A stretch of 64,000 nucleotides of DNA, from the NCBI RefSeq assembly GCF_004216475.1, contig NZ_CP022303.1, forward strand, positions 248,001 to 312,000. The letters are read 5' to 3'. The notes beneath the pieces are model-generated. The model saw only the letters and a program-made list of their open reading frames with translations, searched no databases and was not told the DNA's origin. Shown in pieces: positions 1 through 64,000 of this stretch. Position 1 is the stretch's first letter; every line of letters begins with the position of its first letter. A program made the position numbers and the translations under genes. The stretch comes from Thalassococcus sp. S3 (GTDB taxonomy: Bacteria; Pseudomonadota; Alphaproteobacteria; Rhodobacterales; Rhodobacteraceae).

Positions 1-448
1 GCGCCTGATAGCAATTGTTCCTGGCCGACCGGACGTGGATGTATTTTACTGCCGGATCTTCGAAGATCTGCGCGACGCGGTCCTGCATCGCCTTTGTTTC
101 CACCACTGCGCCTGTGCCGTAAACGATGCTGTCCTGATCGTTGTATCCCTTGATCAGATAGTCCGGCGAGGTTTTCAGGATCGGAGGCAGGTCTGTCTCT
201 TCGTAACGCGCGCAGGCCTTCGCACACAGAAAGATCGGTCCCGTCTCGGCATAGGGATGCAGATCCGCGAAGGGCCGGTAGGCGAGGATCAGCATCTCCT
301 CCCCTTCCGGGATATTCTCCAGGCAGTGACGGCAGGGCGTGCCGGGCCCCGGCGACACACCGCGCCGGGCGGGCTGCCCGTTTGCGTCCGGTGCGCCGTT
401 GCGAAACGCCTCGACCTCGTTGGTCGGCATGGCTTCAAATCTGGGCAT
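1..448 (-). CDS. DUF1203 family protein (3' end outside window)
   Basis: This gene runs off the left edge and 149 codons are visible. The start ATG at 448 has an AGGAG-type ribosome-binding site at 452-460. The visible protein begins MPRFEAMPTNEV, has a short Cys pair (PCRHCLENIP), then LILAYRPF, HPYAETGPIFL and the terminal pattern KYIHVRSARNNCYQA. The ordered set of blocks (P-CR-C, then L-Y-PF, P-IF, then D-V-Y-H-RNNCY) is what I recall for DUF1203 proteins, small cytosolic proteins of unknown function. It is divergent from gpmI, with about 170 bp between them. The function is unknown and the family call is fairly confident. Confidence 0.7.
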   Translation of the reverse strand, partial: MPRFEAMPTNEVEAFRNGAPDANGQPARRGVSPGPGTPCRHCLENIPEGEEMLILAYRPFADLHPYAETGPIFLCAKACARYEETDLPPILKTSPDYLIKGYNDQDSIVYGTGAVVETKAMQDRVAQIFEDPAVKYIHVRSARNNCYQA

Positions 449-620
449 CGTGGATCTCCTTTTGCATGTGCCGAACATGGCAGACCCCGCCCCTGGCCAT
501 CGACCCGGTTCCTGCGCATTGGCGCGGAGGAAAAGATGCCGCGTCGGGTGGGAAAGCGGTTCAACCCTGCGACGCGGCCCTGTAGAACGCTCCAGACTTC
601 GCAGAAGGGAAAGTTGCGCG

Positions 621-2138
621 ATGCCGACACCGAAGCCTGTTGTTCTTTGCATCCTCGATGGCTGGGGCCTGTCCGATGAGGAGAGGGGCAACGCGCCACG
701 CCTGGCCAACACTCCGAATTTCGACGCGATGTGGGCCCAGGGACCTGCTGCCCAGCTTGTCACGCATGGGCCCGATGTGGGGCTGCCCACGGGCCAGATG
801 GGCAATTCAGAGGTCGGGCACACCAATATTGGTGCAGGCCGGGTGGTGGCGATGGATCTGGGCCAGATCGACCTTGCGATCGAAGACGGTTCCTTTTTCG
901 AGAACGCCGCTCTTCAGGACTTCATCACGCGGTTGCAGGACAGCGGCGGCACGGCACATCTGATGGGCGTCGTCTCCGATGGGGGGGTGCATGGTCACCT
1001 CAACCATATCATTGCCGCGGCAAAGGCGGTTGCGGAGGCAGGCGTGCCCGTGGCCCTGCACGCCATCACCGACGGGCGCGACGTGGCGCCGAAATCGGCG
1101 GACCGCTTTGTCGAGGAGCTGACCGCGCGCCTGCCGGATGGCGCGCGCGTCGTTACGGTCGTTGGGCGCTACTTTGCGATGGACCGCGACAATCGCTGGG
1201 CACGGGTGCAACAGGCCTATGACGCGATGATTAAGGGGCAGGGGCGACATGCGCCGGATGCCGCTGCGGCGGTTGACCAGGCCTACGCCAAGGACGAGAC
1301 GGACGAATTCATCGCACCGACCGTTTTGGCGGATTATGAGGGCATGGCGGATGGCGATGGGCTCTTCTGCCTCAACTTCCGGGCAGACCGGGCGCGAGAG
1401 ATCCTCGCAGCTATCGGCCAGCCCGATTTCGATGCGTTCGACACCGGACAGCGGCCCGCGCTGGCGGCTCGTCTGGGGATGGTGGAATATTCCGATGATC
1501 ATAACGGATATATGACGACGGCCTATCCAAAGGCTGAAATCGTAAACACGCTGGGGGCTTGGGTGGCGGATCAGGGCTTGCGCCAGTTTCGTCTGGCAGA
1601 GACCGAGAAATACCCGCATGTGACGTTCTTCCTGAACGGAGGCAAGGAAGTGCCGGAGGTCGGCGAAGACCGGCACATGCCGAAGTCGCCAGATGTGGCC
1701 ACTTATGATATGCAGCCTGAGATGTCGGCAGATGACGTGACAGAACAGTTCGTTCAGGCAATCCGCGACGGTTACGATTTAATCGTGACCAACTACGCGA
1801 ACCCGGACATGGTCGGCCATACCGGCGACCTGGATGCCGCGATCGCGGCCTGCGAGGCGGTTGATCGGGGCCTCGGTCAGGTCGCCGAGGCGTTGCGTGA
1901 CGTCGGTGGAACGATGATCGTGACCGCAGACCACGGCAATTGCGAAACGATGATAGATCCCGAAACGGGCGGCGCGCATACGGCCCATACTCTGAACCCG
2001 GTGCCCGTGATCCTTGTGAACGGACCGCAGGGCGCACGGCTTCGTGATGGCCGGCTCGCTGATCTTGCGCCCAGCCTCTTGTCGTTGATGGGGCTTGCCC
2101 AGCCGGACGAGATGACAGGAGAAACCCTGATCTCATGA
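621..2138 (+). CDS. gpmI: 2,3-bisphosphoglycerate-independent phosphoglycerate mutase
   Basis: The gene encodes a 505-residue cofactor-independent mutase interconverting 3- and 2-phosphoglycerate in the cytosol. The N-terminal metal site starts VLCILDGWG, and the phospho-acceptor serine lies in GNSEVGH (about Ser63). The C-terminal phosphatase-fold metal ligands appear in TADHGNCE and GGAHTAH. Length fits the family (about 505-515). The open frame extends upstream to 339, but the ATG at 621 has an AGAAGGGA site and gives the family N terminus. Its stop overlaps the start of the next gene (ATGA), so translation is probably coupled to the envC-like gene and then ctpA. This gene order is, as I recall, common in alphaproteobacteria. 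Confidence 0.95.
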   Translation: MPTPKPVVLCILDGWGLSDEERGNAPRLANTPNFDAMWAQGPAAQLVTHGPDVGLPTGQMGNSEVGHTNIGAGRVVAMDLGQIDLAIEDGSFFENAALQDFITRLQDSGGTAHLMGVVSDGGVHGHLNHIIAAAKAVAEAGVPVALHAITDGRDVAPKSADRFVEELTARLPDGARVVTVVGRYFAMDRDNRWARVQQAYDAMIKGQGRHAPDAAAAVDQAYAKDETDEFIAPTVLADYEGMADGDGLFCLNFRADRAREILAAIGQPDFDAFDTGQRPALAARLGMVEYSDDHNGYMTTAYPKAEIVNTLGAWVADQGLRQFRLAETEKYPHVTFFLNGGKEVPEVGEDRHMPKSPDVATYDMQPEMSADDVTEQFVQAIRDGYDLIVTNYANPDMVGHTGDLDAAIAACEAVDRGLGQVAEALRDVGGTMIVTADHGNCETMIDPETGGAHTAHTLNPVPVILVNGPQGARLRDGRLADLAPSLLSLMGLAQPDEMTGETLIS

Positions 2139-3265
2139 TCCTGCGCGCTGCCCTTGTTCTTGGCCTTCTGGCCGGACCAGCCTGGTCACAGGCGACCCCG
2201 TCAGAGGCGGCGCAGGCCGCGGCGGAACAATTGTCGGATGCGACCGATAAGCTCGAAGCCGCAGAGACCGCGCGTGATCGGGTGCGCGCGCTGACATCGA
2301 CCGTTCAGGCCTATGAGGCGGGTTTGACCGCCATGCGCGACGGGCTGCGACGGGCCGCACTGCGAGAGGCCCAGCTGTCGCGCAAGCTGCAGGCGCAGGA
2401 TCAGGATATCGCCAAACTGCTCGGGACGCTGCAGACCATTGCCGCATCCCCTCCGCCGGTTCTGATGCTGCATCCCGACGGACCGATGGGAACCGCGCGC
2501 TCGGCGATGATGCTGGCCGATGTGACACCGGGGCTCAATGCCCGGGCTCAGGTGCTGCGCCGCGACCTGGAAGAGGTGCAGACCCTGCGCCTTCTTCAGC
2601 AAAACGCTGCGAACACGCTGGCCGAGGGCTTGTCGGGCGTTCAGGTGGCGCGGGCTGAGCTGAGCAAGGCCGTGGCCGACCGCACGGATCTGCCACAGCG
2701 CTTTATCGAGGATCCGGTCCGCACGGCGATCCTCATTTCCGCTGTCGAGACGCTGGACGGCTTTGCAAGCGGTCTGTCGGAAATGACAAGCGCGGACATC
2801 CCGCCGAGCAACGCCGATATCAGTGCGCAACGCGGCGATCTTCCACTGCCGGTTCAGGGTGTCATTCTCAGACGGGCCGGAGAGGCGGATGCAGCGGGGA
2901 TCACCCGTCAGGGCATGGTCATGGCGACCCGCCCGCGCGCCCTGGTGACCACGCCCACGGCGGCCACGATCCGGTATCTGGGTCCGCTTCTGGACCTGGG
3001 AAACGTGGTCATCCTTGAGCCGCAGGCAGACATGCTGATGGTGCTGTCGGGCCTCGATCAGGTCTTTGGCGCGGTGGGCCAGGTCATCCCCCGCGATGCA
3101 CCTGTCGGTTTGATGGGCGGTGCAGACCCGGAAATTGGCACGATCCTGTCAACAAGCGGTGATGGCACTGGAAGTGAGCGTTCAGAAACGCTCTATATAG
3201 AAATAAGAGAGAAGAATGCGCCGGTTGACCCGGAGATTTGGTTCAAAACGGATAAGAATGGATAA
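2135..3265 (+). CDS. EnvC-like murein hydrolase activator with degenerate LytM domain
   Basis: This 376-residue protein has an N-terminal signal peptide (about residues 1-18, ending AWSQA). A long Ala/Gln/Glu/Arg-rich coiled coil follows at about 22-200, then a C-terminal peptidase M23/LytM-like domain at about 245-360. The usual zinc-binding histidines of M23 enzymes are not visible; the blocks read LYIEIREK and MLMVLSGL where HFE-R and Y-HL would be expected. That is the EnvC/NlpD pattern, in which a catalytically dead LytM domain activates periplasmic amidases during cell separation. Role is inferred from the architecture. The gene overlaps gpmI and ends 6 bp before ctpA, so the three probably form one operon. 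Confidence 0.8.
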   Translation: MILRAALVLGLLAGPAWSQATPSEAAQAAAEQLSDATDKLEAAETARDRVRALTSTVQAYEAGLTAMRDGLRRAALREAQLSRKLQAQDQDIAKLLGTLQTIAASPPPVLMLHPDGPMGTARSAMMLADVTPGLNARAQVLRRDLEEVQTLRLLQQNAANTLAEGLSGVQVARAELSKAVADRTDLPQRFIEDPVRTAILISAVETLDGFASGLSEMTSADIPPSNADISAQRGDLPLPVQGVILRRAGEADAAGITRQGMVMATRPRALVTTPTAATIRYLGPLLDLGNVVILEPQADMLMVLSGLDQVFGAVGQVIPRDAPVGLMGGADPEIGTILSTSGDGTGSERSETLYIEIREKNAPVDPEIWFKTDKNG

Positions 3266-3271
3266 CACCGC

Positions 3272-4645
3272 ATGAGAAACATCGTGATCGTGGCGCTTGC
3301 CGGCATTGTGTCCGGCGTGATCGCCACCACGCAAGTGGCGGGTCCGCTGCTTGCGCAGGAGGGCCAGCGCAGCGCGAGTGTCTATGAGCAGCTCGACTTG
3401 TTTGGTGACATCTTTGAACGTATTCGCGCCCAGTATGTCGAGCAGGTGGACGAAGCCGAACTGATCGAAGCCGCGATTGATGGCATGCTCACCTCGCTTG
3501 ATCCGCATTCCAGCTATTTGTCGCCGGACGATGCCGCGCAGATGCGTGTGCAGACACGCGGGGAGTTTGGTGGCCTCGGGATCGAGGTCACGCAGGAGGA
3601 AGGCTTTGTCAAAGTCGTCTCCCCGATCGATGGCACCCCGGCCGATGAGGCGGGGATCGAAGCGGGCGACTATATCACCCACGTGAATTCGGAAAGCGTT
3701 CTGGGCCTTACCCTGGACGAGGCGGTTGATCTGATGCGCGGCCCCGTCGGGTCCGAGATCGTGATCACCGTGGTGCGGGAAGGAGAGCAGGAGCCTTTCG
3801 AGGTCTCGATCATCCGGGACACGATCAAGCTGACTGCCGTCCGCTCCCGCACGCAAGGCGAAAGCGTTGTCCTGCGGGTGACGACGTTCAACGACCAAAC
3901 CACACCCAACCTCGAAGCCGGGTTCCGCGAACAGGTCGAGGAAGCGGGCGGGATCGACAATATCAACGGCATCGTGCTGGACCTGCGTAACAATCCCGGT
4001 GGCTTGTTGACCCAGGCCATCCGTGTCTCTGATGCGTTCCTCGAAAAAGGGGAAATCGTCAGCACACGAGGTCGGGCGGCCGAAGATGGAGAGCGGTTCA
4101 ACGCAACCCCCGGTGATCTGGCACAGGGCAAGCCGATCGTTGTCCTGATCAATGGCGGTTCCGCTTCGGCCTCCGAGATCGTGGCCGGTGCGCTGCAGGA
4201 TCATCGCCGCGCCATTGTGGTCGGAACCAAGAGCTTTGGTAAAGGCTCGGTCCAGACGGTGATGCCGCTACGCGGCGATGGCGCGATGCGTCTGACTACG
4301 GCACGTTACTACACGCCGTCGGGCCGGTCGATCCAGGCCCTGGGCGTGTCGCCCGACATCGTCGTTGAACAACCCCGGCGCCGTCCGGCCAGCGAAGAGG
4401 ACGAGGACGCGAACCCGCTGAGCCGCTCGGAGGCTGATCTCAGGGGCCGTCTGAACAACGACAGTCTGAGCGAGGACGAAATCCGTCAGATCGAAGAGGA
4501 TCGTGCAAAAGCCGAAGCCGCAGCCGACCTGAGAGAGGAAGACTATCAGCTCGCCTATGCGATCGACATCCTGAAAGGTCTGTCCGCGCTTGGACCGGCA
4601 GCCTCGCTTGGCCAGCCTTCCGCGCTCAACAGCCTCGACCGATAA
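3272..4645 (+). CDS. ctpA: carboxy-terminal processing protease (S41 family)
   Basis: The 457-residue protein starts with a hydrophobic signal/anchor (about residues 3-28). The PDZ domain has FGGLGIEV and GIEAGDYI blocks at about 95-185. The S41 catalytic core contains VLDLRNNPGGLL, then GGSASASEIVAGAL with the nucleophilic serine, and SFGKGSVQT with the general-base lysine. It should cleave C-terminal tails of periplasmic proteins. The C-terminal 90 residues are acidic and helical, a common tail in alphaproteobacterial homologues. It is the last gene of the gpmI operon and is followed by a strong terminator. Confidence 0.93.
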   Translation: MRNIVIVALAGIVSGVIATTQVAGPLLAQEGQRSASVYEQLDLFGDIFERIRAQYVEQVDEAELIEAAIDGMLTSLDPHSSYLSPDDAAQMRVQTRGEFGGLGIEVTQEEGFVKVVSPIDGTPADEAGIEAGDYITHVNSESVLGLTLDEAVDLMRGPVGSEIVITVVREGEQEPFEVSIIRDTIKLTAVRSRTQGESVVLRVTTFNDQTTPNLEAGFREQVEEAGGIDNINGIVLDLRNNPGGLLTQAIRVSDAFLEKGEIVSTRGRAAEDGERFNATPGDLAQGKPIVVLINGGSASASEIVAGALQDHRRAIVVGTKSFGKGSVQTVMPLRGDGAMRLTTARYYTPSGRSIQALGVSPDIVVEQPRRRPASEEDEDANPLSRSEADLRGRLNNDSLSEDEIRQIEEDRAKAEAAADLREEDYQLAYAIDILKGLSALGPAASLGQPSALNSLDR

Positions 4646-4663
4646 GCTCAACCGAAAAGAATG

Positions 4664-4695
4664 TCCCGGCTTGCGGATCGCGAGCCGGGATTTTT
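4664..4695 (+). terminator. Rho-independent terminator after ctpA
   Basis: A perfect 8-bp stem (TCCCGGCT at 4664-4671, AGCCGGGA at 4683-4690) with an 11-nt loop is followed directly by TTTTT. It lies 19 bp after the ctpA stop and separates that operon from the TAXI-TRAP genes. Confidence 0.88.
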
Positions 4696-4792
4696 CATGC
4701 GGTTTTCCCTTCTCTCTCGCGGCCAAGCTCTTCATAGTCGTGCAAAGGCACGATGGGAGTGCCGCCGGATTATGTCTGTGGGAGGACGGTAT

Positions 4793-5746
4793 ATGACATT
4801 TTTCAAACCCTTTGCTGTCGTGGCGGCGCTGGCCGTGGCCGCGGCACCCGCCTTTGCGGAAAGCCGCGTTACGTACAAATCGGCCAAGTCGGCCTCGTCT
4901 TACTATCAGATGGCCGTACAGATCGCCGAGGCGATGAAGGCCGGCTCGGGCAATGAGATCATTGTCACGGTCGAGGAAAGCCAGGGTTCGGTTCAAAATG
5001 TGATGGAGGTGAAAGCCCGCGGCGCGGATTATGTCTTTACGACGCCGCCGGCGCTGGTGCGTCTGGCACAGGGCGGCAAGGCCATGTTCGAGGGCAAGGG
5101 TGACCCGGCCTTCGACGAGATCCGCGCGCTGTTCCCGATCCCGTCCCTGACCATGCATTTCGTTGTCTCCGAGGCGTCGGGCATCACCGATTTCGCAGGT
5201 CTTGAAGGCAAGACCGTCCTTCTGGGCAAGGGGTCCTTCGGTGCACGTGAAGGGGCAAAGTATCTTGGTCTCTTCGGGCTTGAGGGCAAGGTTGAATTGG
5301 CGGAGGTCGAGCTGTCGAATGCCGTGCCCGCGCTGAAAAACGGGCAGATCGACGCCTTTGTGACCGCAGGCTCTTTCCCCGCGCCCAACGTGATCGAGGC
5401 TGCGGCCTCGACCGGTGTGACGGTCCTGTCGCTGAGCGACGAACAGATCGCCCAGACCAAGCGGGCACGGCTGGTCATCCCGGCGGGCACTTATGCCGGT
5501 CAGGAGGAGGATATCGTGACAACCTCCCTTCCCGTTGTGGCCTACACGACGACCAAGATGGACGAGGAAACGGCGTATCAACTCACCAAGACATTCTGGG
5601 AGGGTAAGGCCGCAATGGGAGAGGCCGCACCCTGGTGGAACGGTGTCGATGAAAGCCTGATGGCCAACATCACCGGCAAGCTGCATCCGGGTGCCATCCG
5701 TTACTACAAAGAGGCCGGTATGGCCCTGACCGACGCGCAGATGTAG
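4793..5746 (+). CDS. TAXI family TRAP transporter solute-binding protein
   Basis: This 317-residue periplasmic receptor has a clear signal peptide (MTFFKPF, hydrophobic core, cleavage after AFAES). The TAXI-type receptor fold shows in SSYYQMAVQIAEAM, VEESQGSVQNVMEV and GKTVLLGKGSFGAREGAK. The frame is open upstream, but the ATG at 4793 has GGGAGGA at 4780-4786 and gives the signal peptide. Immediately downstream is the fused TRAP permease, so the pair should be a complete sodium-coupled importer. The substrate cannot be told from sequence; TAXI receptors are often linked to small organic acids or amino acids. Confidence 0.9.
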   Translation: MTFFKPFAVVAALAVAAAPAFAESRVTYKSAKSASSYYQMAVQIAEAMKAGSGNEIIVTVEESQGSVQNVMEVKARGADYVFTTPPALVRLAQGGKAMFEGKGDPAFDEIRALFPIPSLTMHFVVSEASGITDFAGLEGKTVLLGKGSFGAREGAKYLGLFGLEGKVELAEVELSNAVPALKNGQIDAFVTAGSFPAPNVIEAAASTGVTVLSLSDEQIAQTKRARLVIPAGTYAGQEEDIVTTSLPVVAYTTTKMDEETAYQLTKTFWEGKAAMGEAAPWWNGVDESLMANITGKLHPGAIRYYKEAGMALTDAQM

Positions 5747-5752
5747 CATCTC

Positions 5753-5772
5753 GGTCCGCCACATGGCGGGCC
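5753..5772 (+). other. intercistronic hairpin between receptor and permease
   Basis: GGTCCGCC (5753-5760) pairs with GGCGGGCC (5765-5772) around an ACAT loop, including one T-G wobble. There is no T-tract. Hairpins here can protect the receptor mRNA or lower permease synthesis relative to the receptor; this role is inference. Confidence 0.5.
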
Positions 5773-5782
5773 GCTTCCAATC

Positions 5783-7549
5783 ATGACGGAAACCGAAACC
5801 AGATGGGACAGTCTCTGGGTCACCTTTGCGGTGGCCCTTGTCGTGTTTCACATCGGGCTGATCTTCTGGGGCCTCGTGCCCAACCTCGTCAGCCGCCCGC
5901 TGCATCTGGCGTTCGTGTTACCTTGGATTTTCCTCTATGGCGCGCGGGGCTGGTCCTGGGTCAGCGGCGCTATTCTGACCGCCATAGGCGTGAGTGCTTG
6001 CCTTTGGATCGCGTGGAACCACGATGCGCTGAGCGATCAATACGGGTTTCTTGAGAACAACTTCCAGATCGCTCTCGCCATCGTGCTTCTGCTGATCGTT
6101 CTTGAAGCCGCGCGTCGCGCCATCGGCTGGCCACTTCCGGTCGTTGCCGCCCTGGCTTTGCTCTACGCGCTCTATGGTCAGCATATTCCGGGTGAGTTTG
6201 GCCATTCCGGCACGCCAATAAAGAGCTTTCTGGGCACCATGACCATTGCCGAGGGTGGGATCTGGGGCACGCTGACGGCGGTTTCTGTCGGGGTGGTGGC
6301 CATCTTTGTCATCTTCGGCGCGGTGCTGAATGCGGGTGAGGCTGGGCAGGGTTTCATGAACGTTGCCGCAGCCGCCGCGGGGCGGCTGAAAGGCGGGGCG
6401 GCGAAAGTGTCGGTCATCTCGTCCGCGCTTTTCGGATCGATCTCCGGCTCGGCGTCGGCCAATGTCGCCTCGACCGGCGCGATCACGCTGCCCGCGATGA
6501 CATCGCTTGGCTATCCCAAACGTCTCGCAGCCGCGACCGAAGCGGTGGCGTCCTCTGGCGGGCAGATCATGCCACCCCTCATGGGGGCAGGGGCCTTCGT
6601 GATGGTTGAGCTGACGGGTGTTCCCTACACGGGCATCATGGCGGCAGCCTTTTTGCCGGCCCTGCTTTACTTCCTCGCCGTCTGGGTCGGGATCAACGCC
6701 TATGCATCAAAGACCGAACTGCGCGGTATCGCAGCCGAAGACCGTCCGGGTCTGCGCGCCGTTGCCATAACCTCTGCGTTCTTTCTAGTTCCGTTCGGTA
6801 TCCTGCTTTGGGGTATGTTCGGTCTGCGGGTGACCCCGCAATACGCCGCGTGCCTCGCGATCTTCGCGGGCGCCTTGTTGCTTTTTACGGACCGCAATCT
6901 GCGGATCTCTCTGCCCGACACGCTGCGCCGTTACCGCCTTGCCTTGCTGACAGCCGCGCGGCAAGTGTCTCTGATCGCGGCGATCATTGTCTGTGCGTCG
7001 ATCATCATCGGCGTCCTGTCGATCACGGGACTTGGGGTCAAGATCACCTCGCTGATCCTGAGCGGGGCCGGAGGGCAGCTTTGGCCTGCGCTTTTGCTCA
7101 CGGCCCTGGCCTGCCTCATCCTCGGGATGGAGGTGCCGACGACGGCGGCTTACGTCATCTGCGTCTCTGTCGCCGGTCCGGCGCTGATCCAGCTTGGGCT
7201 GGAGCCGCTGCAGGCGCATCTCTTTGTCTTCTGGTTCGCGCTGCTCTCTACCATCACGCCGCCGGTTTGCGGTGCTGTTTTCATTGCTTCCGGCATGGTT
7301 CAGGAGAATTGGCTAAAGGTCGCTCTGACCGCAATGGCCCTCGGCGTCGGGCTTTACATCATCCCCCTCGGGATGATCGCCAACCCCGCTCTCATCGCCT
7401 TTGCCGAGACGCCGGGCCTGTCACTTCTGGCATTCATTCAGGTTGCCATTGGGCTGGCTCTGGTGTCGCGTGGATTGATCGGTCAGCATAATGCCTGGCT
7501 GCGTGCCGTTTTGGTCGCGTCTGGACTATTGATTGTTTTCGTTCTTTAA
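5783..7549 (+). CDS. TRAP transporter permease, fused 4TM/12TM subunits
   Basis: The 588-residue, strongly hydrophobic protein joins the small (DctQ-like) and large (DctM-like) subunits, as is usual for TAXI-type systems. The N-terminal part holds about four to five membrane spans. The large part carries conserved glycine/serine-rich loops such as ISGSASANVASTGAITLPAM and ASSGGQIMPPLMGAGAF, and later EVPTTAAYVI and TPPVCGAVF. It works with the preceding TAXI receptor in the inner membrane, driven by an ion gradient. The permease starts 36 bp after the receptor stop, past a hairpin. Confidence 0.92.
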   Translation: MTETETRWDSLWVTFAVALVVFHIGLIFWGLVPNLVSRPLHLAFVLPWIFLYGARGWSWVSGAILTAIGVSACLWIAWNHDALSDQYGFLENNFQIALAIVLLLIVLEAARRAIGWPLPVVAALALLYALYGQHIPGEFGHSGTPIKSFLGTMTIAEGGIWGTLTAVSVGVVAIFVIFGAVLNAGEAGQGFMNVAAAAAGRLKGGAAKVSVISSALFGSISGSASANVASTGAITLPAMTSLGYPKRLAAATEAVASSGGQIMPPLMGAGAFVMVELTGVPYTGIMAAAFLPALLYFLAVWVGINAYASKTELRGIAAEDRPGLRAVAITSAFFLVPFGILLWGMFGLRVTPQYAACLAIFAGALLLFTDRNLRISLPDTLRRYRLALLTAARQVSLIAAIIVCASIIIGVLSITGLGVKITSLILSGAGGQLWPALLLTALACLILGMEVPTTAAYVICVSVAGPALIQLGLEPLQAHLFVFWFALLSTITPPVCGAVFIASGMVQENWLKVALTAMALGVGLYIIPLGMIANPALIAFAETPGLSLLAFIQVAIGLALVSRGLIGQHNAWLRAVLVASGLLIVFVL

Positions 7550-7612
7550 GTCCCCCTTTTTGCCGGACGAGATTGCCTTATTCTGCCGCTGTTTAGAGGG
7601 ATGGAGCACAAG

Positions 7613-8476
7613 ATGATCGGATTGGTTGCCGATGTTGGCGGAACGAATACCCGCCTTGCCTTGGCCCGGTCGGGCCGGGTCGATACGGGCACGATCAAGC
7701 GGTTTGCAAACGACAGTGCCGGGAGCTTCATGGATCTGGTGCATCTGTTTCTGGAGGAGCAGGGGGGCCGCGCCATCGACGCGGCCGCCATCGCTGTTGC
7801 GGGTCCGGTGACCGCTGCGGGCGCGCAGCTCACCAATCGGGACTGGTGGATCGACGCAGGCATGCTGGCCCCTGTTGCCGGGCAGGGGCCTGTCCGCGTT
7901 CTGAACGATCTCAAGGCGCTGGGCTATGCGCTTCCTGGCATGCAGGCATCTGATCTCGATGTTGTCTCTCCGCGCTCGGGGTCTCATGTCGGAAACGGTC
8001 AGTCCCTCGTTGTCGGAATTGGAACGGGCTTCAACGTGAGCCCCGTTCTGACCGAAGGAGAGGTCACGACCTGCATGGACACCGAATACGGCCATACCGC
8101 GTTACCGCGCAGCGTTGCGGGTGATTTGGACGAAGCGGGTTTTGAAACCGTCGAGGATTGTTTTTCCGGTCGTGGTTTTGCCGCCCTCCGCACTCGTATC
8201 GGAGAGGCCGAGATCGGGGACCGTTATGCCGGGCTTATGGCGGCCATGGCGCGGGAACTGGTGCTCGCCTTCATGCCGCTGGATGGTCTTTACTTTGCGG
8301 GGAGCGTCGCGCGCGCGGTGATGCAATCCGAGGCGCGCGACCGGTTTCGCAAAGACTTCGCCCGACCGTTTGACTTGCGCGAGGATCTAAGCGGCGTCCC
8401 CGTCAGCATAATCACCGACGACTTCGCCCCGCTGAACGGATGTGCGCAGGTGTTGCGGGGTCTTGAACCGGGTTAG
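7613..8476 (+). CDS. glk: glucokinase
   Basis: The 287-residue cytosolic enzyme phosphorylates glucose with ATP. The N-terminal phosphate-1 motif is ADVGGTNTRLAL. The glucose-binding region includes LNDLKALGYAL, and the second phosphate/adenosine region VGIGTGFNVSPV and TEYGHTALP. I prefer the ATG at 7613, which has GGATGGAG at 7599-7606; an ATG at 7601 is possible but has no spacing for a ribosome-binding site. It converges on eda-edd with a 4-bp overlap of the coding ends, so the genes for glucose entry into the Entner-Doudoroff pathway lie together. Confidence 0.9.
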   Translation: MIGLVADVGGTNTRLALARSGRVDTGTIKRFANDSAGSFMDLVHLFLEEQGGRAIDAAAIAVAGPVTAAGAQLTNRDWWIDAGMLAPVAGQGPVRVLNDLKALGYALPGMQASDLDVVSPRSGSHVGNGQSLVVGIGTGFNVSPVLTEGEVTTCMDTEYGHTALPRSVAGDLDEAGFETVEDCFSGRGFAALRTRIGEAEIGDRYAGLMAAMARELVLAFMPLDGLYFAGSVARAVMQSEARDRFRKDFARPFDLREDLSGVPVSIITDDFAPLNGCAQVLRGLEPG

Positions 8477-9114
8477 TGCGCCAAGGCCGCGGCGTCGCGC
8501 GCCAGCGTTTCGATCCTCTGCCAATCCCCATTTGCCAGGGCGTCCTTCGTGGCAACCCAGGAGCCCCCGACGCAGGCCACGTTGCCAAGGCTCAGGTAAT
8601 CGATCGCATTGGACGGGCTTACACCCCCGGTCGGGCAGAACGTCACCTGCGGCAAGGGCGCCCCGATCGCCTTGAGGGCTGGCGCGCCACCGCTGGCTTC
8701 GGCGGGAAAGAACTTCTGCATCGTATAGCCGCGTTCCAAAAGCCACATCGCTTCCGTCGCCGTGGCCGCGCCGGGAAGAAGCGGCAGGTCTTCACGCTCG
8801 CATGCCTCAAGCAGCGCCTCGGTCGCGCCCGGTGACACACCGAACCGCGCACCGGCTTGCTTGGCGGCCCTGACGTCATCCGCCGTCAACAAGGTGCCCG
8901 CCCCGACAATACCGCCCTCGACAGACGCCATCTCGCGGATGGCGTCGAGCGCTGCGTCGGTTCTCAACGTCACTTCCAGCGCCGGCAATCCGCCGGCCAC
9001 CAAAGCCTCTGCCAGGGGGCGCGCGTGGCCCGTGTCAGAGATGACGAGAACCGGGACAACAGGTGCCTTGGAACAGATATCCCGGGTCAGCCGGCTTGCA
9101 TCTTGAGGGGTCAT
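8473..9114 (-). CDS. eda: KDPG/KHG aldolase
   Basis: The 213-residue class I aldolase cleaves 2-keto-3-deoxy-6-phosphogluconate to pyruvate and glyceraldehyde-3-phosphate. The catalytic Glu is in LEVTLRT and the Schiff-base lysine in QKFFPAE, with the phosphate-binding PTGGV and GGSWV loops. The gene starts 2 bp after the edd stop, so it is second in an edd-eda operon. Length fits the family. Confidence 0.93.
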   Translation of the reverse strand: MTPQDASRLTRDICSKAPVVPVLVISDTGHARPLAEALVAGGLPALEVTLRTDAALDAIREMASVEGGIVGAGTLLTADDVRAAKQAGARFGVSPGATEALLEACEREDLPLLPGAATATEAMWLLERGYTMQKFFPAEASGGAPALKAIGAPLPQVTFCPTGGVSPSNAIDYLSLGNVACVGGSWVATKDALANGDWQRIETLARDAAALAH

Positions 9115-9116
9115 TT

Positions 9117-10928
9117 CTAGTCTCCGAAAACCCAGGCGCCGCTATCGGCCGAACCGACACCCGCGCGGAACGCGGCAAAGAGTTCGCGACCTGTCCCGGC
9201 CATATGTGCTGTAAGGTCAGGTGTGGCCGCGACGCGGTCTTCGACGCCGGGGGTCAGCACCTCGATCTGGCCTTCGACTGCGTCCACCCTGAGCCGGTCG
9301 CCATCCTGCAGTCTGGCAATCAGCCCCCCGTTCAGCGCTTCGGGGCAGACATGGATTGCTGCAGGCACCTTGCCCGAGGCCCCCGACATCCGCCCATCGG
9401 TCACCAGGGCGACCTGATGCCCGCGCCCCTGTAGAATGCCCAGGATCGGGGTCAGGGAATGAAGTTCCGGCATGCCGTTTGCCTTGGGGCCCTGAAAGCG
9501 TACGACCACGATGACATCGTCTGTGAACTCTCCGGCCTTGAAGGCCGCTTTCACATCGTCCTGGTTGTCGAAGACGCGTATGTCGGCCTCGACCACGTGG
9601 TGCTCCGGTGCGACGGCAGAGACTTTCATGACCGCATGCCCCAAATTGCCCGTCAGGCGCTTCAGACCTCCGGTCGTCTGAAACGCGTCGGTGGCCGGAC
9701 GCAGGATCGCCGTATTCAGCGAGGCGTCAGGACCGGCGCGCCATGTCAGCGTCCCGTCCGTCAGAACGGGTTCCTGTGTATACTGATCCAGGCCCCGCCC
9801 CGCGACTGTCTGGGTGTCCGGATGAAGCAGCCCGTTTTCCAGCAGACTGCGGATCAGGTAACCCAATCCTCCGGCCGCATGAAAGGCGTTCACGTCGGCC
9901 AAACCGTTGGGGTAAACACGGGCCATCAAGGGGGTCACATCGGACAGGTCCGAAAAATCGTGCCAATCCAGCACGATCCCTCCTGCCCGGGCCATCGCGA
10001 TGAGATGGATCAGCAGGTTCGTCGATCCGCCCGTGGCGTTCAGCCCGACGATCCCGTTCACAAAAGCCTTTTCATCCAGGATATCGCAGACAGGCGTGTA
10101 GTCGTTTCCAAGTGCGCTCAGCGATATGGCCCGCTTCGCGCCAGCAGCGGTGAGAGCGTCGCGCATCGGCGTGTTCGGGTTCACGAAACTCGATCCGGGC
10201 AGGTGCAGGCCCATGACCTCCATCAGCATCTGATTGGTGTTCGCGGTTCCATAAAAGGTGCAGGTGCCCGGCCCGTGATAGGCGGCCATCTCGGCCTTCA
10301 TCAACGCCTCACGGTCGACCTCGCCCGTGGCGAATTGCTGGCGAACCTTGGCTTTTTCGTCATTGGGCAACCCGCTTGTCATCGGCCCGGCAGGCAGAAA
10401 GACGATGGGCAGATGTCCAAAGGTCTGGGCCGCGATGACAAGGCCCGGTACGATCTTGTCACATACGCCCAGAAAGACCGCCGCGTCGAAGGTGTTGTGG
10501 CTCATGGCGACCGCGGCTGCGAGGGCGATCACATCCCGGGAAAAGAGGCTCAACTCCATACCGGCCTCGCCCTGAGTGACCCCGTCGCACATTGCCGGAA
10601 CCCCGCCGGCAACCTGCGCCGTGGCTCCGGCCTCCCGCGCGGCCTCCCGGATAAGCTCGGGGAAGCGCTCGAAGGGCTGGTGGGCCGACAGCATGTCGTT
10701 ATAGGCGGTGACGATCCCCAGATTTGCCGCCGGCTGCGTTGCGAGAGCGTCCTGATCAGGCCCGGCGCCCGCATAGGCATGCGCTTGTCCAGAGCAACTC
10801 AGATGCGCGCGCGCGGGCCCCTTCTTTCGCGCGGCCTTCATCCGGTCCAGGTAGACTTGCCGCGTTGGCGCGCTTCGTTCGATGATCCGCTCGGTGACGC
10901 GGGCAACGGTTTCATTCAACCGGGACAT
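9117..10928 (-). CDS. edd: 6-phosphogluconate dehydratase
   Basis: The 603-residue protein belongs to the IlvD/Edd iron-sulfur dehydratase family. Cluster-binding cysteines are in [20 protein letters not shown] and [13 protein letters not shown]. Other family blocks are NATGGSTN and [17 protein letters not shown]. The order and spacing fit Edd rather than IlvD, and the adjacent eda supports this. It makes KDPG from 6-phosphogluconate. The last residues are normal for the family. A LacI-type operator candidate lies upstream at 10996-11007. Confidence 0.94.
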
Positions 10929-10995
10929 CGTCTCAGGCCCTCCGATAGCCGCAGCATGGGGTCAGATTAGATGACCGCCGATAAGACGCGCAACC

Positions 10996-11007
10996 GTTAA
11001 CGCTAAC
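10996..11007. promoter_or_regulatory. LacI-type operator candidate upstream of edd-eda
   Basis: GTTAACGCTAAC is a near-palindrome with outer arms GTTA/TAAC and a central CG step, the pattern common for LacI-family operators. It sits about 68 bp upstream of the edd start. No regulator gene is next to it, so the assignment rests only on the motif. Confidence 0.4.
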
Positions 11008-11027
11008 ACTTTTGGAATTCAAGACGT

Positions 11028-11402
11028 CTACTGCTGGGTTTCCAGGCAATGACGGCGAAACGCCCGTTTGAGCATATCCAGTTCCGCGCGCAAAAGCTCC
11101 ACTTCTCCCCGGATGTCGTCGGCAACCGCGTCGCCTGCGATCAGCGTGAAGTGAGCCAGCTTGCTATCATCGACCTCGTTGAAGACGGCAAAGGTCTGAA
11201 CACCGTCGGCAACGGCATGTTTTGGAATAGGCACGCAAAGGGTCCACGTGCCTGACGTCTCTTCGCGGTTCAGGGTTACGCCATCGACGGGCAGATCCTG
11301 ATGCATCACCCGCACCTTAGGTTCTTCGTCAGAATTCGTGGTCAGAACGCCCTGCCAGACACCCTCGGACATGTGTGTCTTGGTCAATTGCATACCGCTC
11401 AT
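11028..11402 (-). CDS. conserved hypothetical protein (124 aa)
   Basis: The gene has a strong AGGAGG ribosome-binding site 7 bp before its ATG. The product begins MSGMQLTKTHMSEGVWQGVL, followed by a beta-rich region (residues 10-90) that includes EVDDSKLAHFTLIAGDAVADD. A short charged C-terminal helix (EVELLRAELDMLKRAFRRH) is a likely coiled coil. It is cytosolic with no signal peptide. It lies 11 bp downstream of the 257-aa gene on the same strand, so the two are probably cotranscribed. I do not recognise the family beyond being typical of Rhodobacterales genomes. Confidence 0.75.
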   Translation of the reverse strand: MSGMQLTKTHMSEGVWQGVLTTNSDEEPKVRVMHQDLPVDGVTLNREETSGTWTLCVPIPKHAVADGVQTFAVFNEVDDSKLAHFTLIAGDAVADDIRGEVELLRAELDMLKRAFRRHCLETQQ

Positions 11403-11413
11403 CGCTAAGCCTC

Positions 11414-12187
11414 CTAGAATGCCGCGCGCGGGCGGCGCGAGAAGGTGAGTTCCCGCAGGATGACCTGGTTCATCTCCGGTCCCTCAAAAATCAGGTCCAC
11501 CCAGGCCTTCTGGATCCTTTTTTCGTTCAGTTTCGAATAGGCCAGATCGAATTCAACAAGCACATCCTCCTCATAGAGCGGAAGCTCGCGGACGATTTGT
11601 TCGGTATTTGGCCCGTGTTTGATGTTCAGCCGGGCAAAGATCTCCAACGGTTTTTCCATCTCGACGATCGTATCCATACGGATGATGTGTGAGCGGGAGA
11701 GGTCGGTCAAAGCGGCCTTGGGCAGGTTGATCACGAGCGACAAAAAAGAGCCGTCGAATTTAAAGACGTCCATGCGCAATCCGTAAGGGGCCAGATCAGC
11801 CTCCCGCAGATTTCTCAACTGGCGCAGCGTCAGTTCGGAAAAGGCACAATCGTGAAACAATGTCACCTCGTCGCCCAACATGGATTTCGTCTCGACCGAC
11901 GACATGCCGGGTGATGGCAAGGGGCCGCGCCACAGCTCCGGGCGCCAGTACCAATCGGTGCCGAACGGTTTCTGAAACGCGTGCGAGCCGATCATCGGCA
12001 GTGCCAGCCGCTCATCCGCGGAATGGATCAACTCGTTAAGATATGTACGCAATTGCCGCGCCTTCTGGCGCTCCCGCCGTAAGTCGGGAAGACCCATTTG
12101 CCGCGCCTCCCGCGCCACGCGCCGCCAATGGCTGACAGCGCTGGAATGCGTGATGCGATCAAACAAACCGTTGAACGGTGACGACAT
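11414..12187 (-). CDS. conserved hypothetical protein (DUF6478-like)
   Basis: The 257-residue protein has an N-terminal Arg-rich helical region (about 20-50, including RERQKARQLRTYLNELIHSADERL). A core follows with GTDWYWRPELWRGPLPSPG, then HDCAFSELTLRQLRN and FDGSFLSLVINLP, then a beta-sandwich-like C-terminal half. The WRPELW-GP block matches what I recall as a Rhodobacterales-specific family (DUF6478), function unknown. It has an AAAGG ribosome-binding site and precedes the 124-aa gene in the same direction. Confidence 0.7.
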   Translation of the reverse strand: MSSPFNGLFDRITHSSAVSHWRRVAREARQMGLPDLRRERQKARQLRTYLNELIHSADERLALPMIGSHAFQKPFGTDWYWRPELWRGPLPSPGMSSVETKSMLGDEVTLFHDCAFSELTLRQLRNLREADLAPYGLRMDVFKFDGSFLSLVINLPKAALTDLSRSHIIRMDTIVEMEKPLEIFARLNIKHGPNTEQIVRELPLYEEDVLVEFDLAYSKLNEKRIQKAWVDLIFEGPEMNQVILRELTFSRRPRAAF

Positions 12188-12276
12188 GCCTGCCTTTCCT
12201 ATCGTTTCCGATCCAGGGACAATCTAACGAAAGGCTTTCAATCAAATAAACCTTCAATGAAAGAAAAAAGCGTTTT

Positions 12277-12936
12277 TCATTCGGACGCGTTCGACTGTTC
12301 CGAGAGATCGGGCGCCGGGTCCTCGACCGGGGGCGATGCCCGCCGGCTGCTCGCCGATTGGCTTTGCCGCGCCATTTGTGTGAGGATGGCAGCCCCGGAG
12401 CGCCCAAGGGCGTCGCCATCATCTGGTGCGTAAAGAGAAACGCCCACGACATAGCCATTGACCGCAAAAGCACCTCTCCAATGCCGTTGGGCCGCACCCA
12501 CGATGCCATGATCGGCCCCATCGATCTGGATCAGAGCCAAAGCCCCGTTTTGCGTCTGTTCCAACACCGGTGCGGGTGCTGCCGAGCTGCTCAGGGCCTC
12601 CACTGTCGGCGCGGCACCGGATTGCGGCGCTACGGTCGCCGTGATGAGGGCAAGCGGCGCTCCGGCATAGAAGCCCCGGACCCCCAAGGTGTCGCAGCGC
12701 GCGAAAAGGACAAAGCCGCCCCCGGGCCTGCGTTTGGTTGACCGGCGATCCACACAATAGCCCGGTGGGGCCTGCAGTACGACCCGGTCCCCGGCAAGCG
12801 ACACCTCCGTGATCTTCGGGGTGCCTTCGGCATCGGACCTGGGGTCAAGAAAAGCCAGCCCCGATCCGGCGTCGCACCCGGCCAGGCCGAGTGCGAGTAT
12901 GGCCACGCAAAGCGGTTTAGAGATCCATGTAGGCAT
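12277..12936 (-). CDS. putative lipoprotein (219 aa)
   Basis: The product has a lipoprotein signal: a short basic start (MPTWISK), a hydrophobic core and the lipobox LGLAGC at about residues 16-21. The mature part has a beta-rich domain ([33 protein letters not shown]) and a low-complexity Ser/Ala/Pro/Glu tail. The two Cys in the PPGYCVD and FARCD blocks may form a disulfide. Its first 20 bp overlap the 3' end of ilvD, so it probably shares the ilvD transcript. Function unknown. Confidence 0.75.
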
Positions 12937-14650
12937 GCTTTTCAGCCTTGCCGCCTGGATGTGTTACCGCACCCTTGTAGGTCTCACCCACAAGTTGCGC
13001 GTATTTCCACAGCGCGCCAGAGGCATAGATCGTCTCCCGCGGGCCAGTCCATGCGGCCTTGCGCGTTTCCAGTTCCTCATCGGTCAGATCCACGCTGATC
13101 TCGCCCTTGATGGCGTCTATGGTGATGACGTCACCATCCTTGAGCAGCGCGATGGGTCCGCCATGGGCGGCTTCCGGTCCGACATGGCCCACGCAGAAAC
13201 CGCGTGTCGCGCCCGAGAACCGGCCGTCCGTGATCAGCGCGACCTTCTTGCCCATGCCCTGACCGGAAAGCGCTGCGGTGGTGGCCAGCATTTCCCGCAT
13301 GCCGGGACCGCCCGAAGGACCCTCGTTCCGGATGACAAAGACGTCGCCTTCTTCATAGGCACGTGTTTGAACGGCGTCGAACGCGTCCTGTTCACATTCG
13401 AATATGCGTGCAGGCCCGGTGAAGACCTGATGTTGGGTCGGAATGCCTGCCACCTTAACGATGGCGCCTTCGGGCGCGAGGTTGCCTTTCAGCCCCACAA
13501 CCCCGCCGGTTGGCGTGATCGGAGCGTCGATGGGGTAGATCACCTTGCCATCCGCTTCGCGGTCGATCTTGTCCAGCTCCTCGCCGATCGAATACCCCGT
13601 AACGGTCATGCAGTCTTCGTGGACCAGCCCCGCCTTGCGCAACTCTTTCATCACCACTGGAACGCCGCCTGCCTCGTACATGTCTTTGGCCACATACTGG
13701 CCACCCGGCTTGAGGTCGACGAAGTAGGGTGTGTCGCGGAAGATCTCGCATACGTCATCAAGGAAGAAGTCCAGCCCCGCCTCATGCGCCATGGCCGGAA
13801 GGTGCAGGCCCGCATTGGTCGACCCGCCGGTACACGCCACCACGCGTGCGGCGTTCTCAAGCGACTTCATCGTAACGATGTCACGTGCGCAGATGTTCTT
13901 TTCGATCAGATCCATGATCGCCTCGCCCGATGCGATGGCATATTGATCCCGGCTTTCGTAGGGCGCGGGCGCGCCCGCGCTGTTTGGCAGGGCGAGGCCA
14001 ATGGCTTCGGACACGCAAGCCATGGTGTTCGCGGTGAACTGACCGCCGCAAGCTCCGGCGGATGGGCAGGCAACGCGCTCAAGAACCGCGAGCTGTTCGT
14101 CGGAATAGTTGCCCGCCTGATGCTGCCCCACCGCTTCAAAGACGTCCTGAACGGTCACGTCCTCTCCGTCCAGACGGCCCGGAAGGATCGAACCGCCGTA
14201 GATGAACACAGACGGCACGTTCAGCCGGATCATTGCCATCATCATGCCCGGAAGCGACTTGTCACAACCGGCAAGCCCGACGATCGCATCGTAACAATGG
14301 CCGCGCATCGTCAATTCGACCGTGTCGGCAATCGCCTCCCGGCTGGCCAGCGACGACCGCATGCCTTCGTGGCCCATCGCAATCCCGTCGGTGACGGTGA
14401 TCGTGGTAAATTCCCTGGGCGTTCCATCCGCGGCCTTCACACCCAGCTTCACCGCCTGTGCCTGGCGGTTGAGGGCGATGTTGCAAGGGGCAGCCTCGTT
14501 CCAGCAGGTGGCTACGCCCACAAGCGGCTGATGGATCTCTTCCTCGCTCAGCCCCATCGCGTAGTAATAGGACCGATGCGGCGCGCGGGCCGGTCCTTCG
14601 GTGACGTGACGACTGGGCAGCTTGGATTTATCGAACTTGCGCTTGAGCAT
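12917..14650 (-). CDS. ilvD: dihydroxy-acid dehydratase
   Basis: The 577-residue iron-sulfur enzyme converts 2,3-dihydroxy-isovalerate/-methylvalerate to the 2-keto acids of valine and isoleucine synthesis. Cluster ligands are visible in [11 protein letters not shown] and [14 protein letters not shown], with [11 protein letters not shown] and [21 protein letters not shown] chose the ATG at 14650, with GGAGG 5 bp upstream, over a further upstream in-frame start. The C terminus is complete. It is divergent from the large ABC-like gene, with about 170 bp between them. Confidence 0.94.
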
Positions 14651-14822
14651 GCACACCTCCCTGGCTCGGTTTTCTTGCAATACCGGCGCGCTAGATCACA
14701 CACAAGGCTGAACGGACGATGTGCGCCAGCGCGTCTTGTAATAGATCAATGTGATGCTTAGGCTCTAGCACCTCTTCGACCTATCGGTTTTCAAAGGCCT
14801 TTTTCGGCCTTGGTTGGTTTTC

Positions 14823-17800
14823 ATGGAACGATCCCTGTTCGCATTCATTTGGAAGTACTCGAAAAAGCAGCAGCTTGGTTTGCTGGCCTTCACGCTTTTG
14901 TCCTTTCCCTTCCTCTATGCCACGCTCGAATTGCCCAAGCGCATCATCAACGATGCGATTCAGGCCGAGGCGACGATTGTCAATGTCCTGGGCTATGAGC
15001 TGACACAGGTTCAATTCCTGCTCTTTCTCTGTTTTCTGTTTTTGGCTGCCGTTCTTGTCAGTGGTTTGATGAAGATGCGCCTGAACACCATGAAGGGTGT
15101 TCTGGCCGAACGCATGCTGCGCCGCTTTCGCTATCAACTCATCAGCCGCTTGATGCGGTTTCCCCGCGTCTATTTCCGCACGACCAGCCAGGGGGAACTC
15201 GTGTCGATGGTGACCTCCGAGGCCGAGCCGATGGGCGGCCTGATGGGGGATGCGGTGGCCCAGCCGGTCTTTCAGGCGGGCCAGATGCTGACGATTGTGA
15301 CCTTTCTGTTCATGCAAAGCGTGTGGTTCGGCCTTGCCTCTATCGCGCTGATCCCGCTGCAGGCCTGGTTGATCCCGATGCTGCAGCGCCAGATCAACCA
15401 ACTGAACAAAAAGCGCATCGTCCAGGTCCGTCACCTGGCCTCGGAAATCGGTGAGAGCGCGGCCGGGATCGGCGATCTGCGCGCGAATGGCGGCTGGCGG
15501 TTCCGCCTGGCGGAGTTCACCGACCGTCTTGGCCGGCTTTTCGATATCCGGTTCCAGATCTACCAGAAAAAGTTCTTTATGAAGTTTCTCAACAACTTCA
15601 TTACCCAGCTCACGCCGTTTTTCTTCTATTCCGTGGGCGGATATCTGGCGATCAAGGGGGAGATCACGGTCGGCGCCCTGGTGGCGGCGCTTGCCGCTTA
15701 CAAGGACCTCTCCAGCCCCTGGAAAGAGCTTTTGACCTATTATAACCAGGTGCAGGATATGTCGCTGCGCTGGCAGATCGTCACTGAACGGTTCGACCCC
15801 AAGGGCATGATCGACGAAAAACTTCTGGAGGGTGAACCGAGTGAAATCCCGCATCTGAATGGCACGATCGAGATCAAGGATGTGACTGTCAGGGATCAGG
15901 ATGGCAACACCGTTCTGGAAGACATCAACCTTGAAATCCCGCCAGGCGCGCGCGTCGCGATCCAGGCAACCAACGCTGTTGAGCGTGCCGCCTTTGCTGA
16001 TCTTCTGATCCGGGAGGTCATGCCGGCGCGCGGATCCGTGACCCTTGCAGGATATCCGATCAATGAGCTTCACCAAGCCGTGCTCGCCGCGCGCGTCGGC
16101 TATGCCCATTCCCGTCCCTACCTGTTCGACGGCACGCTGGGCGACAACCTTTTGATGCCGCTCAAGATCAAACCACAGATAAACGCCTGGGACCCGAAGG
16201 GCCGTAACAAGCGGATGAAGGAAGCCCAGAGATCGGGCAACAGTCTTGATGAGTTGGGCGGGGAATGGGTTGATCCGGAACTCGCGGGCCTGATCAGCGG
16301 AGAGGATATTCGCGACTGGTGGTTCAAACTGGTCGAAGCAATGGGCATTGATGAGATGATGTTCCAGCGAACGCTCCGCTCGCGATTTGAACCTCAGCTC
16401 CATCCGCTTCTGGCCCGCCGGATCGTGGAGTTGCGTCCGACGATCCTCGCGCGGCTTCAGGAGGCGGGTCTTGACGATGTCGTCCTTCGCTTCGATCCCG
16501 ACACATTCAACCCGGCCATACCCCTCGGCGGCAACCTGCTTTTCGCGTCACCGGCACGGGACATCACCCAGGACAGCCTTGCATCGGAACGCAAGTTCAT
16601 CTCGATGCTGTATGAAAACGAACTTGCGGACGAGGCGATGGCCATCGGTCAGGCGGTCATGGAAACCCTGCGCCAGACCTTTGGCCGGGATGGCACGGAT
16701 CACCCGCTCTTCCGGCGTCTGGGCATCGAGGAAGATGTCTATATCCGTCTGTCCTATATTGCGCAAAAACGAAAGCGTGACGGCGCAGATGGGTTGACCG
16801 AAGAGGAAAGCGCCCTTCTTCTCACCGTCCCGTTCCTGCTGACGGCGGAACAGATCGGGCCAAGCTTTCCGGAGAAATACAAGAACAAGATCCTGGCCCT
16901 GCGCCGAACACGCGCCTATGCGCTGCGCCAGACCGCGGGCGACATGTTCGGCGCGCTCGGAGAGGATGTCTATGTTCCACGCCTGACGGCCCTCGAAAAC
17001 GCACTTTACGGGAAAATCTCGATGATGGCGGGCGCGAAGGCCGGCCAGATCGAAGATCTGGTGGCCAAGGTTTTCGAGGAGTACGGTCTGCGTCGCCAGC
17101 TTGCCTCGATCATCTACGATTTGCCCACCGGGCTGGGCGGGGGCAAGCTGCCAACGGTCTTGCAGGAGCGGGCGGCCTTCAGCCGTGCGGGCATCAAACG
17201 GCCCGATATCCTGATCCTCGATAAAGCGCTCGCAAGCCATGACGCGGAAAGCCGCCGGATCACGCGGGAGAAGCTGAGAACGCTGTTGCCGCGGACCACC
17301 ATGGTTTTCATGGAGGACAAATTCGAAAACCCCACGGCCTATGACCTTTTTGTCGAGATCAAGGACGGTCGTATTGATGGCGTTGCCAAGTCTGACCGAG
17401 AGGAGCTTGACGAAGTTGGCGCCGTCGATCTTCAGCGCAAGCAGCGCCTGATCGCGGGCACAGAACTCTTCGGTCGGCTTGATACGCGCAACCAGCGGCT
17501 TTTGGCGTTCAGCGCGCAATGGTACAACGCGCGAGCCGGTCAGGTCATTTTTGCCGAGGGCGAGCCGCCCGATGCAGCCTATCTGTGCCTCGAAGGACTG
17601 GCCGAACTGCGCTGGCCCGAATACGAAGAGGGTGACCGCCCGATCGCGACCATCGGGCCCGGGCGGCTGATCGGGGATCTGTCCATCATCCTGAACGAGC
17701 CGCGTCAGCTTGATCTGGTCGCAGTGCACGATACCACGCTTCTGCGCATCGATGCCGAGGATTTCCGCGCTGTGGTGGAAAGTGACAGCGCCGTGCTTCT

Positions 17801-17930
17801 GAGCCTTCTGCAAACCGTCGCCAGCCACCTGGCCGGGGCAGCCGAACTCTTGCGCACAGCCGAGATCGACATACCTGAGGTGTCAGGCCCGCATCCCGAA
17901 CGGACGGCGCTGGAAAATCTTGCCGAGTAA
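14823..17930 (+). CDS. degenerate ABC-transporter-like protein with cyclic-nucleotide-binding domain
   Basis: This 1,035-residue protein starts with an ABC exporter-type membrane domain (residues about 1-330, GELVSMVTSEAEPMGG in the first intracellular region). A nucleotide-binding-domain relic follows from about 346. The Walker A position reads GARVAIQATNAVERAAF with no GxGK[ST]. The signature region is LPTGLGGGKLPTVLQERAAF, Walker B reads ILILDKALASHD with Lys for the catalytic Glu, and the H-loop position reads FMEDKFEN. About 290 extra residues (about 455-745) split the domain. Residues about 876-1,020 form a cNMP/CRP-type sensor (FAEGEPPDAAYLCLEG, IGDLSIILNEPRQLD). A hairpin (14794-14811) lies just before the ATG. 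ATP hydrolysis looks unlikely; the role is unknown. A CPBP protease gene follows after 3 bp. Confidence 0.85.
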   Translation: MERSLFAFIWKYSKKQQLGLLAFTLLSFPFLYATLELPKRIINDAIQAEATIVNVLGYELTQVQFLLFLCFLFLAAVLVSGLMKMRLNTMKGVLAERMLRRFRYQLISRLMRFPRVYFRTTSQGELVSMVTSEAEPMGGLMGDAVAQPVFQAGQMLTIVTFLFMQSVWFGLASIALIPLQAWLIPMLQRQINQLNKKRIVQVRHLASEIGESAAGIGDLRANGGWRFRLAEFTDRLGRLFDIRFQIYQKKFFMKFLNNFITQLTPFFFYSVGGYLAIKGEITVGALVAALAAYKDLSSPWKELLTYYNQVQDMSLRWQIVTERFDPKGMIDEKLLEGEPSEIPHLNGTIEIKDVTVRDQDGNTVLEDINLEIPPGARVAIQATNAVERAAFADLLIREVMPARGSVTLAGYPINELHQAVLAARVGYAHSRPYLFDGTLGDNLLMPLKIKPQINAWDPKGRNKRMKEAQRSGNSLDELGGEWVDPELAGLISGEDIRDWWFKLVEAMGIDEMMFQRTLRSRFEPQLHPLLARRIVELRPTILARLQEAGLDDVVLRFDPDTFNPAIPLGGNLLFASPARDITQDSLASERKFISMLYENELADEAMAIGQAVMETLRQTFGRDGTDHPLFRRLGIEEDVYIRLSYIAQKRKRDGADGLTEEESALLLTVPFLLTAEQIGPSFPEKYKNKILALRRTRAYALRQTAGDMFGALGEDVYVPRLTALENALYGKISMMAGAKAGQIEDLVAKVFEEYGLRRQLASIIYDLPTGLGGGKLPTVLQERAAFSRAGIKRPDILILDKALASHDAESRRITREKLRTLLPRTTMVFMEDKFENPTAYDLFVEIKDGRIDGVAKSDREELDEVGAVDLQRKQRLIAGTELFGRLDTRNQRLLAFSAQWYNARAGQVIFAEGEPPDAAYLCLEGLAELRWPEYEEGDRPIATIGPGRLIGDLSIILNEPRQLDLVAVHDTTLLRIDAEDFRAVVESDSAVLLSLLQTVASHLAGAAELLRTAEIDIPEVSGPHPERTALENLAE

Positions 17931-17933
17931 AGA

Positions 17934-18824
17934 ATGGTTCCTGCCCACCGCTACGCCGCCCATGATATCCTTGTCGATCCGGCCCGACAGCGCCCCGAAA
18001 TCTGGCGCATCCTCGCCGGGATCGCTCTGATCGTTACGCTGGTCATCGCGTTCAATCTGCTGCTGAACGCCGCCCTCTTTCAGTTTGTGCCCGACGCCTG
18101 GGGACCCGAAACATCGATGGGCAGCACGCCCTTCACGCTCATGGTGCTTTTGGGCAGCTTCATCTTTATCTCACTTGCAGTTGCCGTGACCGCCCGCCAG
18201 CTTCACGCGCGCAGTTTGTCGAGCGTGCTGGGTCCGATCAGCTGGGCGATCCGTGACTTCTTCCGTGTTCTCGCCGGTCTGGTGGTCCTTGGTGTTGCGC
18301 TCTGGATCCTGCCGCCCTGGGGATTTGGGATCGAACTTTCGCCAAATCTCCCTCCGGCCACCTGGCTGGTGCTTCTGCCGCTTTCGATATTCGTCCTTCT
18401 GATCCAGACCAGCGCCGAAGAGATCCTGTTTCGCGGCTATCTCCAGCAGCAATTGGCGGCCCGGTTTGCTCATCCGGTGATCTGGATGGGCGTGCCCTCG
18501 GCTCTTTTCGCATTCGGGCATTATCTCCCCGCCGAAGCCGGCCCCAACGCGTGGGTCATCGCGGTCTGGTCAGGTCTTTTCGGGCTTCTGATGGCCGATC
18601 TGACCGCACGAGCCGGATCTCTGGGCCCGGCCATCGCCGTTCACTTCGCCAACAATTTCTCGGCCCTTCTGATCGTCTCCCTTCCTGACAGCCTCAATGG
18701 CCTGGCGCTTTATACCGTGCCCTTCACCGCGTCCGACCCGGACGCCATCCGCACCTGGATGCCGGTCGATTTCGCCACCATGATCGTCAGCTGGCTTGTT
18801 GCCCGCCTTGCCATTCGGCGCTGA
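17934..18824 (+). CDS. CPBP family intramembrane glutamic endopeptidase
   Basis: The 296-residue membrane protein has about eight hydrophobic segments and the CPBP (Rce1-like) motifs in order: EEILFRGYLQ (two catalytic glutamates), then FAFGHY, then AVHFANNF. It begins 3 bp after the degenerate ABC gene, which suggests coupling and perhaps a shared pathway. CPBP proteins act as intramembrane proteases or chaperone-like factors, and the substrate here is unknown. Motif match is confident, biological role is not. Confidence 0.85.
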   Translation: MVPAHRYAAHDILVDPARQRPEIWRILAGIALIVTLVIAFNLLLNAALFQFVPDAWGPETSMGSTPFTLMVLLGSFIFISLAVAVTARQLHARSLSSVLGPISWAIRDFFRVLAGLVVLGVALWILPPWGFGIELSPNLPPATWLVLLPLSIFVLLIQTSAEEILFRGYLQQQLAARFAHPVIWMGVPSALFAFGHYLPAEAGPNAWVIAVWSGLFGLLMADLTARAGSLGPAIAVHFANNFSALLIVSLPDSLNGLALYTVPFTASDPDAIRTWMPVDFATMIVSWLVARLAIRR

Positions 18825-18840
18825 TTGCATTTCCATCGCT

Positions 18841-18860
18841 GCGGGCTTATTTCAGCCCGC
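18841..18860. other. perfect hairpin before accD
   Basis: GCGGGCT (18841-18847) and AGCCCGC (18854-18860) form a perfect 7-bp stem with a 6-nt loop between the CPBP gene and accD. No T-tract follows, so it may be a weak terminator or a 5'-leader element of accD. Confidence 0.4.
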
Positions 18861-18887
18861 AACCTCAGGCCATCAAGGGCAGCGCGC

Positions 18888-19838
18888 ATGAACTGGATCA
18901 CCAATTACGTCCGGCCGCGGATCAACTCGATCTTCTCCCGTCGCGAGACGCCCGAGAACCTTTGGCAGAAATGCGATGCCTGCGGCACGATGCTCTTTCA
19001 CCGTGAATTGAGTGATAACCTGAACGTCTGCACCAATTGCGGCCATCACATGCACATCACGCCGCGCGACCGCTTTTCGGCACTCTTCGACGGTGGCGTG
19101 TTCTCCGAGATCGAGGTGCCCGAACCCAAGGCTGATCCCCTGGGGTTCCGGGATCAGAAGAGATATCCCGACCGGATGAAGGCCTCCCAGAAAGAGACCG
19201 GCGAGAAAGAGGCGATGCTCGTCGCTATGGGCGAGATGGGGCGCACGCCCATCGTGGCCGCAGCCCAGGATTTTTCCTTCATGGGCGGGTCGATGGGCAT
19301 GTATGTGGGCAATGCGATCATCGCTGCCGCCGAAGAGGCGGTAAAACTGCACCGCCCGCTGATCCTCTTTTCCGCCGCCGGCGGTGCCCGCATGCAGGAG
19401 GGGATCCTCAGCCTCATGCAGATGCCCCGCACCACCGTGGCCGTGCAGATGCTCAAGGAGGCGGGGCTGCCCTACATCGTCGTGCTCACCCATCCGACGA
19501 CCGGAGGGGTGACGGCCTCCTATGCCATGCTGGGCGATGTCCATATCGCCGAACCCAACGCGCTGATCTGTTTTGCCGGCCCTCGTGTGATCGAACAAAC
19601 GATCCGTGAAAAACTGCCCGAAGGGTTCCAGCGCGCCGAATATCTGCTCGATCACGGCATGCTCGACCGCGTGACCAAACGCACCGAGATGCGCGATGAG
19701 TTGATCACGATCACCCGCATGCTTCTCGCCATGCCCCCCGCGGTCAAAGGCGATCTGCCCGCCCCCGCCCCCGCACCCGATGCGACGACGCCCGCCAGGG
19801 CGGAGGAGCGGCCCCCCGAAAACCCGGTCGAAAAATGA
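18888..19838 (+). CDS. accD: acetyl-CoA carboxylase carboxyltransferase subunit beta
   Basis: The 316-residue protein is the zinc-binding beta subunit of acetyl-CoA carboxyltransferase, which makes malonyl-CoA for fatty acid synthesis with AccA. The zinc ribbon is CDACG followed by CTNCGHH near residues 28-50. The carboxyltransferase core has [29 protein letters not shown] and [11 protein letters not shown]. The start at 18888 gives the family N terminus [11 protein letters not shown]. It overlaps folC by 4 bp; the accD-folC pair is a usual bacterial arrangement. The C-terminal tail is Pro/Ala-rich and variable. Confidence 0.95.
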
Positions 19839-21112
19839 CCGCACGCACATCGGATGCCATCCTCGACCGGATGATGGCGCTCCACCCCAAGATCATCGAC
19901 CTCACGCTCGACCGGATGTGGCGCATCCTCGCCGCCCTCGATCACCCCGAACGCGATCTGCCGCCCGTCATCCATATCGCCGGCACCAACGGCAAAGGCT
20001 CCACCCTCGCCATGATCCGTGCCGGCCTCGAAGGGGCCGGCAAGTCCGTTCATGCCTACACTTCTCCGCATCTGGCGCGCTTTCACGAACGCATCCGTCT
20101 TTCCGGTACCCTCATCTCCGAAGCGGCCCTCACCGACATTCTAGACGAATGCTACGCCGCCAACGACGGCGGCAACATAACCTATTTCGAGATCACCACA
20201 GCCGCGGCCCTCCTCGCTTTCTCCCGCAAGCCCGCTGATTATACCCTGCTGGAAGTCGGCCTCGGTGGGCGCCTCGATGCCACCAACGTCATCGACGCCC
20301 CGGCAGTGACCGTCATCACCCCTATCTCCATGGATCACGAGCAATTTCTCGGCGACACCCTGTCCAAGATCGCCTTCGAAAAGGCCGGCATCCTGAAACG
20401 GGGCGTGCCCTGCGTGGTGACCCGCCAGCACCCGGATGCTTTGGAGGTGATCGAACGTCAGGCCGCCCGTGTGGGCGCACCGCTTCTGGTGCAGGGGGAG
20501 CATTGGCACGTCACTCAAGAACGCGGACGCCTCGTCTATCAGGATGAAACCGGCCTGCGGGACCTCCCGCTTCCCGTTCTGCCCGGTGCGCATCAGATCG
20601 ACAATGCCGGCGCCGCCCTCGCCGCGCTCCGCATCCTGCAACCGGGCGAAGGCGCGACCGAAGCCGCCGTCACCCGGGCCGAATGGCCCGCCCGGATGCA
20701 GCGGATGAAGTCCGGCGCCTTCCCCGCGCTGGTGCCCCAGGCCGAGCTTTGGCTCGACGGCGGCCACAACCCCGCCGCCGGGGAGGCTTTGGCCCAGGTA
20801 CTCTCCACCCTGCCGCCGCGTCCCACGCATCTGATTTGCGGCATGCTCAACACCAAGGATATCTCCGGCTATCTCCGACCGCTCGCCGGCAAGGCCGATG
20901 CGCTCATCGCGGTATCCATCCCCGGCGAAGCCGCGACCCTGCCAGCCGAAGACACGGCCGCTCAGGCTGCCGCTCTGGGGCTGCCCTCCGGCACCGCAGC
21001 CAGCGTCAAGGATGCGCTTTTGTCCATCGCGTCCAGCGAACCCAATGCCCGCATTCTGATCTGCGGCTCTCTCTACCTTGCCGGTGCGGTGCTTCGGGAC
21101 AACGACGCCTAG
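19835..21112 (+). CDS. folC: folylpolyglutamate synthase / dihydrofolate synthase
   Basis: The 425-residue ATP-dependent Mur-family ligase adds glutamate to dihydropteroate and folates. The P-loop [11 protein letters not shown] lies near residues 47-57. [13 protein letters not shown], the [12 protein letters not shown] block and [12 protein letters not shown] follow, and the glutamate-binding C-terminal domain has [13 protein letters not shown]. Start overlaps the accD stop (ATGA), so translation is likely coupled. Its 3' end overlaps the convergent zapE stop by 4 bp. Whether it has both activities cannot be told from sequence. Confidence 0.93.
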
Positions 21113-22167
21113 ACGCCCCAATCCTTCGCCTGCATCTCCCTCAGCCGTGAGGCGGTGCGCTCGAATTCGAACGTCCCTTCGCCCTCGACATACAGCATCT
21201 CCGGCTCCGCCGCCGCCGAACAGATCAGCCTTACCCCCGCCTCGTAGAGCGCGTCTATCAGGGTCACGAACCTTTTGGCCTCGTTGAAATTCGACCGCGA
21301 CAGCCTTGGAATATCCTCCAGCACCAAAACTTTCACCGCCTCCGCCAGCGCCAGATAATCCGCAGGTCCCAGCGCCTTGCCGCACAGATCGAAAAACCGC
21401 GCCCTGGCTACTCCGTTGCGAAACGCCGGCACGACGACCTCCCGCCCCTTCACTTTCAGGGTCAGCGCGCCCGCCGGCCCTCCTGTCAGGTCCTGCCAAA
21501 CGGCCTCAATCGCTGCGCGGGCCTCGGCATTGTTCGGGGTGAAATAGACCTGTGCGCCTTCCAGCCGGTTCTGCCGGTAATCAGTCGGGCTCGCCAGTTC
21601 CCAGATCACCATCCGGTCCTTGATCAGATCGATGAAGGGCAGGAACAGCTGCCGGTTCAGCCCGTCCTTATAAAGGTCATCCGGCACCCGGTTCGACGTG
21701 GTCACCACCACGACCCCTGCCGCGAACAGCGCCTCAAACAGCCGCCCCACGATCATCGCATCGGTGATGTCCGTGATCTGCATCTCGTCGAAGGCCAGCA
21801 CGCGCACCTGATCCGCGACCTCTGCTGCGACCGGGACAATTGCATCGTCCACGCCCGTCTTGCGCACCTCATGCATGCGGTTGTGGATCTCCTGCATGAA
21901 GGCGTGAAAGTGCACGCGCCTTTTGGGCAGATCCCCCAACGCCTCGACGAACAGGTCCATCAGCATCGACTTGCCGCGACCCACGCCGCCCCAGAGATAG
22001 AGACCCTTGGGCGGCTCCGGCGACTTGCGGAACAGCCCGCGTTTGACCGGTGTCGCAAGGGCCAAGCGGATGCGCTCGAACTCCGGCAGAACCGCCTCCT
22101 GCGCAGCATCGGCGTGCAGGGACCCGTCCTCAATACGCCGGGCATATGTGTCGCTTAACGTGCTCAT
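21109..22167 (-). CDS. zapE: cell division protein ZapE / AFG1-like ATPase
   Basis: The 352-residue P-loop ATPase has Walker A GGVGRGKSM at about residues 60-68, Walker B VLAFDEMQITD, a sensor block VVTTSNR and the arginine-rich C-terminal half (SRSNFNEAKRFVTLIDALYE). These match the AFG1/ZapE family: cell-division-associated in E. coli, mitochondrial LACE1/AFG1 in eukaryotes. It is transcribed towards folC with overlapping ends. It is divergent from the MFS gene at 22314. Confidence 0.9.
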   Translation of the reverse strand: MSTLSDTYARRIEDGSLHADAAQEAVLPEFERIRLALATPVKRGLFRKSPEPPKGLYLWGGVGRGKSMLMDLFVEALGDLPKRRVHFHAFMQEIHNRMHEVRKTGVDDAIVPVAAEVADQVRVLAFDEMQITDITDAMIVGRLFEALFAAGVVVVTTSNRVPDDLYKDGLNRQLFLPFIDLIKDRMVIWELASPTDYRQNRLEGAQVYFTPNNAEARAAIEAVWQDLTGGPAGALTLKVKGREVVVPAFRNGVARARFFDLCGKALGPADYLALAEAVKVLVLEDIPRLSRSNFNEAKRFVTLIDALYEAGVRLICSAAAEPEMLYVEGEGTFEFERTASRLREMQAKDWGV

Positions 22168-22313
22168 TCGATCCGCATTAGCCTGCCCATCCGGCCTTGA
22201 AAAGCGCGGCCCGCGTCCGACGCATCAGTTTTCCTGATGTGAGACCGCAAAACTCCTGAATTGACCGAACGATCCCCATGCGTACCGTGACCGCACGCTA
22301 CGGAAATCCGCAC

Positions 22314-23555
22314 ATGACCCAATCCGCCCGCCTGTTCACGCCACTTCTGATCGTCTCCTGCCTGATCATCACAGTCAGCTTTGCGATCCGGGCCTCCTTT
22401 GGCGTGTTCCAGATCCCCATTGCCGAAGAGTTCGGCTGGCTGCGGACCGAATTTTCGCTCGCCATCGCCATCCAGAACCTCGCCTGGGGCGTCGGGCAGC
22501 CGATCTTTGCCGCGATTGCCGAGAAGATCGGGGACCGCAAGGCCATCGTTCTGGGTGCCCTGACCTATGCTGCCGGTATGGTGCTGACCGCGATGTCCAC
22601 CACGCCCATCGAACACCAGCTTTACGCCTGGCTTGTGGGTTTTGGCGTCGCCGGGACCGGCTTTGGCGTCGTCCTGGCGGTCGTGGGCCGGGCCTCCAGC
22701 GACGACAACCGCTCGATGGCTCTTGCCATCGTCACCGCAGCGGGCAGTTTCGGGCAGGTCCTGGGCGCGCCGGTTGCGGAATGGATGCTGACTTTCCTGA
22801 CCTGGCAAACGACCTTCGTCATTTTCGCCGCCGCGGTTCTGGCGTTGATCCTGACGCTGCCCGCCATGAAGGCCCCGCCCATGGCCAGCAAGGCAGACCT
22901 GGAGGACAGCCTCGGCAGCATCCTTGGCAAGGCCTTCCGTGACCCGAGCTATACGCTCATCTTTCTGGGCTTTTTCAGCTGTGGCTATCAACTGGCCTTC
23001 ATCACGGCCCATTTCCCCGCCTTCGTGACCGAGATGTGCGGCCCCATCGCGCCCGGCGGTATTCTCGACACAATCGGGATCAGCACGACCTCCGCCCTCG
23101 GCGCGGTCTCTATCGCTATCATTGGCGCTGCAAACATCTTCGGCACTCTGGCAGCGGGTTGGGCGGGCAAGTATTACTCCAAGAAGTACCTGCTCGCAGG
23201 GATCTACACCGCGCGAACCATCGTCGCGGCCCTCTTCATCCTGTTCCCGATCACGCCCGGCACGGTCATCCTGTTCTCGGTCGCGATGGGTACGCTGTGG
23301 CTTGCCACGATCCCGCTCACCTCCGGCCTGATCGCCCATATCTACGGGCTGCGCTATATGGGCACGCTTTACGGCATCGTGTTCTTCAGCCACCAGCTTG
23401 GGTCCTTCCTCGGTGTGTGGCTGGGCGGACGGCTCTACGATCTGCATGGCGATTACACTGTCGTCTGGTGGGTCGGCGTCGCCATCGGCGCCTTCAGTGC
23501 CATCGTTCACCTGCCCATTCGCGAACGTCCTTTGGGGCAGCCCTCAGCCGCCTAG
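22314..23555 (+). CDS. MFS transporter
   Basis: The 413-residue protein has twelve likely membrane spans. The first span region holds RASFGVFQIPIAEEFGW, the loop 2-3 motif reads EKIGDRKAIVLG, and TLYGIVFFSHQLGSFLG lies in the C-terminal half. The overall pattern resembles the oxalate/formate antiporter-like and monocarboxylate MFS groups, so a small carboxylate is a reasonable but unproven substrate. I prefer the ATG at 22314 (CGGA upstream) over one at 22278, which has no ribosome-binding site. It converges on the ornithine cyclodeaminase gene with 19 bp between stops. Confidence 0.85.
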   Translation: MTQSARLFTPLLIVSCLIITVSFAIRASFGVFQIPIAEEFGWLRTEFSLAIAIQNLAWGVGQPIFAAIAEKIGDRKAIVLGALTYAAGMVLTAMSTTPIEHQLYAWLVGFGVAGTGFGVVLAVVGRASSDDNRSMALAIVTAAGSFGQVLGAPVAEWMLTFLTWQTTFVIFAAAVLALILTLPAMKAPPMASKADLEDSLGSILGKAFRDPSYTLIFLGFFSCGYQLAFITAHFPAFVTEMCGPIAPGGILDTIGISTTSALGAVSIAIIGAANIFGTLAAGWAGKYYSKKYLLAGIYTARTIVAALFILFPITPGTVILFSVAMGTLWLATIPLTSGLIAHIYGLRYMGTLYGIVFFSHQLGSFLGVWLGGRLYDLHGDYTVVWWVGVAIGAFSAIVHLPIRERPLGQPSAA

Positions 23556-23574
23556 CCTGCCCCGCGCGCCCAGA

Positions 23575-24492
23575 TCACCGCGCCATCTGCCATTTCTCCA
23601 GAATGTGGCGGCTGGTCATCAGGTCCAGATGCGCCCCTCCGCCATTCTTGAAAAGCGTGATCTCGTCCGGGCCGCCGGGGGTGAAGGCGCTGAGATCGTA
23701 GTAATCCGCCAGCAGATCCTCCCGCCGAATGGCCCCGGTTTTCAGTGGGATCGCAATCTCCCCGATATGCTCCACCGTTGTGTCGAAGCTGTCCACATAG
23801 ATCCTGGACCGGTTGAGCGCTCGGTCGTCCACCTCTCTCATGTCCGGGCGATAGGCGCCGATCAGGTTGACGTGCTGGCCCGCGCGCAGCCACTCGCCCC
23901 GGATCACCGGCGCGCTCGACATGGTGGCGCTGACGATGATGTCGGCGGCCTCGACTGCCTTGGACAGATCGCTTTCGACCTCTGCGTCCCCCGCTGCTTC
24001 TGCAAGGATGCGGGCCTTTTCTTCCGTGCGGTTCCAGATGGCGATATCCGCCTCGGGAAAGCCCGCGCGAAACGCCTCGATCAGCGACGCGCCTACCGTG
24101 CCTGCGCCGACGATCAGCACGCGCCCGGCATCCGAAGGGGCGAGCCGTTTTGCTGCAAGCAGGCTGTCCCCGGCTGTTTTCCACTTGGTGACCAGGTGAA
24201 AGTCCAGCAGCGCCTCCAGCGTGCCGTCCCTGTCCGAATAAAGGCACACCGCCCCGTTGATCATCGGCGCGCCGCGCCCCGGATTTTCGGGAAAGATCGT
24301 CGCCGTCTTCACAGCCATGCCCAGCCCGTCGATCCACGCCGCGCGCGAGAGCAGCGTGTCGGGATCCCGGTAAAGAAACGTATCGCCGATCTCGGCCTTC
24401 GGTCGCTGGTGCCCCTCGGCCAGCGCATCGCAGAGCCCGTGCCAATCCAGCACCGCCTCGCCTTCGGCGAACGAGATAAACGGGATGCTCAT
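23575..24492 (-). CDS. ornithine cyclodeaminase / mu-crystallin family protein
   Basis: The 305-residue protein has the NAD(P)-binding fold VLIVGAGTVGASLIEAF and substrate-lysine region GLGMAVKTATIFPEN. HVNLIGAYRPDMREVD and the C-terminal EITLFKNGGGAH block are typical of the ornithine cyclodeaminase/mu-crystallin family. Activity could be ornithine cyclodeaminase or a cyclic-imine (delta-1-pyrroline-2-carboxylate) reductase; sequence alone does not decide. The ATG at 24492 overlaps the stop of the HAD gene by 4 bp, so the two are probably one transcript. Confidence 0.88.
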   Translation of the reverse strand: MSIPFISFAEGEAVLDWHGLCDALAEGHQRPKAEIGDTFLYRDPDTLLSRAAWIDGLGMAVKTATIFPENPGRGAPMINGAVCLYSDRDGTLEALLDFHLVTKWKTAGDSLLAAKRLAPSDAGRVLIVGAGTVGASLIEAFRAGFPEADIAIWNRTEEKARILAEAAGDAEVESDLSKAVEAADIIVSATMSSAPVIRGEWLRAGQHVNLIGAYRPDMREVDDRALNRSRIYVDSFDTTVEHIGEIAIPLKTGAIRREDLLADYYDLSAFTPGGPDEITLFKNGGGAHLDLMTSRHILEKWQMAR

Positions 24493-25109
24493 GCTGCCTC
24501 CGCCTCGGTCAGCAGACCCTGTGCCACCAGCCGATCCGCCCAGCCCTGCGGCCCTTTGAAAAGATGCGTTTGCCAACCGCGGGAGGCGGCCATGGCAATG
24601 TTCTCCGCCCTGTCGTCGGTGAAAATGAGCCGCTCCGGTGCGATGCCGCAATCCTCCTCCAGGATCTCATAGATGCGCGGGTCCGGTTTGATCACCTCAA
24701 GGTGACCGGAGATGTAACGGCGGTCGAATTCATCCAGCACCGGATACTGCGTCACCGCGTAGTCAAACGTGCCGATCCCGAAATTCGACAGCGCGAAGAC
24801 CGGCACATTTTTGGCCCTCAGCTTGCGCAACAGGCGGATCGAATGCGGAATGTCCGGTTTGGCCAGTTCGATCCAGTTGTCGTGCCACAACCGGATCTCA
24901 CTGCTCCAGTCCGGCGCCTCTTCGGCCTTGGCATAGACCGTTTCACGAAAGGGCGCGCCCAGGTCGACCGCTTCGTTCATACCCTCCAGGTCCACCTCGC
25001 GGAACAGCTGCTGGCGCCGCTCCTTGCCGAGTATCCGGTCATAGTAGCGCTCGGGGTTCCACTCGATCAGCACATTGCCGATGTCGAAAACCACAGCTTC
25101 GATCTGCAT
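24489..25109 (-). CDS. HAD-superfamily hydrolase
   Basis: The 206-residue protein has the HAD motifs in order: motif I FDIGNVLIEW (nucleophile Asp), motif II ALSNFGIGT, the conserved Lys in EVIKPDPRIY, and motif III IFTDDRAENI. The DxGNVL form of motif I is typical of the YihX/epoxide-hydrolase-like subgroup of phosphatases. The substrate is unknown. It starts 1 bp after the stop of the UPF0178 gene and overlaps the cyclodeaminase gene, making a tight four-gene run with S-formylglutathione hydrolase. Confidence 0.88.
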   Translation of the reverse strand: MQIEAVVFDIGNVLIEWNPERYYDRILGKERRQQLFREVDLEGMNEAVDLGAPFRETVYAKAEEAPDWSSEIRLWHDNWIELAKPDIPHSIRLLRKLRAKNVPVFALSNFGIGTFDYAVTQYPVLDEFDRRYISGHLEVIKPDPRIYEILEEDCGIAPERLIFTDDRAENIAMAASRGWQTHLFKGPQGWADRLVAQGLLTEAEAA

Positions 25110-25568
25110 TTACGTCCCTGCCTGTTTTGCTGCCCTGATCTCGCGCTCCAACGCGTCGAGGAAACGGGAGCGGTCTGCTTTTGTAAAGGCTTTGCCTCCG
25201 CCGCCCGTGCCCAGCGGATTGGCCGCCCGCACATCTGCCATCAGATCGCGCATCGCAAGCTGCGCGCCGATATTGGCCTTGCTGAAGGCCTCTCCGTTAT
25301 GGCGTAGAACCCTGGCGCCTGCCTCAATGCATTTCGCCGCCAGCGGGATATCCCCGGTCACCACCACGTCACCCGGCCCGCAGCGCTCGGCGATCCACAT
25401 ATCCGCCAGATCCGCGCCCTGATCCACGACCACAGTCTCGACCAGCGGATTGGCCGACGGGCGGATCCCGCCGTTGGAGACCACGTACATCTTCAGCCCA
25501 TGCCGCGTGGCCACCTTTTCGGCCTCCGCCTTGACCGGGCAGGCATCGGCATCGACGTAAAGGCTCAT
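25110..25568 (-). CDS. yaiI: UPF0178 family protein YaiI
   Basis: The 152-residue protein is a YaiI/YqxD family member. Visible blocks are the start YVDADACPVK, then VETVVVDQGADLADMWIAERC, VVTGDIPLAAKCIEAGA and the C-terminal FTKADRSRFLDALEREI. The family has a PIN-like fold with conserved acidic residues, but its function is not established. It overlaps the S-formylglutathione hydrolase stop by 4 bp. Confidence 0.9.
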   Translation of the reverse strand: MSLYVDADACPVKAEAEKVATRHGLKMYVVSNGGIRPSANPLVETVVVDQGADLADMWIAERCGPGDVVVTGDIPLAAKCIEAGARVLRHNGEAFSKANIGAQLAMRDLMADVRAANPLGTGGGGKAFTKADRSRFLDALEREIRAAKQAGT

Positions 25569-26395
25569 GCGTAAAGCGCGTCGACGTGGAAGGCCACGTG
25601 CTCTTCCATGAAGCTGGACACGAAGAAATACGAATGATCATAGCCCGGCTGCATCCGCATCACCGCCTGCTGCCGCTTCTTCGCGATGGCCGCCGCCAGA
25701 GCTTCGGGACGCAAGAGGTCGATGAACTGATCCGACGTTCCGGTGTCGATCAGGATCGGTCCGTCAAAGCCCGTCTCTTGCATCATCAGGGTGCTGTCAT
25801 GGCGGATCCACTTTGCCTCATCCGCGCCCAGATACGCGCTCAGTTGCTTGCGGCCCCAGTCGCTGGCCGTCGGATTGGCAATCGGCGCAAAGGCCGACAC
25901 CGAACGGAAGCGCTCCGGATGCGCCATCGCTAGCGTCAGCGCGCCGTGCCCGCCCATCGAATGCCCGGTGATCGCCTGCCGATCCAGATCGACCGCGAAT
26001 TCCGCGCCCAGAAGGTCGGTCAGATCCTTCGAGACATAGTCCCACATCCGAAAATGCGGTGCCCACGGCGTTTCGGTCGCATTCACATAAAACCCCGCGC
26101 CCTGACCCAGATCGTAAGCCTCGTCATCGGACACGCCCTCTCCGCGCGGCGAGGTGTCGGGAAAGACGAGCGCAATCCCATGCTCCGCCGCCCAGCCCTG
26201 GGCGCCTGCCTTGGTCATCGCATTCTCATGCGTGCAGGTCAGCCCCGACAGATACCACAGGAGCGGAACCGGCGCCGTCTGGGCCTCCTCCGGCAGGAAA
26301 AGGCCAAAGGTCATCTCGCAGGCGCAACTGTCCGAGGCATGGCTGTAAACGCCCTGCACGCCGCCAAAGGCCCTGTTTTCCGAAACCGTCTTCAT
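25565..26395 (-). CDS. fghA: S-formylglutathione hydrolase
   Basis: The 276-residue serine esterase (esterase D family) hydrolyses S-formylglutathione to formate and glutathione in formaldehyde detoxification. The nucleophile elbow is GHSMGGHGAL, the oxyanion region LSGLTCTHENAM, and the catalytic His lies in QPGYDHSYFF. Its partner dehydrogenase gene adhC is in the same window at 29917-31029 but not in the same operon. It is the first gene of the four-gene run that ends with the cyclodeaminase. Confidence 0.93.
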   Translation of the reverse strand: MKTVSENRAFGGVQGVYSHASDSCACEMTFGLFLPEEAQTAPVPLLWYLSGLTCTHENAMTKAGAQGWAAEHGIALVFPDTSPRGEGVSDDEAYDLGQGAGFYVNATETPWAPHFRMWDYVSKDLTDLLGAEFAVDLDRQAITGHSMGGHGALTLAMAHPERFRSVSAFAPIANPTASDWGRKQLSAYLGADEAKWIRHDSTLMMQETGFDGPILIDTGTSDQFIDLLRPEALAAAIAKKRQQAVMRMQPGYDHSYFFVSSFMEEHVAFHVDALYA

Positions 26396-26457
26396 CCATC
26401 TCTCCCTTGCCGCTTTGCCTTTGGCTATCGTCTGGCTTTGCTGGCGTCCAGCGAAGA

Positions 26458-27387
26458 TCAGGCGACGCTGACCCAGGCGATCACCGCCGATACGGTAAAG
26501 ATCGAAATCGCCGTTGAGATCAGGATCGTCGCCGATACCCGATGGGGCGCCACCTCGTAATGCTGGGCAAGGATGTAGACGTTGCCCGCGACCGGCAAGG
26601 CGGCAGCCGCGATCACGACAGCCGATGAAAAGGGATCAATCGGGAACAGCACCAGCACCCCGAAGGCCACAAAAAGCGGATGTAGCACCAGTTTGCATAT
26701 GCTCAGCCACCCCGCCACGTAAGGCCGCTCCGCCGATTTCGACGCGAGGGAGGCGCCGATGGCAAAAAGCGCGCCAGGCGTGGCTGCCGCGCCGAGAATG
26801 GTCAGAAACTCGTTCATGGGGTCCGGGATCGGGATCGACAGCGCGGACCAGATCAGGCCCAGTGTAATGGCCACGATCATCGGGTTTCGGATCAGGCCAG
26901 ACCCCACTGTTTTGAGGATGCTCAGGCTCATCCGCCCGTCACGGGACCCGGTGATGAGCATAACGATCAGACTGGAAAAGACGATCAGGTCCACCGCCAG
27001 AACCAGCATCACCGGTCCGATGGCGGCTTCGCCAAAGATCAGCACCAGCATCGGCACGCCTAGAAAACCCACATTTCCGATGACCGCGCATTGCGCCTCG
27101 AACGCCGCGGTGGGCACGTCGAGCCTGCGCACGAACGCAACCGCCGTTGCGATGCCATAGACAAAGGCCGTGCCCCAGAGATAGCCGGCAATCAACCGAC
27201 CGTCGAACACCTCCGCCATGGACAGATTGGCGGCAAAGCGGAAGAGCATGGCCGACAGGGCGAAATAGAAGACGAACTTGGTCAGATAGGCGGTCGCCTC
27301 TTCCGAGAAAAAACGCGTGCGTCCGGCCCAGTAACCCAGCCCGATAATGGCGAAGAACGGAACCGTGCGCAGAAAAACCTCAACCAT
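26458..27387 (-). CDS. AEC family transporter
   Basis: The 309-residue membrane protein has about ten hydrophobic segments in two five-span repeats. The auxin efflux carrier-type signature is seen in CAVIGNVGFLGVPMLVLIFGE and the C-terminal AAALPVAGNVYILAQHYE. Family members move malonate, malate or other carboxylates, but the substrate is not predictable here. It stands alone, 62 bp upstream of fghA on the same strand. Confidence 0.87.
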   Translation of the reverse strand: MVEVFLRTVPFFAIIGLGYWAGRTRFFSEEATAYLTKFVFYFALSAMLFRFAANLSMAEVFDGRLIAGYLWGTAFVYGIATAVAFVRRLDVPTAAFEAQCAVIGNVGFLGVPMLVLIFGEAAIGPVMLVLAVDLIVFSSLIVMLITGSRDGRMSLSILKTVGSGLIRNPMIVAITLGLIWSALSIPIPDPMNEFLTILGAAATPGALFAIGASLASKSAERPYVAGWLSICKLVLHPLFVAFGVLVLFPIDPFSSAVVIAAAALPVAGNVYILAQHYEVAPHRVSATILISTAISIFTVSAVIAWVSVA

Positions 27388-27428
27388 ATCGGCTGGATAT
27401 CCCGCGCCTTACGCTCCGGCAAGAGGCG

Positions 27429-28403
27429 CTAGCCGCTGCCGATCAGGATCCCCGCCGCCAAAACGAGCGCGCCGCCCAGAACCACCTGGAACGCCGCCCG
27501 GAAGAACGGTGTTTTCATGTATCTGTTCTGGATCCACGCAATCGCCCAAAGCTCGAAGAAGACAATCACGATCGCAAGTACCGTGGCTGTCCAGAAGTCC
27601 GCGATCAGGTAAGGCAGCGCATGGCCCAGCCCGCCAAGTGTCGTCATCACGCCAGACGCGAGGCCGCGCTTGATCGGTGAACCGCGGCCCGAAAGATCCC
27701 CGTCATCTGATGCCGCCTCGGTAAAGCCCATCGAGATGCCCGCGCCCACCGATGCGGCCACACCGACCAGGAATGTGGTCCAGCTGTCCTGTGTCGCGAA
27801 CGCGGTTGCGAAAATCGGGGCGAGCGTCGAGACAGAGCCGTCCATGAGGCCGGCCAGGCCGGGCTGAACCCACGTGAGGATGAATTGACGTCTTGCCTTC
27901 GTGTCCTCCTCTCCACGCGTGTCGTCGGTCAGATGGGCCTCGGCGAGGTTATGGGCAAGCGCCTGGTGATCCGCTTCGACGGCAGCAAGGTCGCCCAGCA
28001 ACTTGCGCGTCGCGGCGTCTTCGGTGCGCTGGGCTGCGCGAAAATAGAACGCCGACGCATGCTGCTCCATCATCTCCGCCTGCGCCCGAATGTGATCGAG
28101 GCTTAGGTTTTCGGCCAGCCAGACCGGCTCTCTTGCGTGATATCCGGCCACATGTTCCCGGCGGATCAGCGGGATGGTCGGGCCAAAGCGCTTCTTGTGC
28201 AGCGCGATCAGGCGGGACCGGTGAGCATCCTCTTCCTCGGCCATCTTGTGGAAAATCGTGGCAGAGGCCGGATAATCCGTGCGCAATGTTTCCGCATATC
28301 CGCGATAAATCCGGGCATCGTCTTCCTCGGACGAGATGGCCAGCGCGATGATCTCCTGTTCGGATAGGTCGCTGAAGCGTCTGCGATAGGGAAGAAAACG
28401 CAT
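27429..28403 (-). CDS. mbfA: membrane-bound ferritin-like iron exporter (erythrin-VIT1)
   Basis: The 324-residue protein joins an N-terminal ferritin-like/erythrin di-iron domain (about 15-160) to a C-terminal VIT1-like membrane domain with about five spans (180-324). The di-iron domain shows EEDDARIYR, MAEEEDAHRSRL, EMMEQHASAF and VEADHQAL. This architecture is that of MbfA, which exports iron in Bradyrhizobium and Agrobacterium and is repressed by Irr. An Irr-type box 15 bp upstream of the start codon supports iron-responsive control here. It is divergent from a TetR gene. Confidence 0.9.
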   Translation of the reverse strand: MRFLPYRRRFSDLSEQEIIALAISSEEDDARIYRGYAETLRTDYPASATIFHKMAEEEDAHRSRLIALHKKRFGPTIPLIRREHVAGYHAREPVWLAENLSLDHIRAQAEMMEQHASAFYFRAAQRTEDAATRKLLGDLAAVEADHQALAHNLAEAHLTDDTRGEEDTKARRQFILTWVQPGLAGLMDGSVSTLAPIFATAFATQDSWTTFLVGVAASVGAGISMGFTEAASDDGDLSGRGSPIKRGLASGVMTTLGGLGHALPYLIADFWTATVLAIVIVFFELWAIAWIQNRYMKTPFFRAAFQVVLGGALVLAAGILIGSG

Positions 28404-28417
28404 GGAACTTGCCTTAG

Positions 28418-28434
28418 GTTAGAGTCGTTCTAAA
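28418..28434. promoter_or_regulatory. Irr/ICE-type iron control box upstream of mbfA
   Basis: TTAGA (28419-28423) and TCTAA (28429-28433) form a dyad with a 5-bp spacer inside GTTAGAGTCGTTCTAAA, close to the ICE consensus of alphaproteobacterial Irr (TTTAGAA-N-TTCTAAA type). It begins 15 bp upstream of the mbfA start codon, where binding would block transcription when iron is low. Confidence 0.65.
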
Positions 28435-28478
28435 CATAACACTACGCGACGGAACCGCGAACGCGGTTCTTCCCATTG

Positions 28479-28508
28479 TTGTCGATGCTAAACTAATTGG
28501 TTTATAAT
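28479..28508 (+). promoter_or_regulatory. promoter and autoregulatory operator of the TetR gene
   Basis: A -35-like TTGTCG (28479-28484) and a perfect TATAAT (28503-28508) are 18 bp apart. Between and across them lies the near-palindrome TAAACTAATTGGTTTA (28489-28504, 14 of 16 bases symmetric), the size and AT-rich type expected for a TetR-family operator. The regulator gene starts at 28539. Confidence 0.55.
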
Positions 28509-28538
28509 TATGAATGTGGGTGTGTGAAGGGAGACCAT

Positions 28539-29156
28539 ATGGGCGAAGCCGCTGAGATTGTGCGCACGGGCCGAAAGTTCGATCAGGTCCTGGAAGGCGC
28601 ACGGCAGGTGTTCATGACAGACGGCTTCGAAGGGGCGAGCGTTGATGACATTGCACGCGCCGCCGGCGTCTCCAAAGCAACGCTCTACAGCTACTTTCCT
28701 GACAAGCGGCTTTTGTTCATGGAGGTGGCGCGTCTCGAATGCGCGCGGCAGGCTGACGAATCCGTCGAGATGCTGGAGGCAAAGGAGCCCCCGGCTGAGG
28801 TGCTGCGCTATGCGGCGGAGCGGATGCTCTCGTTCATTCTGTCGGATCTGGGCCAGCGTGTCTTTCGTATCTGCGTGGCCGAGGCCGACCGCTTTCCCGA
28901 TCTGGGCCGCCAGTTCTACGAAAGTGGGCCCATGGTCGTGCGCGAACGGATGAAGACGTATTTCAAATGCGCGGTAAACCGGGGAGAGTTGCGGATAGAG
29001 GATTTCGACCTCGCCGCCGATCAATTCGCCGAATTGTGCAAGGCTGACCTATTTCCCCGCCTTGTCTTCAACATCGACACCGAATTCACTGAGACGGAGG
29101 TGGCCCGCGTCATCGACGGCGCGGTCACAACCTTCATGGCGCGCTACGGGACCTAG
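28539..29156 (+). CDS. TetR/AcrR family transcriptional regulator
   Basis: The 205-residue regulator has an N-terminal TetR helix-turn-helix (about 12-58) including GARQVFMTDGFEGASVDDIARAAG and VSKATLYSYFPDKRLLF. The C-terminal ligand domain resembles the AefR-like/TetR_C group (QRVFRICVAEADRFPDLGRQFY). The ATG at 28539 has a GAAGGGAG site. It is divergent from mbfA with a promoter/operator between them, so it may control itself and possibly the iron exporter. The target is not proven. Its 3' end overlaps the convergent NYN gene by 4 bp. Confidence 0.88.
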   Translation: MGEAAEIVRTGRKFDQVLEGARQVFMTDGFEGASVDDIARAAGVSKATLYSYFPDKRLLFMEVARLECARQADESVEMLEAKEPPAEVLRYAAERMLSFILSDLGQRVFRICVAEADRFPDLGRQFYESGPMVVRERMKTYFKCAVNRGELRIEDFDLAADQFAELCKADLFPRLVFNIDTEFTETEVARVIDGAVTTFMARYGT

Positions 29157-29863
29157 TCGGCGCGGCGCACTTCGAACCTGTTTCCCGACTTGCGCGTCTC
29201 AAACCGTTTGAGATCCTGCAGCAGATCGCTCAGCTTGCGCTTTCCATAGGTTCGGGTGTCGAAATCCGGGTTTTCGGCCTGGATGTACTGTCCCAACTGT
29301 CCCAGCGCATACCATTCGCCGTCCTGTGGGATCTTGTCCATCGCCCTGAGGATCAGCGGCACCGCGTCCTGCGGAGGGGTCTTGCGTGCGCTGGCCTTGC
29401 CCTTGGGGGCAGGTTCACTTTCCTCCACGATATTTTCGATCAGGATGAAGCGGTTGCAAACGTTGCGCAGTGCTTCCGGTGCCTTGGCCTCCCCGATCCC
29501 GATCACGTCCAGCCCCTGTTCACGCACCCTGTTGGCCAGCGCAGTGAAATCGCTGTCCGAACTCACCAGCACAAAGCCGTCGAACCGGCCTGTATGCAGG
29601 ATATCCATCGCGTCGATGACTAGGCCGATATCGCTGGCATTCTTGCCTTTCGTATTGGCTGTCTCCTGATGCGCGACCAGCCCCAGATCGCGCACCACGC
29701 CGGACCACGTGTTCAGCCGCCCTGACGACCAGTCGCCATAGACCCGCCGCAACGCAGGCTCCCCGAAGGAAGTTATTTCCTTCAGGATCGCACCGGCAAA
29801 CTTGGCCGGAATGTTGTCGGCGTCGATCAGAACCGCATAAAGCGGGCGGTCACGGTCGGGCAT
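29153..29863 (-). CDS. NYN domain protein with C-terminal OST-HTH/LOTUS domain
   Basis: The 236-residue protein has an N-terminal NYN (PIN-like RNase) domain with acidic catalytic residues in AVLIDADNIP, SDIGLVIDAMDIL and VSSDSDFTALA. A C-terminal OST-HTH/LOTUS-type domain (about 160-230, including EWYALGQLGQYIQ and YGKRKLSDLLQDL) follows a charged linker. This arrangement suggests an RNA-binding nuclease. The ATG at 29863 has AAAGGA upstream, and an upstream GTG at 29902 is less likely. It lies 53 bp downstream of adhC. Confidence 0.85.
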   Translation of the reverse strand: MPDRDRPLYAVLIDADNIPAKFAGAILKEITSFGEPALRRVYGDWSSGRLNTWSGVVRDLGLVAHQETANTKGKNASDIGLVIDAMDILHTGRFDGFVLVSSDSDFTALANRVREQGLDVIGIGEAKAPEALRNVCNRFILIENIVEESEPAPKGKASARKTPPQDAVPLILRAMDKIPQDGEWYALGQLGQYIQAENPDFDTRTYGKRKLSDLLQDLKRFETRKSGNRFEVRRAD

Positions 29864-29916
29864 CTTCCGGCGTCCTTTCGGTCTGGCTCTGTTGCCAGAC
29901 ACTTAGTCAGCAAGGG

Positions 29917-31029
29917 TTAATAAAGCACCACCGACCGAATACTTTCGCCCGCATGCATCAGATCGAACCCCTTGTTGATGTCCTCCAGCGGCATCGTGTG
30001 GGTGATCATCGGGTCGATCTCGATCTTGCCGTCCATATACCAGTCCACGATCTTGGGCACATCCGTCCGTCCCCGCGCGCCGCCAAACGCCGTTCCGCGC
30101 CAGGACCGTCCGGTAACGAGTTGGAATGGCCGCGTGCTGATCTCCGCGCCTGCAGGGGCCACGCCGATGATGATGCTCTCGCCCCAGCCCTTATGCGCCG
30201 ATTCCAAGGCGTCGCGCATCACCTGCACGTTGCCTGTCGCGTCAAATGTGTAATCCGCGCCGCCCTTGGTGAGGTTGACGAGGTACGGGACCAGATCGTC
30301 CTCGACCTCCTTGGGGTTCACAAAATCCGTCATGCCAAAGCGTTCAGCCATCGCCACCTTGTCGGGGTTCAGATCCACGCCCACGATCTGATCCGCGCCA
30401 GCGAGCCTCAGCCCCTGGATGACGTTCAGCCCGATCCCGCCGAGGCCGAACACGATGGCGCGCGATCCGATCTCCACCTTGGCGGTGTTGATCACCGCGC
30501 CGATGCCCGTCGTCACCCCGCAGCCGATATAGCAGACCTTGTCAAACGGCGCGTCCGGGCGGATCTTGGCCAGCGCGATTTCGGGCAGCACCGTGTGATT
30601 GGCGAAAGTCGAGCAGCCCATGTAGTGCAGGATCGGGTCGCCATCGAGGGTCGAGAAGCGGCTGGTCCCGTCGGGCATCACGCCCTTGCCCTGCGTCTCC
30701 CGGATCGATTGGCAGAGGTTCGTCTTGGGGTGCAGGCAATATTCGCATTCCCGGCATTCCGGCGTGTAAAGCGGGATGACGTGGTCACCGGGCTTGAGGC
30801 TGGTGACGCCCTCGCCCACCTCCACCACGACGCCCGCGCCCTCGTGGCCCAGGATCGCGGGGAACAGGCCTTCCGGATCCGCGCCCGACAGGGTGAATTC
30901 ATCCGTGTGGCAGATGCCCGTGGCCTTGACCTCGACCAGCACCTCGCCCGCGCGCGGGCCGTCGAGGTTCACCTCCATGATTTCAAGTGGTTTTCCGGCC
31001 TCAACGGCAACGGCGGCACGGGTGCGCAT
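29917..31029 (-). CDS. adhC: S-(hydroxymethyl)glutathione dehydrogenase, class III alcohol dehydrogenase
   Basis: The 370-residue zinc enzyme oxidises S-hydroxymethylglutathione (formaldehyde adduct) with NAD+. Catalytic-zinc residues are in [14 protein letters not shown] and GHEGAGVV. The structural-zinc cysteines are in [15 protein letters not shown], and the NAD-binding loop is [13 protein letters not shown]. Start at 31029 has a GGAG site and gives the family length of about 370. It should act with fghA (25565-26395). Followed by the NYN gene. Confidence 0.95.
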
Positions 31030-31103
31030 GGCGTTCTCCTCCCTTCGGGTCTTTTCCGGACCCTGTTGCAGATTGTCTTTTGAAGCAAGCCTTTGTGCGC
31101 TGT

Positions 31104-32279
31104 TCAGGCGGCGATGGCAGCCCTCTCCCTTGCGAACAGGGCAGCGATGCCGCCCATGGCGGACGCGATGAGCATGATCGTCAACAAGGTTGCCGGTGAC
31201 GGAACTGCGCTCAGCAAAAGGCCGGTGACCCATGTCAGAATGGCTCCGAACGCGACGTTCACGGACCCGCCCAGCCCCGCAGCGCTGCCCGCCAGATCAG
31301 GCCGCACCGACATCGCACCCGCATTCGTGTTGGGCATGGTCAGGCCGTTGCCCAGCCCGACGAAGATCGTGAGGCCAAAGAAACTGGCCGGTGTGAAAAT
31401 GCCGGAAGCCAGAAAGCCCAGCCCGATGACCATGCTGACCGATGCGACCGTGCGCCCGGCCAGAATCATCGGGATCAGCCCGAACCGCATCGAATAGCGG
31501 CCCGACAGAAAACTGCCGGTCATGAACCCCGCCGTGATGCTGCCCAGATAGACGCCAAGCGCCGAGGTCGAGAGGCCCAGGCTCTGGCTCGCCACCAGCG
31601 GCGTGCCGGTCAGGAACGCGTAGAAAGCCCCTGTCGAAAAGGCGCTGCACATGGCAAAGCCCCAAAAGCGCCGTTGCCCCAGCAGATCGCGGTAGGCGCG
31701 CATCTGCTCTTTGAGGGATTGGTCGCTGCTCCGCCGCGTTTCCTCCAAATCATAGGCGCACCAGAGCAACAGCAGGCTGCCTGCAACCGTGTAGACGGCA
31801 AAGCTCGCCCGCCAGCCAAAACCGCTTTCCAGCACCCCGCCCAGAACCGGGCCCAGCATCGGCGCAACGGCCATCGCCATGGCAATATAGCCGATCAGGC
31901 TGGCGGCCTTGCGCTCCTCCACTCTATCCCGGACGATGGCCATCGACATCGTATGCCCCGCAATCACCGCGCCCTGCAGCAGCCGCCCGGCCAGAAACGT
32001 GGTGATGTCCTGAGCCAGAAGGCAGATCAGCGAGGCCCCGGCAAAGATCGCAAGCGCCGCTAGCAGAACCGGCCTGCGCCCGTAGCGATCCGACAGCGGC
32101 CCCGCGATCAGTTGCAGCACGCCGGTGACTGCCAGATATCCCGCGATAGCAACGCTTACCGTTGCATAATCCACCTCAAACTCCGCGGCGATGCCGGGCA
32201 GCGAGGGCAGGAACATGTTCAGCGACAGCGTGGAGAGCGCCGTCAGCAGGATCAGGGTGATGAGGGTTTTGCGGTCCAT
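31104..32279 (-). CDS. Bcr/CflA family multidrug efflux MFS transporter
   Basis: The 391-residue drug:proton antiporter has about twelve spans. Motif A is [14 protein letters not shown] after span 2, followed by [21 protein letters not shown], which is typical of Bcr/CflA-type drug exporters, and [21 protein letters not shown]. Start at 32279 has a GGAAAG site. A 15-codon leader ORF and a Rho-independent hairpin lie directly upstream, which suggests ribosome-mediated attenuation of this gene. The drug substrate is unknown. Confidence 0.9.
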
Positions 32280-32306
32280 GGTCTTTCCAGGGTGAGGGGC
32301 GGGCAC

Positions 32307-32333
32307 AAAAAAGCCCCCGAGGATGTCGGGGGC
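32307..32333 (-). terminator. terminator/attenuator between leader ORF and MFS gene
   Basis: Read on the minus strand, GCCCCCGA (32333-32326) and TCGGGGGC (32320-32313) form an 8-bp perfect stem with a 5-nt loop and are followed by TTTTTT (32312-32307). It lies 28 bp upstream of the MFS start. It could end the dnaE2 transcript, the short leader transcript, or both. Confidence 0.85.
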
Positions 32334-32359
32334 GCATGGGTCAGGATATGGTCTGCCGG

Positions 32360-32407
32360 TTACCGGCCCATGCGCATCCTGCCTACGACGATTACGATCT
32401 GTTTCAT
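32360..32407 (-). CDS. 15-residue leader peptide upstream of MFS exporter
   Basis: A 15-codon ORF (MKQIVIVVGRMRMGR, stop TAA) sits between dnaE2 and the MFS gene. It has no ribosome-binding site, but a consensus -35 (TTGACA) and weak -10 upstream place a likely transcript start at its ATG, as in leaderless trpL leader ORFs of rhizobia. Nine bases in its last codons, CCCATGCGC on the plus strand at 32367-32375, are perfectly complementary to 32332-32340, just before the terminator stem. An alternative fold controlled by ribosome position is therefore possible. The product is probably not a functional protein. Confidence 0.5.
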   Translation of the reverse strand: MKQIVIVVGRMRMGR

Positions 32408-32415
32408 GAGAGCGA

Positions 32416-32444
32416 CGCTAGAGGGCAGGAACCGCCCCTGTCAA
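32416..32444 (-). promoter_or_regulatory. promoter candidate for the leader ORF
   Basis: On the minus strand a perfect TTGACA (32444-32439) overlapping the dnaE2 stop is followed after 17 bp by CTAGCG (32421-32416), a poor -10. The leader ATG begins 8 bp later. The -35 is strong, the -10 is weak. Confidence 0.4.
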
Positions 32445-35400
32445 TGAAAGTCCCGGCTTTTGGGGATGACGCGTACGTTGCGTGGATGCCGGGCGGTGTG
32501 GGACGGCAACGGGTTGATCACGTGATCGGCGCGCGCCAGTTCCGGCGTCAGCTCATCCTCCGACAGGTTGATCAGGGCTGCCGTGTCGTCGATGATCCTG
32601 TGAGCGACCACATGGATCACATCCGCATCCTTCTGCACCATGCCATGCACCGCCATCAGCCTTGCGCCCATCACCTCCTTGCGGCTGCGTGCCAGCATGT
32701 CGGGCCAGACGACGATATTCACCACGCCCGTCTCATCCTCGATCGTCACGAAAACCACGCCCTTGGCACTGCCCGGCCTCTGCCGGATCAGCACGATCCC
32801 CGAGACCGAGACGGGCTGGCCGAACCGCATCGACCACAGCTCTGACGCGGGCGTAAAGCCCTGTCGGCTATAGCCCGTCCGCAAAAATGACATCGGATGC
32901 GCCTTCAATGACAACCCCGTCGTCTGGTAATCCGCCACCACATGTTCGCTCAGCGGCATGGCGGGCAGCAGCACGTCCCGGTCCGCGCCTTCGTCCCGTG
33001 CGTCATCTTTGGTGAAAAGCGGCAGGGCCGGGGCCGCCTTGACCGCCCGCGCGTCCCAAAGGGCCGCGCGCCGGTCCTTGCCCATCGACCGGAATGCATC
33101 CGCCGCCGCGAGCGTCTGGACCCCCCTGGCCGTGACACCTGCCCGGCGCAGCGCCTCCACATCCGCATAAGGCGCGCCGCGCCCGGCGATCAGGCGTGTC
33201 GCGTCGGCCTCCGCAAAGCCGTCGATCTGGCGCAGGCCCAGCCTCAGCGCGTATTCTCCGTCGCCCCGCGGCTCCAGCGTGTTGTCCCAGTCGCTCATAT
33301 TCACATCCGCCTCCAGCACGGCCACGCCATGGCCCCGCGCATCGCGGATGATCTGGGCGGGGGCGTAGAACCCCATGGGCTGCGAATTCAGCAGACCGCA
33401 GGCGAAGACCTCCGGGTAATGCCACTTGATCCAGCTTGAGATATAGACGAGATGCGCGAAACTCGCCGCGTGGCTTTCGGGAAAGCCGTATTCGCCGAAG
33501 CCTTCGATCTGGCTGAAACAGCGTGCCGCGAATTCCGGCTCGTAGCCGCGTTCGACCATGCGGCTCACCATCTTCTCCTTGTGTTCCGTCACCATGCCTC
33601 GGGACCGGAAGGTGGCCATCGCCTTGCGGAGCTGGTTCGCCTCCACCGGCGTGAACGTCGCTGCAACCATCGCGATCTTCATCGCCTGTTCCTGAAAGAT
33701 CGGCACGCCCAGCGTTCGCCTGAGGATGTTTTTCAGCTCATCGGGGTCATGTTCGGGGCCGGGGGACGGATAACGTTCCGGCTCCTTGCCCTGCCTGCGC
33801 CGCAGATAGGGATGGACCATATCGCCCTGAATGGGGCCGGGTCGGACGATGGCGACCTGAATGACCAGATCGTAGAATTTGCGTGGCTTCAGCCGTGGCA
33901 GCATGTTCATCTGCGCCCTGCTTTCCACCTGAAAGACGCCCAGACTGTCGCCTTTGCAGAGCATGTCGTAGACCGCTGAATCTTCCTGCGGGACAGTGGC
34001 CAGCCCGAATTCCTGCCCGTGATGCGCCTTGATCAGATCAAAGCATTTGCGGATGCAGGTCAGCATCCCCAGCGCCAGCACATCGACCTTAAGGATACCG
34101 AGCGCGTCGATATCATCCTTGTCCCACTCGATGAAAGTACGGTCTGCCATCGCGCCGTTGCCGATGGGCACCGTTTCTGTCAGCGGGCGTTCGGTCAGGA
34201 TGAATCCGCCCACATGTTGGCTGAGGTGCCGGGGCATCCCGATCAACTGGTCGGCCAGCGCAATCGTGCGTTTCAGATGTGGGTCCTGCAGATCCAGCCC
34301 CGCCTCATCCACCTTCAGATCCTGCCCCGATGTGCCCCAACTGCCCCAGACCGTCTTGGCCAGCGCGCTCGTGACATCCTCCGACAGGCCCATGACCTTG
34401 CCTACCTCCCGGATTGCCATGCGGGGGCGGTAATGGATGACGGTGGCGCAGAGGCCCGCCTTGTCGCGACCGTAGTGCTTGTATATATGCTGGATCACCT
34501 CTTCGCGCCGCTCATGTTCGAAATCGACGTCGATATCGGGCGGCTCCCTGCGCTCTTCCGAGATGAATCGTTCGAACAGCAACTCATGCTGCGCCGGGTC
34601 CACCCCGGTGATCTTGAGGCAATAGCACACCGCGCTGTTGGCCGCTGATCCACGGCCTTGACACAGGATGCCCTTGTCGCGTGCATAAAGAACGATATCG
34701 CGGATCGTCAGGAAATAGCGGGAGATCTCCATCTTCGCCATCAGCGCCAGCTCTTTCTCCAGCGTCGCCTTGACACCCTCCGGCACGCCGCCCGGATAGC
34801 GGTCCTTCGCACCCTCCCAGGTCAGTTTGGCCAGATAGCTGTCGACATCCTCCCCCTCGGGCAGTGTCTCGTCGGGGTATTCATAGCGCAGGTCGGTAAG
34901 GCGGAAGGTGCAGGCCTCCAGGATCCTTCGGCTCTCGTCGATGGCCTCCGGCCAGTCCTGAAACAGCCTCAGCATCTCGCCCGGCCCTTTCAGGTGCCGT
35001 TCCGCATTGGCATTCAGGCGCAGCCCCGCCTGTGTGATGGTGGTCTTCTCGCGGATGCAGGTCATCACGTCCTGCAAGGGGCGGCGTGCGGCTGTATGGT
35101 AATGCACGTCATTGGTGGCCAGCAGGCGCAGGCCATGCTGCCGGGCCAGCGTCGCCAGCCGGTTGATCCGCGCCTGATCGTCCCCGCGATAAAGGTAGGA
35201 GGCCGCGATATGGCTCAGCCCCGGCAGCACCGCCTTCATCCTTGGCAGTTCCGAGGCGAGAAGGCCGATATTCTCCCCCGGCAGCGCGATCAGGATCACC
35301 TCGTCATTCAGGATCTGCCCGGCCATCGCCAGTGTCAGATCACAGACCCCCTTGCGCTGCCATTGCCCCTGATGATCCGTCATCTTGCCGGTCGACAGCA

Positions 35401-35743
35401 GCTTGCAGAGCGACCCGTACCCCTCCCTCGTGCGCGGATAGGCAAGCAGGCCGGGCGCATCCAGAAATTCCAGACGGCAGCCGATCACGGGCCGCATCTG
35501 CGCCGTCTTTGCCGCCGTATGAACGCGCACGACGCCGGCCATGGAATTCGCATCCGCGATCCCGATCGCGTCATAGCCCAGATCATGCGCTGTCTGCACC
35601 AGATCGACCGGGTCCGACGCGCCCCGCAGGAACGAGAAGTTCGACACCAGCCCCAATTCCACGAAGGGCGCTTCGGGGTTCGGCGCGAAACCTTCGCTGT
35701 CCTCTAGCGTCTTGCGGTCGGGGGTGAGGGAGGCTTCGGGCAT
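32441..35743 (-). CDS. dnaE2: error-prone DNA polymerase DnaE2 (ImuC)
   Basis: The 1,100-residue protein is a C-family polymerase of the DnaE2 type, used in damage-induced translesion synthesis. The N-terminal PHP domain begins FVELGLVSNFSFLRGAS. The polymerase core contains GRGSAANSAVCYCL, PPDIDVDFEHERR (active-site acidic residues), and FLTERPL-type fingers followed by QVAIVRPGPIQGDMVHPYL. A helix-hairpin-helix and OB-fold domain occupy the C-terminal part (FVTIEDETGVVNIVVWPD). It forms an operon with imuB (TGATG junction) and imuA, controlled by the LexA box at 37940-37954. The terminator at 32307-32333 lies downstream. Confidence 0.95.
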   Translation of the reverse strand: MPEASLTPDRKTLEDSEGFAPNPEAPFVELGLVSNFSFLRGASDPVDLVQTAHDLGYDAIGIADANSMAGVVRVHTAAKTAQMRPVIGCRLEFLDAPGLLAYPRTREGYGSLCKLLSTGKMTDHQGQWQRKGVCDLTLAMAGQILNDEVILIALPGENIGLLASELPRMKAVLPGLSHIAASYLYRGDDQARINRLATLARQHGLRLLATNDVHYHTAARRPLQDVMTCIREKTTITQAGLRLNANAERHLKGPGEMLRLFQDWPEAIDESRRILEACTFRLTDLRYEYPDETLPEGEDVDSYLAKLTWEGAKDRYPGGVPEGVKATLEKELALMAKMEISRYFLTIRDIVLYARDKGILCQGRGSAANSAVCYCLKITGVDPAQHELLFERFISEERREPPDIDVDFEHERREEVIQHIYKHYGRDKAGLCATVIHYRPRMAIREVGKVMGLSEDVTSALAKTVWGSWGTSGQDLKVDEAGLDLQDPHLKRTIALADQLIGMPRHLSQHVGGFILTERPLTETVPIGNGAMADRTFIEWDKDDIDALGILKVDVLALGMLTCIRKCFDLIKAHHGQEFGLATVPQEDSAVYDMLCKGDSLGVFQVESRAQMNMLPRLKPRKFYDLVIQVAIVRPGPIQGDMVHPYLRRRQGKEPERYPSPGPEHDPDELKNILRRTLGVPIFQEQAMKIAMVAATFTPVEANQLRKAMATFRSRGMVTEHKEKMVSRMVERGYEPEFAARCFSQIEGFGEYGFPESHAASFAHLVYISSWIKWHYPEVFACGLLNSQPMGFYAPAQIIRDARGHGVAVLEADVNMSDWDNTLEPRGDGEYALRLGLRQIDGFAEADATRLIAGRGAPYADVEALRRAGVTARGVQTLAAADAFRSMGKDRRAALWDARAVKAAPALPLFTKDDARDEGADRDVLLPAMPLSEHVVADYQTTGLSLKAHPMSFLRTGYSRQGFTPASELWSMRFGQPVSVSGIVLIRQRPGSAKGVVFVTIEDETGVVNIVVWPDMLARSRKEVMGARLMAVHGMVQKDADVIHVVAHRIIDDTAALINLSEDELTPELARADHVINPLPSHTARHPRNVRVIPKSRDFH

Positions 35744-37287
35744 CAGGCATCCAGCCCCTGCACGAACCAGCGTGGCGCCCCGCCGCGCCCGTCATCCGGC
35801 ACGCCCTCGCGGTAGATCCAGTATCGCCGCCCCTCGCTGTCCTCCACCCGGTAGTAATCGCGCAGCCGCGTCTGGGACTTTTCGCGCCACCATTCCGGTG
35901 CGATCCGCTCCGGCCCCTCGCTCTTGACGATGCGATGGGTTCGGCGCCGCCAGATCATCTGCGCGGGCGGGCCTTCGGGCACGGCATAGAGCACTTCCGC
36001 CTCCTCCGGCCGATCCAGCAGCCGCAGGGGGCGCAGTCTGGTATGGGCGGGCCAGGCCGCATCGGTATTGGAGCCCGCAAAGATCAGACGCTCCGCGCGT
36101 TCGGGGATGTGGCTATCCTGCGGGACGATGCGCAGCACGGCCTCCGGTGACAGCCGCGCGGCCAGCCGGTCGATCAGGTGGGGCAGGTCGATGCCGTCCT
36201 CGATCTTGCCCGACAGGCTATGCTGGCTTTGCGGCAGGGGTTCGGTCACCAAAGCCTCCAGCATCATCGCATCAAAGCCGAACCCGCAATCGAGCCGTTC
36301 CAGATGGCTTTCGAAAAGCTTCGCGAAATGCGCTGTGCTGCGGCTCGCCGTGCTGGTCGCGGCCTCTACGGTCGAGGTTTTGCCATCCACACGGAACCCG
36401 GTCAGCGCCAGCCGTCTTGCGCCCAGCCCCCTCTGGTCCATCTGCTCCGCCAGATCGGGCAGCAACACGCCCAGGACCTGCGCGTAATTGTCGATGTCTT
36501 CGATGGGCTCCGCCAGCTTGCGCAGGGCGCGTAGGGGCGGGTCGGGCAGCTTGGCGTCCAGCAGTTCCGGGATCGCGCCCATCGCCAGATCCAGCCGCTT
36601 GGGCGGGTTGGCGTCCAGCGCCAGATGATGCCGGAACCTCCGCGCGAGCGAGGCGCGGGGCACGGCGGCCAGCGCGCCGATTGTCTTCAACCCCAGTCGT
36701 TTGAGCAGGGTGATCGTGTCCTGATCAATCCGCAAGGCTGCCACCGGCAGCAGCGACAGCGCCTCCGCGATCTCTCCCTCAGCACAGATCTCCTGCGGCT
36801 CCGCGCTGTAGCGGGCCAGCGCCCAGGCCGCGCCGATGGTGGGTGCCACCGCCGCCCGTGCCGTCAGGCCCGCCTTGCCAAAGCTCTGCCGGATATCGGC
36901 CAGCATCGCGGCCTCCCCGCCCCAGAGGTGATCCGCCCCGGCGCTGTCCATCAAGAGCCCGTCCTTGCCATCGACCCGCACCCACGGACACCAGCGCCTT
37001 GCCCAACCCGACAGCATGCGCAGATCGCGCACGTCCGCCTCCAGCATCGCATCCTCGACCTGCAGATGCGGCACCAGCGTTTTCATGTCGGTCACCCGCG
37101 CGCCGTGTTCGATGCCCAGCTTGACGGCGGCCGCGTTCATCCCGTGGATGACCGGCCCGTGATGCCCTTCGCGTGCCAGCACGATCGGGTCCGGTTCAGA
37201 GGGTGTTTGCGGCCCGAACCTGCGCCTCCGCCACCTCTGGATGGCGAAGTGGGGCAGATAGATTGAGACGATGCGCCTTGGGCTCAT
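35743..37287 (-). CDS. imuB: ImuB, catalytically inactive Y-family polymerase-like protein
   Basis: The 514-residue Y-family relative begins RIVSIYLPHFAIQRWRRRR where active polymerases have the metal-binding D-x-D of motif I, so it lacks catalytic acids, as known for ImuB. The thumb/helix-hairpin-helix region (LKRLGLKTIGALAAVPRASLARRF) and little-finger domain remain. The C-terminal part includes LYAVPEGPPAQMIWRRR and RDYYRVEDSEGRRYWIYREG, typical of ImuB. It acts as the hub linking ImuA, DnaE2 and the beta clamp in mutasome function. It overlaps imuA by 92 bp and dnaE2 by 1 bp. Confidence 0.93.
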   Translation of the reverse strand: MSPRRIVSIYLPHFAIQRWRRRRFGPQTPSEPDPIVLAREGHHGPVIHGMNAAAVKLGIEHGARVTDMKTLVPHLQVEDAMLEADVRDLRMLSGWARRWCPWVRVDGKDGLLMDSAGADHLWGGEAAMLADIRQSFGKAGLTARAAVAPTIGAAWALARYSAEPQEICAEGEIAEALSLLPVAALRIDQDTITLLKRLGLKTIGALAAVPRASLARRFRHHLALDANPPKRLDLAMGAIPELLDAKLPDPPLRALRKLAEPIEDIDNYAQVLGVLLPDLAEQMDQRGLGARRLALTGFRVDGKTSTVEAATSTASRSTAHFAKLFESHLERLDCGFGFDAMMLEALVTEPLPQSQHSLSGKIEDGIDLPHLIDRLAARLSPEAVLRIVPQDSHIPERAERLIFAGSNTDAAWPAHTRLRPLRLLDRPEEAEVLYAVPEGPPAQMIWRRRTHRIVKSEGPERIAPEWWREKSQTRLRDYYRVEDSEGRRYWIYREGVPDDGRGGAPRWFVQGLDA

Positions 37288-37918
37288 ATCCCGCCTCCCA
37301 TGTTCCGGGGCGCATGTCGCGGCCGCGGAACAGCTCCGCCTGCCAGCGGGGCGCGCCCGGCGCCTTGGGGTCGAACCGGTGCCGGACCGATGGCAGCGCC
37401 TCCACCGCCCAGCGTCTGCGGGCCGCCGACAGGCTTCGCTGCCCGCCGATCCGCAACAGGATCACCGGCACGCCCGCGCGTTCGGCACGCATCGCCAGCC
37501 GCTTGGTCGCGGTGAAGTCGAGCGCCTTGGGATTGCCCGTGATCTCGCCAATGACAGCTCCCAGAGTCGTGCATTTCAAGCCTTCCTCCATCGCCCACAA
37601 CGCCTCTTTGGCGTTCTTCGTCCTGACCAGCGTGAACCGGGCCGGATCCGCCCCGTACCGTTTCAGCCCCGCGCCCGAGGGGCGGCCCATCTCCAGCCCC
37701 GACAGCCGGTCCTGTACCCACAGCACCTCTGCCCCCGTGGGCAGTTGCGCCAGGGCAAAGCCCCAGGCAGCGGCATCACCGGATCCGGCAAAGACCTCTG
37801 CCAGTTGTGGCAGAGACTTCGCCTCTTTCGGTGTCTCACGGCCCCTGGTCCGGGGCTGAAACCGCAATATGTCCGCGTGGGACAGGCGGTTGGGGTTCTT
37901 GATCTTCGCGCGGTCCAT
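37196..37918 (-). CDS. imuA: ImuA, RecA-like SOS mutagenesis protein
   Basis: The 240-residue protein is a shortened RecA/SulA-like ATPase relative. Visible pieces are LPQLAEVFAGSGDAAAWGFALAQLP, EVLWVQDRLSGLEMGRPSGAGL and AMEEGLKCTTLGAVIGEITG. Its position ahead of imuB and dnaE2 and the LexA box upstream make the assignment secure. A long 92-bp overlap with imuB suggests coupled translation. Together the three proteins carry out LexA-controlled translesion synthesis. Confidence 0.9.
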   Translation of the reverse strand: MDRAKIKNPNRLSHADILRFQPRTRGRETPKEAKSLPQLAEVFAGSGDAAAWGFALAQLPTGAEVLWVQDRLSGLEMGRPSGAGLKRYGADPARFTLVRTKNAKEALWAMEEGLKCTTLGAVIGEITGNPKALDFTATKRLAMRAERAGVPVILLRIGGQRSLSAARRRWAVEALPSVRHRFDPKAPGAPRWQAELFRGRDMRPGTWEAGYEPKAHRLNLSAPLRHPEVAEAQVRAANTL

Positions 37919-37939
37919 GACTCTTTAACAGATTCGCAT

Positions 37940-37954
37940 GTTCTCTATTTGTTC
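37940..37954. promoter_or_regulatory. LexA SOS box of the imuA-imuB-dnaE2 operon
   Basis: GTTC-TCTATTT-GTTC matches exactly the alphaproteobacterial LexA consensus GTTC-N7-GTTC. It lies 22 bp upstream of the imuA start. Confidence 0.88.
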
Positions 37955-38007
37955 TCATTTCAGCATTCCCGCCCTTGCAGAGTCAACAACTCTTCCCGGA
38001 CAGGGCT

Positions 38008-39378
38008 TCAGAAGCTGCCGAATTGAGTGGAGAGGACCAGAACCGCCAGCAGCGCCAGCACCGGGATTGCCACGGCGACGACAAAGATCGGGCCATAGGC
38101 CTCCCTGTGGCTTAGCCCGGCAATCGCCAGCAGTGTGACGACGGCACCATTATGGGGCAGTGCGTCCAGACCGCCGGTCGCCAAAGCCGTGACGCGGTGC
38201 AGCACGTCCGGAGAGATCCCGGCGGCATTGGCCTGCGCCAGATACTCCGCGCCCAACGCGTCGAGCGCGATGGACATGCCGCCCGAGGCCGATCCGGTGA
38301 TACCCGCCAGCACGCTGGTGGACACCGCAAGGCCCACGACCACGCCGCCCGGCAGATCCTCGATCCAGCCGCTGATCGCGGCAAAGGCGGGCAGGCCGGC
38401 GATCACCGCGCCGAACCCCACCAGCGCAGCCGTGTTGAACAGGGGCAGCAGCGAGGCGCTGGCCCCCTTGCCCAGATCCTCTTTCGGCGTGGCGATCCGG
38501 CTGCGCATCAGGAGCATCAGGATCACGATGGCGCCTGTCAGGCTCAGGATCAGCGACCAGAGGCCGGTCACCGCCTCCCCGCTTGTCTCTCCCCAGTCCG
38601 GTTGGGCGAGATAGCTGAGATCCTGTGCGGGCAGAAACACCTCGCTCAGCGTATAGTTCAGGACAAACACGCTCAGAACCGGGGTGATCGCGGCCCAGAA
38701 TGGCGGCAGATCCGAACGGGTATCTGACTCTGCCTGCGGATGGGGGAACGCACCTGCCGGATGTCCCCTCCGGCTCGCCAGTTGCAGGTAGAGGAGCCCG
38801 CCGCCCGCCATGATCAACGCCGCCACGAGGCCCAGGCCGGGCGCGGCAAAGACCGTGGTGCCAAAGTATGGCATCGGGATCGCATTCTGGATCGCCGGTG
38901 TGCCGGGCAGGGCGGTCATGGTGAAGGTGAAGGCCCCCAGCGCAATCGCCGCCGGGATCAGGTGATAGGGCAGGTCCGACTGCCGGAACAGCACAGCGGC
39001 CAGCGGAAAGATCGCAAAGGCCACCACGAACAGCGACACGCCACCATAGGTCAGCGCAGCACAGGCCAGCACTACCGCCGGGATCGCCTGTGACGGGCCC
39101 AGCCGGTCCACGATGGCGGTGGCAATCGCGTGGGCCGCGCCCGACACCTCCATCATCCGCCCAAAGATCGCGCCCAGCAGGAAAAGCGGCAGGAACGAGA
39201 TCACGAAGCCGCCCGTTGCGGGCATGAACCTTTGGGTCAGCGTGGCCATCAGCGGATCGGTGGCCAAAGCAGCCCCCAGCAGCGCCATCAGAGGGGCCAC
39301 GACCATCACGGGCCAGCCCCGATAGGCGGCCCAGATCAGCAGACCAAGCGGCAGGATGACGGTGAGTGCGGCAAGCAT
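38008..39378 (-). CDS. GntP family permease
   Basis: The 456-residue protein has about twelve to fourteen hydrophobic segments. Family-like blocks are GGFVISFLPLFLLGAIFGRMME, ALTYGGVSLFVVAFAIFPLA, GAFTFTMTALPGTPAIQN, SASGGMSIALDAL and GGLDALPHNGAVV. This fits the GntP/gluconate:H+ symporter superfamily; the substrate is most likely a small hydroxy or keto acid. It lies upstream of the SOS operon in the same direction and downstream of the paa TetR gene. No paired metabolic gene is adjacent. Confidence 0.87.
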   Translation of the reverse strand: MLAALTVILPLGLLIWAAYRGWPVMVVAPLMALLGAALATDPLMATLTQRFMPATGGFVISFLPLFLLGAIFGRMMEVSGAAHAIATAIVDRLGPSQAIPAVVLACAALTYGGVSLFVVAFAIFPLAAVLFRQSDLPYHLIPAAIALGAFTFTMTALPGTPAIQNAIPMPYFGTTVFAAPGLGLVAALIMAGGGLLYLQLASRRGHPAGAFPHPQAESDTRSDLPPFWAAITPVLSVFVLNYTLSEVFLPAQDLSYLAQPDWGETSGEAVTGLWSLILSLTGAIVILMLLMRSRIATPKEDLGKGASASLLPLFNTAALVGFGAVIAGLPAFAAISGWIEDLPGGVVVGLAVSTSVLAGITGSASGGMSIALDALGAEYLAQANAAGISPDVLHRVTALATGGLDALPHNGAVVTLLAIAGLSHREAYGPIFVVAVAIPVLALLAVLVLSTQFGSF

Positions 39379-39387
39379 AGCCTGATG

Positions 39388-39440
39388 CTATGCACTGCAG
39401 CGCAGCATAGAGGAGGGCGAATTGCCGCAGCGCAGCAATT
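39388..39440. repeat. tandem pair of related dyads in gntP-tetR gap
   Basis: CTATGC (39388-39393)/GCATAG (39405-39410) and AATTGC (39420-39425)/GCAATT (39435-39440) are two perfect short inverted repeats. Both enclose the same core GCAGCGCAGCA. No T-tract follows. They may be an operator pair, an mRNA-end structure or a REP-like element. Confidence 0.45.
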
Positions 39441-39447
39441 TGCGCGG

Positions 39448-40017
39448 TCAGACGCCCTCCAGCCCCTTGCGCACAAACCCCGCCGCCAGCTCGGCATACT
39501 CCGCGCGGCTCAGCCCTTTTCCGGGCCGATGCCACATGTAAAACCAGTTGAGAATGCCGAAAACCGTCATCGTCACCGCGCGCAGCCGGTCTGCTTCCAG
39601 ATCCGGCCGTTCGGCGGCGATCACGCCCGACATCGTGGCCACCAATTCCCGCTGCAGCGCGATCAGCGGCGCCTGCATCTCCCTTGGCAGGGTCGAGAGC
39701 GCGTCGAGTTGCAATTTATGCTCTGCATCCGCATCGGCGTAGGCCGCGAGGATCGCGCGAATGAGGCCCGGCAGGCCCTCCGGCTGCGCCTCGGCCACCA
39801 CGGCGGCCAGATCCGACAGATGCGCGTCCAGGATATCGAAGAGCAGCGCCTCCTTGCTGTCATAATAATGATAGATCAGCGCCTTGGAGACCCCGCATTC
39901 CCGTGCCGCCCCCGTCATCGAGGCGCGGTCATAGCCATGCGCGGCGAAATAGGCCGCCGCTCCCTTGCGCAGGGCGGTGCGTTTCTGGTCGTGATCCTTG
40001 GCGATCCCGCGGGGCAT
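39448..40017 (-). CDS. TetR family regulator of the paa genes
   Basis: The 189-residue regulator has an N-terminal TetR helix-turn-helix (about 13-58) including GYDRASMTGAARECGVSKALIYHYYDSKEALLF. The C-terminal ligand domain has WFYMWHRPGKGLSRAEYAELAAGF, as in PaaR-type repressors that respond to phenylacetyl-CoA. Its start overlaps the paaK stop (TGATG), so it is cotranscribed with paaK, the thiolase gene and paaI. It most likely controls this operon; ligand and targets are inferred. Confidence 0.85.
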   Translation of the reverse strand: MPRGIAKDHDQKRTALRKGAAAYFAAHGYDRASMTGAARECGVSKALIYHYYDSKEALLFDILDAHLSDLAAVVAEAQPEGLPGLIRAILAAYADADAEHKLQLDALSTLPREMQAPLIALQRELVATMSGVIAAERPDLEADRLRAVTMTVFGILNWFYMWHRPGKGLSRAEYAELAAGFVRKGLEGV

Positions 40018-41327
40018 CAGGATTTCGGGCGGGTGTCGATGATGCGCACCGCCTTGCCCTGGCTACGTGCAACACCACCTGGGTCGGCCACGTCGACCTT
40101 GACCGAAATGCCCACCGTCGCCTTGATCTTGTGGCTGAGCTCTGCGGCTGAATGCACCCGGTCCTCGTTCGACGAAAAGCCCTCGCAAGCTTCCGTCAAC
40201 ACGCGCATCTGGTCCATGCGGTCGGGCCGGCTAAGCTCGATCTGGAAATGCGGGGCGAGGCCCTGGACCGTCATCAACTGCTCTTCGATCTGGGTGGGGA
40301 AGACGTTCACACCGCGCAGGATGATCATGTCATCCGACCGGCCCGTGACCTTCTCCATCCGCCGCATCGACCGCGCCGTGCCGGGCAGAAGACGCGTGAG
40401 GTCGCGGGTGCGATAGCGGATGATGGGAAAGGCTTCTTTGGTGAGAGAGGTAAAGACCAACTCTCCCTGTTCCCCATCGGCCACGGGCTGTCCGGTCTCG
40501 GGGTCGATGATCTCGGGAAAGAAATGATCCTCCCAGATATGCAAACCGTCCTTGGTCTCCACGCATTCATTGGCCACACCCGGCCCCATGACCTCGCTGA
40601 GCCCGTAGATATCGACCGCATGCATGTCGAAGGCCTGCTCGATCTCCTCCCGCATCGCGTTGGTCCAGGGCTCCGCCCCGAAGATGCCGACCTCTAAGGA
40701 GCTGTCGCGCGGGTCGAGCCCCTGGGCGGCGTATTCATCCAGAACCGACAGCGCGTAGGAGGGGGTGACGGTAATGCCCTTGGGCCGGAAATCCTCGATC
40801 AGCCGAACCTGGCGCTGGGTCATGCCGCCCGAGATCGGGATCGTGGTCAGGCCCAGGTGGTCGGCGCCCAGATGGATGCCCAGCCCCCCGGTGAAAAGAC
40901 CGTAGCCATAGGCGTTGTGCAACAGGTCTCCGGGTTGCAGGCCCGAGGCGCGCAGGGAGCGGGCGACGACGGAGCCCCAGGTGTCCAGATCCTTTTCGGT
41001 ATACCCCACGACGGTCGGCTGGCCGGTGGTGCCCGAAGACGCATGGATGCGCTTCACCCGGTCGCGCGGGACGGCGAACATGCCGAAGGGATAGTTGTCA
41101 CGCAGGTCCTGCTTAACGGTGAAGGGAAATTTCGCGAGGTCCGACAGGCTGGTCACGTCATTCGGATGCACGCCAGCCGCGTCAAAGGAAGCCTTGTAGA
41201 ACGGCACATTATCGTAGGCATGGCGCAGCGACCATTTCAGGCGGTCGAGTTGCAGCGCCTCGATCTCGTCACGGCTGGCGATCTCGATGGGATCGAGGCT
41301 GGCTTTCGCTGGCGTGAGATCTTTCAT
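40017..41327 (-). CDS. paaK: phenylacetate-CoA ligase
   Basis: The 436-residue AMP-forming ligase makes phenylacetyl-CoA. The ATP-binding loop is HASSGTTGQPTVVG. Other family blocks are AYGYGLFTGGLGIHLGAD, DIYGLSEVMGPGVANEC, YRTRDLTRLLPG and GRSDDMIILRGVNVFPTQIEEQL. The start at 41327 overlaps the thiolase stop by 1 bp (TGATG), and an upstream in-frame start is unlikely. First enzyme of the aerobic phenylacetate pathway. Confidence 0.95.
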   Translation of the reverse strand: MKDLTPAKASLDPIEIASRDEIEALQLDRLKWSLRHAYDNVPFYKASFDAAGVHPNDVTSLSDLAKFPFTVKQDLRDNYPFGMFAVPRDRVKRIHASSGTTGQPTVVGYTEKDLDTWGSVVARSLRASGLQPGDLLHNAYGYGLFTGGLGIHLGADHLGLTTIPISGGMTQRQVRLIEDFRPKGITVTPSYALSVLDEYAAQGLDPRDSSLEVGIFGAEPWTNAMREEIEQAFDMHAVDIYGLSEVMGPGVANECVETKDGLHIWEDHFFPEIIDPETGQPVADGEQGELVFTSLTKEAFPIIRYRTRDLTRLLPGTARSMRRMEKVTGRSDDMIILRGVNVFPTQIEEQLMTVQGLAPHFQIELSRPDRMDQMRVLTEACEGFSSNEDRVHSAAELSHKIKATVGISVKVDVADPGGVARSQGKAVRIIDTRPKS

Positions 41328-42520
41328 CAGGCCTTCTCCAACAGGAGTGCGATGCCCTGGCCCACGCCGATGCACATCGTGCAGATGGCGCGGGACATGT
41401 CGTTGTCGGTCATGGTGAGCGAGGCGGTCAGTGCCAGTCGTGCGCCGGACATTCCGAGGGGGTGACCGAGGGCGATGGCGCCGCCATGGGGGTTCACGTG
41501 GTCGGCATCGTCGGGCAGGCCAAGCTGGCGGGTGACGGCGAGGCCTTGGGCGGCGAAGGCTTCGTTGAGCTCGATCGTGTCGATGTGCGCAATCCCGAGA
41601 CCGTGCTGTGCCATCAGCTTTTCGGTGGCGGGGGCCGGGCCGATGCCCATGACGCGGGGGGCGACGCCGACGGTGGCCATGCCGGTGATGCGGGCACGGG
41701 GGGTGAGGCCGTACTTTTCAACCGCCGCGGCGGAGGCCACGATCACGGCGGCTGCGCCGTCGTTGACGCCCGACGCGTTGCCGGCGGTCACGGTGCCGCC
41801 GTCGCGGAACGGGGTGGACAGCGCGCCCAGTTTTTCCAGCGTGGTCTGACGGGGATGCTCGTCGGTCGCTATCTCGACCTCCTCGCCGCGCCGCTGGGGC
41901 ACTTTGACGGCCACGATTTCGCGGGCAAGCCGACCGCTGGCCTGGGCCGCCGCTGCCCGCTCCTGCGAGCGCAGGGCAAAGGCGTCCTGATCGGCACGGC
42001 CGATCTGGTGATCCTCGGCCACATTCTCGGCCGTTTCCGGCATCGAATCCGTGCCGTAATGCTTGTGCATCGCCCTGTTCACGAACCGCCAGCCGATGGT
42101 CGTGTCGTAGATCTCCGCCTTCCTCGAAAACGCTGCATCCGCCTTGGGCATCACCATCGGCGCGCGGGACATCGATTCGACACCTCCCGCGATCACCACC
42201 TCTGCCTCTCCGGTCCGGACCGCGCGGGCCGCCGAGCCAATCGCGTCCAGCCCCGAGCCGCAGAGCCGGTTGATCGTGGCCCCCGGCACCGTATCGGGCA
42301 GGCCGGCCAGCAGCACCGCCATGCGGGCCACGTTGCGGTTGTCCTCTCCGGCCTGGTTGGCGCAGCCCATCAGAACTTCGTCGACTGGCATCTCCGGGTG
42401 GGGCTTCATCACCTCCCGGATCACATGGGCCAGCATGTCGTCGGGCCGCACCTTCGACAATGCGCCGCCATAGCGGCCAATCGGCGTACGGATGCCGTCG
42501 CAGAGATAGGCTTCGGTCAT
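41327..42520 (-). CDS. paaJ: 3-oxoadipyl-CoA/3-oxo-5,6-dehydrosuberyl-CoA thiolase
   Basis: The 397-residue thiolase has the nucleophile cysteine in TINRLCGSGLDAIG and the general-base histidine in NPHGGAIALGHPLG. The C-terminal cysteine is in TMCIGVGQGIALLL. The start MTEAYLCDGIRTPIGRYGG is typical of PcaF/PaaJ thiolases. With paaK and paaI next to it, the phenylacetate role (PaaJ) is more likely than protocatechuate (PcaF), though the enzyme may serve both. Confidence 0.9.
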   Translation of the reverse strand: MTEAYLCDGIRTPIGRYGGALSKVRPDDMLAHVIREVMKPHPEMPVDEVLMGCANQAGEDNRNVARMAVLLAGLPDTVPGATINRLCGSGLDAIGSAARAVRTGEAEVVIAGGVESMSRAPMVMPKADAAFSRKAEIYDTTIGWRFVNRAMHKHYGTDSMPETAENVAEDHQIGRADQDAFALRSQERAAAAQASGRLAREIVAVKVPQRRGEEVEIATDEHPRQTTLEKLGALSTPFRDGGTVTAGNASGVNDGAAAVIVASAAAVEKYGLTPRARITGMATVGVAPRVMGIGPAPATEKLMAQHGLGIAHIDTIELNEAFAAQGLAVTRQLGLPDDADHVNPHGGAIALGHPLGMSGARLALTASLTMTDNDMSRAICTMCIGVGQGIALLLEKA

Positions 42521-42948
42521 GTCTCTTCCTCGAAATGCTGGCCTTTGACGGTGCGCGCGAGGCCGCGGAACACCGCCACCTTGCGCCCGTCCTGGCCCGT
42601 TACGGTTACGTCGTAGATACCCGAACGCCCGGCGCGCGCGGTTTCCACCGCTTCTGCCGTCAGCCGTTCCGCCGGCTGGCCGGGCGTCAGGAAGGTGATG
42701 GAGTTCTCCTGTGCCACCGTCAGCGCATTATAGCTGTTGCAGGCGAAGGCGAATGCACTGTCGGCCAGTGTGAAGATATAGCCGCCGTGGCAGATCCCGT
42801 GCCCGTTCAGATGGTGGTCCTTGACTTCGAAGGACAGCCGCGCCGTGCCCGGCCCCACCGCATCCAGCGTCATGCCCAGCCATTGGCTGGCCGCATCCTT
42901 CGCCCACATCGCGGCGGCGCTTTTCTCGGCGCGCTCTTGCGGTGTCAT
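42517..42948 (-). CDS. paaI: hydroxyphenylacetyl-CoA thioesterase PaaI
   Basis: The 143-residue hotdog thioesterase has the PaaI/4HBT pattern: DHHLNGHGICHGGYIFTLADSAFAFACNSY with the catalytic acidic residue, then TARAGRSGIYDVTV. It clears dead-end CoA esters during phenylacetate breakdown. Start at 42948 has a GGGAGGA site. It overlaps the thiolase gene by 4 bp and is the first gene of the minus-strand operon, divergent from paaZ. Confidence 0.9.
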   Translation of the reverse strand: MTPQERAEKSAAAMWAKDAASQWLGMTLDAVGPGTARLSFEVKDHHLNGHGICHGGYIFTLADSAFAFACNSYNALTVAQENSITFLTPGQPAERLTAEAVETARAGRSGIYDVTVTGQDGRKVAVFRGLARTVKGQHFEEET

Positions 42949-42985
42949 CCTCGTCCTCCCGTTAGCTGCCACGATGCACAAACCC

Positions 42986-42997
42986 GACCGCGTGGTC
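42986..42997. promoter_or_regulatory. dyad in the divergent paaI/paaZ control region
   Basis: GACC-GCGT-GGTC is a perfect 4-bp inverted repeat with a 4-bp spacer inside the 112-bp divergent promoter region. Its GACC/GGTC arms resemble phenylacetate-regulon TetR sites, so it may bind the TetR at 39448-40017 or PaaX. The site is short. Confidence 0.35.
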
Positions 42998-43060
42998 AAG
43001 AGTGTTGATTTCCATCCCACCAGCGGTCATGGTGGCCGCAACCTTGGGAGGAGGATGATC

Positions 43061-45088
43061 ATGCTGAGACCTGCAAGTTACGCGATGGCGCGATGGGTGG
43101 GGCCGGGAGCCGATGCGCGCGCCGTGCACGGGCCTGTCACCGGCGAACAGATCGCCGAAGCGGGGGGCGCGGCCCTCGATGTCCAGGGCATGCTCGACTG
43201 GGCGCGGGGCACGGGCGGCCCGGCGCTGCGGGCCATGACGTTCCACGAACGCGCCAAGATGATCAAGGCCGTCGCGCTTTATCTGGGCGAGCGCAAGGAA
43301 GAGCTTTACGCGCTCAACCCTCTTACCGGTGCGACACGACGCGACGGGGCCATCGACATCGACGGCGGCATCGGCACGATGATGGTCATCGCCTCCAAGG
43401 GCCGGCGGGAAATGCCCGACGGCCATGTCTATGTCGATGGCGAGGTCGAGGGCCTGTCGCGCGGCGGCTCCTTCCTCGGCCAGCACATCGCGGTACCCCT
43501 GCAGGGCGTGGCGGTCCATATCAACGCGTTCAACTTCCCCGTCTGGGGCATGCTGGAGAAACTGGCCCCCACGCTCCTGGCCGGCATGCCCGCCATCGTG
43601 AAACCGGCCACCCAGACGTCCTATCTGACCGAGGCGTGCTTTCGCATGATCGTGGAAAGCGGCCTTCTGCCCGACGGCGCCGTGCAGCTTGTCATCGGCG
43701 GGGTGGGCGACATGCTCGACCGTCTTGGGCCTCAGGATGCGGTGGCCTTCACCGGTTCTGCCGACACCGCACTGCATCTGCGAAGCAACGCGCATCTTCT
43801 GCGCAACTCGGTGCGCTTCCACGCCGAACAGGACAGCCTCAACGCCACCATCCTCGGCCCAGACGTGACCCCCGGCAGCGCCGCGTTCGACCAGTTCATC
43901 AAGGAAGCCGCCAGCGAGATCACCGTCAAGGCCGGTCAGAAATGCACCGCCATCCGCCGCATGATCGTGCCTCAGGCTCAGATGGAGGCGGTCTCCGAAG
44001 CTCTCATCGCCCGCCTCTCTGGCACTAAAGTCGGCGATCCTGCCGATGAGACGGTGCGCATGGGCGCGCTCGCCTCTGCCGCGCAGAAGGCCGATGTGCT
44101 GGGCAAGGTGCAGGCTCTGGCCGGCGAGACCATCCGTCTGACCGGCGATCCCGAAACACTCGACCTGATCGGCGCGGGGCCCGAGGGCGCCTTTCTCGCG
44201 CCCACGCTTCTGCGCTGCGACGATCCCGACGCCGCCCGTGCCGTGCATGAGTTGGAAGCGTTCGGCCCCGTCTCCACCCTCATGCCCTACCGCGATCTCG
44301 ACCATGCCAGCGCGCTTGCCAATCGCGGCGGCGGCTCCCTCGTGGCTTCTCTTGTCACCGACGATCCCCAGGTCGCGCGCTCCGTCGCGCTGGGCTCCGC
44401 CGCGTGGCATGGGCGGCTCTACATCACCGGCGCGGGCAGCGCCAAGGAGGCGACCGGCCACGGCGCGCCCCTGCCGCATATGGTCCATGGCGGGCCCGGC
44501 CGTGCGGGTGGCGGTGAGGAGCTGGGCGGCATCCGCGGCGTGCTCCACTACATGCAGCGCACCGCCATTCAGGGCAGCCCCGATGTGCTCTCGGCCATCA
44601 CCGGCCAATGGACGCAAGGTGCCAGCGAGATCAAGGGCCCAGACCATCCCTTCCAGCGCATCTTCGACGAGATATCCATCGGCGAGACGATCCACACCGC
44701 GCCGCGCACCGTCACCCTCGACGATATCGAGCATTTCGCCCATTTCACCGGCGACACCTTCTATGCCCACATGGACGAGGACGCGGCCAAGGCGAACCCG
44801 TTCTTCCCCGGCCGTGTGGCCCATGGCTACCTGCTCCTCAGCTTCGCCGCCGGCCTCTTCGTGCAGCCCGATCCCGGTCCCGTCCTCGCCAATACCGGGC
44901 TGAACGGCCTCAGCTTTCAAAAGCCGGTCAGCCCCGGTGACAGCATCTCCGTGCGTCTCACCGCCAAGCGCAAGACCAAGCGGACCGACACCTATGGCGA
45001 GGTTGCCTGGAACGTGACCCTCACCAATCAGGACGGCGATCAGGTGGCCGAATATGAGCTTTTGACGATGGTGTCCTACTCACGATAA
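43061..45088 (+). CDS. paaZ: bifunctional ring-opening hydrolase/aldehyde dehydrogenase PaaZ
   Basis: The 675-residue fusion matches PaaZ. An N-terminal aldehyde dehydrogenase domain (about 1-520) has [47 protein letters not shown] and the catalytic Cys in [10 protein letters not shown]. The C-terminal MaoC-type enoyl-CoA hydratase domain (about 535-675) has [23 protein letters not shown] and [13 protein letters not shown]. It opens the oxepin-CoA ring and oxidises the aldehyde product in phenylacetate degradation. The ATG at 43061 has GGAGGAGG at 6 bp; another at 43055 is too close. Confidence 0.94.
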
Positions 45089-45097
45089 AGGGGCGGG

Positions 45098-45880
45098 ATG
45101 GACCCGCTCTCCCCCCTGATCACCGCCCTGCATGGCGAAGGCCGCCTTCGTGTCTGGTCCCTCGTCATCACCGTTTTCGGCGATATGGTCCAGCATCGCG
45201 GCGGCGGCATCTCTACCGCGCGGCTCGGCCGGCTTCTGGGCCGCGTCGGCGTCGAACCCGGCGCCCTGCGCACCGCTTTGTCGCGTCTCGGGCGGGATGG
45301 CTGGGTCACAAGCGCGCGGAGCGGGCGGCTCAGCATCTATCGCCTCAGCCCCGACGGCCTGTTGCAGTTCGCGCCCGCCACCACCCAGATCTACGCTGCC
45401 CCTCGCCTGCACCCCGCCACCTCATGGGCCCTGTCGGTTACGCTGTCTGCGTCCGGAGAGCCGGTGACCGCGCTCCACCCTCTGGACACCGCGCCAGAGG
45501 AGGCTGACTGCCAGGTTACCGGCACATTGTCCCATATCAGCGAGGCGTTCCGCCGCCGTTCCTTAAGCGCCCCGCATCGGGCAGCGCTTTCCGCGCTCTC
45601 CGCTGATCTGGAGGCACTGTCATCCGCGTCCCTCCCGCCGCTGGAGGCCGCGGCTGCGCGGGTTTTGCTGACCCACCGCTGGCGCCGTATCGTTCTGCGC
45701 TTCCCTGAGATCCCATTCGAGCTGATGCCCGCCGATGCCCCCCTTGCCAATCCCCGTGCCGCAGTAGCGCAAGCCTATCAAAGCCTGACCCCCGAGGCCG
45801 AGGCCTGGCTCGACACCTCCGCCGGCGATGCCAGCCCGATGCCCGCGGCCTCCCCATCCGCGTTCCTGCGGTTTGGGTAA
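45098..45880 (+). CDS. paaX: PaaX family transcriptional regulator
   Basis: The 260-residue regulator has a PaaX-type winged helix at the N terminus (FGDMVQHRGGGISTARLGRLLGRVGVEPGALRTALSRLGRDGWV) and a PaaX central domain. The C-terminal part has THRWRRIVLRFPEIPFELMP, typical of the family. It follows paaZ by 9 bp and probably shares its transcript. PaaX proteins repress phenylacetate genes and are released by phenylacetyl-CoA. Here a TetR gene flanks the other end of the island, so control may be dual. Confidence 0.9.
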   Translation: MDPLSPLITALHGEGRLRVWSLVITVFGDMVQHRGGGISTARLGRLLGRVGVEPGALRTALSRLGRDGWVTSARSGRLSIYRLSPDGLLQFAPATTQIYAAPRLHPATSWALSVTLSASGEPVTALHPLDTAPEEADCQVTGTLSHISEAFRRRSLSAPHRAALSALSADLEALSSASLPPLEAAAARVLLTHRWRRIVLRFPEIPFELMPADAPLANPRAAVAQAYQSLTPEAEAWLDTSAGDASPMPAASPSAFLRFG

Positions 45881-46062
45881 GGGATGCGGCGCGCGCTTGG
45901 CAAAGCGGGGATGGTGGTGCTTTCCTCGATCAAGGCTCAATTCCGCGGCTCGGATTTTGAAATACTTTACTATAACGCGATGGAATCGTTGAATTTCGGA
46001 TCAGGATTCGAATAGCGTTTCAACATTAGAACGACCCGTTATCCCAGCGATGCCAACCTGTC

Positions 46063-47481
46063 ATGGACGCCATTGAGCCGACTGAAATTATCGCAACCTT
46101 GCGAGAAAGCCTCGTTGTCCTGACGGAAGATCTGAAGGTTGAATTTGCGAGCCCGCGCTTTTTTGAAACCTTCGAAGTGGATGAGCAGGAGACGATTGGC
46201 CATGACCTGGCCAGTCTTGGCAACGGGCAGTGGAATATTCCGAGCCTCATCGATGTCTTGAGCAGGATCCTGGACGAACACATCACGGTCGAGGATTACG
46301 AGGTCGAGCACCAATTCGAACATATCGGTCGAAAGGTGATGCGGCTCAATGCCCGCAAGACGGTGCGGCCGGGGAACGGGTCGCGGCGCATTCTGCTTGC
46401 TATCGAGGATATCACTACGGCTGCCGACGTGGCGCGGCAGGCCGAACGGAATGCCCGCCTGTCACAGGGTATTGTCGACACGATCAGAGAGCCGCTTCTG
46501 GTTCTCGATGGCGATCTCAAGGTTGTTTCCGCCAGCCGCTCGTTCTTCGACACGTTCGGCGTCACGCCCGAGGCGACGATTGGGCGCCGGATCTGGGAAC
46601 TGGGGGATGGCCAATGGTCGATCCCGGAACTCATCCATTTGCTCACGACAGTCATACCGGCCCATTCCGAGATCGAGGATTTTGAAGTCACCCACGACTT
46701 TCCCGGCCTTGGCGAGCGTACGATCCTGTTGAACGCACGGAAGATTTTCGGCGACTGCAACACGACCAAAACCCTTCTTCTTGCGATGGAGGATGTCACT
46801 GAAAAACGACGGGTCGAGGGCGAGAGAAAAGCGGCGCTTGCGCAGGCGAACGATCTGCTGGAAGAACTCAATCACCGCGTGATGAATAGCCTGACGATGA
46901 TTGCGTCTATCATATCCGTCGAACGCCGGACCCTCTCGGACGAGAGTGCAGCGCTTGCGTTCGACAGGCTCTATGCCCGGGTGATGTCGGTTGCCTCGCT
47001 TTACAAGAAGCTGTCCGCCAACCGTTCTATCGAAACTGTCGGAGCGTCGGACTATCTCGGCGCAATCGTCAAAGAGGCACGCGCGTCCATCAACCGCGAG
47101 GACCTGAAGCTCAACATTGGTTGCGACATAGACGATGTGGCGCTTACGACGCGCACCGCGGTCCCCCTCGGGCTTGTGGTAAACGAGGTCGTGACGAACA
47201 GTATGAAGTACGCCTTTCAGGGGCGCGATGCGGGAAAGCTCGATATCGTTTTCCGCGCCTCTCAGACCGCGTTCGATCTGACGATCCGGGACGACGGTGT
47301 CGGGATCGACGAAAATGCGCGCGTGAATTCAGGGATGGGCCAGCGGCTGGTCGCCGCCTTCACCCAACAGCTTGACGGCGTCTCGCATGTGAAGGCGGAT
47401 CAAAAGGGAACAAGGTTTATCTTGACCATGCCACGATTGCTTGACGAAGCTCAGAAGACCGGCGCGGCACATCTGACTTGA
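46063..47481 (+). CDS. sensor histidine kinase with two PAS domains (HisKA_2 type)
   Basis: The 472-residue kinase has no clear membrane span. Two related PAS domains lie at about 9-125 and 134-255. They share ETFxVxxxxTIGxxxxxLGxGQW and FExxxLxLNARK patterns, which suggests duplication. The dimerisation/phosphoacceptor block ELNHRVMNSLTMI (His at about 271) is the HisKA_2/HWE type. The ATPase region has NEVVTNSMKYAF and DDGVGIDENARVNSGMG. No response regulator is adjacent, so it is an orphan by context. Soluble sensing, perhaps of light or redox, cannot be decided. Confidence 0.88.
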   Translation: MDAIEPTEIIATLRESLVVLTEDLKVEFASPRFFETFEVDEQETIGHDLASLGNGQWNIPSLIDVLSRILDEHITVEDYEVEHQFEHIGRKVMRLNARKTVRPGNGSRRILLAIEDITTAADVARQAERNARLSQGIVDTIREPLLVLDGDLKVVSASRSFFDTFGVTPEATIGRRIWELGDGQWSIPELIHLLTTVIPAHSEIEDFEVTHDFPGLGERTILLNARKIFGDCNTTKTLLLAMEDVTEKRRVEGERKAALAQANDLLEELNHRVMNSLTMIASIISVERRTLSDESAALAFDRLYARVMSVASLYKKLSANRSIETVGASDYLGAIVKEARASINREDLKLNIGCDIDDVALTTRTAVPLGLVVNEVVTNSMKYAFQGRDAGKLDIVFRASQTAFDLTIRDDGVGIDENARVNSGMGQRLVAAFTQQLDGVSHVKADQKGTRFILTMPRLLDEAQKTGAAHLT

Positions 47482-47514
47482 GCCAATCCCTCACCTCTAT
47501 CGCTTCCGGCGGTT

Positions 47515-48288
47515 GTGAAACGAAAGACGACTTTGACCCTCACGTCAAAGACGGACCCAACACCAGAAGAGGTGGCGCAACTGACCCTCATGCAGATCGC
47601 GGCCTGCGAACGGGGCTATGCGCTGGCTTGTGCGGCCATCGCCTAAAGCCTCCCTCCTCAGGGCGGAGACTGGCCCGGTACTGCCTGCGATGGGGGCGGC
47701 GCGCGGGCTTGTGTGGTCGCGGCCTGGGCGACGCTGCTGCAGGGGGACCGGCTGGCCCGCGCCACGGGTGAGGCGCTGTTGGCTCAATGCGATGATGGTC
47801 GGGGCGAGGGTGTCGCCTGTTTCGCGCTCGCCGAAGACCATGTCGATGATGGCAGCGGCGAACGCGACACGCTGGGCCGCAAGCTCGACTATTGCGATCT
47901 GGGGATTGGGATCGCATGTCAGAACGGTGCCAGTCACGCGCTTGCGCAAGGACGCGCGGATCGGCTGCGCTCGCTGGCTGTTGCCACCTGTGATCTAACG
48001 GGTCAGCCGCATTTCTGCGCCCGTGCCCTTTACCTCACTGCGCAGGCCGAAGGGCGCTCGTTTGAGTGGAGTGCCTATCTCGACGCGCTGGTCGCGTCAT
48101 GCTTCTTCCATAGCCTGCGGGATTGCAGCGTCGCGGCTGGCATTCTGGACGATCCCCGTCTGGATGCGGCGGATGGCAGCCGTTGGCCTTTGGATAACAC
48201 CAGTGCTGACATCCCACGGCAATACGCAACGGCAGGGGCTGACGTCAGGCCCGCTCCTTCCGCAGCCGTTATCCTTTATAGGTCCGCG
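47515..48288 (+). pseudogene. cysteine-rich Sel1/HcpA-like repeat protein, interrupted by stop
   Basis: In one frame from a GTG at 47515 the translation shows cysteine-spaced repeats: ACERGYALAC, TACDGGGARAC, QCDDGRGEGVAC, YCDLGIGIAC, TCDLTGQPHFC and SCFFHSLRDC. They are mostly C-x7-C, as in Sel1/HcpA-type helical repeats with disulfides. A TAA at 47644 interrupts the frame after the first repeat, and the frame runs into the convergent DKNYY gene without a natural end (next stop at 48555). It is therefore probably a decayed gene. A sequencing error or a real short start at an internal codon near 47713 are alternatives. The function would be unknown. Confidence 0.45.
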
Positions 48289-50223
48289 TCAGTCCGCCAA
48301 CGGCCGGCGCGTGACCTTGTCATAGTCCGCGACGAAACGGGCATTGCAATCGCGCACGGACATTGGCCCATCGCTTTCCACCGTGGCCCGGTCGATGTCT
48401 TCGCAGATCGACAGGGCCGCTTCCGTCAACGCGTAGACTTGGTCGTGATCTACCGCGAAGGATTGGTTCAGAAACCGGAAGGACGCGGCATCAAACCCTG
48501 GCAGCGGCTTGCGATAGCGCCCGCCCAGCAGCAGATTGCCCTTTGCGTCGAGTAGAAGCCGCACGCCGGGCAAGCCGCGGGCGGTTGCGATGTCGATCGC
48601 GCCGGGATTCTTCACCGGCTTTCCGTTCCGCAGAATGGTGTCTCCGATCCGTGCGTAGTCTCCGCCGAGCGCGACGACAGCCCCCGGATCGTCGATGTTG
48701 CGTTTTCGCACGCCCCCGACAAAGAGCGCATCTGCGTCCCGCCCGTAGACTCCGCCCAGAACTTCGAAGCTGGCTGGATCTGCGGCGGTGCAAACCAGTT
48801 GAGGGTGATGACTGTCCAGCGCCATATAGTAGATCTGCCCGTCGTCGCGATACCAATCATCGCCAAGGGCGCGGAAGCTTTCGGGATCGGAGTCCTTGAC
48901 CGGGTCGGTTCCGAAGGATTCAAGGCCCGGATTGAAATAACGCAACCCATGCTTGTCGACGCCGAACACGTCAACGATGGGCCGAAAGCTGTCATGGTCG
49001 AGATAATCGAGCGTGACCCAGCGCCCGTCATGCGACCTCCGGGGACGCACGAGAACCCGCTTGCCATCGCTGAAGAACGGCCCGCCCAGGGACTTCGTCG
49101 GGGCCGCCTCAGTTGCCTCGCTCTCCCCTGACGCACGCCGGTCACGTTCGCGGTGCCACCACGTATCGGTCAGCTCGGAATGCGCCTCGAAGAATGCCCG
49201 CCAACGATCAAACTCCGCCGTCACGGATTGGGGCTTTCCCGCCCAATAGGGCCGGTCCTTGTCGTAGGCGCGGTACTGCCCCGCCTCGGAGGCGCAGACG
49301 AAGCTCTCTCGGTCCGCCCCGGCGATGGGATCGCGTTCCCAATAGATGCGGGCCCTGTCTGCGAAGTACTTTCCCTCATCGCCGATGGAAGAAAAGGACG
49401 GTGCGTGAGCATCCGGAACTTCGACACCGTAACCATAGACTTTGCGGCCATCCTTGGCCCAGTGGCTTTCATCGTGGTGAAGGCCGGGCTTCTGGCCGCG
49501 CCCGTAATGATAAGCAATGACTTCGAATGTGCCGGGATCCGCGGTCGGAAAGCGTTTGTTGGTGATGTAATAACCGGCGTTCGCATCGTATGCGTGGCGT
49601 TCGTTCAGCACCCGAAAGGTGGCTGGATCGGCGTGTCTGACGACATACCAATAAGGCTTTTGCCGAATTGCACCTTGGGCATAAACGCGGTCCCTGTCGC
49701 GAAACCATCGCTGCCCGAGCTGGCGAAAGCTTACCGGATCGACGCCATCAATCGGCTTGCCCGTCCGGCCCGCCAGAGGCATGCCACCGGCAAGGACGCG
49801 GTGTCCGTCATGCATGTAGCGCAGGGTCGGAAACGCTCGCTCCGCGATATAATGGGCGCGCCAGGAGGTCTTGGCAAACGGACCGATATGCGGATCGGCC
49901 TCGACCACCTTGCGGATCGCGCTGAGCTGCGGGCGTAGAGCGAAGGGCTGCTGAACCGGCGGATGAATACCTCCGCCTTCGCACAGATGGGCATAGAGGT
50001 CCGTATTCCGCGCGGGATCGGGCAGGCCGTCGCGGCGCAAGGCGCTTGCGACCCAGGACATATTTGCGAAATGGAGCATACCATAGAACCGGTTGGTGCT
50101 GTCCCAGACGCCGTCATCAATGCCGAGACGGGTCAGGACCTCCTCGGGGCCATGGCCCGCATTTATGAAGAGCGCCGCAGCATACCAGTATGCGTAGGGG
50201 ACGGGATATGCGTCCTTTATCAT
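48289..50223 (-). CDS. DKNYY family protein
   Basis: The 644-residue protein consists of a roughly 90-residue N-terminal part with an Arg/Trp-rich start, followed by many short repeats. They have the patterns VYAQG/DRxRVYxxG and ADPxTFxVL or DxxSFRxL, typical of DKNYY repeats (DKNxVY...G...D-SF). No signal peptide is obvious. The ATG at 50223 has GGAAGG upstream and gives MIKDAYPVPYAYWY; a longer form from 50334 is possible. DKNYY repeats occur in bacterial surface or secreted proteins of unknown role. It converges on the decayed Cys-repeat gene. Confidence 0.75.
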   Translation of the reverse strand: MIKDAYPVPYAYWYAAALFINAGHGPEEVLTRLGIDDGVWDSTNRFYGMLHFANMSWVASALRRDGLPDPARNTDLYAHLCEGGGIHPPVQQPFALRPQLSAIRKVVEADPHIGPFAKTSWRAHYIAERAFPTLRYMHDGHRVLAGGMPLAGRTGKPIDGVDPVSFRQLGQRWFRDRDRVYAQGAIRQKPYWYVVRHADPATFRVLNERHAYDANAGYYITNKRFPTADPGTFEVIAYHYGRGQKPGLHHDESHWAKDGRKVYGYGVEVPDAHAPSFSSIGDEGKYFADRARIYWERDPIAGADRESFVCASEAGQYRAYDKDRPYWAGKPQSVTAEFDRWRAFFEAHSELTDTWWHRERDRRASGESEATEAAPTKSLGGPFFSDGKRVLVRPRRSHDGRWVTLDYLDHDSFRPIVDVFGVDKHGLRYFNPGLESFGTDPVKDSDPESFRALGDDWYRDDGQIYYMALDSHHPQLVCTAADPASFEVLGGVYGRDADALFVGGVRKRNIDDPGAVVALGGDYARIGDTILRNGKPVKNPGAIDIATARGLPGVRLLLDAKGNLLLGGRYRKPLPGFDAASFRFLNQSFAVDHDQVYALTEAALSICEDIDRATVESDGPMSVRDCNARFVADYDKVTRRPLAD

Positions 50224-50535
50224 CAATGCGTACCTTCCGTCATTTGACGTCTGTGGTGGCCAAGCGGCCCGCCTCTGACCATTTCCCGTGTGTGGGGCAA
50301 TGAAAAGCCCGTTTTTGGGTGCGCTCTGATGCACCGCCTTATTATACCCGACCCCCTCCCTTGCCCTAAGGCGGTCAATCAGGCTTGGGCCGTCTCCAAC
50401 GCGGACGAGACGCGCTTAGACAAAACGCAGAGGTGTCAAAGCAGTTTGCGCAGCCACACCGCCAGTAGAACCGACACGTTTGATTGTTGCGGTTAGCTCG
50501 ACATTGCTGCGTGCACAATTTCGGCTTTCATCCGC
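50224..50535. other. gap between DKNYY gene and small membrane protein gene
   Basis: About 310 bp without a convincing gene or hairpin on either strand. It probably contains the promoter of the DKNYY gene, but no clear -35/-10 pair was found. Confidence 0.4.
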
Positions 50536-50895
50536 TCAACGGAAGACATTCAAAAAGGCATAGACCGTCAAGCACGCGCCGAGAGTGAACAGCGCGGCAA
50601 TCAATATGTAAGTCACAATGCCTGCACCCAATTGCGGTGCTGTCGGGAAAAACATGCGGAATGACCCAGCCATTACAAGCAGCCAGCCCGAGAGGGTCAC
50701 CAGCAGGCTCAAGTCTACATCCCAGACATTATGCGTCGTCACGATGATCAGGCCACCGATCAGGAACAGCAAACCGTTCAGGTAGACTACGGAGGGATGG
50801 ACATCTCGCCAGATCCTAAGGTTCAGCAGCTCAGATACAGTGACAATCATAAGTGTTGGCCCAAGCACAGCAGCGACCCGCTGGGAAATGTCCAT
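50536..50895 (-). CDS. small integral membrane protein (119 aa)
   Basis: The ATG at 50895 begins MDISQRVAAVLGP. The 119 residues hold four hydrophobic segments: LGPTLMIVTVSELLNL, YLNGLLFLIGGLIIVT, SLLVTLSGWLLVMAGSF and GIVTYILIAALFTLGACLTVYAFL. A conserved-looking HNVWDVD loop lies in the middle. I do not recognise a named family; DUF-type membrane proteins of this size and topology are common in alphaproteobacteria. It stands alone between the DKNYY gene and the molybdenum hydroxylase genes. Confidence 0.65.
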   Translation of the reverse strand: MDISQRVAAVLGPTLMIVTVSELLNLRIWRDVHPSVVYLNGLLFLIGGLIIVTTHNVWDVDLSLLVTLSGWLLVMAGSFRMFFPTAPQLGAGIVTYILIAALFTLGACLTVYAFLNVFR

Positions 50896-51044
50896 TGGAT
50901 AAAAGCTCCTTGGGCGCGCCGACACGCTGGTTTTACTTTAGTCGGCAGCACGCGTTAGCGATGAAAAAGGCCATACCAGAACACGTTCAACAGCGCTTTG
51001 CCGCTCTCAGCTTTGTGAACTGGGCCGACATGCCATCGGGTCGG

Positions 51045-53189
51045 TCAAGTCGCCACAAAGGGCAACCGGCGCGGGGTTTCCCCGGTGAGGGCACGTATTG
51101 CGTTGCCAATGGCTGGCGCGATCGGCGGCGTTCCGGGCTCACCTATGCCGGTCGGGTCAATGGCACTGTCGATGATCGCCACCTCAACTTCGGGCATCTC
51201 ATTGTTGCGCATAATCCGGTAGGCGTCGTAGTTCCATTGATCGACCTCGCCGCCCTGCCTCAGAGTGATTTCTTCGAACATGGCGGCAGACAGGCCAAAG
51301 CCAAGCCCGCCGGTCATTTGCGTTTCAATAATCGAAGGGTTGATTGCGATGCCGCAATCAACGGCGGCCCAAACTTTGTGGACGCGGGGGACATCACGCT
51401 CGATCGACACATCGGCGATCATGGCGACGTAGCTGCCAAAGCTTTTGTGCAATGCAACACCACGGGCGATGCCGTTGCCCGCATCGGGGCCCTGCCAGTT
51501 CGCCATGTCTGCCACACGCTCCAGCACGCCGCGATGGCGATCCGCGTCATCCGCTTCAAGAAGGTCAAGCCGGCCTTGGACGCGGTCCTTTCCCCCGCGC
51601 TCAAGAAGCTCATCCAGAAACACCTCTGTCGCATAGGCGGTGTGCGTGTGACCAACAGCCCGCCACCACAGAACCGGCACCGGGCTATTCATTGTCGCAA
51701 GCGCGACACGCGCATTCGGCAGCCGGTATGGCAGCCCGCGCGCCCCTTCGACCGAACTTCCATCAATTCCGTCGGTGATGAATTGCTCAAACGGAGAGCC
51801 CGCCAAAAGCGATTGCGTCGCCACGTTGTTGCGCCAGGCGACGATGTTTCCGTCGCTATCGAGGCCGCCTTGCATGTAATGGACAGTCAGCGGGCGGTAG
51901 TAGCCGCCGCGCATGTCATCTTTGCGGCTCCAGATCAGTTTGTAGGCACCGGGGCCAGCGGCTTTGGCGATCTCGGACAGCTCTGCCGTGAAGTGATTGT
52001 CGGCTGTAGTGCGCCGCCCGAAGGATCCGCCTGTGAGCATTGTATTGATCGCGATGTTTTCGGGCGGGAAACCGAACCGGGCCGCCGCTTCATTCTGGTC
52101 AGAGGTTTGCCATTGCGACCCCATCCAGAACTCCGCCCGGTCCTCTGACAGCTCGACCACGCCGTCCAAAGGCTCCATTGCCGCGTGGGATAGGAACGGA
52201 AACCGGAATTCGGCTTCAATGACATCCGTTGCCTCGCTTATCGCGGCCTCAATGTCCCCGCGATCCTCTGCAATGGCTGGCGCACTGCGCGCGGCCTGCG
52301 CCCAGACTGTCATCATCTCGTCCGAGGAACGCGTCTCGGCGTCTGTTTCATCCCATGTGACATTCAGCGCATCGCGGCCTCGGAACGCGGCCCAGGTATC
52401 ATCGGCATAAACGGCGATGCCCGAAGGGATTTGTTCGACCCGCCTTACACCCGGCACGGCCAGCGCCTCAGTCGGATCAAAAGTGGTTACCGTCGCGCCG
52501 AACTTGGGTGGGCGTGCCACGGCGACGGTCAGCATTGCGTCCCGGAAGACATCGATAGCGTAGATCGCAGTGCCGTTCGACTTTTCTGGCGCATCGATCC
52601 GGGGGACATCGCGGCCAACAAGGACGAACTGATCGGGCGTTTTCAGGACCGGCTCTGCTGGCGGTTCAAGACCATCGGCCAGGGCGACCAATTCACCAAA
52701 GGTCGCCTGCAGGTTACCGGCTGACCCAGTATGCGACACAACACCTGCGCGCACCGTGATCTCCTCCGCCGGAACGCCCCAGTCGCGCGCGGCGGCCGCG
52801 ACCAGAACGGCACGTGCGGCCGCACCCGCCTGCCGCATCGGCATCCATGAGGCGGGCGTTGCCGTCGATCCACCGGTGCCCTGCACGCCGAAGATGGAGC
52901 TTGCATAAAGCTCCACATTGGCGGGCGCATTTTCAGCCCGCATCTGGGACCAGTCGGCGTCCAGCTCCTCGGCAACCATTGTGGTCAGACCCGTCCAGGT
53001 GCCTTGGCCAAGCTCACTGTGCTTGACCAGGACCGTAACCACACTGTCGGGCGTTATACGAACAAAGGCGTTCGGCGCGAACACATCCGTTCCCCGAGCT
53101 GCCCGCCCCGGAAGAGGCACGGCTGCTGCAATCACCAACCCGGCTGAGCCAGCAAGGAATGCGCGGCGGTTTGGCATCAACTTTTGCAT
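51045..53189 (-). CDS. iorB: molybdopterin-dependent oxidoreductase large subunit, IorB-like
   Basis: The 714-residue protein begins with a Tat-type signal (NRRAFLAGSAGLVIAAAVP). The catalytic subunit of the xanthine oxidase family shows VKHSELGQGTWTGLTTMVAEEL, TGGSFGRRTTADNHF, and GIGEPGTPPIAPAIGNAI with the active-site glutamate. This matches the isoquinoline 1-oxidoreductase beta-subunit / aldehyde oxidoreductase group. It is probably periplasmic and hydroxylates a heterocycle or oxidises an aldehyde; the substrate is unknown. It follows the 2Fe-2S subunit gene by 3 bp. No cytochrome gene is adjacent in this window. Confidence 0.9.
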   Translation of the reverse strand: MQKLMPNRRAFLAGSAGLVIAAAVPLPGRAARGTDVFAPNAFVRITPDSVVTVLVKHSELGQGTWTGLTTMVAEELDADWSQMRAENAPANVELYASSIFGVQGTGGSTATPASWMPMRQAGAAARAVLVAAAARDWGVPAEEITVRAGVVSHTGSAGNLQATFGELVALADGLEPPAEPVLKTPDQFVLVGRDVPRIDAPEKSNGTAIYAIDVFRDAMLTVAVARPPKFGATVTTFDPTEALAVPGVRRVEQIPSGIAVYADDTWAAFRGRDALNVTWDETDAETRSSDEMMTVWAQAARSAPAIAEDRGDIEAAISEATDVIEAEFRFPFLSHAAMEPLDGVVELSEDRAEFWMGSQWQTSDQNEAAARFGFPPENIAINTMLTGGSFGRRTTADNHFTAELSEIAKAAGPGAYKLIWSRKDDMRGGYYRPLTVHYMQGGLDSDGNIVAWRNNVATQSLLAGSPFEQFITDGIDGSSVEGARGLPYRLPNARVALATMNSPVPVLWWRAVGHTHTAYATEVFLDELLERGGKDRVQGRLDLLEADDADRHRGVLERVADMANWQGPDAGNGIARGVALHKSFGSYVAMIADVSIERDVPRVHKVWAAVDCGIAINPSIIETQMTGGLGFGLSAAMFEEITLRQGGEVDQWNYDAYRIMRNNEMPEVEVAIIDSAIDPTGIGEPGTPPIAPAIGNAIRALTGETPRRLPFVAT

Positions 53190-53192
53190 CGG

Positions 53193-53654
53193 CTATCCCT
53201 CCAACGCGTCAGCGGCTTGGCGAAGGGCGGATCTGATACGCGTGTAGGTGGCGCAACGGCAGAGATTGTCCGTCATCACGTCGACAATTTCCTCATCTGT
53301 CGGGTTCGGGACATCGCGCAAGAACGCTGTTGCGGTCATGACTTGCCCGGATTGGCAATAGCCGCATTGTGCGACTTCAACATCCGTCCACGCTGCCTTG
53401 ACCGCCGCGGCCTCTGGCCCGTCGATCCCTTCGATTGTGGTGACTTCTGCGCCGTTCAGGGTGCCCACAGGTGTGATGCAGGACCGCTGTGCAACACCGT
53501 CAATCAGGACCGTGCAAGCTCCGCATTGCGCAACACCGCATCCGTACTTTGTCCCTGTCAGGCGCAGATCATCCCGGATGACCCATAGCAACGGCTTTTC
53601 CGGATCGACCCGGACCTCTTGCTGGTTTCCGTTGATCCTTATGCTGATAGACAT
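53193..53654 (-). CDS. iorA: 2Fe-2S subunit of molybdenum hydroxylase, IorA-like
   Basis: The 153-residue small subunit has the plant-type 2Fe-2S motif GCGVAQCGACTVLIDG with a later Cys in QRSCITP, and the second cluster motif QCGYCQSGQ with LCRCATYTRIR. It passes electrons from the large subunit. Start at 53654 has a GGGAG site. It precedes the large subunit gene by 3 bp, so the two form an operon. The divergent or convergent LysR gene at 53765-54640 may control it. Confidence 0.92.
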   Translation of the reverse strand: MSISIRINGNQQEVRVDPEKPLLWVIRDDLRLTGTKYGCGVAQCGACTVLIDGVAQRSCITPVGTLNGAEVTTIEGIDGPEAAAVKAAWTDVEVAQCGYCQSGQVMTATAFLRDVPNPTDEEIVDVMTDNLCRCATYTRIRSALRQAADALEG

Positions 53655-53764
53655 GTCGCAATCTCCCTGCGCCGTTGCCACTGGAGATATGTCGTTGACG
53701 CAAGGTCAGAAGTGCCCACGAATGAAAGCTGCGCTTCATAATCGAAACGTTGTAAGGCGTGTGA

Positions 53765-54640
53765 TCAGCTGTCCATGCCCGGATCAATTTGAAGTCGGGT
53801 CGCACCTGCGAAGCGGGGCGCGTCCAAGGTGATCACAGAGACAAACCGGTCAATCACCTTGCGCACGTTCGGGCGATGGCGGTCGGCAGGATGTGTCACG
53901 ATCCAGCTCGCGGTCGACAGGCCGTGGATATTCTCACCCAATCGCTTGAGCCGATGATCGTGATCACCAATGAAACAGGGCAAAGCCATCCGGCCCATTC
54001 CCGCAAGACAAAGCTGCATCCCGGCAATTGGCGTGCTGGCACCGATGACGATTTCGGATGCATGATGTGCGCGCACCCATCGGGCTGACGGTGTATCGGC
54101 CCCGACCTGAATCCATCCTTTGACCGCGTGATCGACCGCATAGCCCGCATATTCAATCCGGCACAGCTTTCTTGTTGCCAGATTGGGCTCTTCAGGCCGC
54201 ATATTGCGAAACCCGATCAACGCCTCACGACGACCGATATCCGCGCGCCGTTCTTCTGCGCTGAGATAGAGTTGGAACGTGTCGTCGGGCGCGGATATCT
54301 GGCCTATCTTTTCGGTGATGTAAGTGGTCATCCATGTGCCGGCGCTGATACGGATGACTTCCGGACCGGCCTCGCTTGCGACATCCTGCTCGGCCTCGAT
54401 GACCCGCTGTTCGATATCACGGACCCGCGCAAGAAGCGTGCTGCCATGCGCCGTCAGGTCATAGCCGCGCGCGTGGCGTTCAAAGAGTTTCACACCCAGC
54501 GATTGCTCCAAACGGTCCATTCGACGGCCCAGTGTCGGGGGACTAGCGCCCGTCTTGTCCACGGCTTTGGCAAGGCTCGCGGCCTCCGCGACACCAAGAA
54601 ACAGCCGCAGATCATCCCATGAGAGCCTCTTTTCACTCAT
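53765..54640 (-). CDS. LysR family transcriptional regulator
   Basis: The 291-residue regulator has the LysR helix-turn-helix at the N terminus (LSWDDLRLFLGVAEAASLAKAVDKTGASPPTLGRRMDRLEQSLGVKLF). Residues after about 90 form the substrate-binding domain, which is less typical in its EVIRISAGTWMTTYITEKIG start. It is on the same strand as the iorAB genes, 110 bp upstream of iorA. It most likely controls them, though control of itself or of a lost neighbour is possible. Confidence 0.87.
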   Translation of the reverse strand: MSEKRLSWDDLRLFLGVAEAASLAKAVDKTGASPPTLGRRMDRLEQSLGVKLFERHARGYDLTAHGSTLLARVRDIEQRVIEAEQDVASEAGPEVIRISAGTWMTTYITEKIGQISAPDDTFQLYLSAEERRADIGRREALIGFRNMRPEEPNLATRKLCRIEYAGYAVDHAVKGWIQVGADTPSARWVRAHHASEIVIGASTPIAGMQLCLAGMGRMALPCFIGDHDHRLKRLGENIHGLSTASWIVTHPADRHRPNVRKVIDRFVSVITLDAPRFAGATRLQIDPGMDS

Positions 54641-54787
54641 GAAGCATGGCCTTCATTTGCAGATCATTATCGACACAATCATATGTGAGATGGGCACGCC
54701 TGCCGCGGAACGCAAAAGAATGCGCGAATTGACACCTCGCAACCGGGGCGGTCTGGCTCGAAGGCCTGGGCTTTCACGCGGCAAACC
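54641..54787. other. gap upstream of qor relic, no gene seen
   Basis: Nothing convincing was found in this stretch, which with the relic at 54788-54862 and the bases up to 54956 makes up a 316-bp gene-free gap. It presumably holds the LysR promoter. Confidence 0.3.
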
Positions 54788-54862
54788 ATGCAAGAGATCA
54801 AAGTGACCCGCTTCGGTGGGCCAGAGGTCCTCACGCGTAGCGTCCCTGTCGGGTGTTCTTAA
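54788..54862 (+). pseudogene. relic of quinone oxidoreductase N terminus
   Basis: The ATG at 54788 starts MQEIKVTRFGGPEVLTRSVPV and then meets a TAA after 24 codons. The opening is the classic start of zinc-independent quinone oxidoreductases (M-x-I-x-V-x-x-F-GGPEVL). The following bases show no convincing continuation in any frame and run into the TetR gene at 54957. I infer a truncated qor copy. The match is short, so chance similarity is possible. Confidence 0.35.
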
Positions 54863-54956
54863 TCTCGCTTCGGCGGGTTCGCATCGTTTGCAATGGTCCG
54901 GCCTCGGGGACTATCTGGATACGGCCGACGCAACGGCAACAAGCGGCGGACGCCGC

Positions 54957-55535
54957 TCAAGGCCCGCCCGTGATCAGCGCAGCGGCCAGCCGGGCGAGAT
55001 TGCGAGGAGAGCGATCATCCAGTGTGTCAGCCGATATCCGGCCCTCGGCAGCAAGGGATGCAAGACCGTGCACAACTCCCCACGCAGCAAGAGTTCGCTC
55101 TTTCCGCTCGACGTCCGTAGCGGCTGGAAGCACTTCCTTTACCGTATCCCGAAGCATATCGTAGGCCGCCCGGGACACGTGGCGAAGTCTCTCGTCGTCT
55201 TCGACCCGCGTGCCCGTGGCGAACATGAGCCGGTACACCCCCAGATTCTCTGCCGCAAAGGTCATATACGCTTCGGCCAATGCCGTAAGGTCGGGCGTCT
55301 CGTGCCTTGCCTCTTCCAGCTCTGATGCAAGGCGCTGAAACCCCCGCACGGCGAGCGCTGTCATCAGGTCAGATTTCGTACGGAAATGCGCGTGTGGAGC
55401 CGTCGCACTGACACCGAGCCGCGCCGCGAGTGCCCGGATGCTGGGCACGGCATCGGGGGTGCGGCGCAGATCGTCCTCGGCGGCGTCTAGCAGAGCGGTG
55501 CGCAGATCTCCGTGGTGGTAGGCAGTGCTATTCAT
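54957..55535 (-). CDS. TetR family transcriptional regulator
   Basis: The 192-residue regulator has the TetR DNA-binding domain near its start (MNSTAYHHGDLRTALLDAAEDDLRR, SIRALAARLGVSATAPHAHFRTKSDLMTALA). YHHGDLR and the TetR_C-type ligand part place it in a common alphaproteobacterial TetR group with WHG-like domains (AAWGVVHGLASLAAEG). The second ATG at 55535, with GAGGA at 5 bp, is preferred over 55538. It is divergent from the small membrane protein gene with operator half-sites between them, so it probably represses that gene and itself. Confidence 0.87.
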   Translation of the reverse strand: MNSTAYHHGDLRTALLDAAEDDLRRTPDAVPSIRALAARLGVSATAPHAHFRTKSDLMTALAVRGFQRLASELEEARHETPDLTALAEAYMTFAAENLGVYRLMFATGTRVEDDERLRHVSRAAYDMLRDTVKEVLPAATDVERKERTLAAWGVVHGLASLAAEGRISADTLDDRSPRNLARLAAALITGGP

Positions 55536-55546
55536 CATATTCCTCG

Positions 55547-55579
55547 AACTAAGCATTGCAAAGTTAGCACTGCATAGTT
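55547..55579. promoter_or_regulatory. three half-site TetR operator
   Basis: AACTAAGCA (55547-55555) faces TGCAAAGTT (55557-55565) one base apart, and a third related half-site TGCATAGTT (55571-55579) follows. The last two half-sites lie in 15-bp units starting at 55552 and 55566 that repeat directly with period 14 and match at 13 of 15 bases. This is the expected form of a TetR operator with an extra site, placed between the TetR gene and the small membrane protein gene. Confidence 0.65.
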
Positions 55580-55615
55580 ATCTGAATGACAGTTCCAAAC
55601 CGAAAGGTCAAACCC

Positions 55616-55822
55616 ATGACGGCTGCATCGCTGCGCACCACCTTACGCTGGTTTCATATCGTTGGTGGACTGATTATCGGCACATATCTGTATTCACCGT
55701 GGTCCGCGAACGCCGCATTCACCGCGCTGACCCTCTACGTGGTCACCCCCGCCCTTGTTCTGAGTGGCCTCGCCATGTGGAAACAGGGGGTCATTATGCG
55801 GTTTTTCCGACGTGATGCCTGA
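55616..55822 (+). CDS. small membrane protein under TetR control (68 aa)
   Basis: The 68-residue product (MTAASLRTTLRWFHIVGG start) has two hydrophobic segments: FHIVGGLIIGTYLYSPW and AFTALTLYVVTPALVLSGLAMW. A basic C-terminal end (RFFRRDA) follows. The ATG at 55616 has AAAGG 8-10 bp upstream; an earlier ATG at 55586 lacks such a site. It is divergent from the TetR gene and lies just after the operator. The function is unknown; a small drug- or lipid-related membrane protein is possible. Confidence 0.65.
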   Translation: MTAASLRTTLRWFHIVGGLIIGTYLYSPWSANAAFTALTLYVVTPALVLSGLAMWKQGVIMRFFRRDA

Positions 55823-56420
55823 GGTGTCGTCGTTTAGGCATTGAGCCTATCACAAGCGGACCTCCATGCCCGGCACAGCGAATGTGAGCACCGTTCCGAT
55901 TCCGGTGAAACTCTTCTTTGATCGGGGGGCACGCCAGCTTGATCAGCGCCGATGTGCAGAAGCAGAACTCGAGCAATCCCGCCACCTCTACCCACTACGA
56001 TCAGTGAAGATAACCTCGCTCAAAACACGCTGGTCATCCCTGCGTGGCTTGCCGTGAAACTTCGGGAAGAGTGGATCCGGACGCGTCATTTGCGCATCTG
56101 TCCGCCAGAAAGATCAGACATGTTCACCGCTCGTTTTCGAGCCGTGAACCAGAAGGTGCCCCAGAAATCAATGGCGCCTGACCCTCGCAATAATGACTTA
56201 TATGATGCAATCTTTGTGCACAATATAATCCGTATTGCCGATTGTTAACTTAAATAATTAATTTTTAGATTTATATTTGACCAACAATCCATTCTTCTCG
56301 ATTGATTTGGTCTTGAAAATAAGTTATCCAGAAAAGGTGAATATTCTTACATTATTTTCCTAACCGCTAATGCAATTAGCATAGATTACTTACACATAAA
56401 AAATATCTTCTGAACGCTGT
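55823..56420. other. 600-bp gene-poor stretch with AT-rich end
   Basis: No convincing gene on either strand. The first part (to about 56160) has ordinary base composition, and short translations here match no family I recognise. From about 56230 to 56420 the sequence is markedly AT-rich (TTAACTTAAATAATTAATTT and similar), unlike the rest of the window. It ends at the LysR stop and may hold a terminator or transfer boundary. Confidence 0.45.
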
Positions 56421-57338
56421 TTAGCCGCTTATACTGCCTTGGTCACTCAACCAATGATATAGCAGATCTGCGCTGCTGGAAACCTTGTTTGTCTTGGATC
56501 TCACCAGATGATACTGAAACCCACTGTTGCGAAAACTGTGGTGATCCAGAACTTTTACCAGCCGTCCAGATTGCAATTCGGCATCCGAATTCGCCTCGCT
56601 GACCAAGGCGACGCCCAAGCCTGAAACGGCTGCATCAATCGCCATCATCTCGTTCGAAAACTTGTGTCCCTTTTGCAGATCTATGGCCTTGCTGTTCACA
56701 CCGGCCGCCTTCACCAACATGTCCCACCCCGGCACCAGGTCTGGGCTTCCCCGCCAGTCAGTATGCAAGAGCGGATACTTGTCCAGCTCGGAGAGATCAT
56801 TCAAACCGCCATGCCTTTCCAGCAAATCTGGACTTGCAACAATGTGATACACGCCGTCGATCAGGGGAACGACTTCAAGGTCGGGGTAGTCGCCATTGCC
56901 ATAGCGAATCCCGATGTCGGCCTGGCCCTGACAGAGATCGACAAGCTCATCGGTGGCGTTAAGCCGGATCTCCAGCTTCGGATGTTGCTCGTTGAACGTC
57001 TCCAGTCGGGGGACCAGCCATTTCATGCAGAAAGACAGGGGCGCGGTCAGGGTCAACCAGTTCCGCCCGGTGTCGCCTTTGATCACATCGCAGGCTTCGG
57101 TAAACTTTTCCAACGCATTGGACATTAGTGGAGCGGCCAGTTTTCCAATACGCGTTAATTTCAAAGATCGTGCTTGGCGGACAAACAACTTAACGTCGTA
57201 ATAATCCTCCAAAGATTTGACATGCTGGCTGACAGCGGCAGGGGTAACGTGAAGCTCTTCAGCCGCTTTTTTAAAGCTGGAATGCCGCGCTGCCGCCTCG
57301 AACGCTTTCAACCAATTCAGGGGTGGCAGGGAAATCAA
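56421..57338 (-). CDS. LysR (GcvA-type) transcriptional regulator
   Basis: The 305-residue regulator has the LysR N terminus LPPLNWLKAFEAAARHSSFKKAAEELHVTPAAVSQHVKSLEDYY. The substrate domain has GcvA-type blocks (QADIGIRYGNGDYPDLEVVPLI, SPDLLERHG). Its base composition is lower in GC than the genes around it. It is divergent from the ectoine-like operon (ectA at 57784) and is the nearest regulator, so it may control it. I see no MarR-type EctR in the window. Confidence 0.88.
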   Translation of the reverse strand: MISLPPLNWLKAFEAAARHSSFKKAAEELHVTPAAVSQHVKSLEDYYDVKLFVRQARSLKLTRIGKLAAPLMSNALEKFTEACDVIKGDTGRNWLTLTAPLSFCMKWLVPRLETFNEQHPKLEIRLNATDELVDLCQGQADIGIRYGNGDYPDLEVVPLIDGVYHIVASPDLLERHGGLNDLSELDKYPLLHTDWRGSPDLVPGWDMLVKAAGVNSKAIDLQKGHKFSNEMMAIDAAVSGLGVALVSEANSDAELQSGRLVKVLDHHSFRNSGFQYHLVRSKTNKVSSSADLLYHWLSDQGSISG

Positions 57339-57783
57339 AAGAGCACCTCGGCACTCGCATTAGCTGAACTGACGCATGACTTAGAAATCATAGCTTGTGT
57401 GATAAACCTCTTTTGGATCATTCTCGGTGTCAACAAGTCAGCCGTTTCTTCCGGCAGATTCTTGCCAATGAGAGAGTTGGTGAAGTCAGGGATATTTTTT
57501 CGGCGACGCTTGTAAATATCGGGTTCGGCTCACCTCCTATATTCCGCGCGGAAACGGGTGTGAGCTCTCGGGCGATGAACGGCCTCGCTGCTGGACCGTG
57601 CATCCTGCCCGCTCGTCTCTGAACGGCAGCACGTGCCGAAAACACCGGCGGGCGCGTCATCTCGATGAGGCCCGACGCCATGCTCAACTTTCGCCGCAGC
57701 GTTATCGCCAAGGGCTCGGAGGCGCCTGTGCTGGCCTGCCCGGACCCTGGCCCGATGCAAAGATCCATAGAAAGGAAACAGAC
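57339..57783. promoter_or_regulatory. divergent control region between LysR and ectoine-like operon
   Basis: 445 bp with no convincing gene. It must hold the promoters of the LysR gene and the ectA operon, but no clear -35/-10 pair or LysR T-N11-A dyad could be fixed by eye. The last 15 bp contain the AAAGGAA ribosome-binding site of ectA. Confidence 0.45.
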
Positions 57784-58338
57784 GTGAATACCGTCAGATT
57801 TCAAAGTCCAGACCTGGCTCACACCCGAAGCATTATCGAATTGGTCAGCGATACGCCCTGGCTGGATTCGAACAGCGAATACGCCTATGCGCTGTGGTGC
57901 ACGCATTTTGCCGAAAACTCCGTGGTTGCCCTGCGCGACAACGAGGTGATCGGCTTTTTGACAGGCTTTCGATCCCCACGCCGCCCTGAAACCTACTTTC
58001 TTTGGCAAACCGCAACCAAACCCCGGCACGGTGTCGCGGGGCTTGGCGTGGACATGATCGCCTATGCGGCGGAGCGGGAGATCAGTCGCGGGGCCGACCA
58101 GATCGAAGCGTCGGTTGACGAGAAGAACAAGGCGATCCGGCTGCTCATGAAGTCTCTCGCCAAGCGCCTCGACGGCCGTATCGAAGAGGAGTTGCTGTTT
58201 CCCGGCTCCCTCCTGGCCGGTGCGGGGGACGACCATCACGACGAAACCCTGATGCGCATTTGTCTGGACCGCCGGACCGATCGCGAGCCTGTGAATACCC
58301 CCGCACCGGATCACGTTGCAGAGGAGGCCGCGGCATGA
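57784..58338 (+). CDS. ectA: EctA-like GNAT acyltransferase (diaminobutyrate N-acyltransferase)
   Basis: The 184-residue GNAT protein resembles L-2,4-diaminobutyrate acetyltransferase (EctA). The shared pattern is DTPWLDSNSEYAYALWCTHFAENSVVALRDNEVIGFLTGF, then FLWQTATKPRHGVAGLG, and the C-terminal EELLFPG. The GTG at 57784 has AAAGGAA upstream; longer in-frame starts add non-family sequence. The CoA-pyrophosphate loop, RGQGL(A/G) in usual EctA, reads GVAGLG, so the key Arg/Gln is missing. That is unusual and may mean a different acyl donor. It overlaps the decarboxylase gene by 4 bp. It should acylate diaminobutyrate made by EctB. Family call is sure, donor is not. Confidence 0.85.
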   Translation: MNTVRFQSPDLAHTRSIIELVSDTPWLDSNSEYAYALWCTHFAENSVVALRDNEVIGFLTGFRSPRRPETYFLWQTATKPRHGVAGLGVDMIAYAAEREISRGADQIEASVDEKNKAIRLLMKSLAKRLDGRIEEELLFPGSLLAGAGDDHHDETLMRICLDRRTDREPVNTPAPDHVAEEAAA

Positions 58339-60062
58339 GCACCAATGTTTCCCAAACATTCGCCGTTCACGGACAAAGCGGGGCCTGGCTTCCCGACCGG
58401 CAGCTGGCAGAACGGGTGTCGCACCACTTCGGCACGCCGGCCTTCGTCTACAACGCCGACTATCTGCGCCATAATTTCGATATGCTGCGTCAGCAACTGT
58501 CGCCTTCGATCGACCTTCTCTATTCGCTCAAGGCCAATCCGAACGCGGCAATCGTGGATTGCCTGCGCGCTTGCGGTGCCGGTGCCGAGGTCTCCTCGCG
58601 CGCTGAATTGCACACCGCCATCCGGGTTGGGATCGACCCCGCAAACATCATTTTCGTCGGTCCCGCAAAGTGCCGGGACGAAATCGCCGATTGTATCCGG
58701 TTCGGGATCTTCGCGATCGTCGCGGAATCCGCGCAAGAGCTGGACGAGATCCAGCGACAGGCCGAAGCGTCCGGCGTCAAGCGAGCCGTGAATGTCATGC
58801 TGCGCGTCAATCCGGATTTCAAAACAAGCGGATCTGGCCTGACGATGAGCGGCAAGCCACGCCAATTCGGCATAGATGTCGAACAAGTGCCGGGCCTGCG
58901 CGGAAAACTCGATACGCTCGCGCTGGTCCGGGTGATCGGCTTTCACGTCTATATGGGGACAAGGTATCTCGAAGCAGAGCCGGTTATCGAGAACACCGAG
59001 AACATTCTCGACATGGCCGAACGCCTTGCCCGCGATCTGGATATCGAGATCGAAGCGGTGGATGTCGGGGGCGGCTTCGGTGTGCCTTACTTCGACAACG
59101 AGGAGAAACTGGACCTTCCCAAACTCGCCCGAGGCGTCAACGCCGCTGTCGCGCGGTTCCGCAAGTCCAATCCCGCGACCCGCGTGATGATCGAACTTGG
59201 CCGGTACCTCTCAGCCGGGGCAGGCGCTTTGCTGACCTCCGTGCGCTACGTGAAGGTGTCGCGGGGGGAAACCTTTGCCATCGCGGATGGGGGCACGAAC
59301 CTGCATATGGCGGCTGTCGGGGTCGGGGGGTTCGCCAAACGCTCCTTTCCCATCGTGAACCTCTCGCGTGATCGTTCCGGGTCGGACGGGGTTGTCACCC
59401 TGACCGGGCCCCTCTGCACGCCGAGTGACACGATGGCGCGCAAAGCCGATCTGGGCGAGGTGGAAGAAGGCGATGTCATCGCGGTGCTGTGCTCAGGGGC
59501 TTACGGCCCAACCGCGTCGCCCACAGGGTTTCTAAGCCACGGCTATCCCAACGAGGTTCTGGTTGACGGTGACGATCTGCACCTTGTGCGGGCGGCGGAC
59601 AGTGTCAGCGACATCATATCGGCCTACCGGCTGCCCGGCGACCTCCCTCTGCCCGGCGATAAAAGCGAATTCACGATTTCGACGCGCCTGTCGGCGTCCG
59701 ATGCCCATTATGGCGGCGGCATCGTCGATGGCGCGCATATCCTACAGCTTTTCGGGGATGCCGTCACCGGGCTGGCCGCCTTGCAGGATGGCGATGAGAG
59801 CCTGCTGCAAACCTGGGAAAACGTCGAATTCCAGCGCCCGGCCCGGCCCGGGGACTTCCTCACCGTCCGTGCGCGCATCACGCGGCGAAAACGCCTGCGC
59901 CGCTATGTCGAGGTCGAGGCGCTTCGGACCGTCCGTGCCCCGGATGCGGCGACATCCACCGTCATTCCCGTCTCTCCCCCCGAGCGTATTGCCACGGCGA
60001 AAGGGCTCATCGTTGTTCCGATGCCCAATCGCCAATCCAAACCGGAAGAGGTGTCTCAATGA
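58335..60062 (+). CDS. type III PLP decarboxylase fused to Kal-like hotdog ammonia-lyase domain
   Basis: This 575-residue protein has two parts. Residues about 15-430 are a type III PLP (alanine racemase/DAP-ornithine decarboxylase fold) enzyme, with the PLP lysine in YSLKANPN (K66), the glycine-rich phosphate loop VDVGGGFGVPYF, ELGRYLSAGAGALL and the decarboxylase cysteine in GPLCTPSDT (C361). Residues about 445-570 form a hotdog domain, SASDAHYGGGIVDGAHILQLFGD, DGDESLLQTWENVEF, PARPGDF and AKGLIVVP. It follows 3-aminobutyryl-CoA and beta-alanyl-CoA ammonia-lyases (Kal/Acl) closely by memory. I know no such fusion. It overlaps the genes before and after (ATGA both sides). Expected role is to decarboxylate an ACP-bound amino acid and then remove or add ammonia. 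The substrate is inferred, perhaps aspartyl-ACP. Confidence 0.8.
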   Translation: MSTNVSQTFAVHGQSGAWLPDRQLAERVSHHFGTPAFVYNADYLRHNFDMLRQQLSPSIDLLYSLKANPNAAIVDCLRACGAGAEVSSRAELHTAIRVGIDPANIIFVGPAKCRDEIADCIRFGIFAIVAESAQELDEIQRQAEASGVKRAVNVMLRVNPDFKTSGSGLTMSGKPRQFGIDVEQVPGLRGKLDTLALVRVIGFHVYMGTRYLEAEPVIENTENILDMAERLARDLDIEIEAVDVGGGFGVPYFDNEEKLDLPKLARGVNAAVARFRKSNPATRVMIELGRYLSAGAGALLTSVRYVKVSRGETFAIADGGTNLHMAAVGVGGFAKRSFPIVNLSRDRSGSDGVVTLTGPLCTPSDTMARKADLGEVEEGDVIAVLCSGAYGPTASPTGFLSHGYPNEVLVDGDDLHLVRAADSVSDIISAYRLPGDLPLPGDKSEFTISTRLSASDAHYGGGIVDGAHILQLFGDAVTGLAALQDGDESLLQTWENVEFQRPARPGDFLTVRARITRRKRLRRYVEVEALRTVRAPDAATSTVIPVSPPERIATAKGLIVVPMPNRQSKPEEVSQ

Positions 60063-61585
60063 CTTTGCTTCATCAACTTCTCGACCGTGCCGCCGCGTCC
60101 AACCCGCGCGCGCCCGTCCTCGCATATGGCGATCAGGTGCTGACCTTGTCGCAGCTTCGAGCCGGTGCGCGGTCGCTTGCGCGCTGGTTGTCGGATACCG
60201 GCGTGTCCCCCGGTGACCGGGTGATCGTGCAGGCCGACAACAACCCTATGACGGCGGTGCTGATCTATGCAATCAGCACCATCGGTGGCTGCTTTATCCC
60301 GGTTCATCCCACAACCCCCGTCAAGCAGTTCGATTACATCCGGGAAAATTCCGGGGCTGTCATGGTGCTTTCCTGCCGGGGTGGGGACTGGCTGGCCAAG
60401 GTCGGCGAGACCCACGTGGGCGTTCCAAGGCTTGGCGATCTGCTGCACGCCGACACGGGCAATCTGCCTCTTTCCACCTTCAACCTTGGCATCATCCCCG
60501 AGGATCTGGCCTGCATGATCTACACGTCCGGATCCACCGGGCGCCCCAAGGGGGTGACATGTCTGCATCGCCAAATGGTGTTCTCTATCGCCGCCATCGC
60601 CGAGGCCCTAGATTACCTGGCTGGCGATGTCATCTTCTGCTCCTTGCCCTTGTCTTTCGACTACGGCCTCTACCAGCTCTTTCTCGCCGTCGAATGCGGG
60701 GCCGTGCTTCGACTGGAAAACCCGGATATCGGCGGTCTTGGCCTCTTCAGGGCGCTCAAGAAAAGCCGCGCCAACGTGCTGCCGGCCGTGCCCGCGATGA
60801 TCGAGGCGCTTGCGGTGATGGGCAAACGCAAACCCGGTGAGCTTCCCGATCTGCGCCTGATCACGAACACCGGCGCCGCGCCGTCGCCCGCATCCATCAA
60901 GACCTTGCGGGGCGCCTTTCCCCGCCTCGGGTTCCAGCTCATGTACGGATTGACCGAATGCAAGCGTGTCAGCATCGCGCCCGTGGATGGCGATCTGCTC
61001 AAGCCCGGCACATGCGGCCGTCCGCTCCGCGGAACGCGGGTCGAGGTGGTGGGCGAAGACGGCGCGGTCCTGCCGCCCAACTCAATTGGCGAGTTTGTCA
61101 TATCCGGCCCGAACGTGATGGCCGGATATTGGAAATCCGAGGAGCTGACGAACAAGACCTACCGGACACAGCACGCCACGCTGCGCCGCCTTCACAGCGG
61201 GGATTACGGCTGGATGGACGAGGACGGTTATCTTTATTGCGAGGGCCGGCGCGACGACATCTTCAAGGTGCGCGGCTTCCGCGTCAGCTGCTCGGAGATC
61301 GAGGCGGCCTGCTGCGAAGCGCCCGTCGTCCGTCACGCGGTGATGGTGCCGCCCGCACCCGGTCGGCCATCCACGCTTTTCATCTGCGCATCTGAATCCG
61401 AATTCGATCTGCTCGGCTTTCTCGACGAACGGCTTGAGCCCTACAAGATACCGGATCGCATTCGGCTGATCGACGACATGCCGCGCACGGCAAACAACAA
61501 GTTTGACCGAAAGGCGCTTGTTCAAAGCCTTCAGGCCGAAATGCACCAAGCCCCAACACAAAAGCAGGAGATGACCCATGCTTGA
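60059..61585 (+). CDS. AMP-forming acyl/aminoacyl ligase, ACP-loading type
   Basis: The 508-residue adenylate-forming enzyme has the P-loop YTSGSTGRPKGV (K164), the A5 block LMYGLTECKRV, the A7/A8 blocks GDYGWMDEDGYLYCEGRRDDIFKVRGFRVS and the catalytic lysine in TANNKFDRKAL (K481). Stand-alone ligases of this type load acids onto an adjacent ACP, as VinN and FlvN do for aspartate-type amino acids. Exosortase-linked AMP ligases are also similar. It starts overlapping the decarboxylase stop by 4 bp and overlaps the ACP start by 8 bp, so it is translated with both. Substrate is unknown; an amino acid with a second carboxylate would fit the next steps. Confidence 0.85.
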   Translation: MTLLHQLLDRAAASNPRAPVLAYGDQVLTLSQLRAGARSLARWLSDTGVSPGDRVIVQADNNPMTAVLIYAISTIGGCFIPVHPTTPVKQFDYIRENSGAVMVLSCRGGDWLAKVGETHVGVPRLGDLLHADTGNLPLSTFNLGIIPEDLACMIYTSGSTGRPKGVTCLHRQMVFSIAAIAEALDYLAGDVIFCSLPLSFDYGLYQLFLAVECGAVLRLENPDIGGLGLFRALKKSRANVLPAVPAMIEALAVMGKRKPGELPDLRLITNTGAAPSPASIKTLRGAFPRLGFQLMYGLTECKRVSIAPVDGDLLKPGTCGRPLRGTRVEVVGEDGAVLPPNSIGEFVISGPNVMAGYWKSEELTNKTYRTQHATLRRLHSGDYGWMDEDGYLYCEGRRDDIFKVRGFRVSCSEIEAACCEAPVVRHAVMVPPAPGRPSTLFICASESEFDLLGFLDERLEPYKIPDRIRLIDDMPRTANNKFDRKALVQSLQAEMHQAPTQKQEMTHA

Positions 61586-61847
61586 CGCACCCTACACCCA
61601 AAACGAGGCGCGCGACGATCTGCGCAAGGCGCTCGCAGCCGTTCTCGAAGAGGCGATACCGCCCCTCTCTGACGAGATGAACCTCTTTCGCGAGTTTCGT
61701 CTGGATTCGATGAGCATGCTCGAGACGCTGATGGAACTTGAAGACATGCTCGGCTTCAACGTCGACCCCGAGGATCTGGACATCAAGGATTTCGAGACCG
61801 TGGGCGGCTATTCCAGCTTTCTGGTCGCGATCAAGACGGAAGCGTGA
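61578..61847 (+). CDS. acyl carrier protein
   Basis: The 89-residue acidic protein has the phosphopantetheine site FRLDSMSM (Ser44) followed by the helix LETLMELEDMLGFNVDPEDLD, as in stand-alone peptidyl/acyl carrier proteins. The N-terminal helix (RDDLRKALAAVLEEA) is charged. It overlaps the ligase gene by 8 bp, and ectC follows after 40 bp with a GAAGGAG site. It should be the carrier for the ligase and decarboxylase. Its attached phosphopantetheine is inferred from the motif. Confidence 0.87.
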   Translation: MLDAPYTQNEARDDLRKALAAVLEEAIPPLSDEMNLFREFRLDSMSMLETLMELEDMLGFNVDPEDLDIKDFETVGGYSSFLVAIKTEA

Positions 61848-61887
61848 CCCCCGGTAATCCCAAAGGCCCATCGAAGGAGAAACACCC

Positions 61888-62292
61888 ATGATCATCAGAT
61901 CGCTCGACAGCATCACCGACACCGACCGCGATGTCAAAGGCGCCCTTGGCACCTGGCGCAGCAAGCGCCTGATCCTCGCAGACGACAATGTCGGCTTCTC
62001 GCTGCATGAAACAACCGTCTATCCGGGCACCGAAACCGATCTGTGGTACAAGCATCATGTCGAAGCGGTGCTGTGCGTCGAAGGCGAATGCGAGCTGACC
62101 AACCGCGACACCGGCGAGGTTTTCATGATCGGGCCGGGCGATATGTATCTGCTCGACAAGCATGACCGGCACACCTTGCGACCGAAAACCCGTTTTCGCG
62201 CCATCTGCGTGTTCAACCCGCCCGTGACCGGGCGAGAGGATCATGATGGTGACGGCGCTTACCCGGCGCCTGTTTCGGCCGCCGCGGAATAG
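61888..62292 (+). CDS. ectC: ectoine synthase homologue
   Basis: The 134-residue cupin matches EctC, which closes N-gamma-acetyl-diaminobutyrate to ectoine. Expected metal ligands are E59 (KHHVEAV), Y87 (GDMYLLD) and H95 (KHDRHTL), with T42/T43, Y54 and W23 also in family positions. Differences from the consensus I recall are L39 for Phe (GFSLHETT), L62 for Tyr (VEAVLC) and T96 for Tyr (DRHTLR), all near the substrate pocket. They could allow a larger acyl group. Start at 61888 has GAAGGAG. The family call is secure; acetyl versus other substrate is open. Confidence 0.9.
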
Positions 62293-62370
62293 ACGGTTCC
62301 GCCGGCTCCCGTTTCAGGCGGGCGCGGCATCCCCGCACCGGCCCTGAACACCGACTACGCAGCCGCAGGC

Positions 62371-62409
62371 CCCCCTGCCCTCTTTCCGACAAAACCGCGG
62401 GGCAGGGGG
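62371..62409 (+). other. stem-loop between ectC and ectB
   Basis: CCCCCTGCCC (62371-62380) pairs with GGGCAGGGGG (62400-62409) as a perfect 10-bp stem with a 19-nt loop. No T-tract follows. It sits in the 182-bp gap between ectC and ectB and may stabilise mRNA or reduce read-through into ectB-ask. Confidence 0.5.
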
Positions 62410-62474
62410 CATTTCAAACCCGGCGCACCGCGTTGCGCCGCCCGTCTGCCTGCCCCCGAAAAAGGAGAGGAAGA

Positions 62475-63758
62475 ATGAACATGCAACGCCGTTCCAAGTC
62501 TGTCTTCACGCGTCGTGAATCCGGGGCGCGAAGTTACTGCCGGGCGTTCGACACCATATTCACGTCGGCGCAAGGGTCCGAAATGGTGGATTGTGAAGGC
62601 CGCCGCTACATCGACTTTCTGGCGGGATGTTCCTCGCTGAATTACGGACACAACGATCCCGATATGAAGGCAGCCCTGGTCGATCACATCTGCCGGGATG
62701 GGCTGGCCCACGGTCTTGATCTGCATACGGGCACCAAGGCCGAGTTCATCCAGGCCTTCGAGGAGCATGTTCTGCAACCCCGTGGGCTGAACCACCGGCT
62801 GATGTTTACCGGCCCGACCGGCGCCAACGCCGTCGAGGCCGCGCTCAAGATTGCACGCAAGGCCACCGGACGCACCAACGTGATCGCCTTCACCAACGGC
62901 TTTCACGGCGTCACCCTGGGCGCGCTTGCCGCAACCGGCAATGCCTATCATCGGGGCGGTGGCGGTCTGCCGCTCGCGAATGTCACCCACATGCCCTTCG
63001 ATGGATATGCCGAAGGGTTGGATAGTGTGGGTCTGCTGCGGAAGATGCTTTGCGATGCGTCGTCCGGGCTGGATGCCCCGGCAGCCTTCCTTTTGGAAAC
63101 CGTTCAGGGAGAGGGCGGGCTCAACGTCTCGGGTGACCGCTGGCTGGCCGATATCGCGACCCTGGCACGCGAGACCGGCGCCCTGATGATTGTCGATGAC
63201 ATTCAGGCCGGGTGCGGCAGGACAACGGGCTTCTTCTCGTTCGAGCGTGCCGGCATAACCCCCGACATCATCACGCTGGCCAAGTCGATCTCGGGGTTCG
63301 GCCTTCCCATGAGCCTTGTTCTGGTGCGGCCCGAATACGACGTGCTGGGACCGGCGGAACATAATGGCACCTTTCGCGGGAACACCCACGCCTTCATCAC
63401 CGCACGTATCGCCATCGAAAAGTTCTGGGCTGGGGGCCGGTTCGAAAAGGATATCCGCCGCCGTTCCGGTATTGTGGAACGGGGCCTCCAGAAGATCGCC
63501 GCCCTTGTTCCGGGCGCGCGGCTCAAGGGTCTGGGGATGATGCAGGGCGTCGATGTCGGGTCCGGCGACCTCGCTGCCGCGATCTGCCGCGCGGCTTTCC
63601 GGCAGGGCCTGATCATCGAAACATCCGGTCCCGACGATCAGGTGGTCAAGGTTCTCGCCCCGCTGACCACGCCGGATGAGATGCTCGAAGCCGGATTGTC
63701 GATCCTGATCGAAGCCACGCGCCACGCCATCACCGCACCCCGCATCGCGGCGGAGTGA
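62475..63758 (+). CDS. ectB: diaminobutyrate-2-oxoglutarate transaminase
   Basis: The 427-residue class III aminotransferase matches EctB, which converts aspartate semialdehyde to L-2,4-diaminobutyrate. EctB-type blocks are RSYCRAFDTIF, FLAGCSSLNYGHNDP, FTGPTGANAVEAALK, IVDDIQAGCGRTG-like DDIQAGCGRTTGFFSFE and the PLP-lysine in LAKSISGFGLPMS (K270). The ATG at 62475 has AAGGAGAGG upstream. It follows ectC, not ectA, so gene order departs from the common ectABC. The aspartokinase gene follows after 61 bp. Confidence 0.94.
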   Translation: MNMQRRSKSVFTRRESGARSYCRAFDTIFTSAQGSEMVDCEGRRYIDFLAGCSSLNYGHNDPDMKAALVDHICRDGLAHGLDLHTGTKAEFIQAFEEHVLQPRGLNHRLMFTGPTGANAVEAALKIARKATGRTNVIAFTNGFHGVTLGALAATGNAYHRGGGGLPLANVTHMPFDGYAEGLDSVGLLRKMLCDASSGLDAPAAFLLETVQGEGGLNVSGDRWLADIATLARETGALMIVDDIQAGCGRTTGFFSFERAGITPDIITLAKSISGFGLPMSLVLVRPEYDVLGPAEHNGTFRGNTHAFITARIAIEKFWAGGRFEKDIRRRSGIVERGLQKIAALVPGARLKGLGMMQGVDVGSGDLAAAICRAAFRQGLIIETSGPDDQVVKVLAPLTTPDEMLEAGLSILIEATRHAITAPRIAAE

Positions 63759-63819
63759 CCGCGCCGGGCTGCTTGACGCGTCGCGAAATTGAAATTCTGT
63801 TAGGAGGGGCAGATCAGAT

Positions 63820-64000
63820 ATGACCCATATCGTGGAAAAGATCGGCGGCACGTCGATGTCGCGCCTGAATGAGCTGTGTCACACGCTCTTTATCCGAAAT
63901 GGCACTCCGCGATACGGTCGATATTTCGTGGTTTCGGCCTTTGCCGGGATCACCAACCTCCTGCTTGAGCACAAGAAGTCCGGCCAGCCGGGGGTCTATA
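63820..64000 (+). CDS. ask: aspartate kinase (ectoine-type Ask, 3' end outside window)
   Basis: Only about 60 codons are in the window. The start MTHIVEKIGGTSMSRLNEL is the aspartokinase N terminus (usual KFGGTS motif, here KIGGTS), followed by GRYFVVSAFAGITNLLLEHKK. This form is seen in the Ask_Ect aspartokinases next to ectoine genes. The ribosome-binding site AGGAGGGG lies upstream. It supplies aspartyl-phosphate for aspartate semialdehyde and hence diaminobutyrate. The rest, including regulatory domains, is not visible. Confidence 0.85.
   Translation, partial: MTHIVEKIGGTSMSRLNELCHTLFIRNGTPRYGRYFVVSAFAGITNLLLEHKKSGQPGVY

Follow-up and report, generated by a model that had tools for sequence, protein, structure and literature searches.

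The window, by which we mean the whole 64-kb stretch of DNA analyzed here, carries an operon with the gene order ectA, decarboxylase-hotdog fusion, ligase, acyl carrier protein (ACP), ectC, ectB and ask. On balance, we favor reading it as a cluster dedicated to an analogue of ectoine, with a C2 side chain that is derived from aspartate and handed over by a carrier protein, on a route to 2-vinyl-ectoine. Parts of this reading stand more firmly than the whole. It is very likely that the product is an analogue and not ordinary ectoine, and we are just as confident that the acyl donor sits on the ACP; a vinyl side chain is preferred over an aminoethyl one with fair confidence. The product is probably a compound without previous description.

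In the proposed pathway, the VinN-like ligase would adenylate the beta-carboxyl group of Asp and load Asp onto the ACP, the type III PLP domain would decarboxylate Asp-ACP to beta-alanyl-ACP, and the fused hotdog domain would eliminate ammonia to give acryloyl-ACP. EctA, which is without some of the CoA-loop residues, would then move the acryloyl group from the ACP to N-gamma of 2,4-diaminobutyrate, itself supplied by the aspartokinase, a general Asd and EctB, and EctC would close the ring to 2-vinyl-1,4,5,6-tetrahydropyrimidine-4-carboxylate (2-vinyl-ectoine). An MFS protein would carry the product across the membrane, probably outward. We infer the reactions, the substrate, the product and the direction of transport from gene content, conservation, protein families and residue patterns, which were observed directly. 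The steps from Asp through beta-alanyl-ACP to acryloyl-ACP had been put forward in the initial annotation, which suggested a 2-vinyl or 2-aminoethyl end product, and each step now gains sequence-level support from its nearest relative (3wvn, BtrK and 4mtu).

Organization of the Operon

The features of the locus are as follows.

56421-57338, - strand: GcvA-like LysR regulator gene, divergent to the operon (PRK11139 GcvA, 264.5 bits, cut-off 288)
57784-58338, + strand: ectA, with a GTG start behind AGAAAGGA (TIGR02406, 120.5 bits, cut-off 120.6)
58024-58047, + strand: altered CoA-pyrophosphate loop of EctA, residues 81-88, RHGVAGLG (x-x-R-G-x-G-[LVI]-A in other EctAs)
58335-60062, + strand: decarboxylase-hotdog fusion gene, 4-base overlap with ectA
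59631-60059, + strand: hotdog ammonia-lyase domain within the fusion
60059-61585, + strand: VinN-like AMP-forming ligase gene, 4-base overlap with the fusion gene
61578-61847, + strand: stand-alone ACP gene, 8-base overlap with the ligase gene
61888-62292, + strand: ectC, 40 bases after the ACP gene (PRK13290, 186.4 bits, cut-off 128)
62475-63758, + strand: ectB, diaminobutyrate aminotransferase (TIGR02407, 568.2 bits, cut-off 552.2)
63820-64000, + strand: start of the aspartate kinase gene, which runs past the window end (PRK09181, 583.6 bits, cut-off 536)

The gene calls bear out the order first reported, with three additional genes separating ectA from ectC and with ectB and ask behind, and the measured overlaps agree with the earlier remark that all junctions up to the ACP gene overlap. 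The three genes had been described as a module built into the operon; the overlaps uphold this, but the module is not an insert in an ordinary ectoine operon. The whole operon looks dedicated, because EctA has lost CoA-loop residues and a search of the genome found no ectA or ectC beyond this single copy of each. The 182-base gap ahead of ectB is counted from the chosen ATG, although a TTG upstream of it, at 62433, could also be the start. The whole aspartate kinase gene (positions 6821-8239 of locus L002) encodes 472 aa, and its partner in L023 is 83% identical. A conserved MFS transporter gene and an EutA-like gene lie just beyond the window end, so that, with the LysR gene, the conserved unit is larger than first noted. 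The GC content of 57784-63758 (0.622) equals that of the window (0.622), with 0.532 for the LysR gene, and is no mark of foreign origin for the operon. An Rfam gathering scan of 50000-64000 for an RNA element returned 0 matches.

Recurrence and Distribution of the Block

The gene set had been called unusual for ectoine clusters, and a search for it in other genomes had been proposed. The three extra genes do set it apart, but it is not confined to this genome: eight further loci were found, in three alphaproteobacterial genomes, on one Rhizobium plasmid and on four Streptomyces plasmids. The block is thus present in nine loci of two phyla (the window's own, L023, L024, L025, L055, L056, L057, L059 and L062), plus one decayed copy; L056 and L062 are near copies, and both are inside every count of nine given here. 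The test for ect genes covered all 32 loci fetched for the block search. Recurrence in eight other fetched loci rules out a chance neighborhood.

The surroundings of the block vary. EctB adjoins it in only five of the nine loci, with none in the fetched stretch of L025, L055, L056 or L062, and a linked aspartokinase is present in two (the window's own and L023). One transporter family, MFS, accompanies 8 of 10 block copies, L062 among them. A LysR gene lies beside four of the nine blocks, namely the window's own and those of L023 (88% identity), L024 (64%) and L055 (47%), with no match at 1e-5 in L025, L056, L057, L059 or L062; ect operons, by contrast, can carry the MarR-type EctR, according to an excerpt of PMC5924519.

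Occurrence is scattered and often on plasmids. Fifty-four plasmid records have an EctA match; among the 40 listed, only the five block records and the record with the decayed copy reach 43.9-63.4% identity, and none of the remaining 34 exceeds 37.9%. Actinobacterial coverage consisted of Streptomyces plasmids. In the sampled genomes, the fusion protein matched 6 of 390 in the order sample (at 1e-85) and 3 of 385 in the class sample; in both, only the window's own match spans the lyase part, and the other matches in the order sample reach no further than query residue 456 of 576. At 1e-110, the single hit among 297 genomes of the order of Pseudovibrio was Pseudovibrio itself, and the single hit among 398 in the phylum sample was the window's own genome. 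In a more permissive search of 61 relatives, 51 had a match, and again only the own protein matched across the whole query. No block copy beyond the centre genome was seen in the order, class and phylum samples, a rarity that is approximate because only the first three or four candidates were scored in most genomes and the strict limits would miss diverged or split versions.

A Decarboxylase Fused to a Putative Ammonia Lyase

The fusion protein comprises a type III PLP decarboxylase (residues 1-432) and a hotdog domain (433-575). The decarboxylase part gives a TIGR03099/lysA-type match, and its nearest PDB entry is BtrK (274.5 bits), which we take to be a decarboxylase of the ACP-dependent kind. 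The hotdog domain matches the 3-aminobutyryl-CoA ammonia lyase family NF052388 at 96.8 bits (1.1e-27), under the full-length equivalog cut-off of 160, and among PDB entries it matches beta-alanyl-CoA:ammonia lyase 4mtu at 2.6e-12, the next entry being at 0.039. Like 4mtu and 3-aminobutyryl-CoA ammonia lyase, it has the same conserved blocks: AHYxG, VxGAxI, GD and GDxxL are common to 4mtu and all nine block domains, with the Asp of the DAHY motif replaced by Ala in L055 and by Glu in L057/L059. The domain may instead act on another beta-aminoacyl thioester. For the fusion protein, AlphaFold gave a low-quality model from a three-row alignment (mean pLDDT 50), which was left unused.

Unlike CoA ammonia lyases, the block domain is often fused to a partner: to the decarboxylase in four of the nine loci (the window's own, L023, L024 and L055) and to a holo-ACP synthase in two (L057 and L059), standing as a separate gene in three (L025, L056 and L062). 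Its predicted substrate is different as well: an ACP thioester in a biosynthetic pathway, where the fermentative lyases use CoA thioesters. This pattern bears on the main rival to our reading, in which there is no deamination before transfer: EctA would move the beta-alanyl group, EctC would form 2-(2-aminoethyl)-ectoine, and the hotdog domain would proofread or run in reverse. The lyase reaction is reversible. Ligase, ACP and decarboxylase would suffice for beta-alanyl-ACP, as in the FlvN-type pathway described in an excerpt of PMC11284099. The aminoethyl product is nonetheless the less likely one, though it keeps an appreciable share; the lyase domain is present in 9/9 loci and fused to a decarboxylase or holo-ACP synthase in six, and is thus probably required to make the usual product. 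A Glu/GABA route as in butirosin was set aside because enzymes of the hotdog family eliminate an amino group in the beta position, where GABA-ACP would have none.

If 2-vinyl-ectoine is the product, the block would put beta-aminoacyl-thioester ammonia lyases to biosynthetic use and would provide bacteria with a defined route to a carrier-bound acryloyl unit.

Ligase and Carrier Protein

The best PDB match of the ligase is 3wvn (344.6 bits), which we take to be VinN; the entry's listed name is non-ribosomal peptide synthetase. The recognition residues of VinN given in an excerpt of PMC7756342, Asp230, Ser299 and Arg331, fit Asp246, Ser315 and Arg347 of the 3wvn chain at one constant offset, and Asp201, Thr271 and Arg303 of the window's ligase align with them. 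The equivalents of Asp230 and Arg331 are kept in all nine block ligases, and Ser299 is Thr in all nine, so that the set of VinN-type recognition residues is kept with one conservative change. The enzyme is predicted to be an aspartate (beta-carboxyl):ACP ligase. The ACP (PF00550, 7.6e-9) has an LDSM phosphopantetheine site, whose Asp-Ser is kept in 10/10 aligned ACPs, L111 included.

VinN, the nearest solved structure, prefers 3-methyl-Asp according to an excerpt of PMC11284099, which raises the alternative that 3-methyl-Asp or another beta-carboxyl amino acid is loaded, giving a methacryloyl- or substituted acyl-ACP and a 2-isopropenyl-type analogue. We consider this unlikely. Asp is favored over 3-methyl-Asp because a search for the glutamate mutase E subunit found no match in the window's genome; the stretches fetched for L055, L056, L057, L059 and L062 have none annotated either, and in two Streptomyces clusters of another kind with a VinN-like ligase and a decarboxylase, methylaspartate mutase genes do adjoin.

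EctA with an Altered Donor Loop

The corresponding loop in GNAT enzymes contacts the pyrophosphate of CoA. In an alignment, R83 and G84 of EctA are absent from 9/9 block proteins, which have G83 and I/V84, and present in 30/30 other EctAs (the 24 that had loci among 26 matches, own excluded, above the TIGR02406 cut-off, and those of six plasmid loci, L110, L112, L114, L117, L118 and L120). An acetyl-CoA-type loop, as in ectABC operons, is therefore seen in none of the nine. S118 and F122 are likewise replaced in 9/9 block rows vs 0/30 others. Two solved EctAs both keep R83, with Arg at 84 in one and Arg at 86 in the other; the loop Arg is accordingly the firm signal and the glycines are less firm, because the solved proteins share only R83 with the 30. 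In a tree, from which L062 was left out, the block EctAs fall on one side of a branch with support 100/99. The EctA of Streptomyces M54, from a different ACP-containing cluster, is also without R83 and G84 and groups with them (99/98). The AlphaFold model (mean pLDDT 74.8) has EctA as its first structure matches.

The loss of Arg-Gly is as expected from a switch of donor from acetyl-CoA to acyl-ACP, and we predict the block EctA to be an acyl-ACP:diaminobutyrate N-acyltransferase, although a drifted EctA using another small thioester would also be compatible with the changes. Ectoine itself is a textbook osmolyte and stress protectant, and annotations routinely label ectA and ectC as ectoine genes, as existing records do for the Streptomyces block copies (ectA and ectoine synthase); here they appear to be rewired to a carrier-protein donor. 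The lost loop Arg offers a simple sequence test to flag clusters whose product may not be ectoine.

These changes weigh on the alternative that the operon yields ordinary ectoine for use as an osmolyte, with the three extra genes devoted to a separate product under a shared promoter. The window's EctB scores above the TIGR02407 cut-off as in an ectoine operon, most listed EctC residues are kept, and this is the sole ect operon of the genome, with an aspartokinase linked. Yet the loop residues are lost in all block members, the overlapping genes stay together in two phyla, four loci have no ectB in the fetched stretch, and the shared gene set holds no alternative enzyme that could accept the acyl-ACP. 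Ordinary ectoine is accordingly improbable.

Proposed Ring Closure by EctC

Trp23, Arg27, Thr42, Tyr54, Glu59, His95 and Phe109 of EctC, which match contact or metal residues listed in an excerpt of PMC6344544, are kept in 9/9 block rows. Among all residues in that excerpt, the window's EctC departs only at Asn-38, where it has His, as do 31 of 41 other rows. Position 68 is Cys, Thr or Met in 9/9 block rows and Gly in 41/41 others, a set of 29 loci and 12 others that represents 40 genes (L076 and L115 are the same gene), contains orphan EctCs outside ectoine operons, and omits two over-cut-off matches that had no locus; L076 was left out of the EctC tree. The substituted positions may lie near the acyl group. 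The ring-closing step may differ in L057/L059, because the metal-ligand Tyr is His there.

An open-chain end point such as N-gamma-acyl-diaminobutyrate, or a different cyclization by EctC, is very unlikely: the EctC substitutions in 9/9 rows, the His of L057/L059 and the M54 cluster, which has a like EctA and no ectC match in its fetched stretch, would fit it, but seven listed residues are kept in 9/9 and two Streptomyces clusters, each with only one ectC on its plasmid, carry an ectoine hydroxylase that scores above its cut-off, which would suit an ectoine-like ring.

Relation to Described Systems

Like ectABC(-ask_ect) operons, the block has EctC with a conserved core, an EctA-fold acyltransferase and, where linked, EctB and an aspartokinase (the latter in the window and L023). 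It differs in the three genes between ectA and ectC (other orders occur in Streptomyces), the missing loop Arg, the linked MFS transporter and its scattered, often plasmid-borne occurrence. With VinN/VinL/VinO and FlvN/FlvL/FlvO, which provide beta-aminoacyl-ACP starter units of macrolactams, it shares a ligase, a stand-alone PF00550 ACP and a type III PLP decarboxylase nearest to BtrK, and the predicted carrier-bound, side-chain-activated acidic amino acid. Unlike those modules, it is without a PKS, adds a deaminating domain and has diaminobutyrate as predicted acceptor via EctA; no PKS is annotated in the stretches of L055, L056, L057, L059 and L062, and L023-L025 have no non-overlapping ORF >900 aa. 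The bolagladin module (BolO, BolC, BolN, BolQ) is similar in its conversion of Asp to beta-alanyl-ACP by a VinN-like ligase, an ACP and a BtrK-like decarboxylase, as proposed in an excerpt of PMC7756342. There, an acyl-CoA-dehydrogenase-like enzyme acts on an N-acyl-beta-alanyl thioester, in contrast to the ammonia elimination predicted here; such a desaturase is absent from the window block, is not annotated in the blocks of L055, L056, L057, L059 and L062, and does occur in other clusters that contain a related decarboxylase.

Among the best matches in the open-access literature, judged by title and abstract opening, no such cluster was described and nothing matched acryloyl-ACP, beta-alanyl-ACP and similar terms; we found no description there of an ACP-dependent beta-alanyl ammonia lyase or of an acyl-ACP-using EctA, the two activities predicted here. 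If the 2-vinyl-ectoine reading is true, a new small-molecule scaffold would be added. A tentative extension is that 2-vinyl-ectoine is produced and exported by bacteria in two phyla and, in some Streptomyces, perhaps hydroxylated further by EctD and a P450. As a natural vinyl amidine that resembles ectoine and bears a Michael acceptor, the compound could be an antimetabolite that enters competitors via ectoine uptake.

A candidate ketosynthase in a second cluster of the window's genome gave no Pfam family match and was dropped. On the R. gallicum plasmid, a PKS with a different ectC lies elsewhere on the same plasmid.

Operon Architecture and Recurrence

The final 6.2 kb of the window encodes, on the + strand, ectA, a fusion of a type III PLP-dependent decarboxylase with a hotdog domain, an AMP-forming ligase, an ACP, ectC and ectB. 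The initial annotation had placed a three-gene module of fusion, ligase and ACP between ectA and ectC, with overlapping junctions up to the ACP, and both features are present: the overlaps, counted from ectA, are 4, 4, and 8 bases, and a 40-base gap separates the ACP from ectC. An aspartate kinase gene lies downstream of ectB and extends beyond the window end, and a divergent GcvA-like LysR gene lies upstream of ectA. The host genome contains a single ectC and a single EctA match, and thus no second, ordinary ectoine operon. Unrelated to the block, the window also encodes a molybdopterin-binding hydroxylase subunit (51045-53189, - strand; PF20256/PF02738) and its 2Fe-2S partner (53193-53681, - strand; PF01799/PF00111).

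The search of other genomes proposed in that annotation returned eight further loci with the block, in three alphaproteobacterial genomes and on five plasmids. When the fusion protein was searched against one genome per species, 32 loci were recovered, only three of which contain EctA, EctC and the lyase domain by tblastn: uncultured Tateyamaria (L023), Pseudovibrio exalbescens (L024) and Ferruginivarius sediminum (L025), all Alphaproteobacteria. The same query matched 282 records of a plasmid collection, and all five with query coverage of at least 80% bear the block: a conjugative plasmid of Rhizobium gallicum (L055) and the Streptomyces plasmids of NBC_01208 (L056), S501 (L062), NBC_00111 (L057) and CA-256286 (L059). 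Gene order is different in the Streptomyces blocks, which argues that the linkage is functional and not merely that of a frozen operon; ectB is linked to the block in only five of the nine loci. A conjugative plasmid of Rhizobium bangladeshense (L111, 4007-11104) holds a decayed block interrupted by insertion sequences, with a regulator, an MFS gene, the ACP and fragments of ectA and ectC remaining. With at most three or four candidates scored in most genomes of each sample, there were six matches at 1e-85 among 390 genomes of the order, three among 385 of the class and, at 1e-110, one, our own, among 398 of the phylum; in the order and class samples the lyase part was spanned by the own match only. 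In the order of Pseudovibrio, sampled likewise, 1 of 297 genomes matched at 1e-110, Pseudovibrio itself. The block is rare in the sampled genomes, and its rare, scattered and often plasmid-borne occurrence agrees with spread by transfer.

Ligase, Decarboxylase, and Lyase Domain

The closest PDB match of the ligase is 3wvn (344.6 bits), which we take to be VinN. According to PMC7756342, VinN Asp230 contacts the alpha-amino group of the substrate, and Ser299 and Arg331 contact the alpha-carboxyl group. Alignment to 3wvn, numbered by hand, gives Asp201, Thr271, and Arg303 as the counterparts in the window ligase. The Asp and Arg are present in all nine block ligases and the third position is Thr in each, so that the pocket differs from that of VinN at one recognition residue (Thr for Ser299). 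The decarboxylase is closest to BtrK (274.5 bits), followed by diaminopimelate decarboxylase (169.7); no sequence named VinO is among the 50 matches listed.

The hotdog domain matches beta-alanyl-CoA:ammonia lyase at 2.6e-12 (runner-up, an acyl-CoA hydrolase, 0.039) and the NCBIfam 3-aminobutyryl-CoA ammonia lyase model at 1.1e-27, under the model cut-off. Ammonia-lyase sequence blocks are common to all nine domains, but in the DAHY motif the Asp gives way to Ala in L055 and to Glu in L057 and L059. Four loci encode the domain as part of the decarboxylase protein, and L025, L056, and L062 encode it as a gene of its own; in L057 (13239-14162) and L059 (13239-14177) it is joined to a holo-ACP synthase, an unusual pairing that couples carrier activation with acyl processing. 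Ten plasmid records match the lyase domain, five being the block records; the others include Acetoanaerobium and Fusobacterium, anaerobes in which a fermentation lyase is expected. Because this hotdog family eliminates a beta-amino group, carrier-bound Asp would be the fitting substrate. The alternative, 3-methyl-Asp, requires a glutamate mutase E subunit, which was not found in a search of the host genome; two Streptomyces clusters that combine a VinN-like ligase with a decarboxylase do contain a methylaspartate mutase. A Rhizobium ruizarguesonis plasmid (L157, 5968-9572) is annotated with a lyase-like hotdog gene, AMP ligase, thioesterase and quinone oxidoreductase, perhaps a set for CoA-dependent beta-amino acid degradation.

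EctA and EctC

Preceding the central helix, 30 other EctAs carry the loop R-G-x-G-x-A (R 30/30, G 30/30, second G 29/30, A 28/30), the pyrophosphate-binding loop of GNAT enzymes. The corresponding columns of all nine block EctAs read R-H-G-[IV]-[PA]-x-L-G and lack this Arg and Gly; Ser118 and Phe122, fixed in the 30 others, are Ile/Met and Met/Leu in the block. L27, D28, N30, S31, Y33, F42, W74, Q75, N115, and E154, among others, are invariant across both groups, which indicates that the fold is preserved, along with part of the site. Both solved EctAs have the loop Arg, one with Arg at the first Gly and the other with Arg at the second; since the Gly positions vary but the Arg is retained, the reliable signal is the Arg. 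A structure model of the window EctA (mean pLDDT 74.8, four sequences) has EctA entries as its first 11 matches (best 6sjy_C, E 5.3e-15), and a branch with 100/99 support sets the block EctAs apart. The association also holds in reverse: among 54 plasmid records matching EctA, the five block records and the decayed copy take the top six places (43.9-63.4%), and the other 34 matches listed are at most 37.9%. A loop change of this kind would be expected if the donor had switched to a carrier protein, but it does not prove such a switch.

A plasmid cluster of Streptomyces sp. M54 (L154, 6175-19490) combines an EctA-like gene with annotated ACPs, a VinN-like ligase, a type III decarboxylase, an acyl-CoA dehydrogenase and an EctB-like aminotransferase (50.6%). 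Its EctA is without the loop Arg and first Gly and groups with the block EctAs (99/98), and the fetched stretch has no ectC match. An enoyl-CoA-hydratase-family gene adjoins ectA; such enzymes can serve as beta-aminoacyl-CoA ammonia lyases (PMC4619459). Corresponding EctA and ligase matches lie 3 kb apart in S. californicus.

The window EctC has all contact and metal residues named in PMC6344544 except Asn-38, which is His here, as it is in 31 of the 41 comparison rows. At position 68 the 41 comparison rows all have Gly, and the nine block rows have Cys, Thr, or Met; positions 103 and 105 also differ between the groups, and a metal-ligand Tyr is His in L057 and L059. In the tree, the EctCs of the block cluster together (93/92), next to the three actinobacterial EctCs included (Streptomyces L110, Embleya L112, Tsukamurella L114), which suggests an actinobacterial origin.

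Neighboring Genes

An MFS protein of one family (36-88% identity to our own) accompanies 8 of 10 copies, counting the decayed one. In L024, L025, L055, L056, L062, and L111 its gene is within the block or next to it. In L023 and in the host genome it follows downstream of the aspartokinase; the host locus running past the window end (L002) contains:

L002 8531-9310 (window coordinates 65530-66309, past the end), - strand, EutA-like gene (TIGR02990, 293 bits; cut-off 318)
L002 9374-10789 (window coordinates 66373-67788, past the end), - strand, conserved MFS transporter

This pair is convergent with the aspartokinase and recurs in L023, with the EutA-like protein 91% identical. No match over the EutB cut-off was found in the host genome; as a guess, the EutA-like protein may tailor or detoxify the product. 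The MFS protein shows similarity to SfMCT, a monocarboxylate transporter model, but scores far under the cut-off. In L057 and L059 the nearby MFS protein is drug-efflux-like instead; these two loci also have a P450, a ferredoxin, a reductase and, scoring above cut-off, an ectoine hydroxylase, and each plasmid has one ectC. Streptomyces sp. BHT-5-2 (L061, an unannotated record) has a decarboxylase relative with a same-family MFS gene about 2 kb away, and no ect, ligase, or lyase match. Elsewhere in the host genome, C1:65062-67494 (L153, 7063-9495) encodes an 811-aa protein that joins acyl-CoA dehydrogenase domains to a related decarboxylase (47% identity over 394 residues). In arrangement it is reminiscent of the bolagladin dehydro-beta-alanine module, and also of clusters found in Gemmobacter (L058) and in Agrobacterium vitis (L063).

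Proposed Pathway and Role

Our preferred interpretation of the block is a route in which Asp would give Asp-ACP, then beta-alanyl-ACP and acryloyl-ACP; EctA would transfer the acryloyl group to diaminobutyrate, and EctC would close the ring to 2-vinyl-ectoine, which would probably be exported. Product identity, transport direction and biological role are what we infer from the genes. That every one of the nine loci has the lyase domain favors vinyl over aminoethyl. Against this reading stand the ligase pocket, which differs from that of VinN, and the linkage of ectB in no more than five of the nine loci. The product could conceivably serve as a compatible solute; the linked transporter, plasmids, LysR gene, and scattered occurrence point instead to a specialized metabolite.

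No cluster of this type is described in the papers listed by searches of open-access literature, as surveyed by title and abstract opening, and the term "acyl carrier" is absent from the text of a review (PMC5924519). Because that review names Rhizobium gallicum to illustrate genomes that have an orphan ectC in addition to a full ect set, block copies may earlier have been taken for ordinary ectoine genes. Orphan ectC genes were located at

L115 7938-8327
L116 5001-5399
L119 5001-5381

and ectC may have a wider role in specialized metabolism, as a former of cyclic amidines. By annotation, orphan ectC lies near a type I PKS in R. gallicum and S. mexicanum, and in Aliiroseovarius beside ketosynthases, an acyl-CoA dehydrogenase, an AMP ligase and an ACP.
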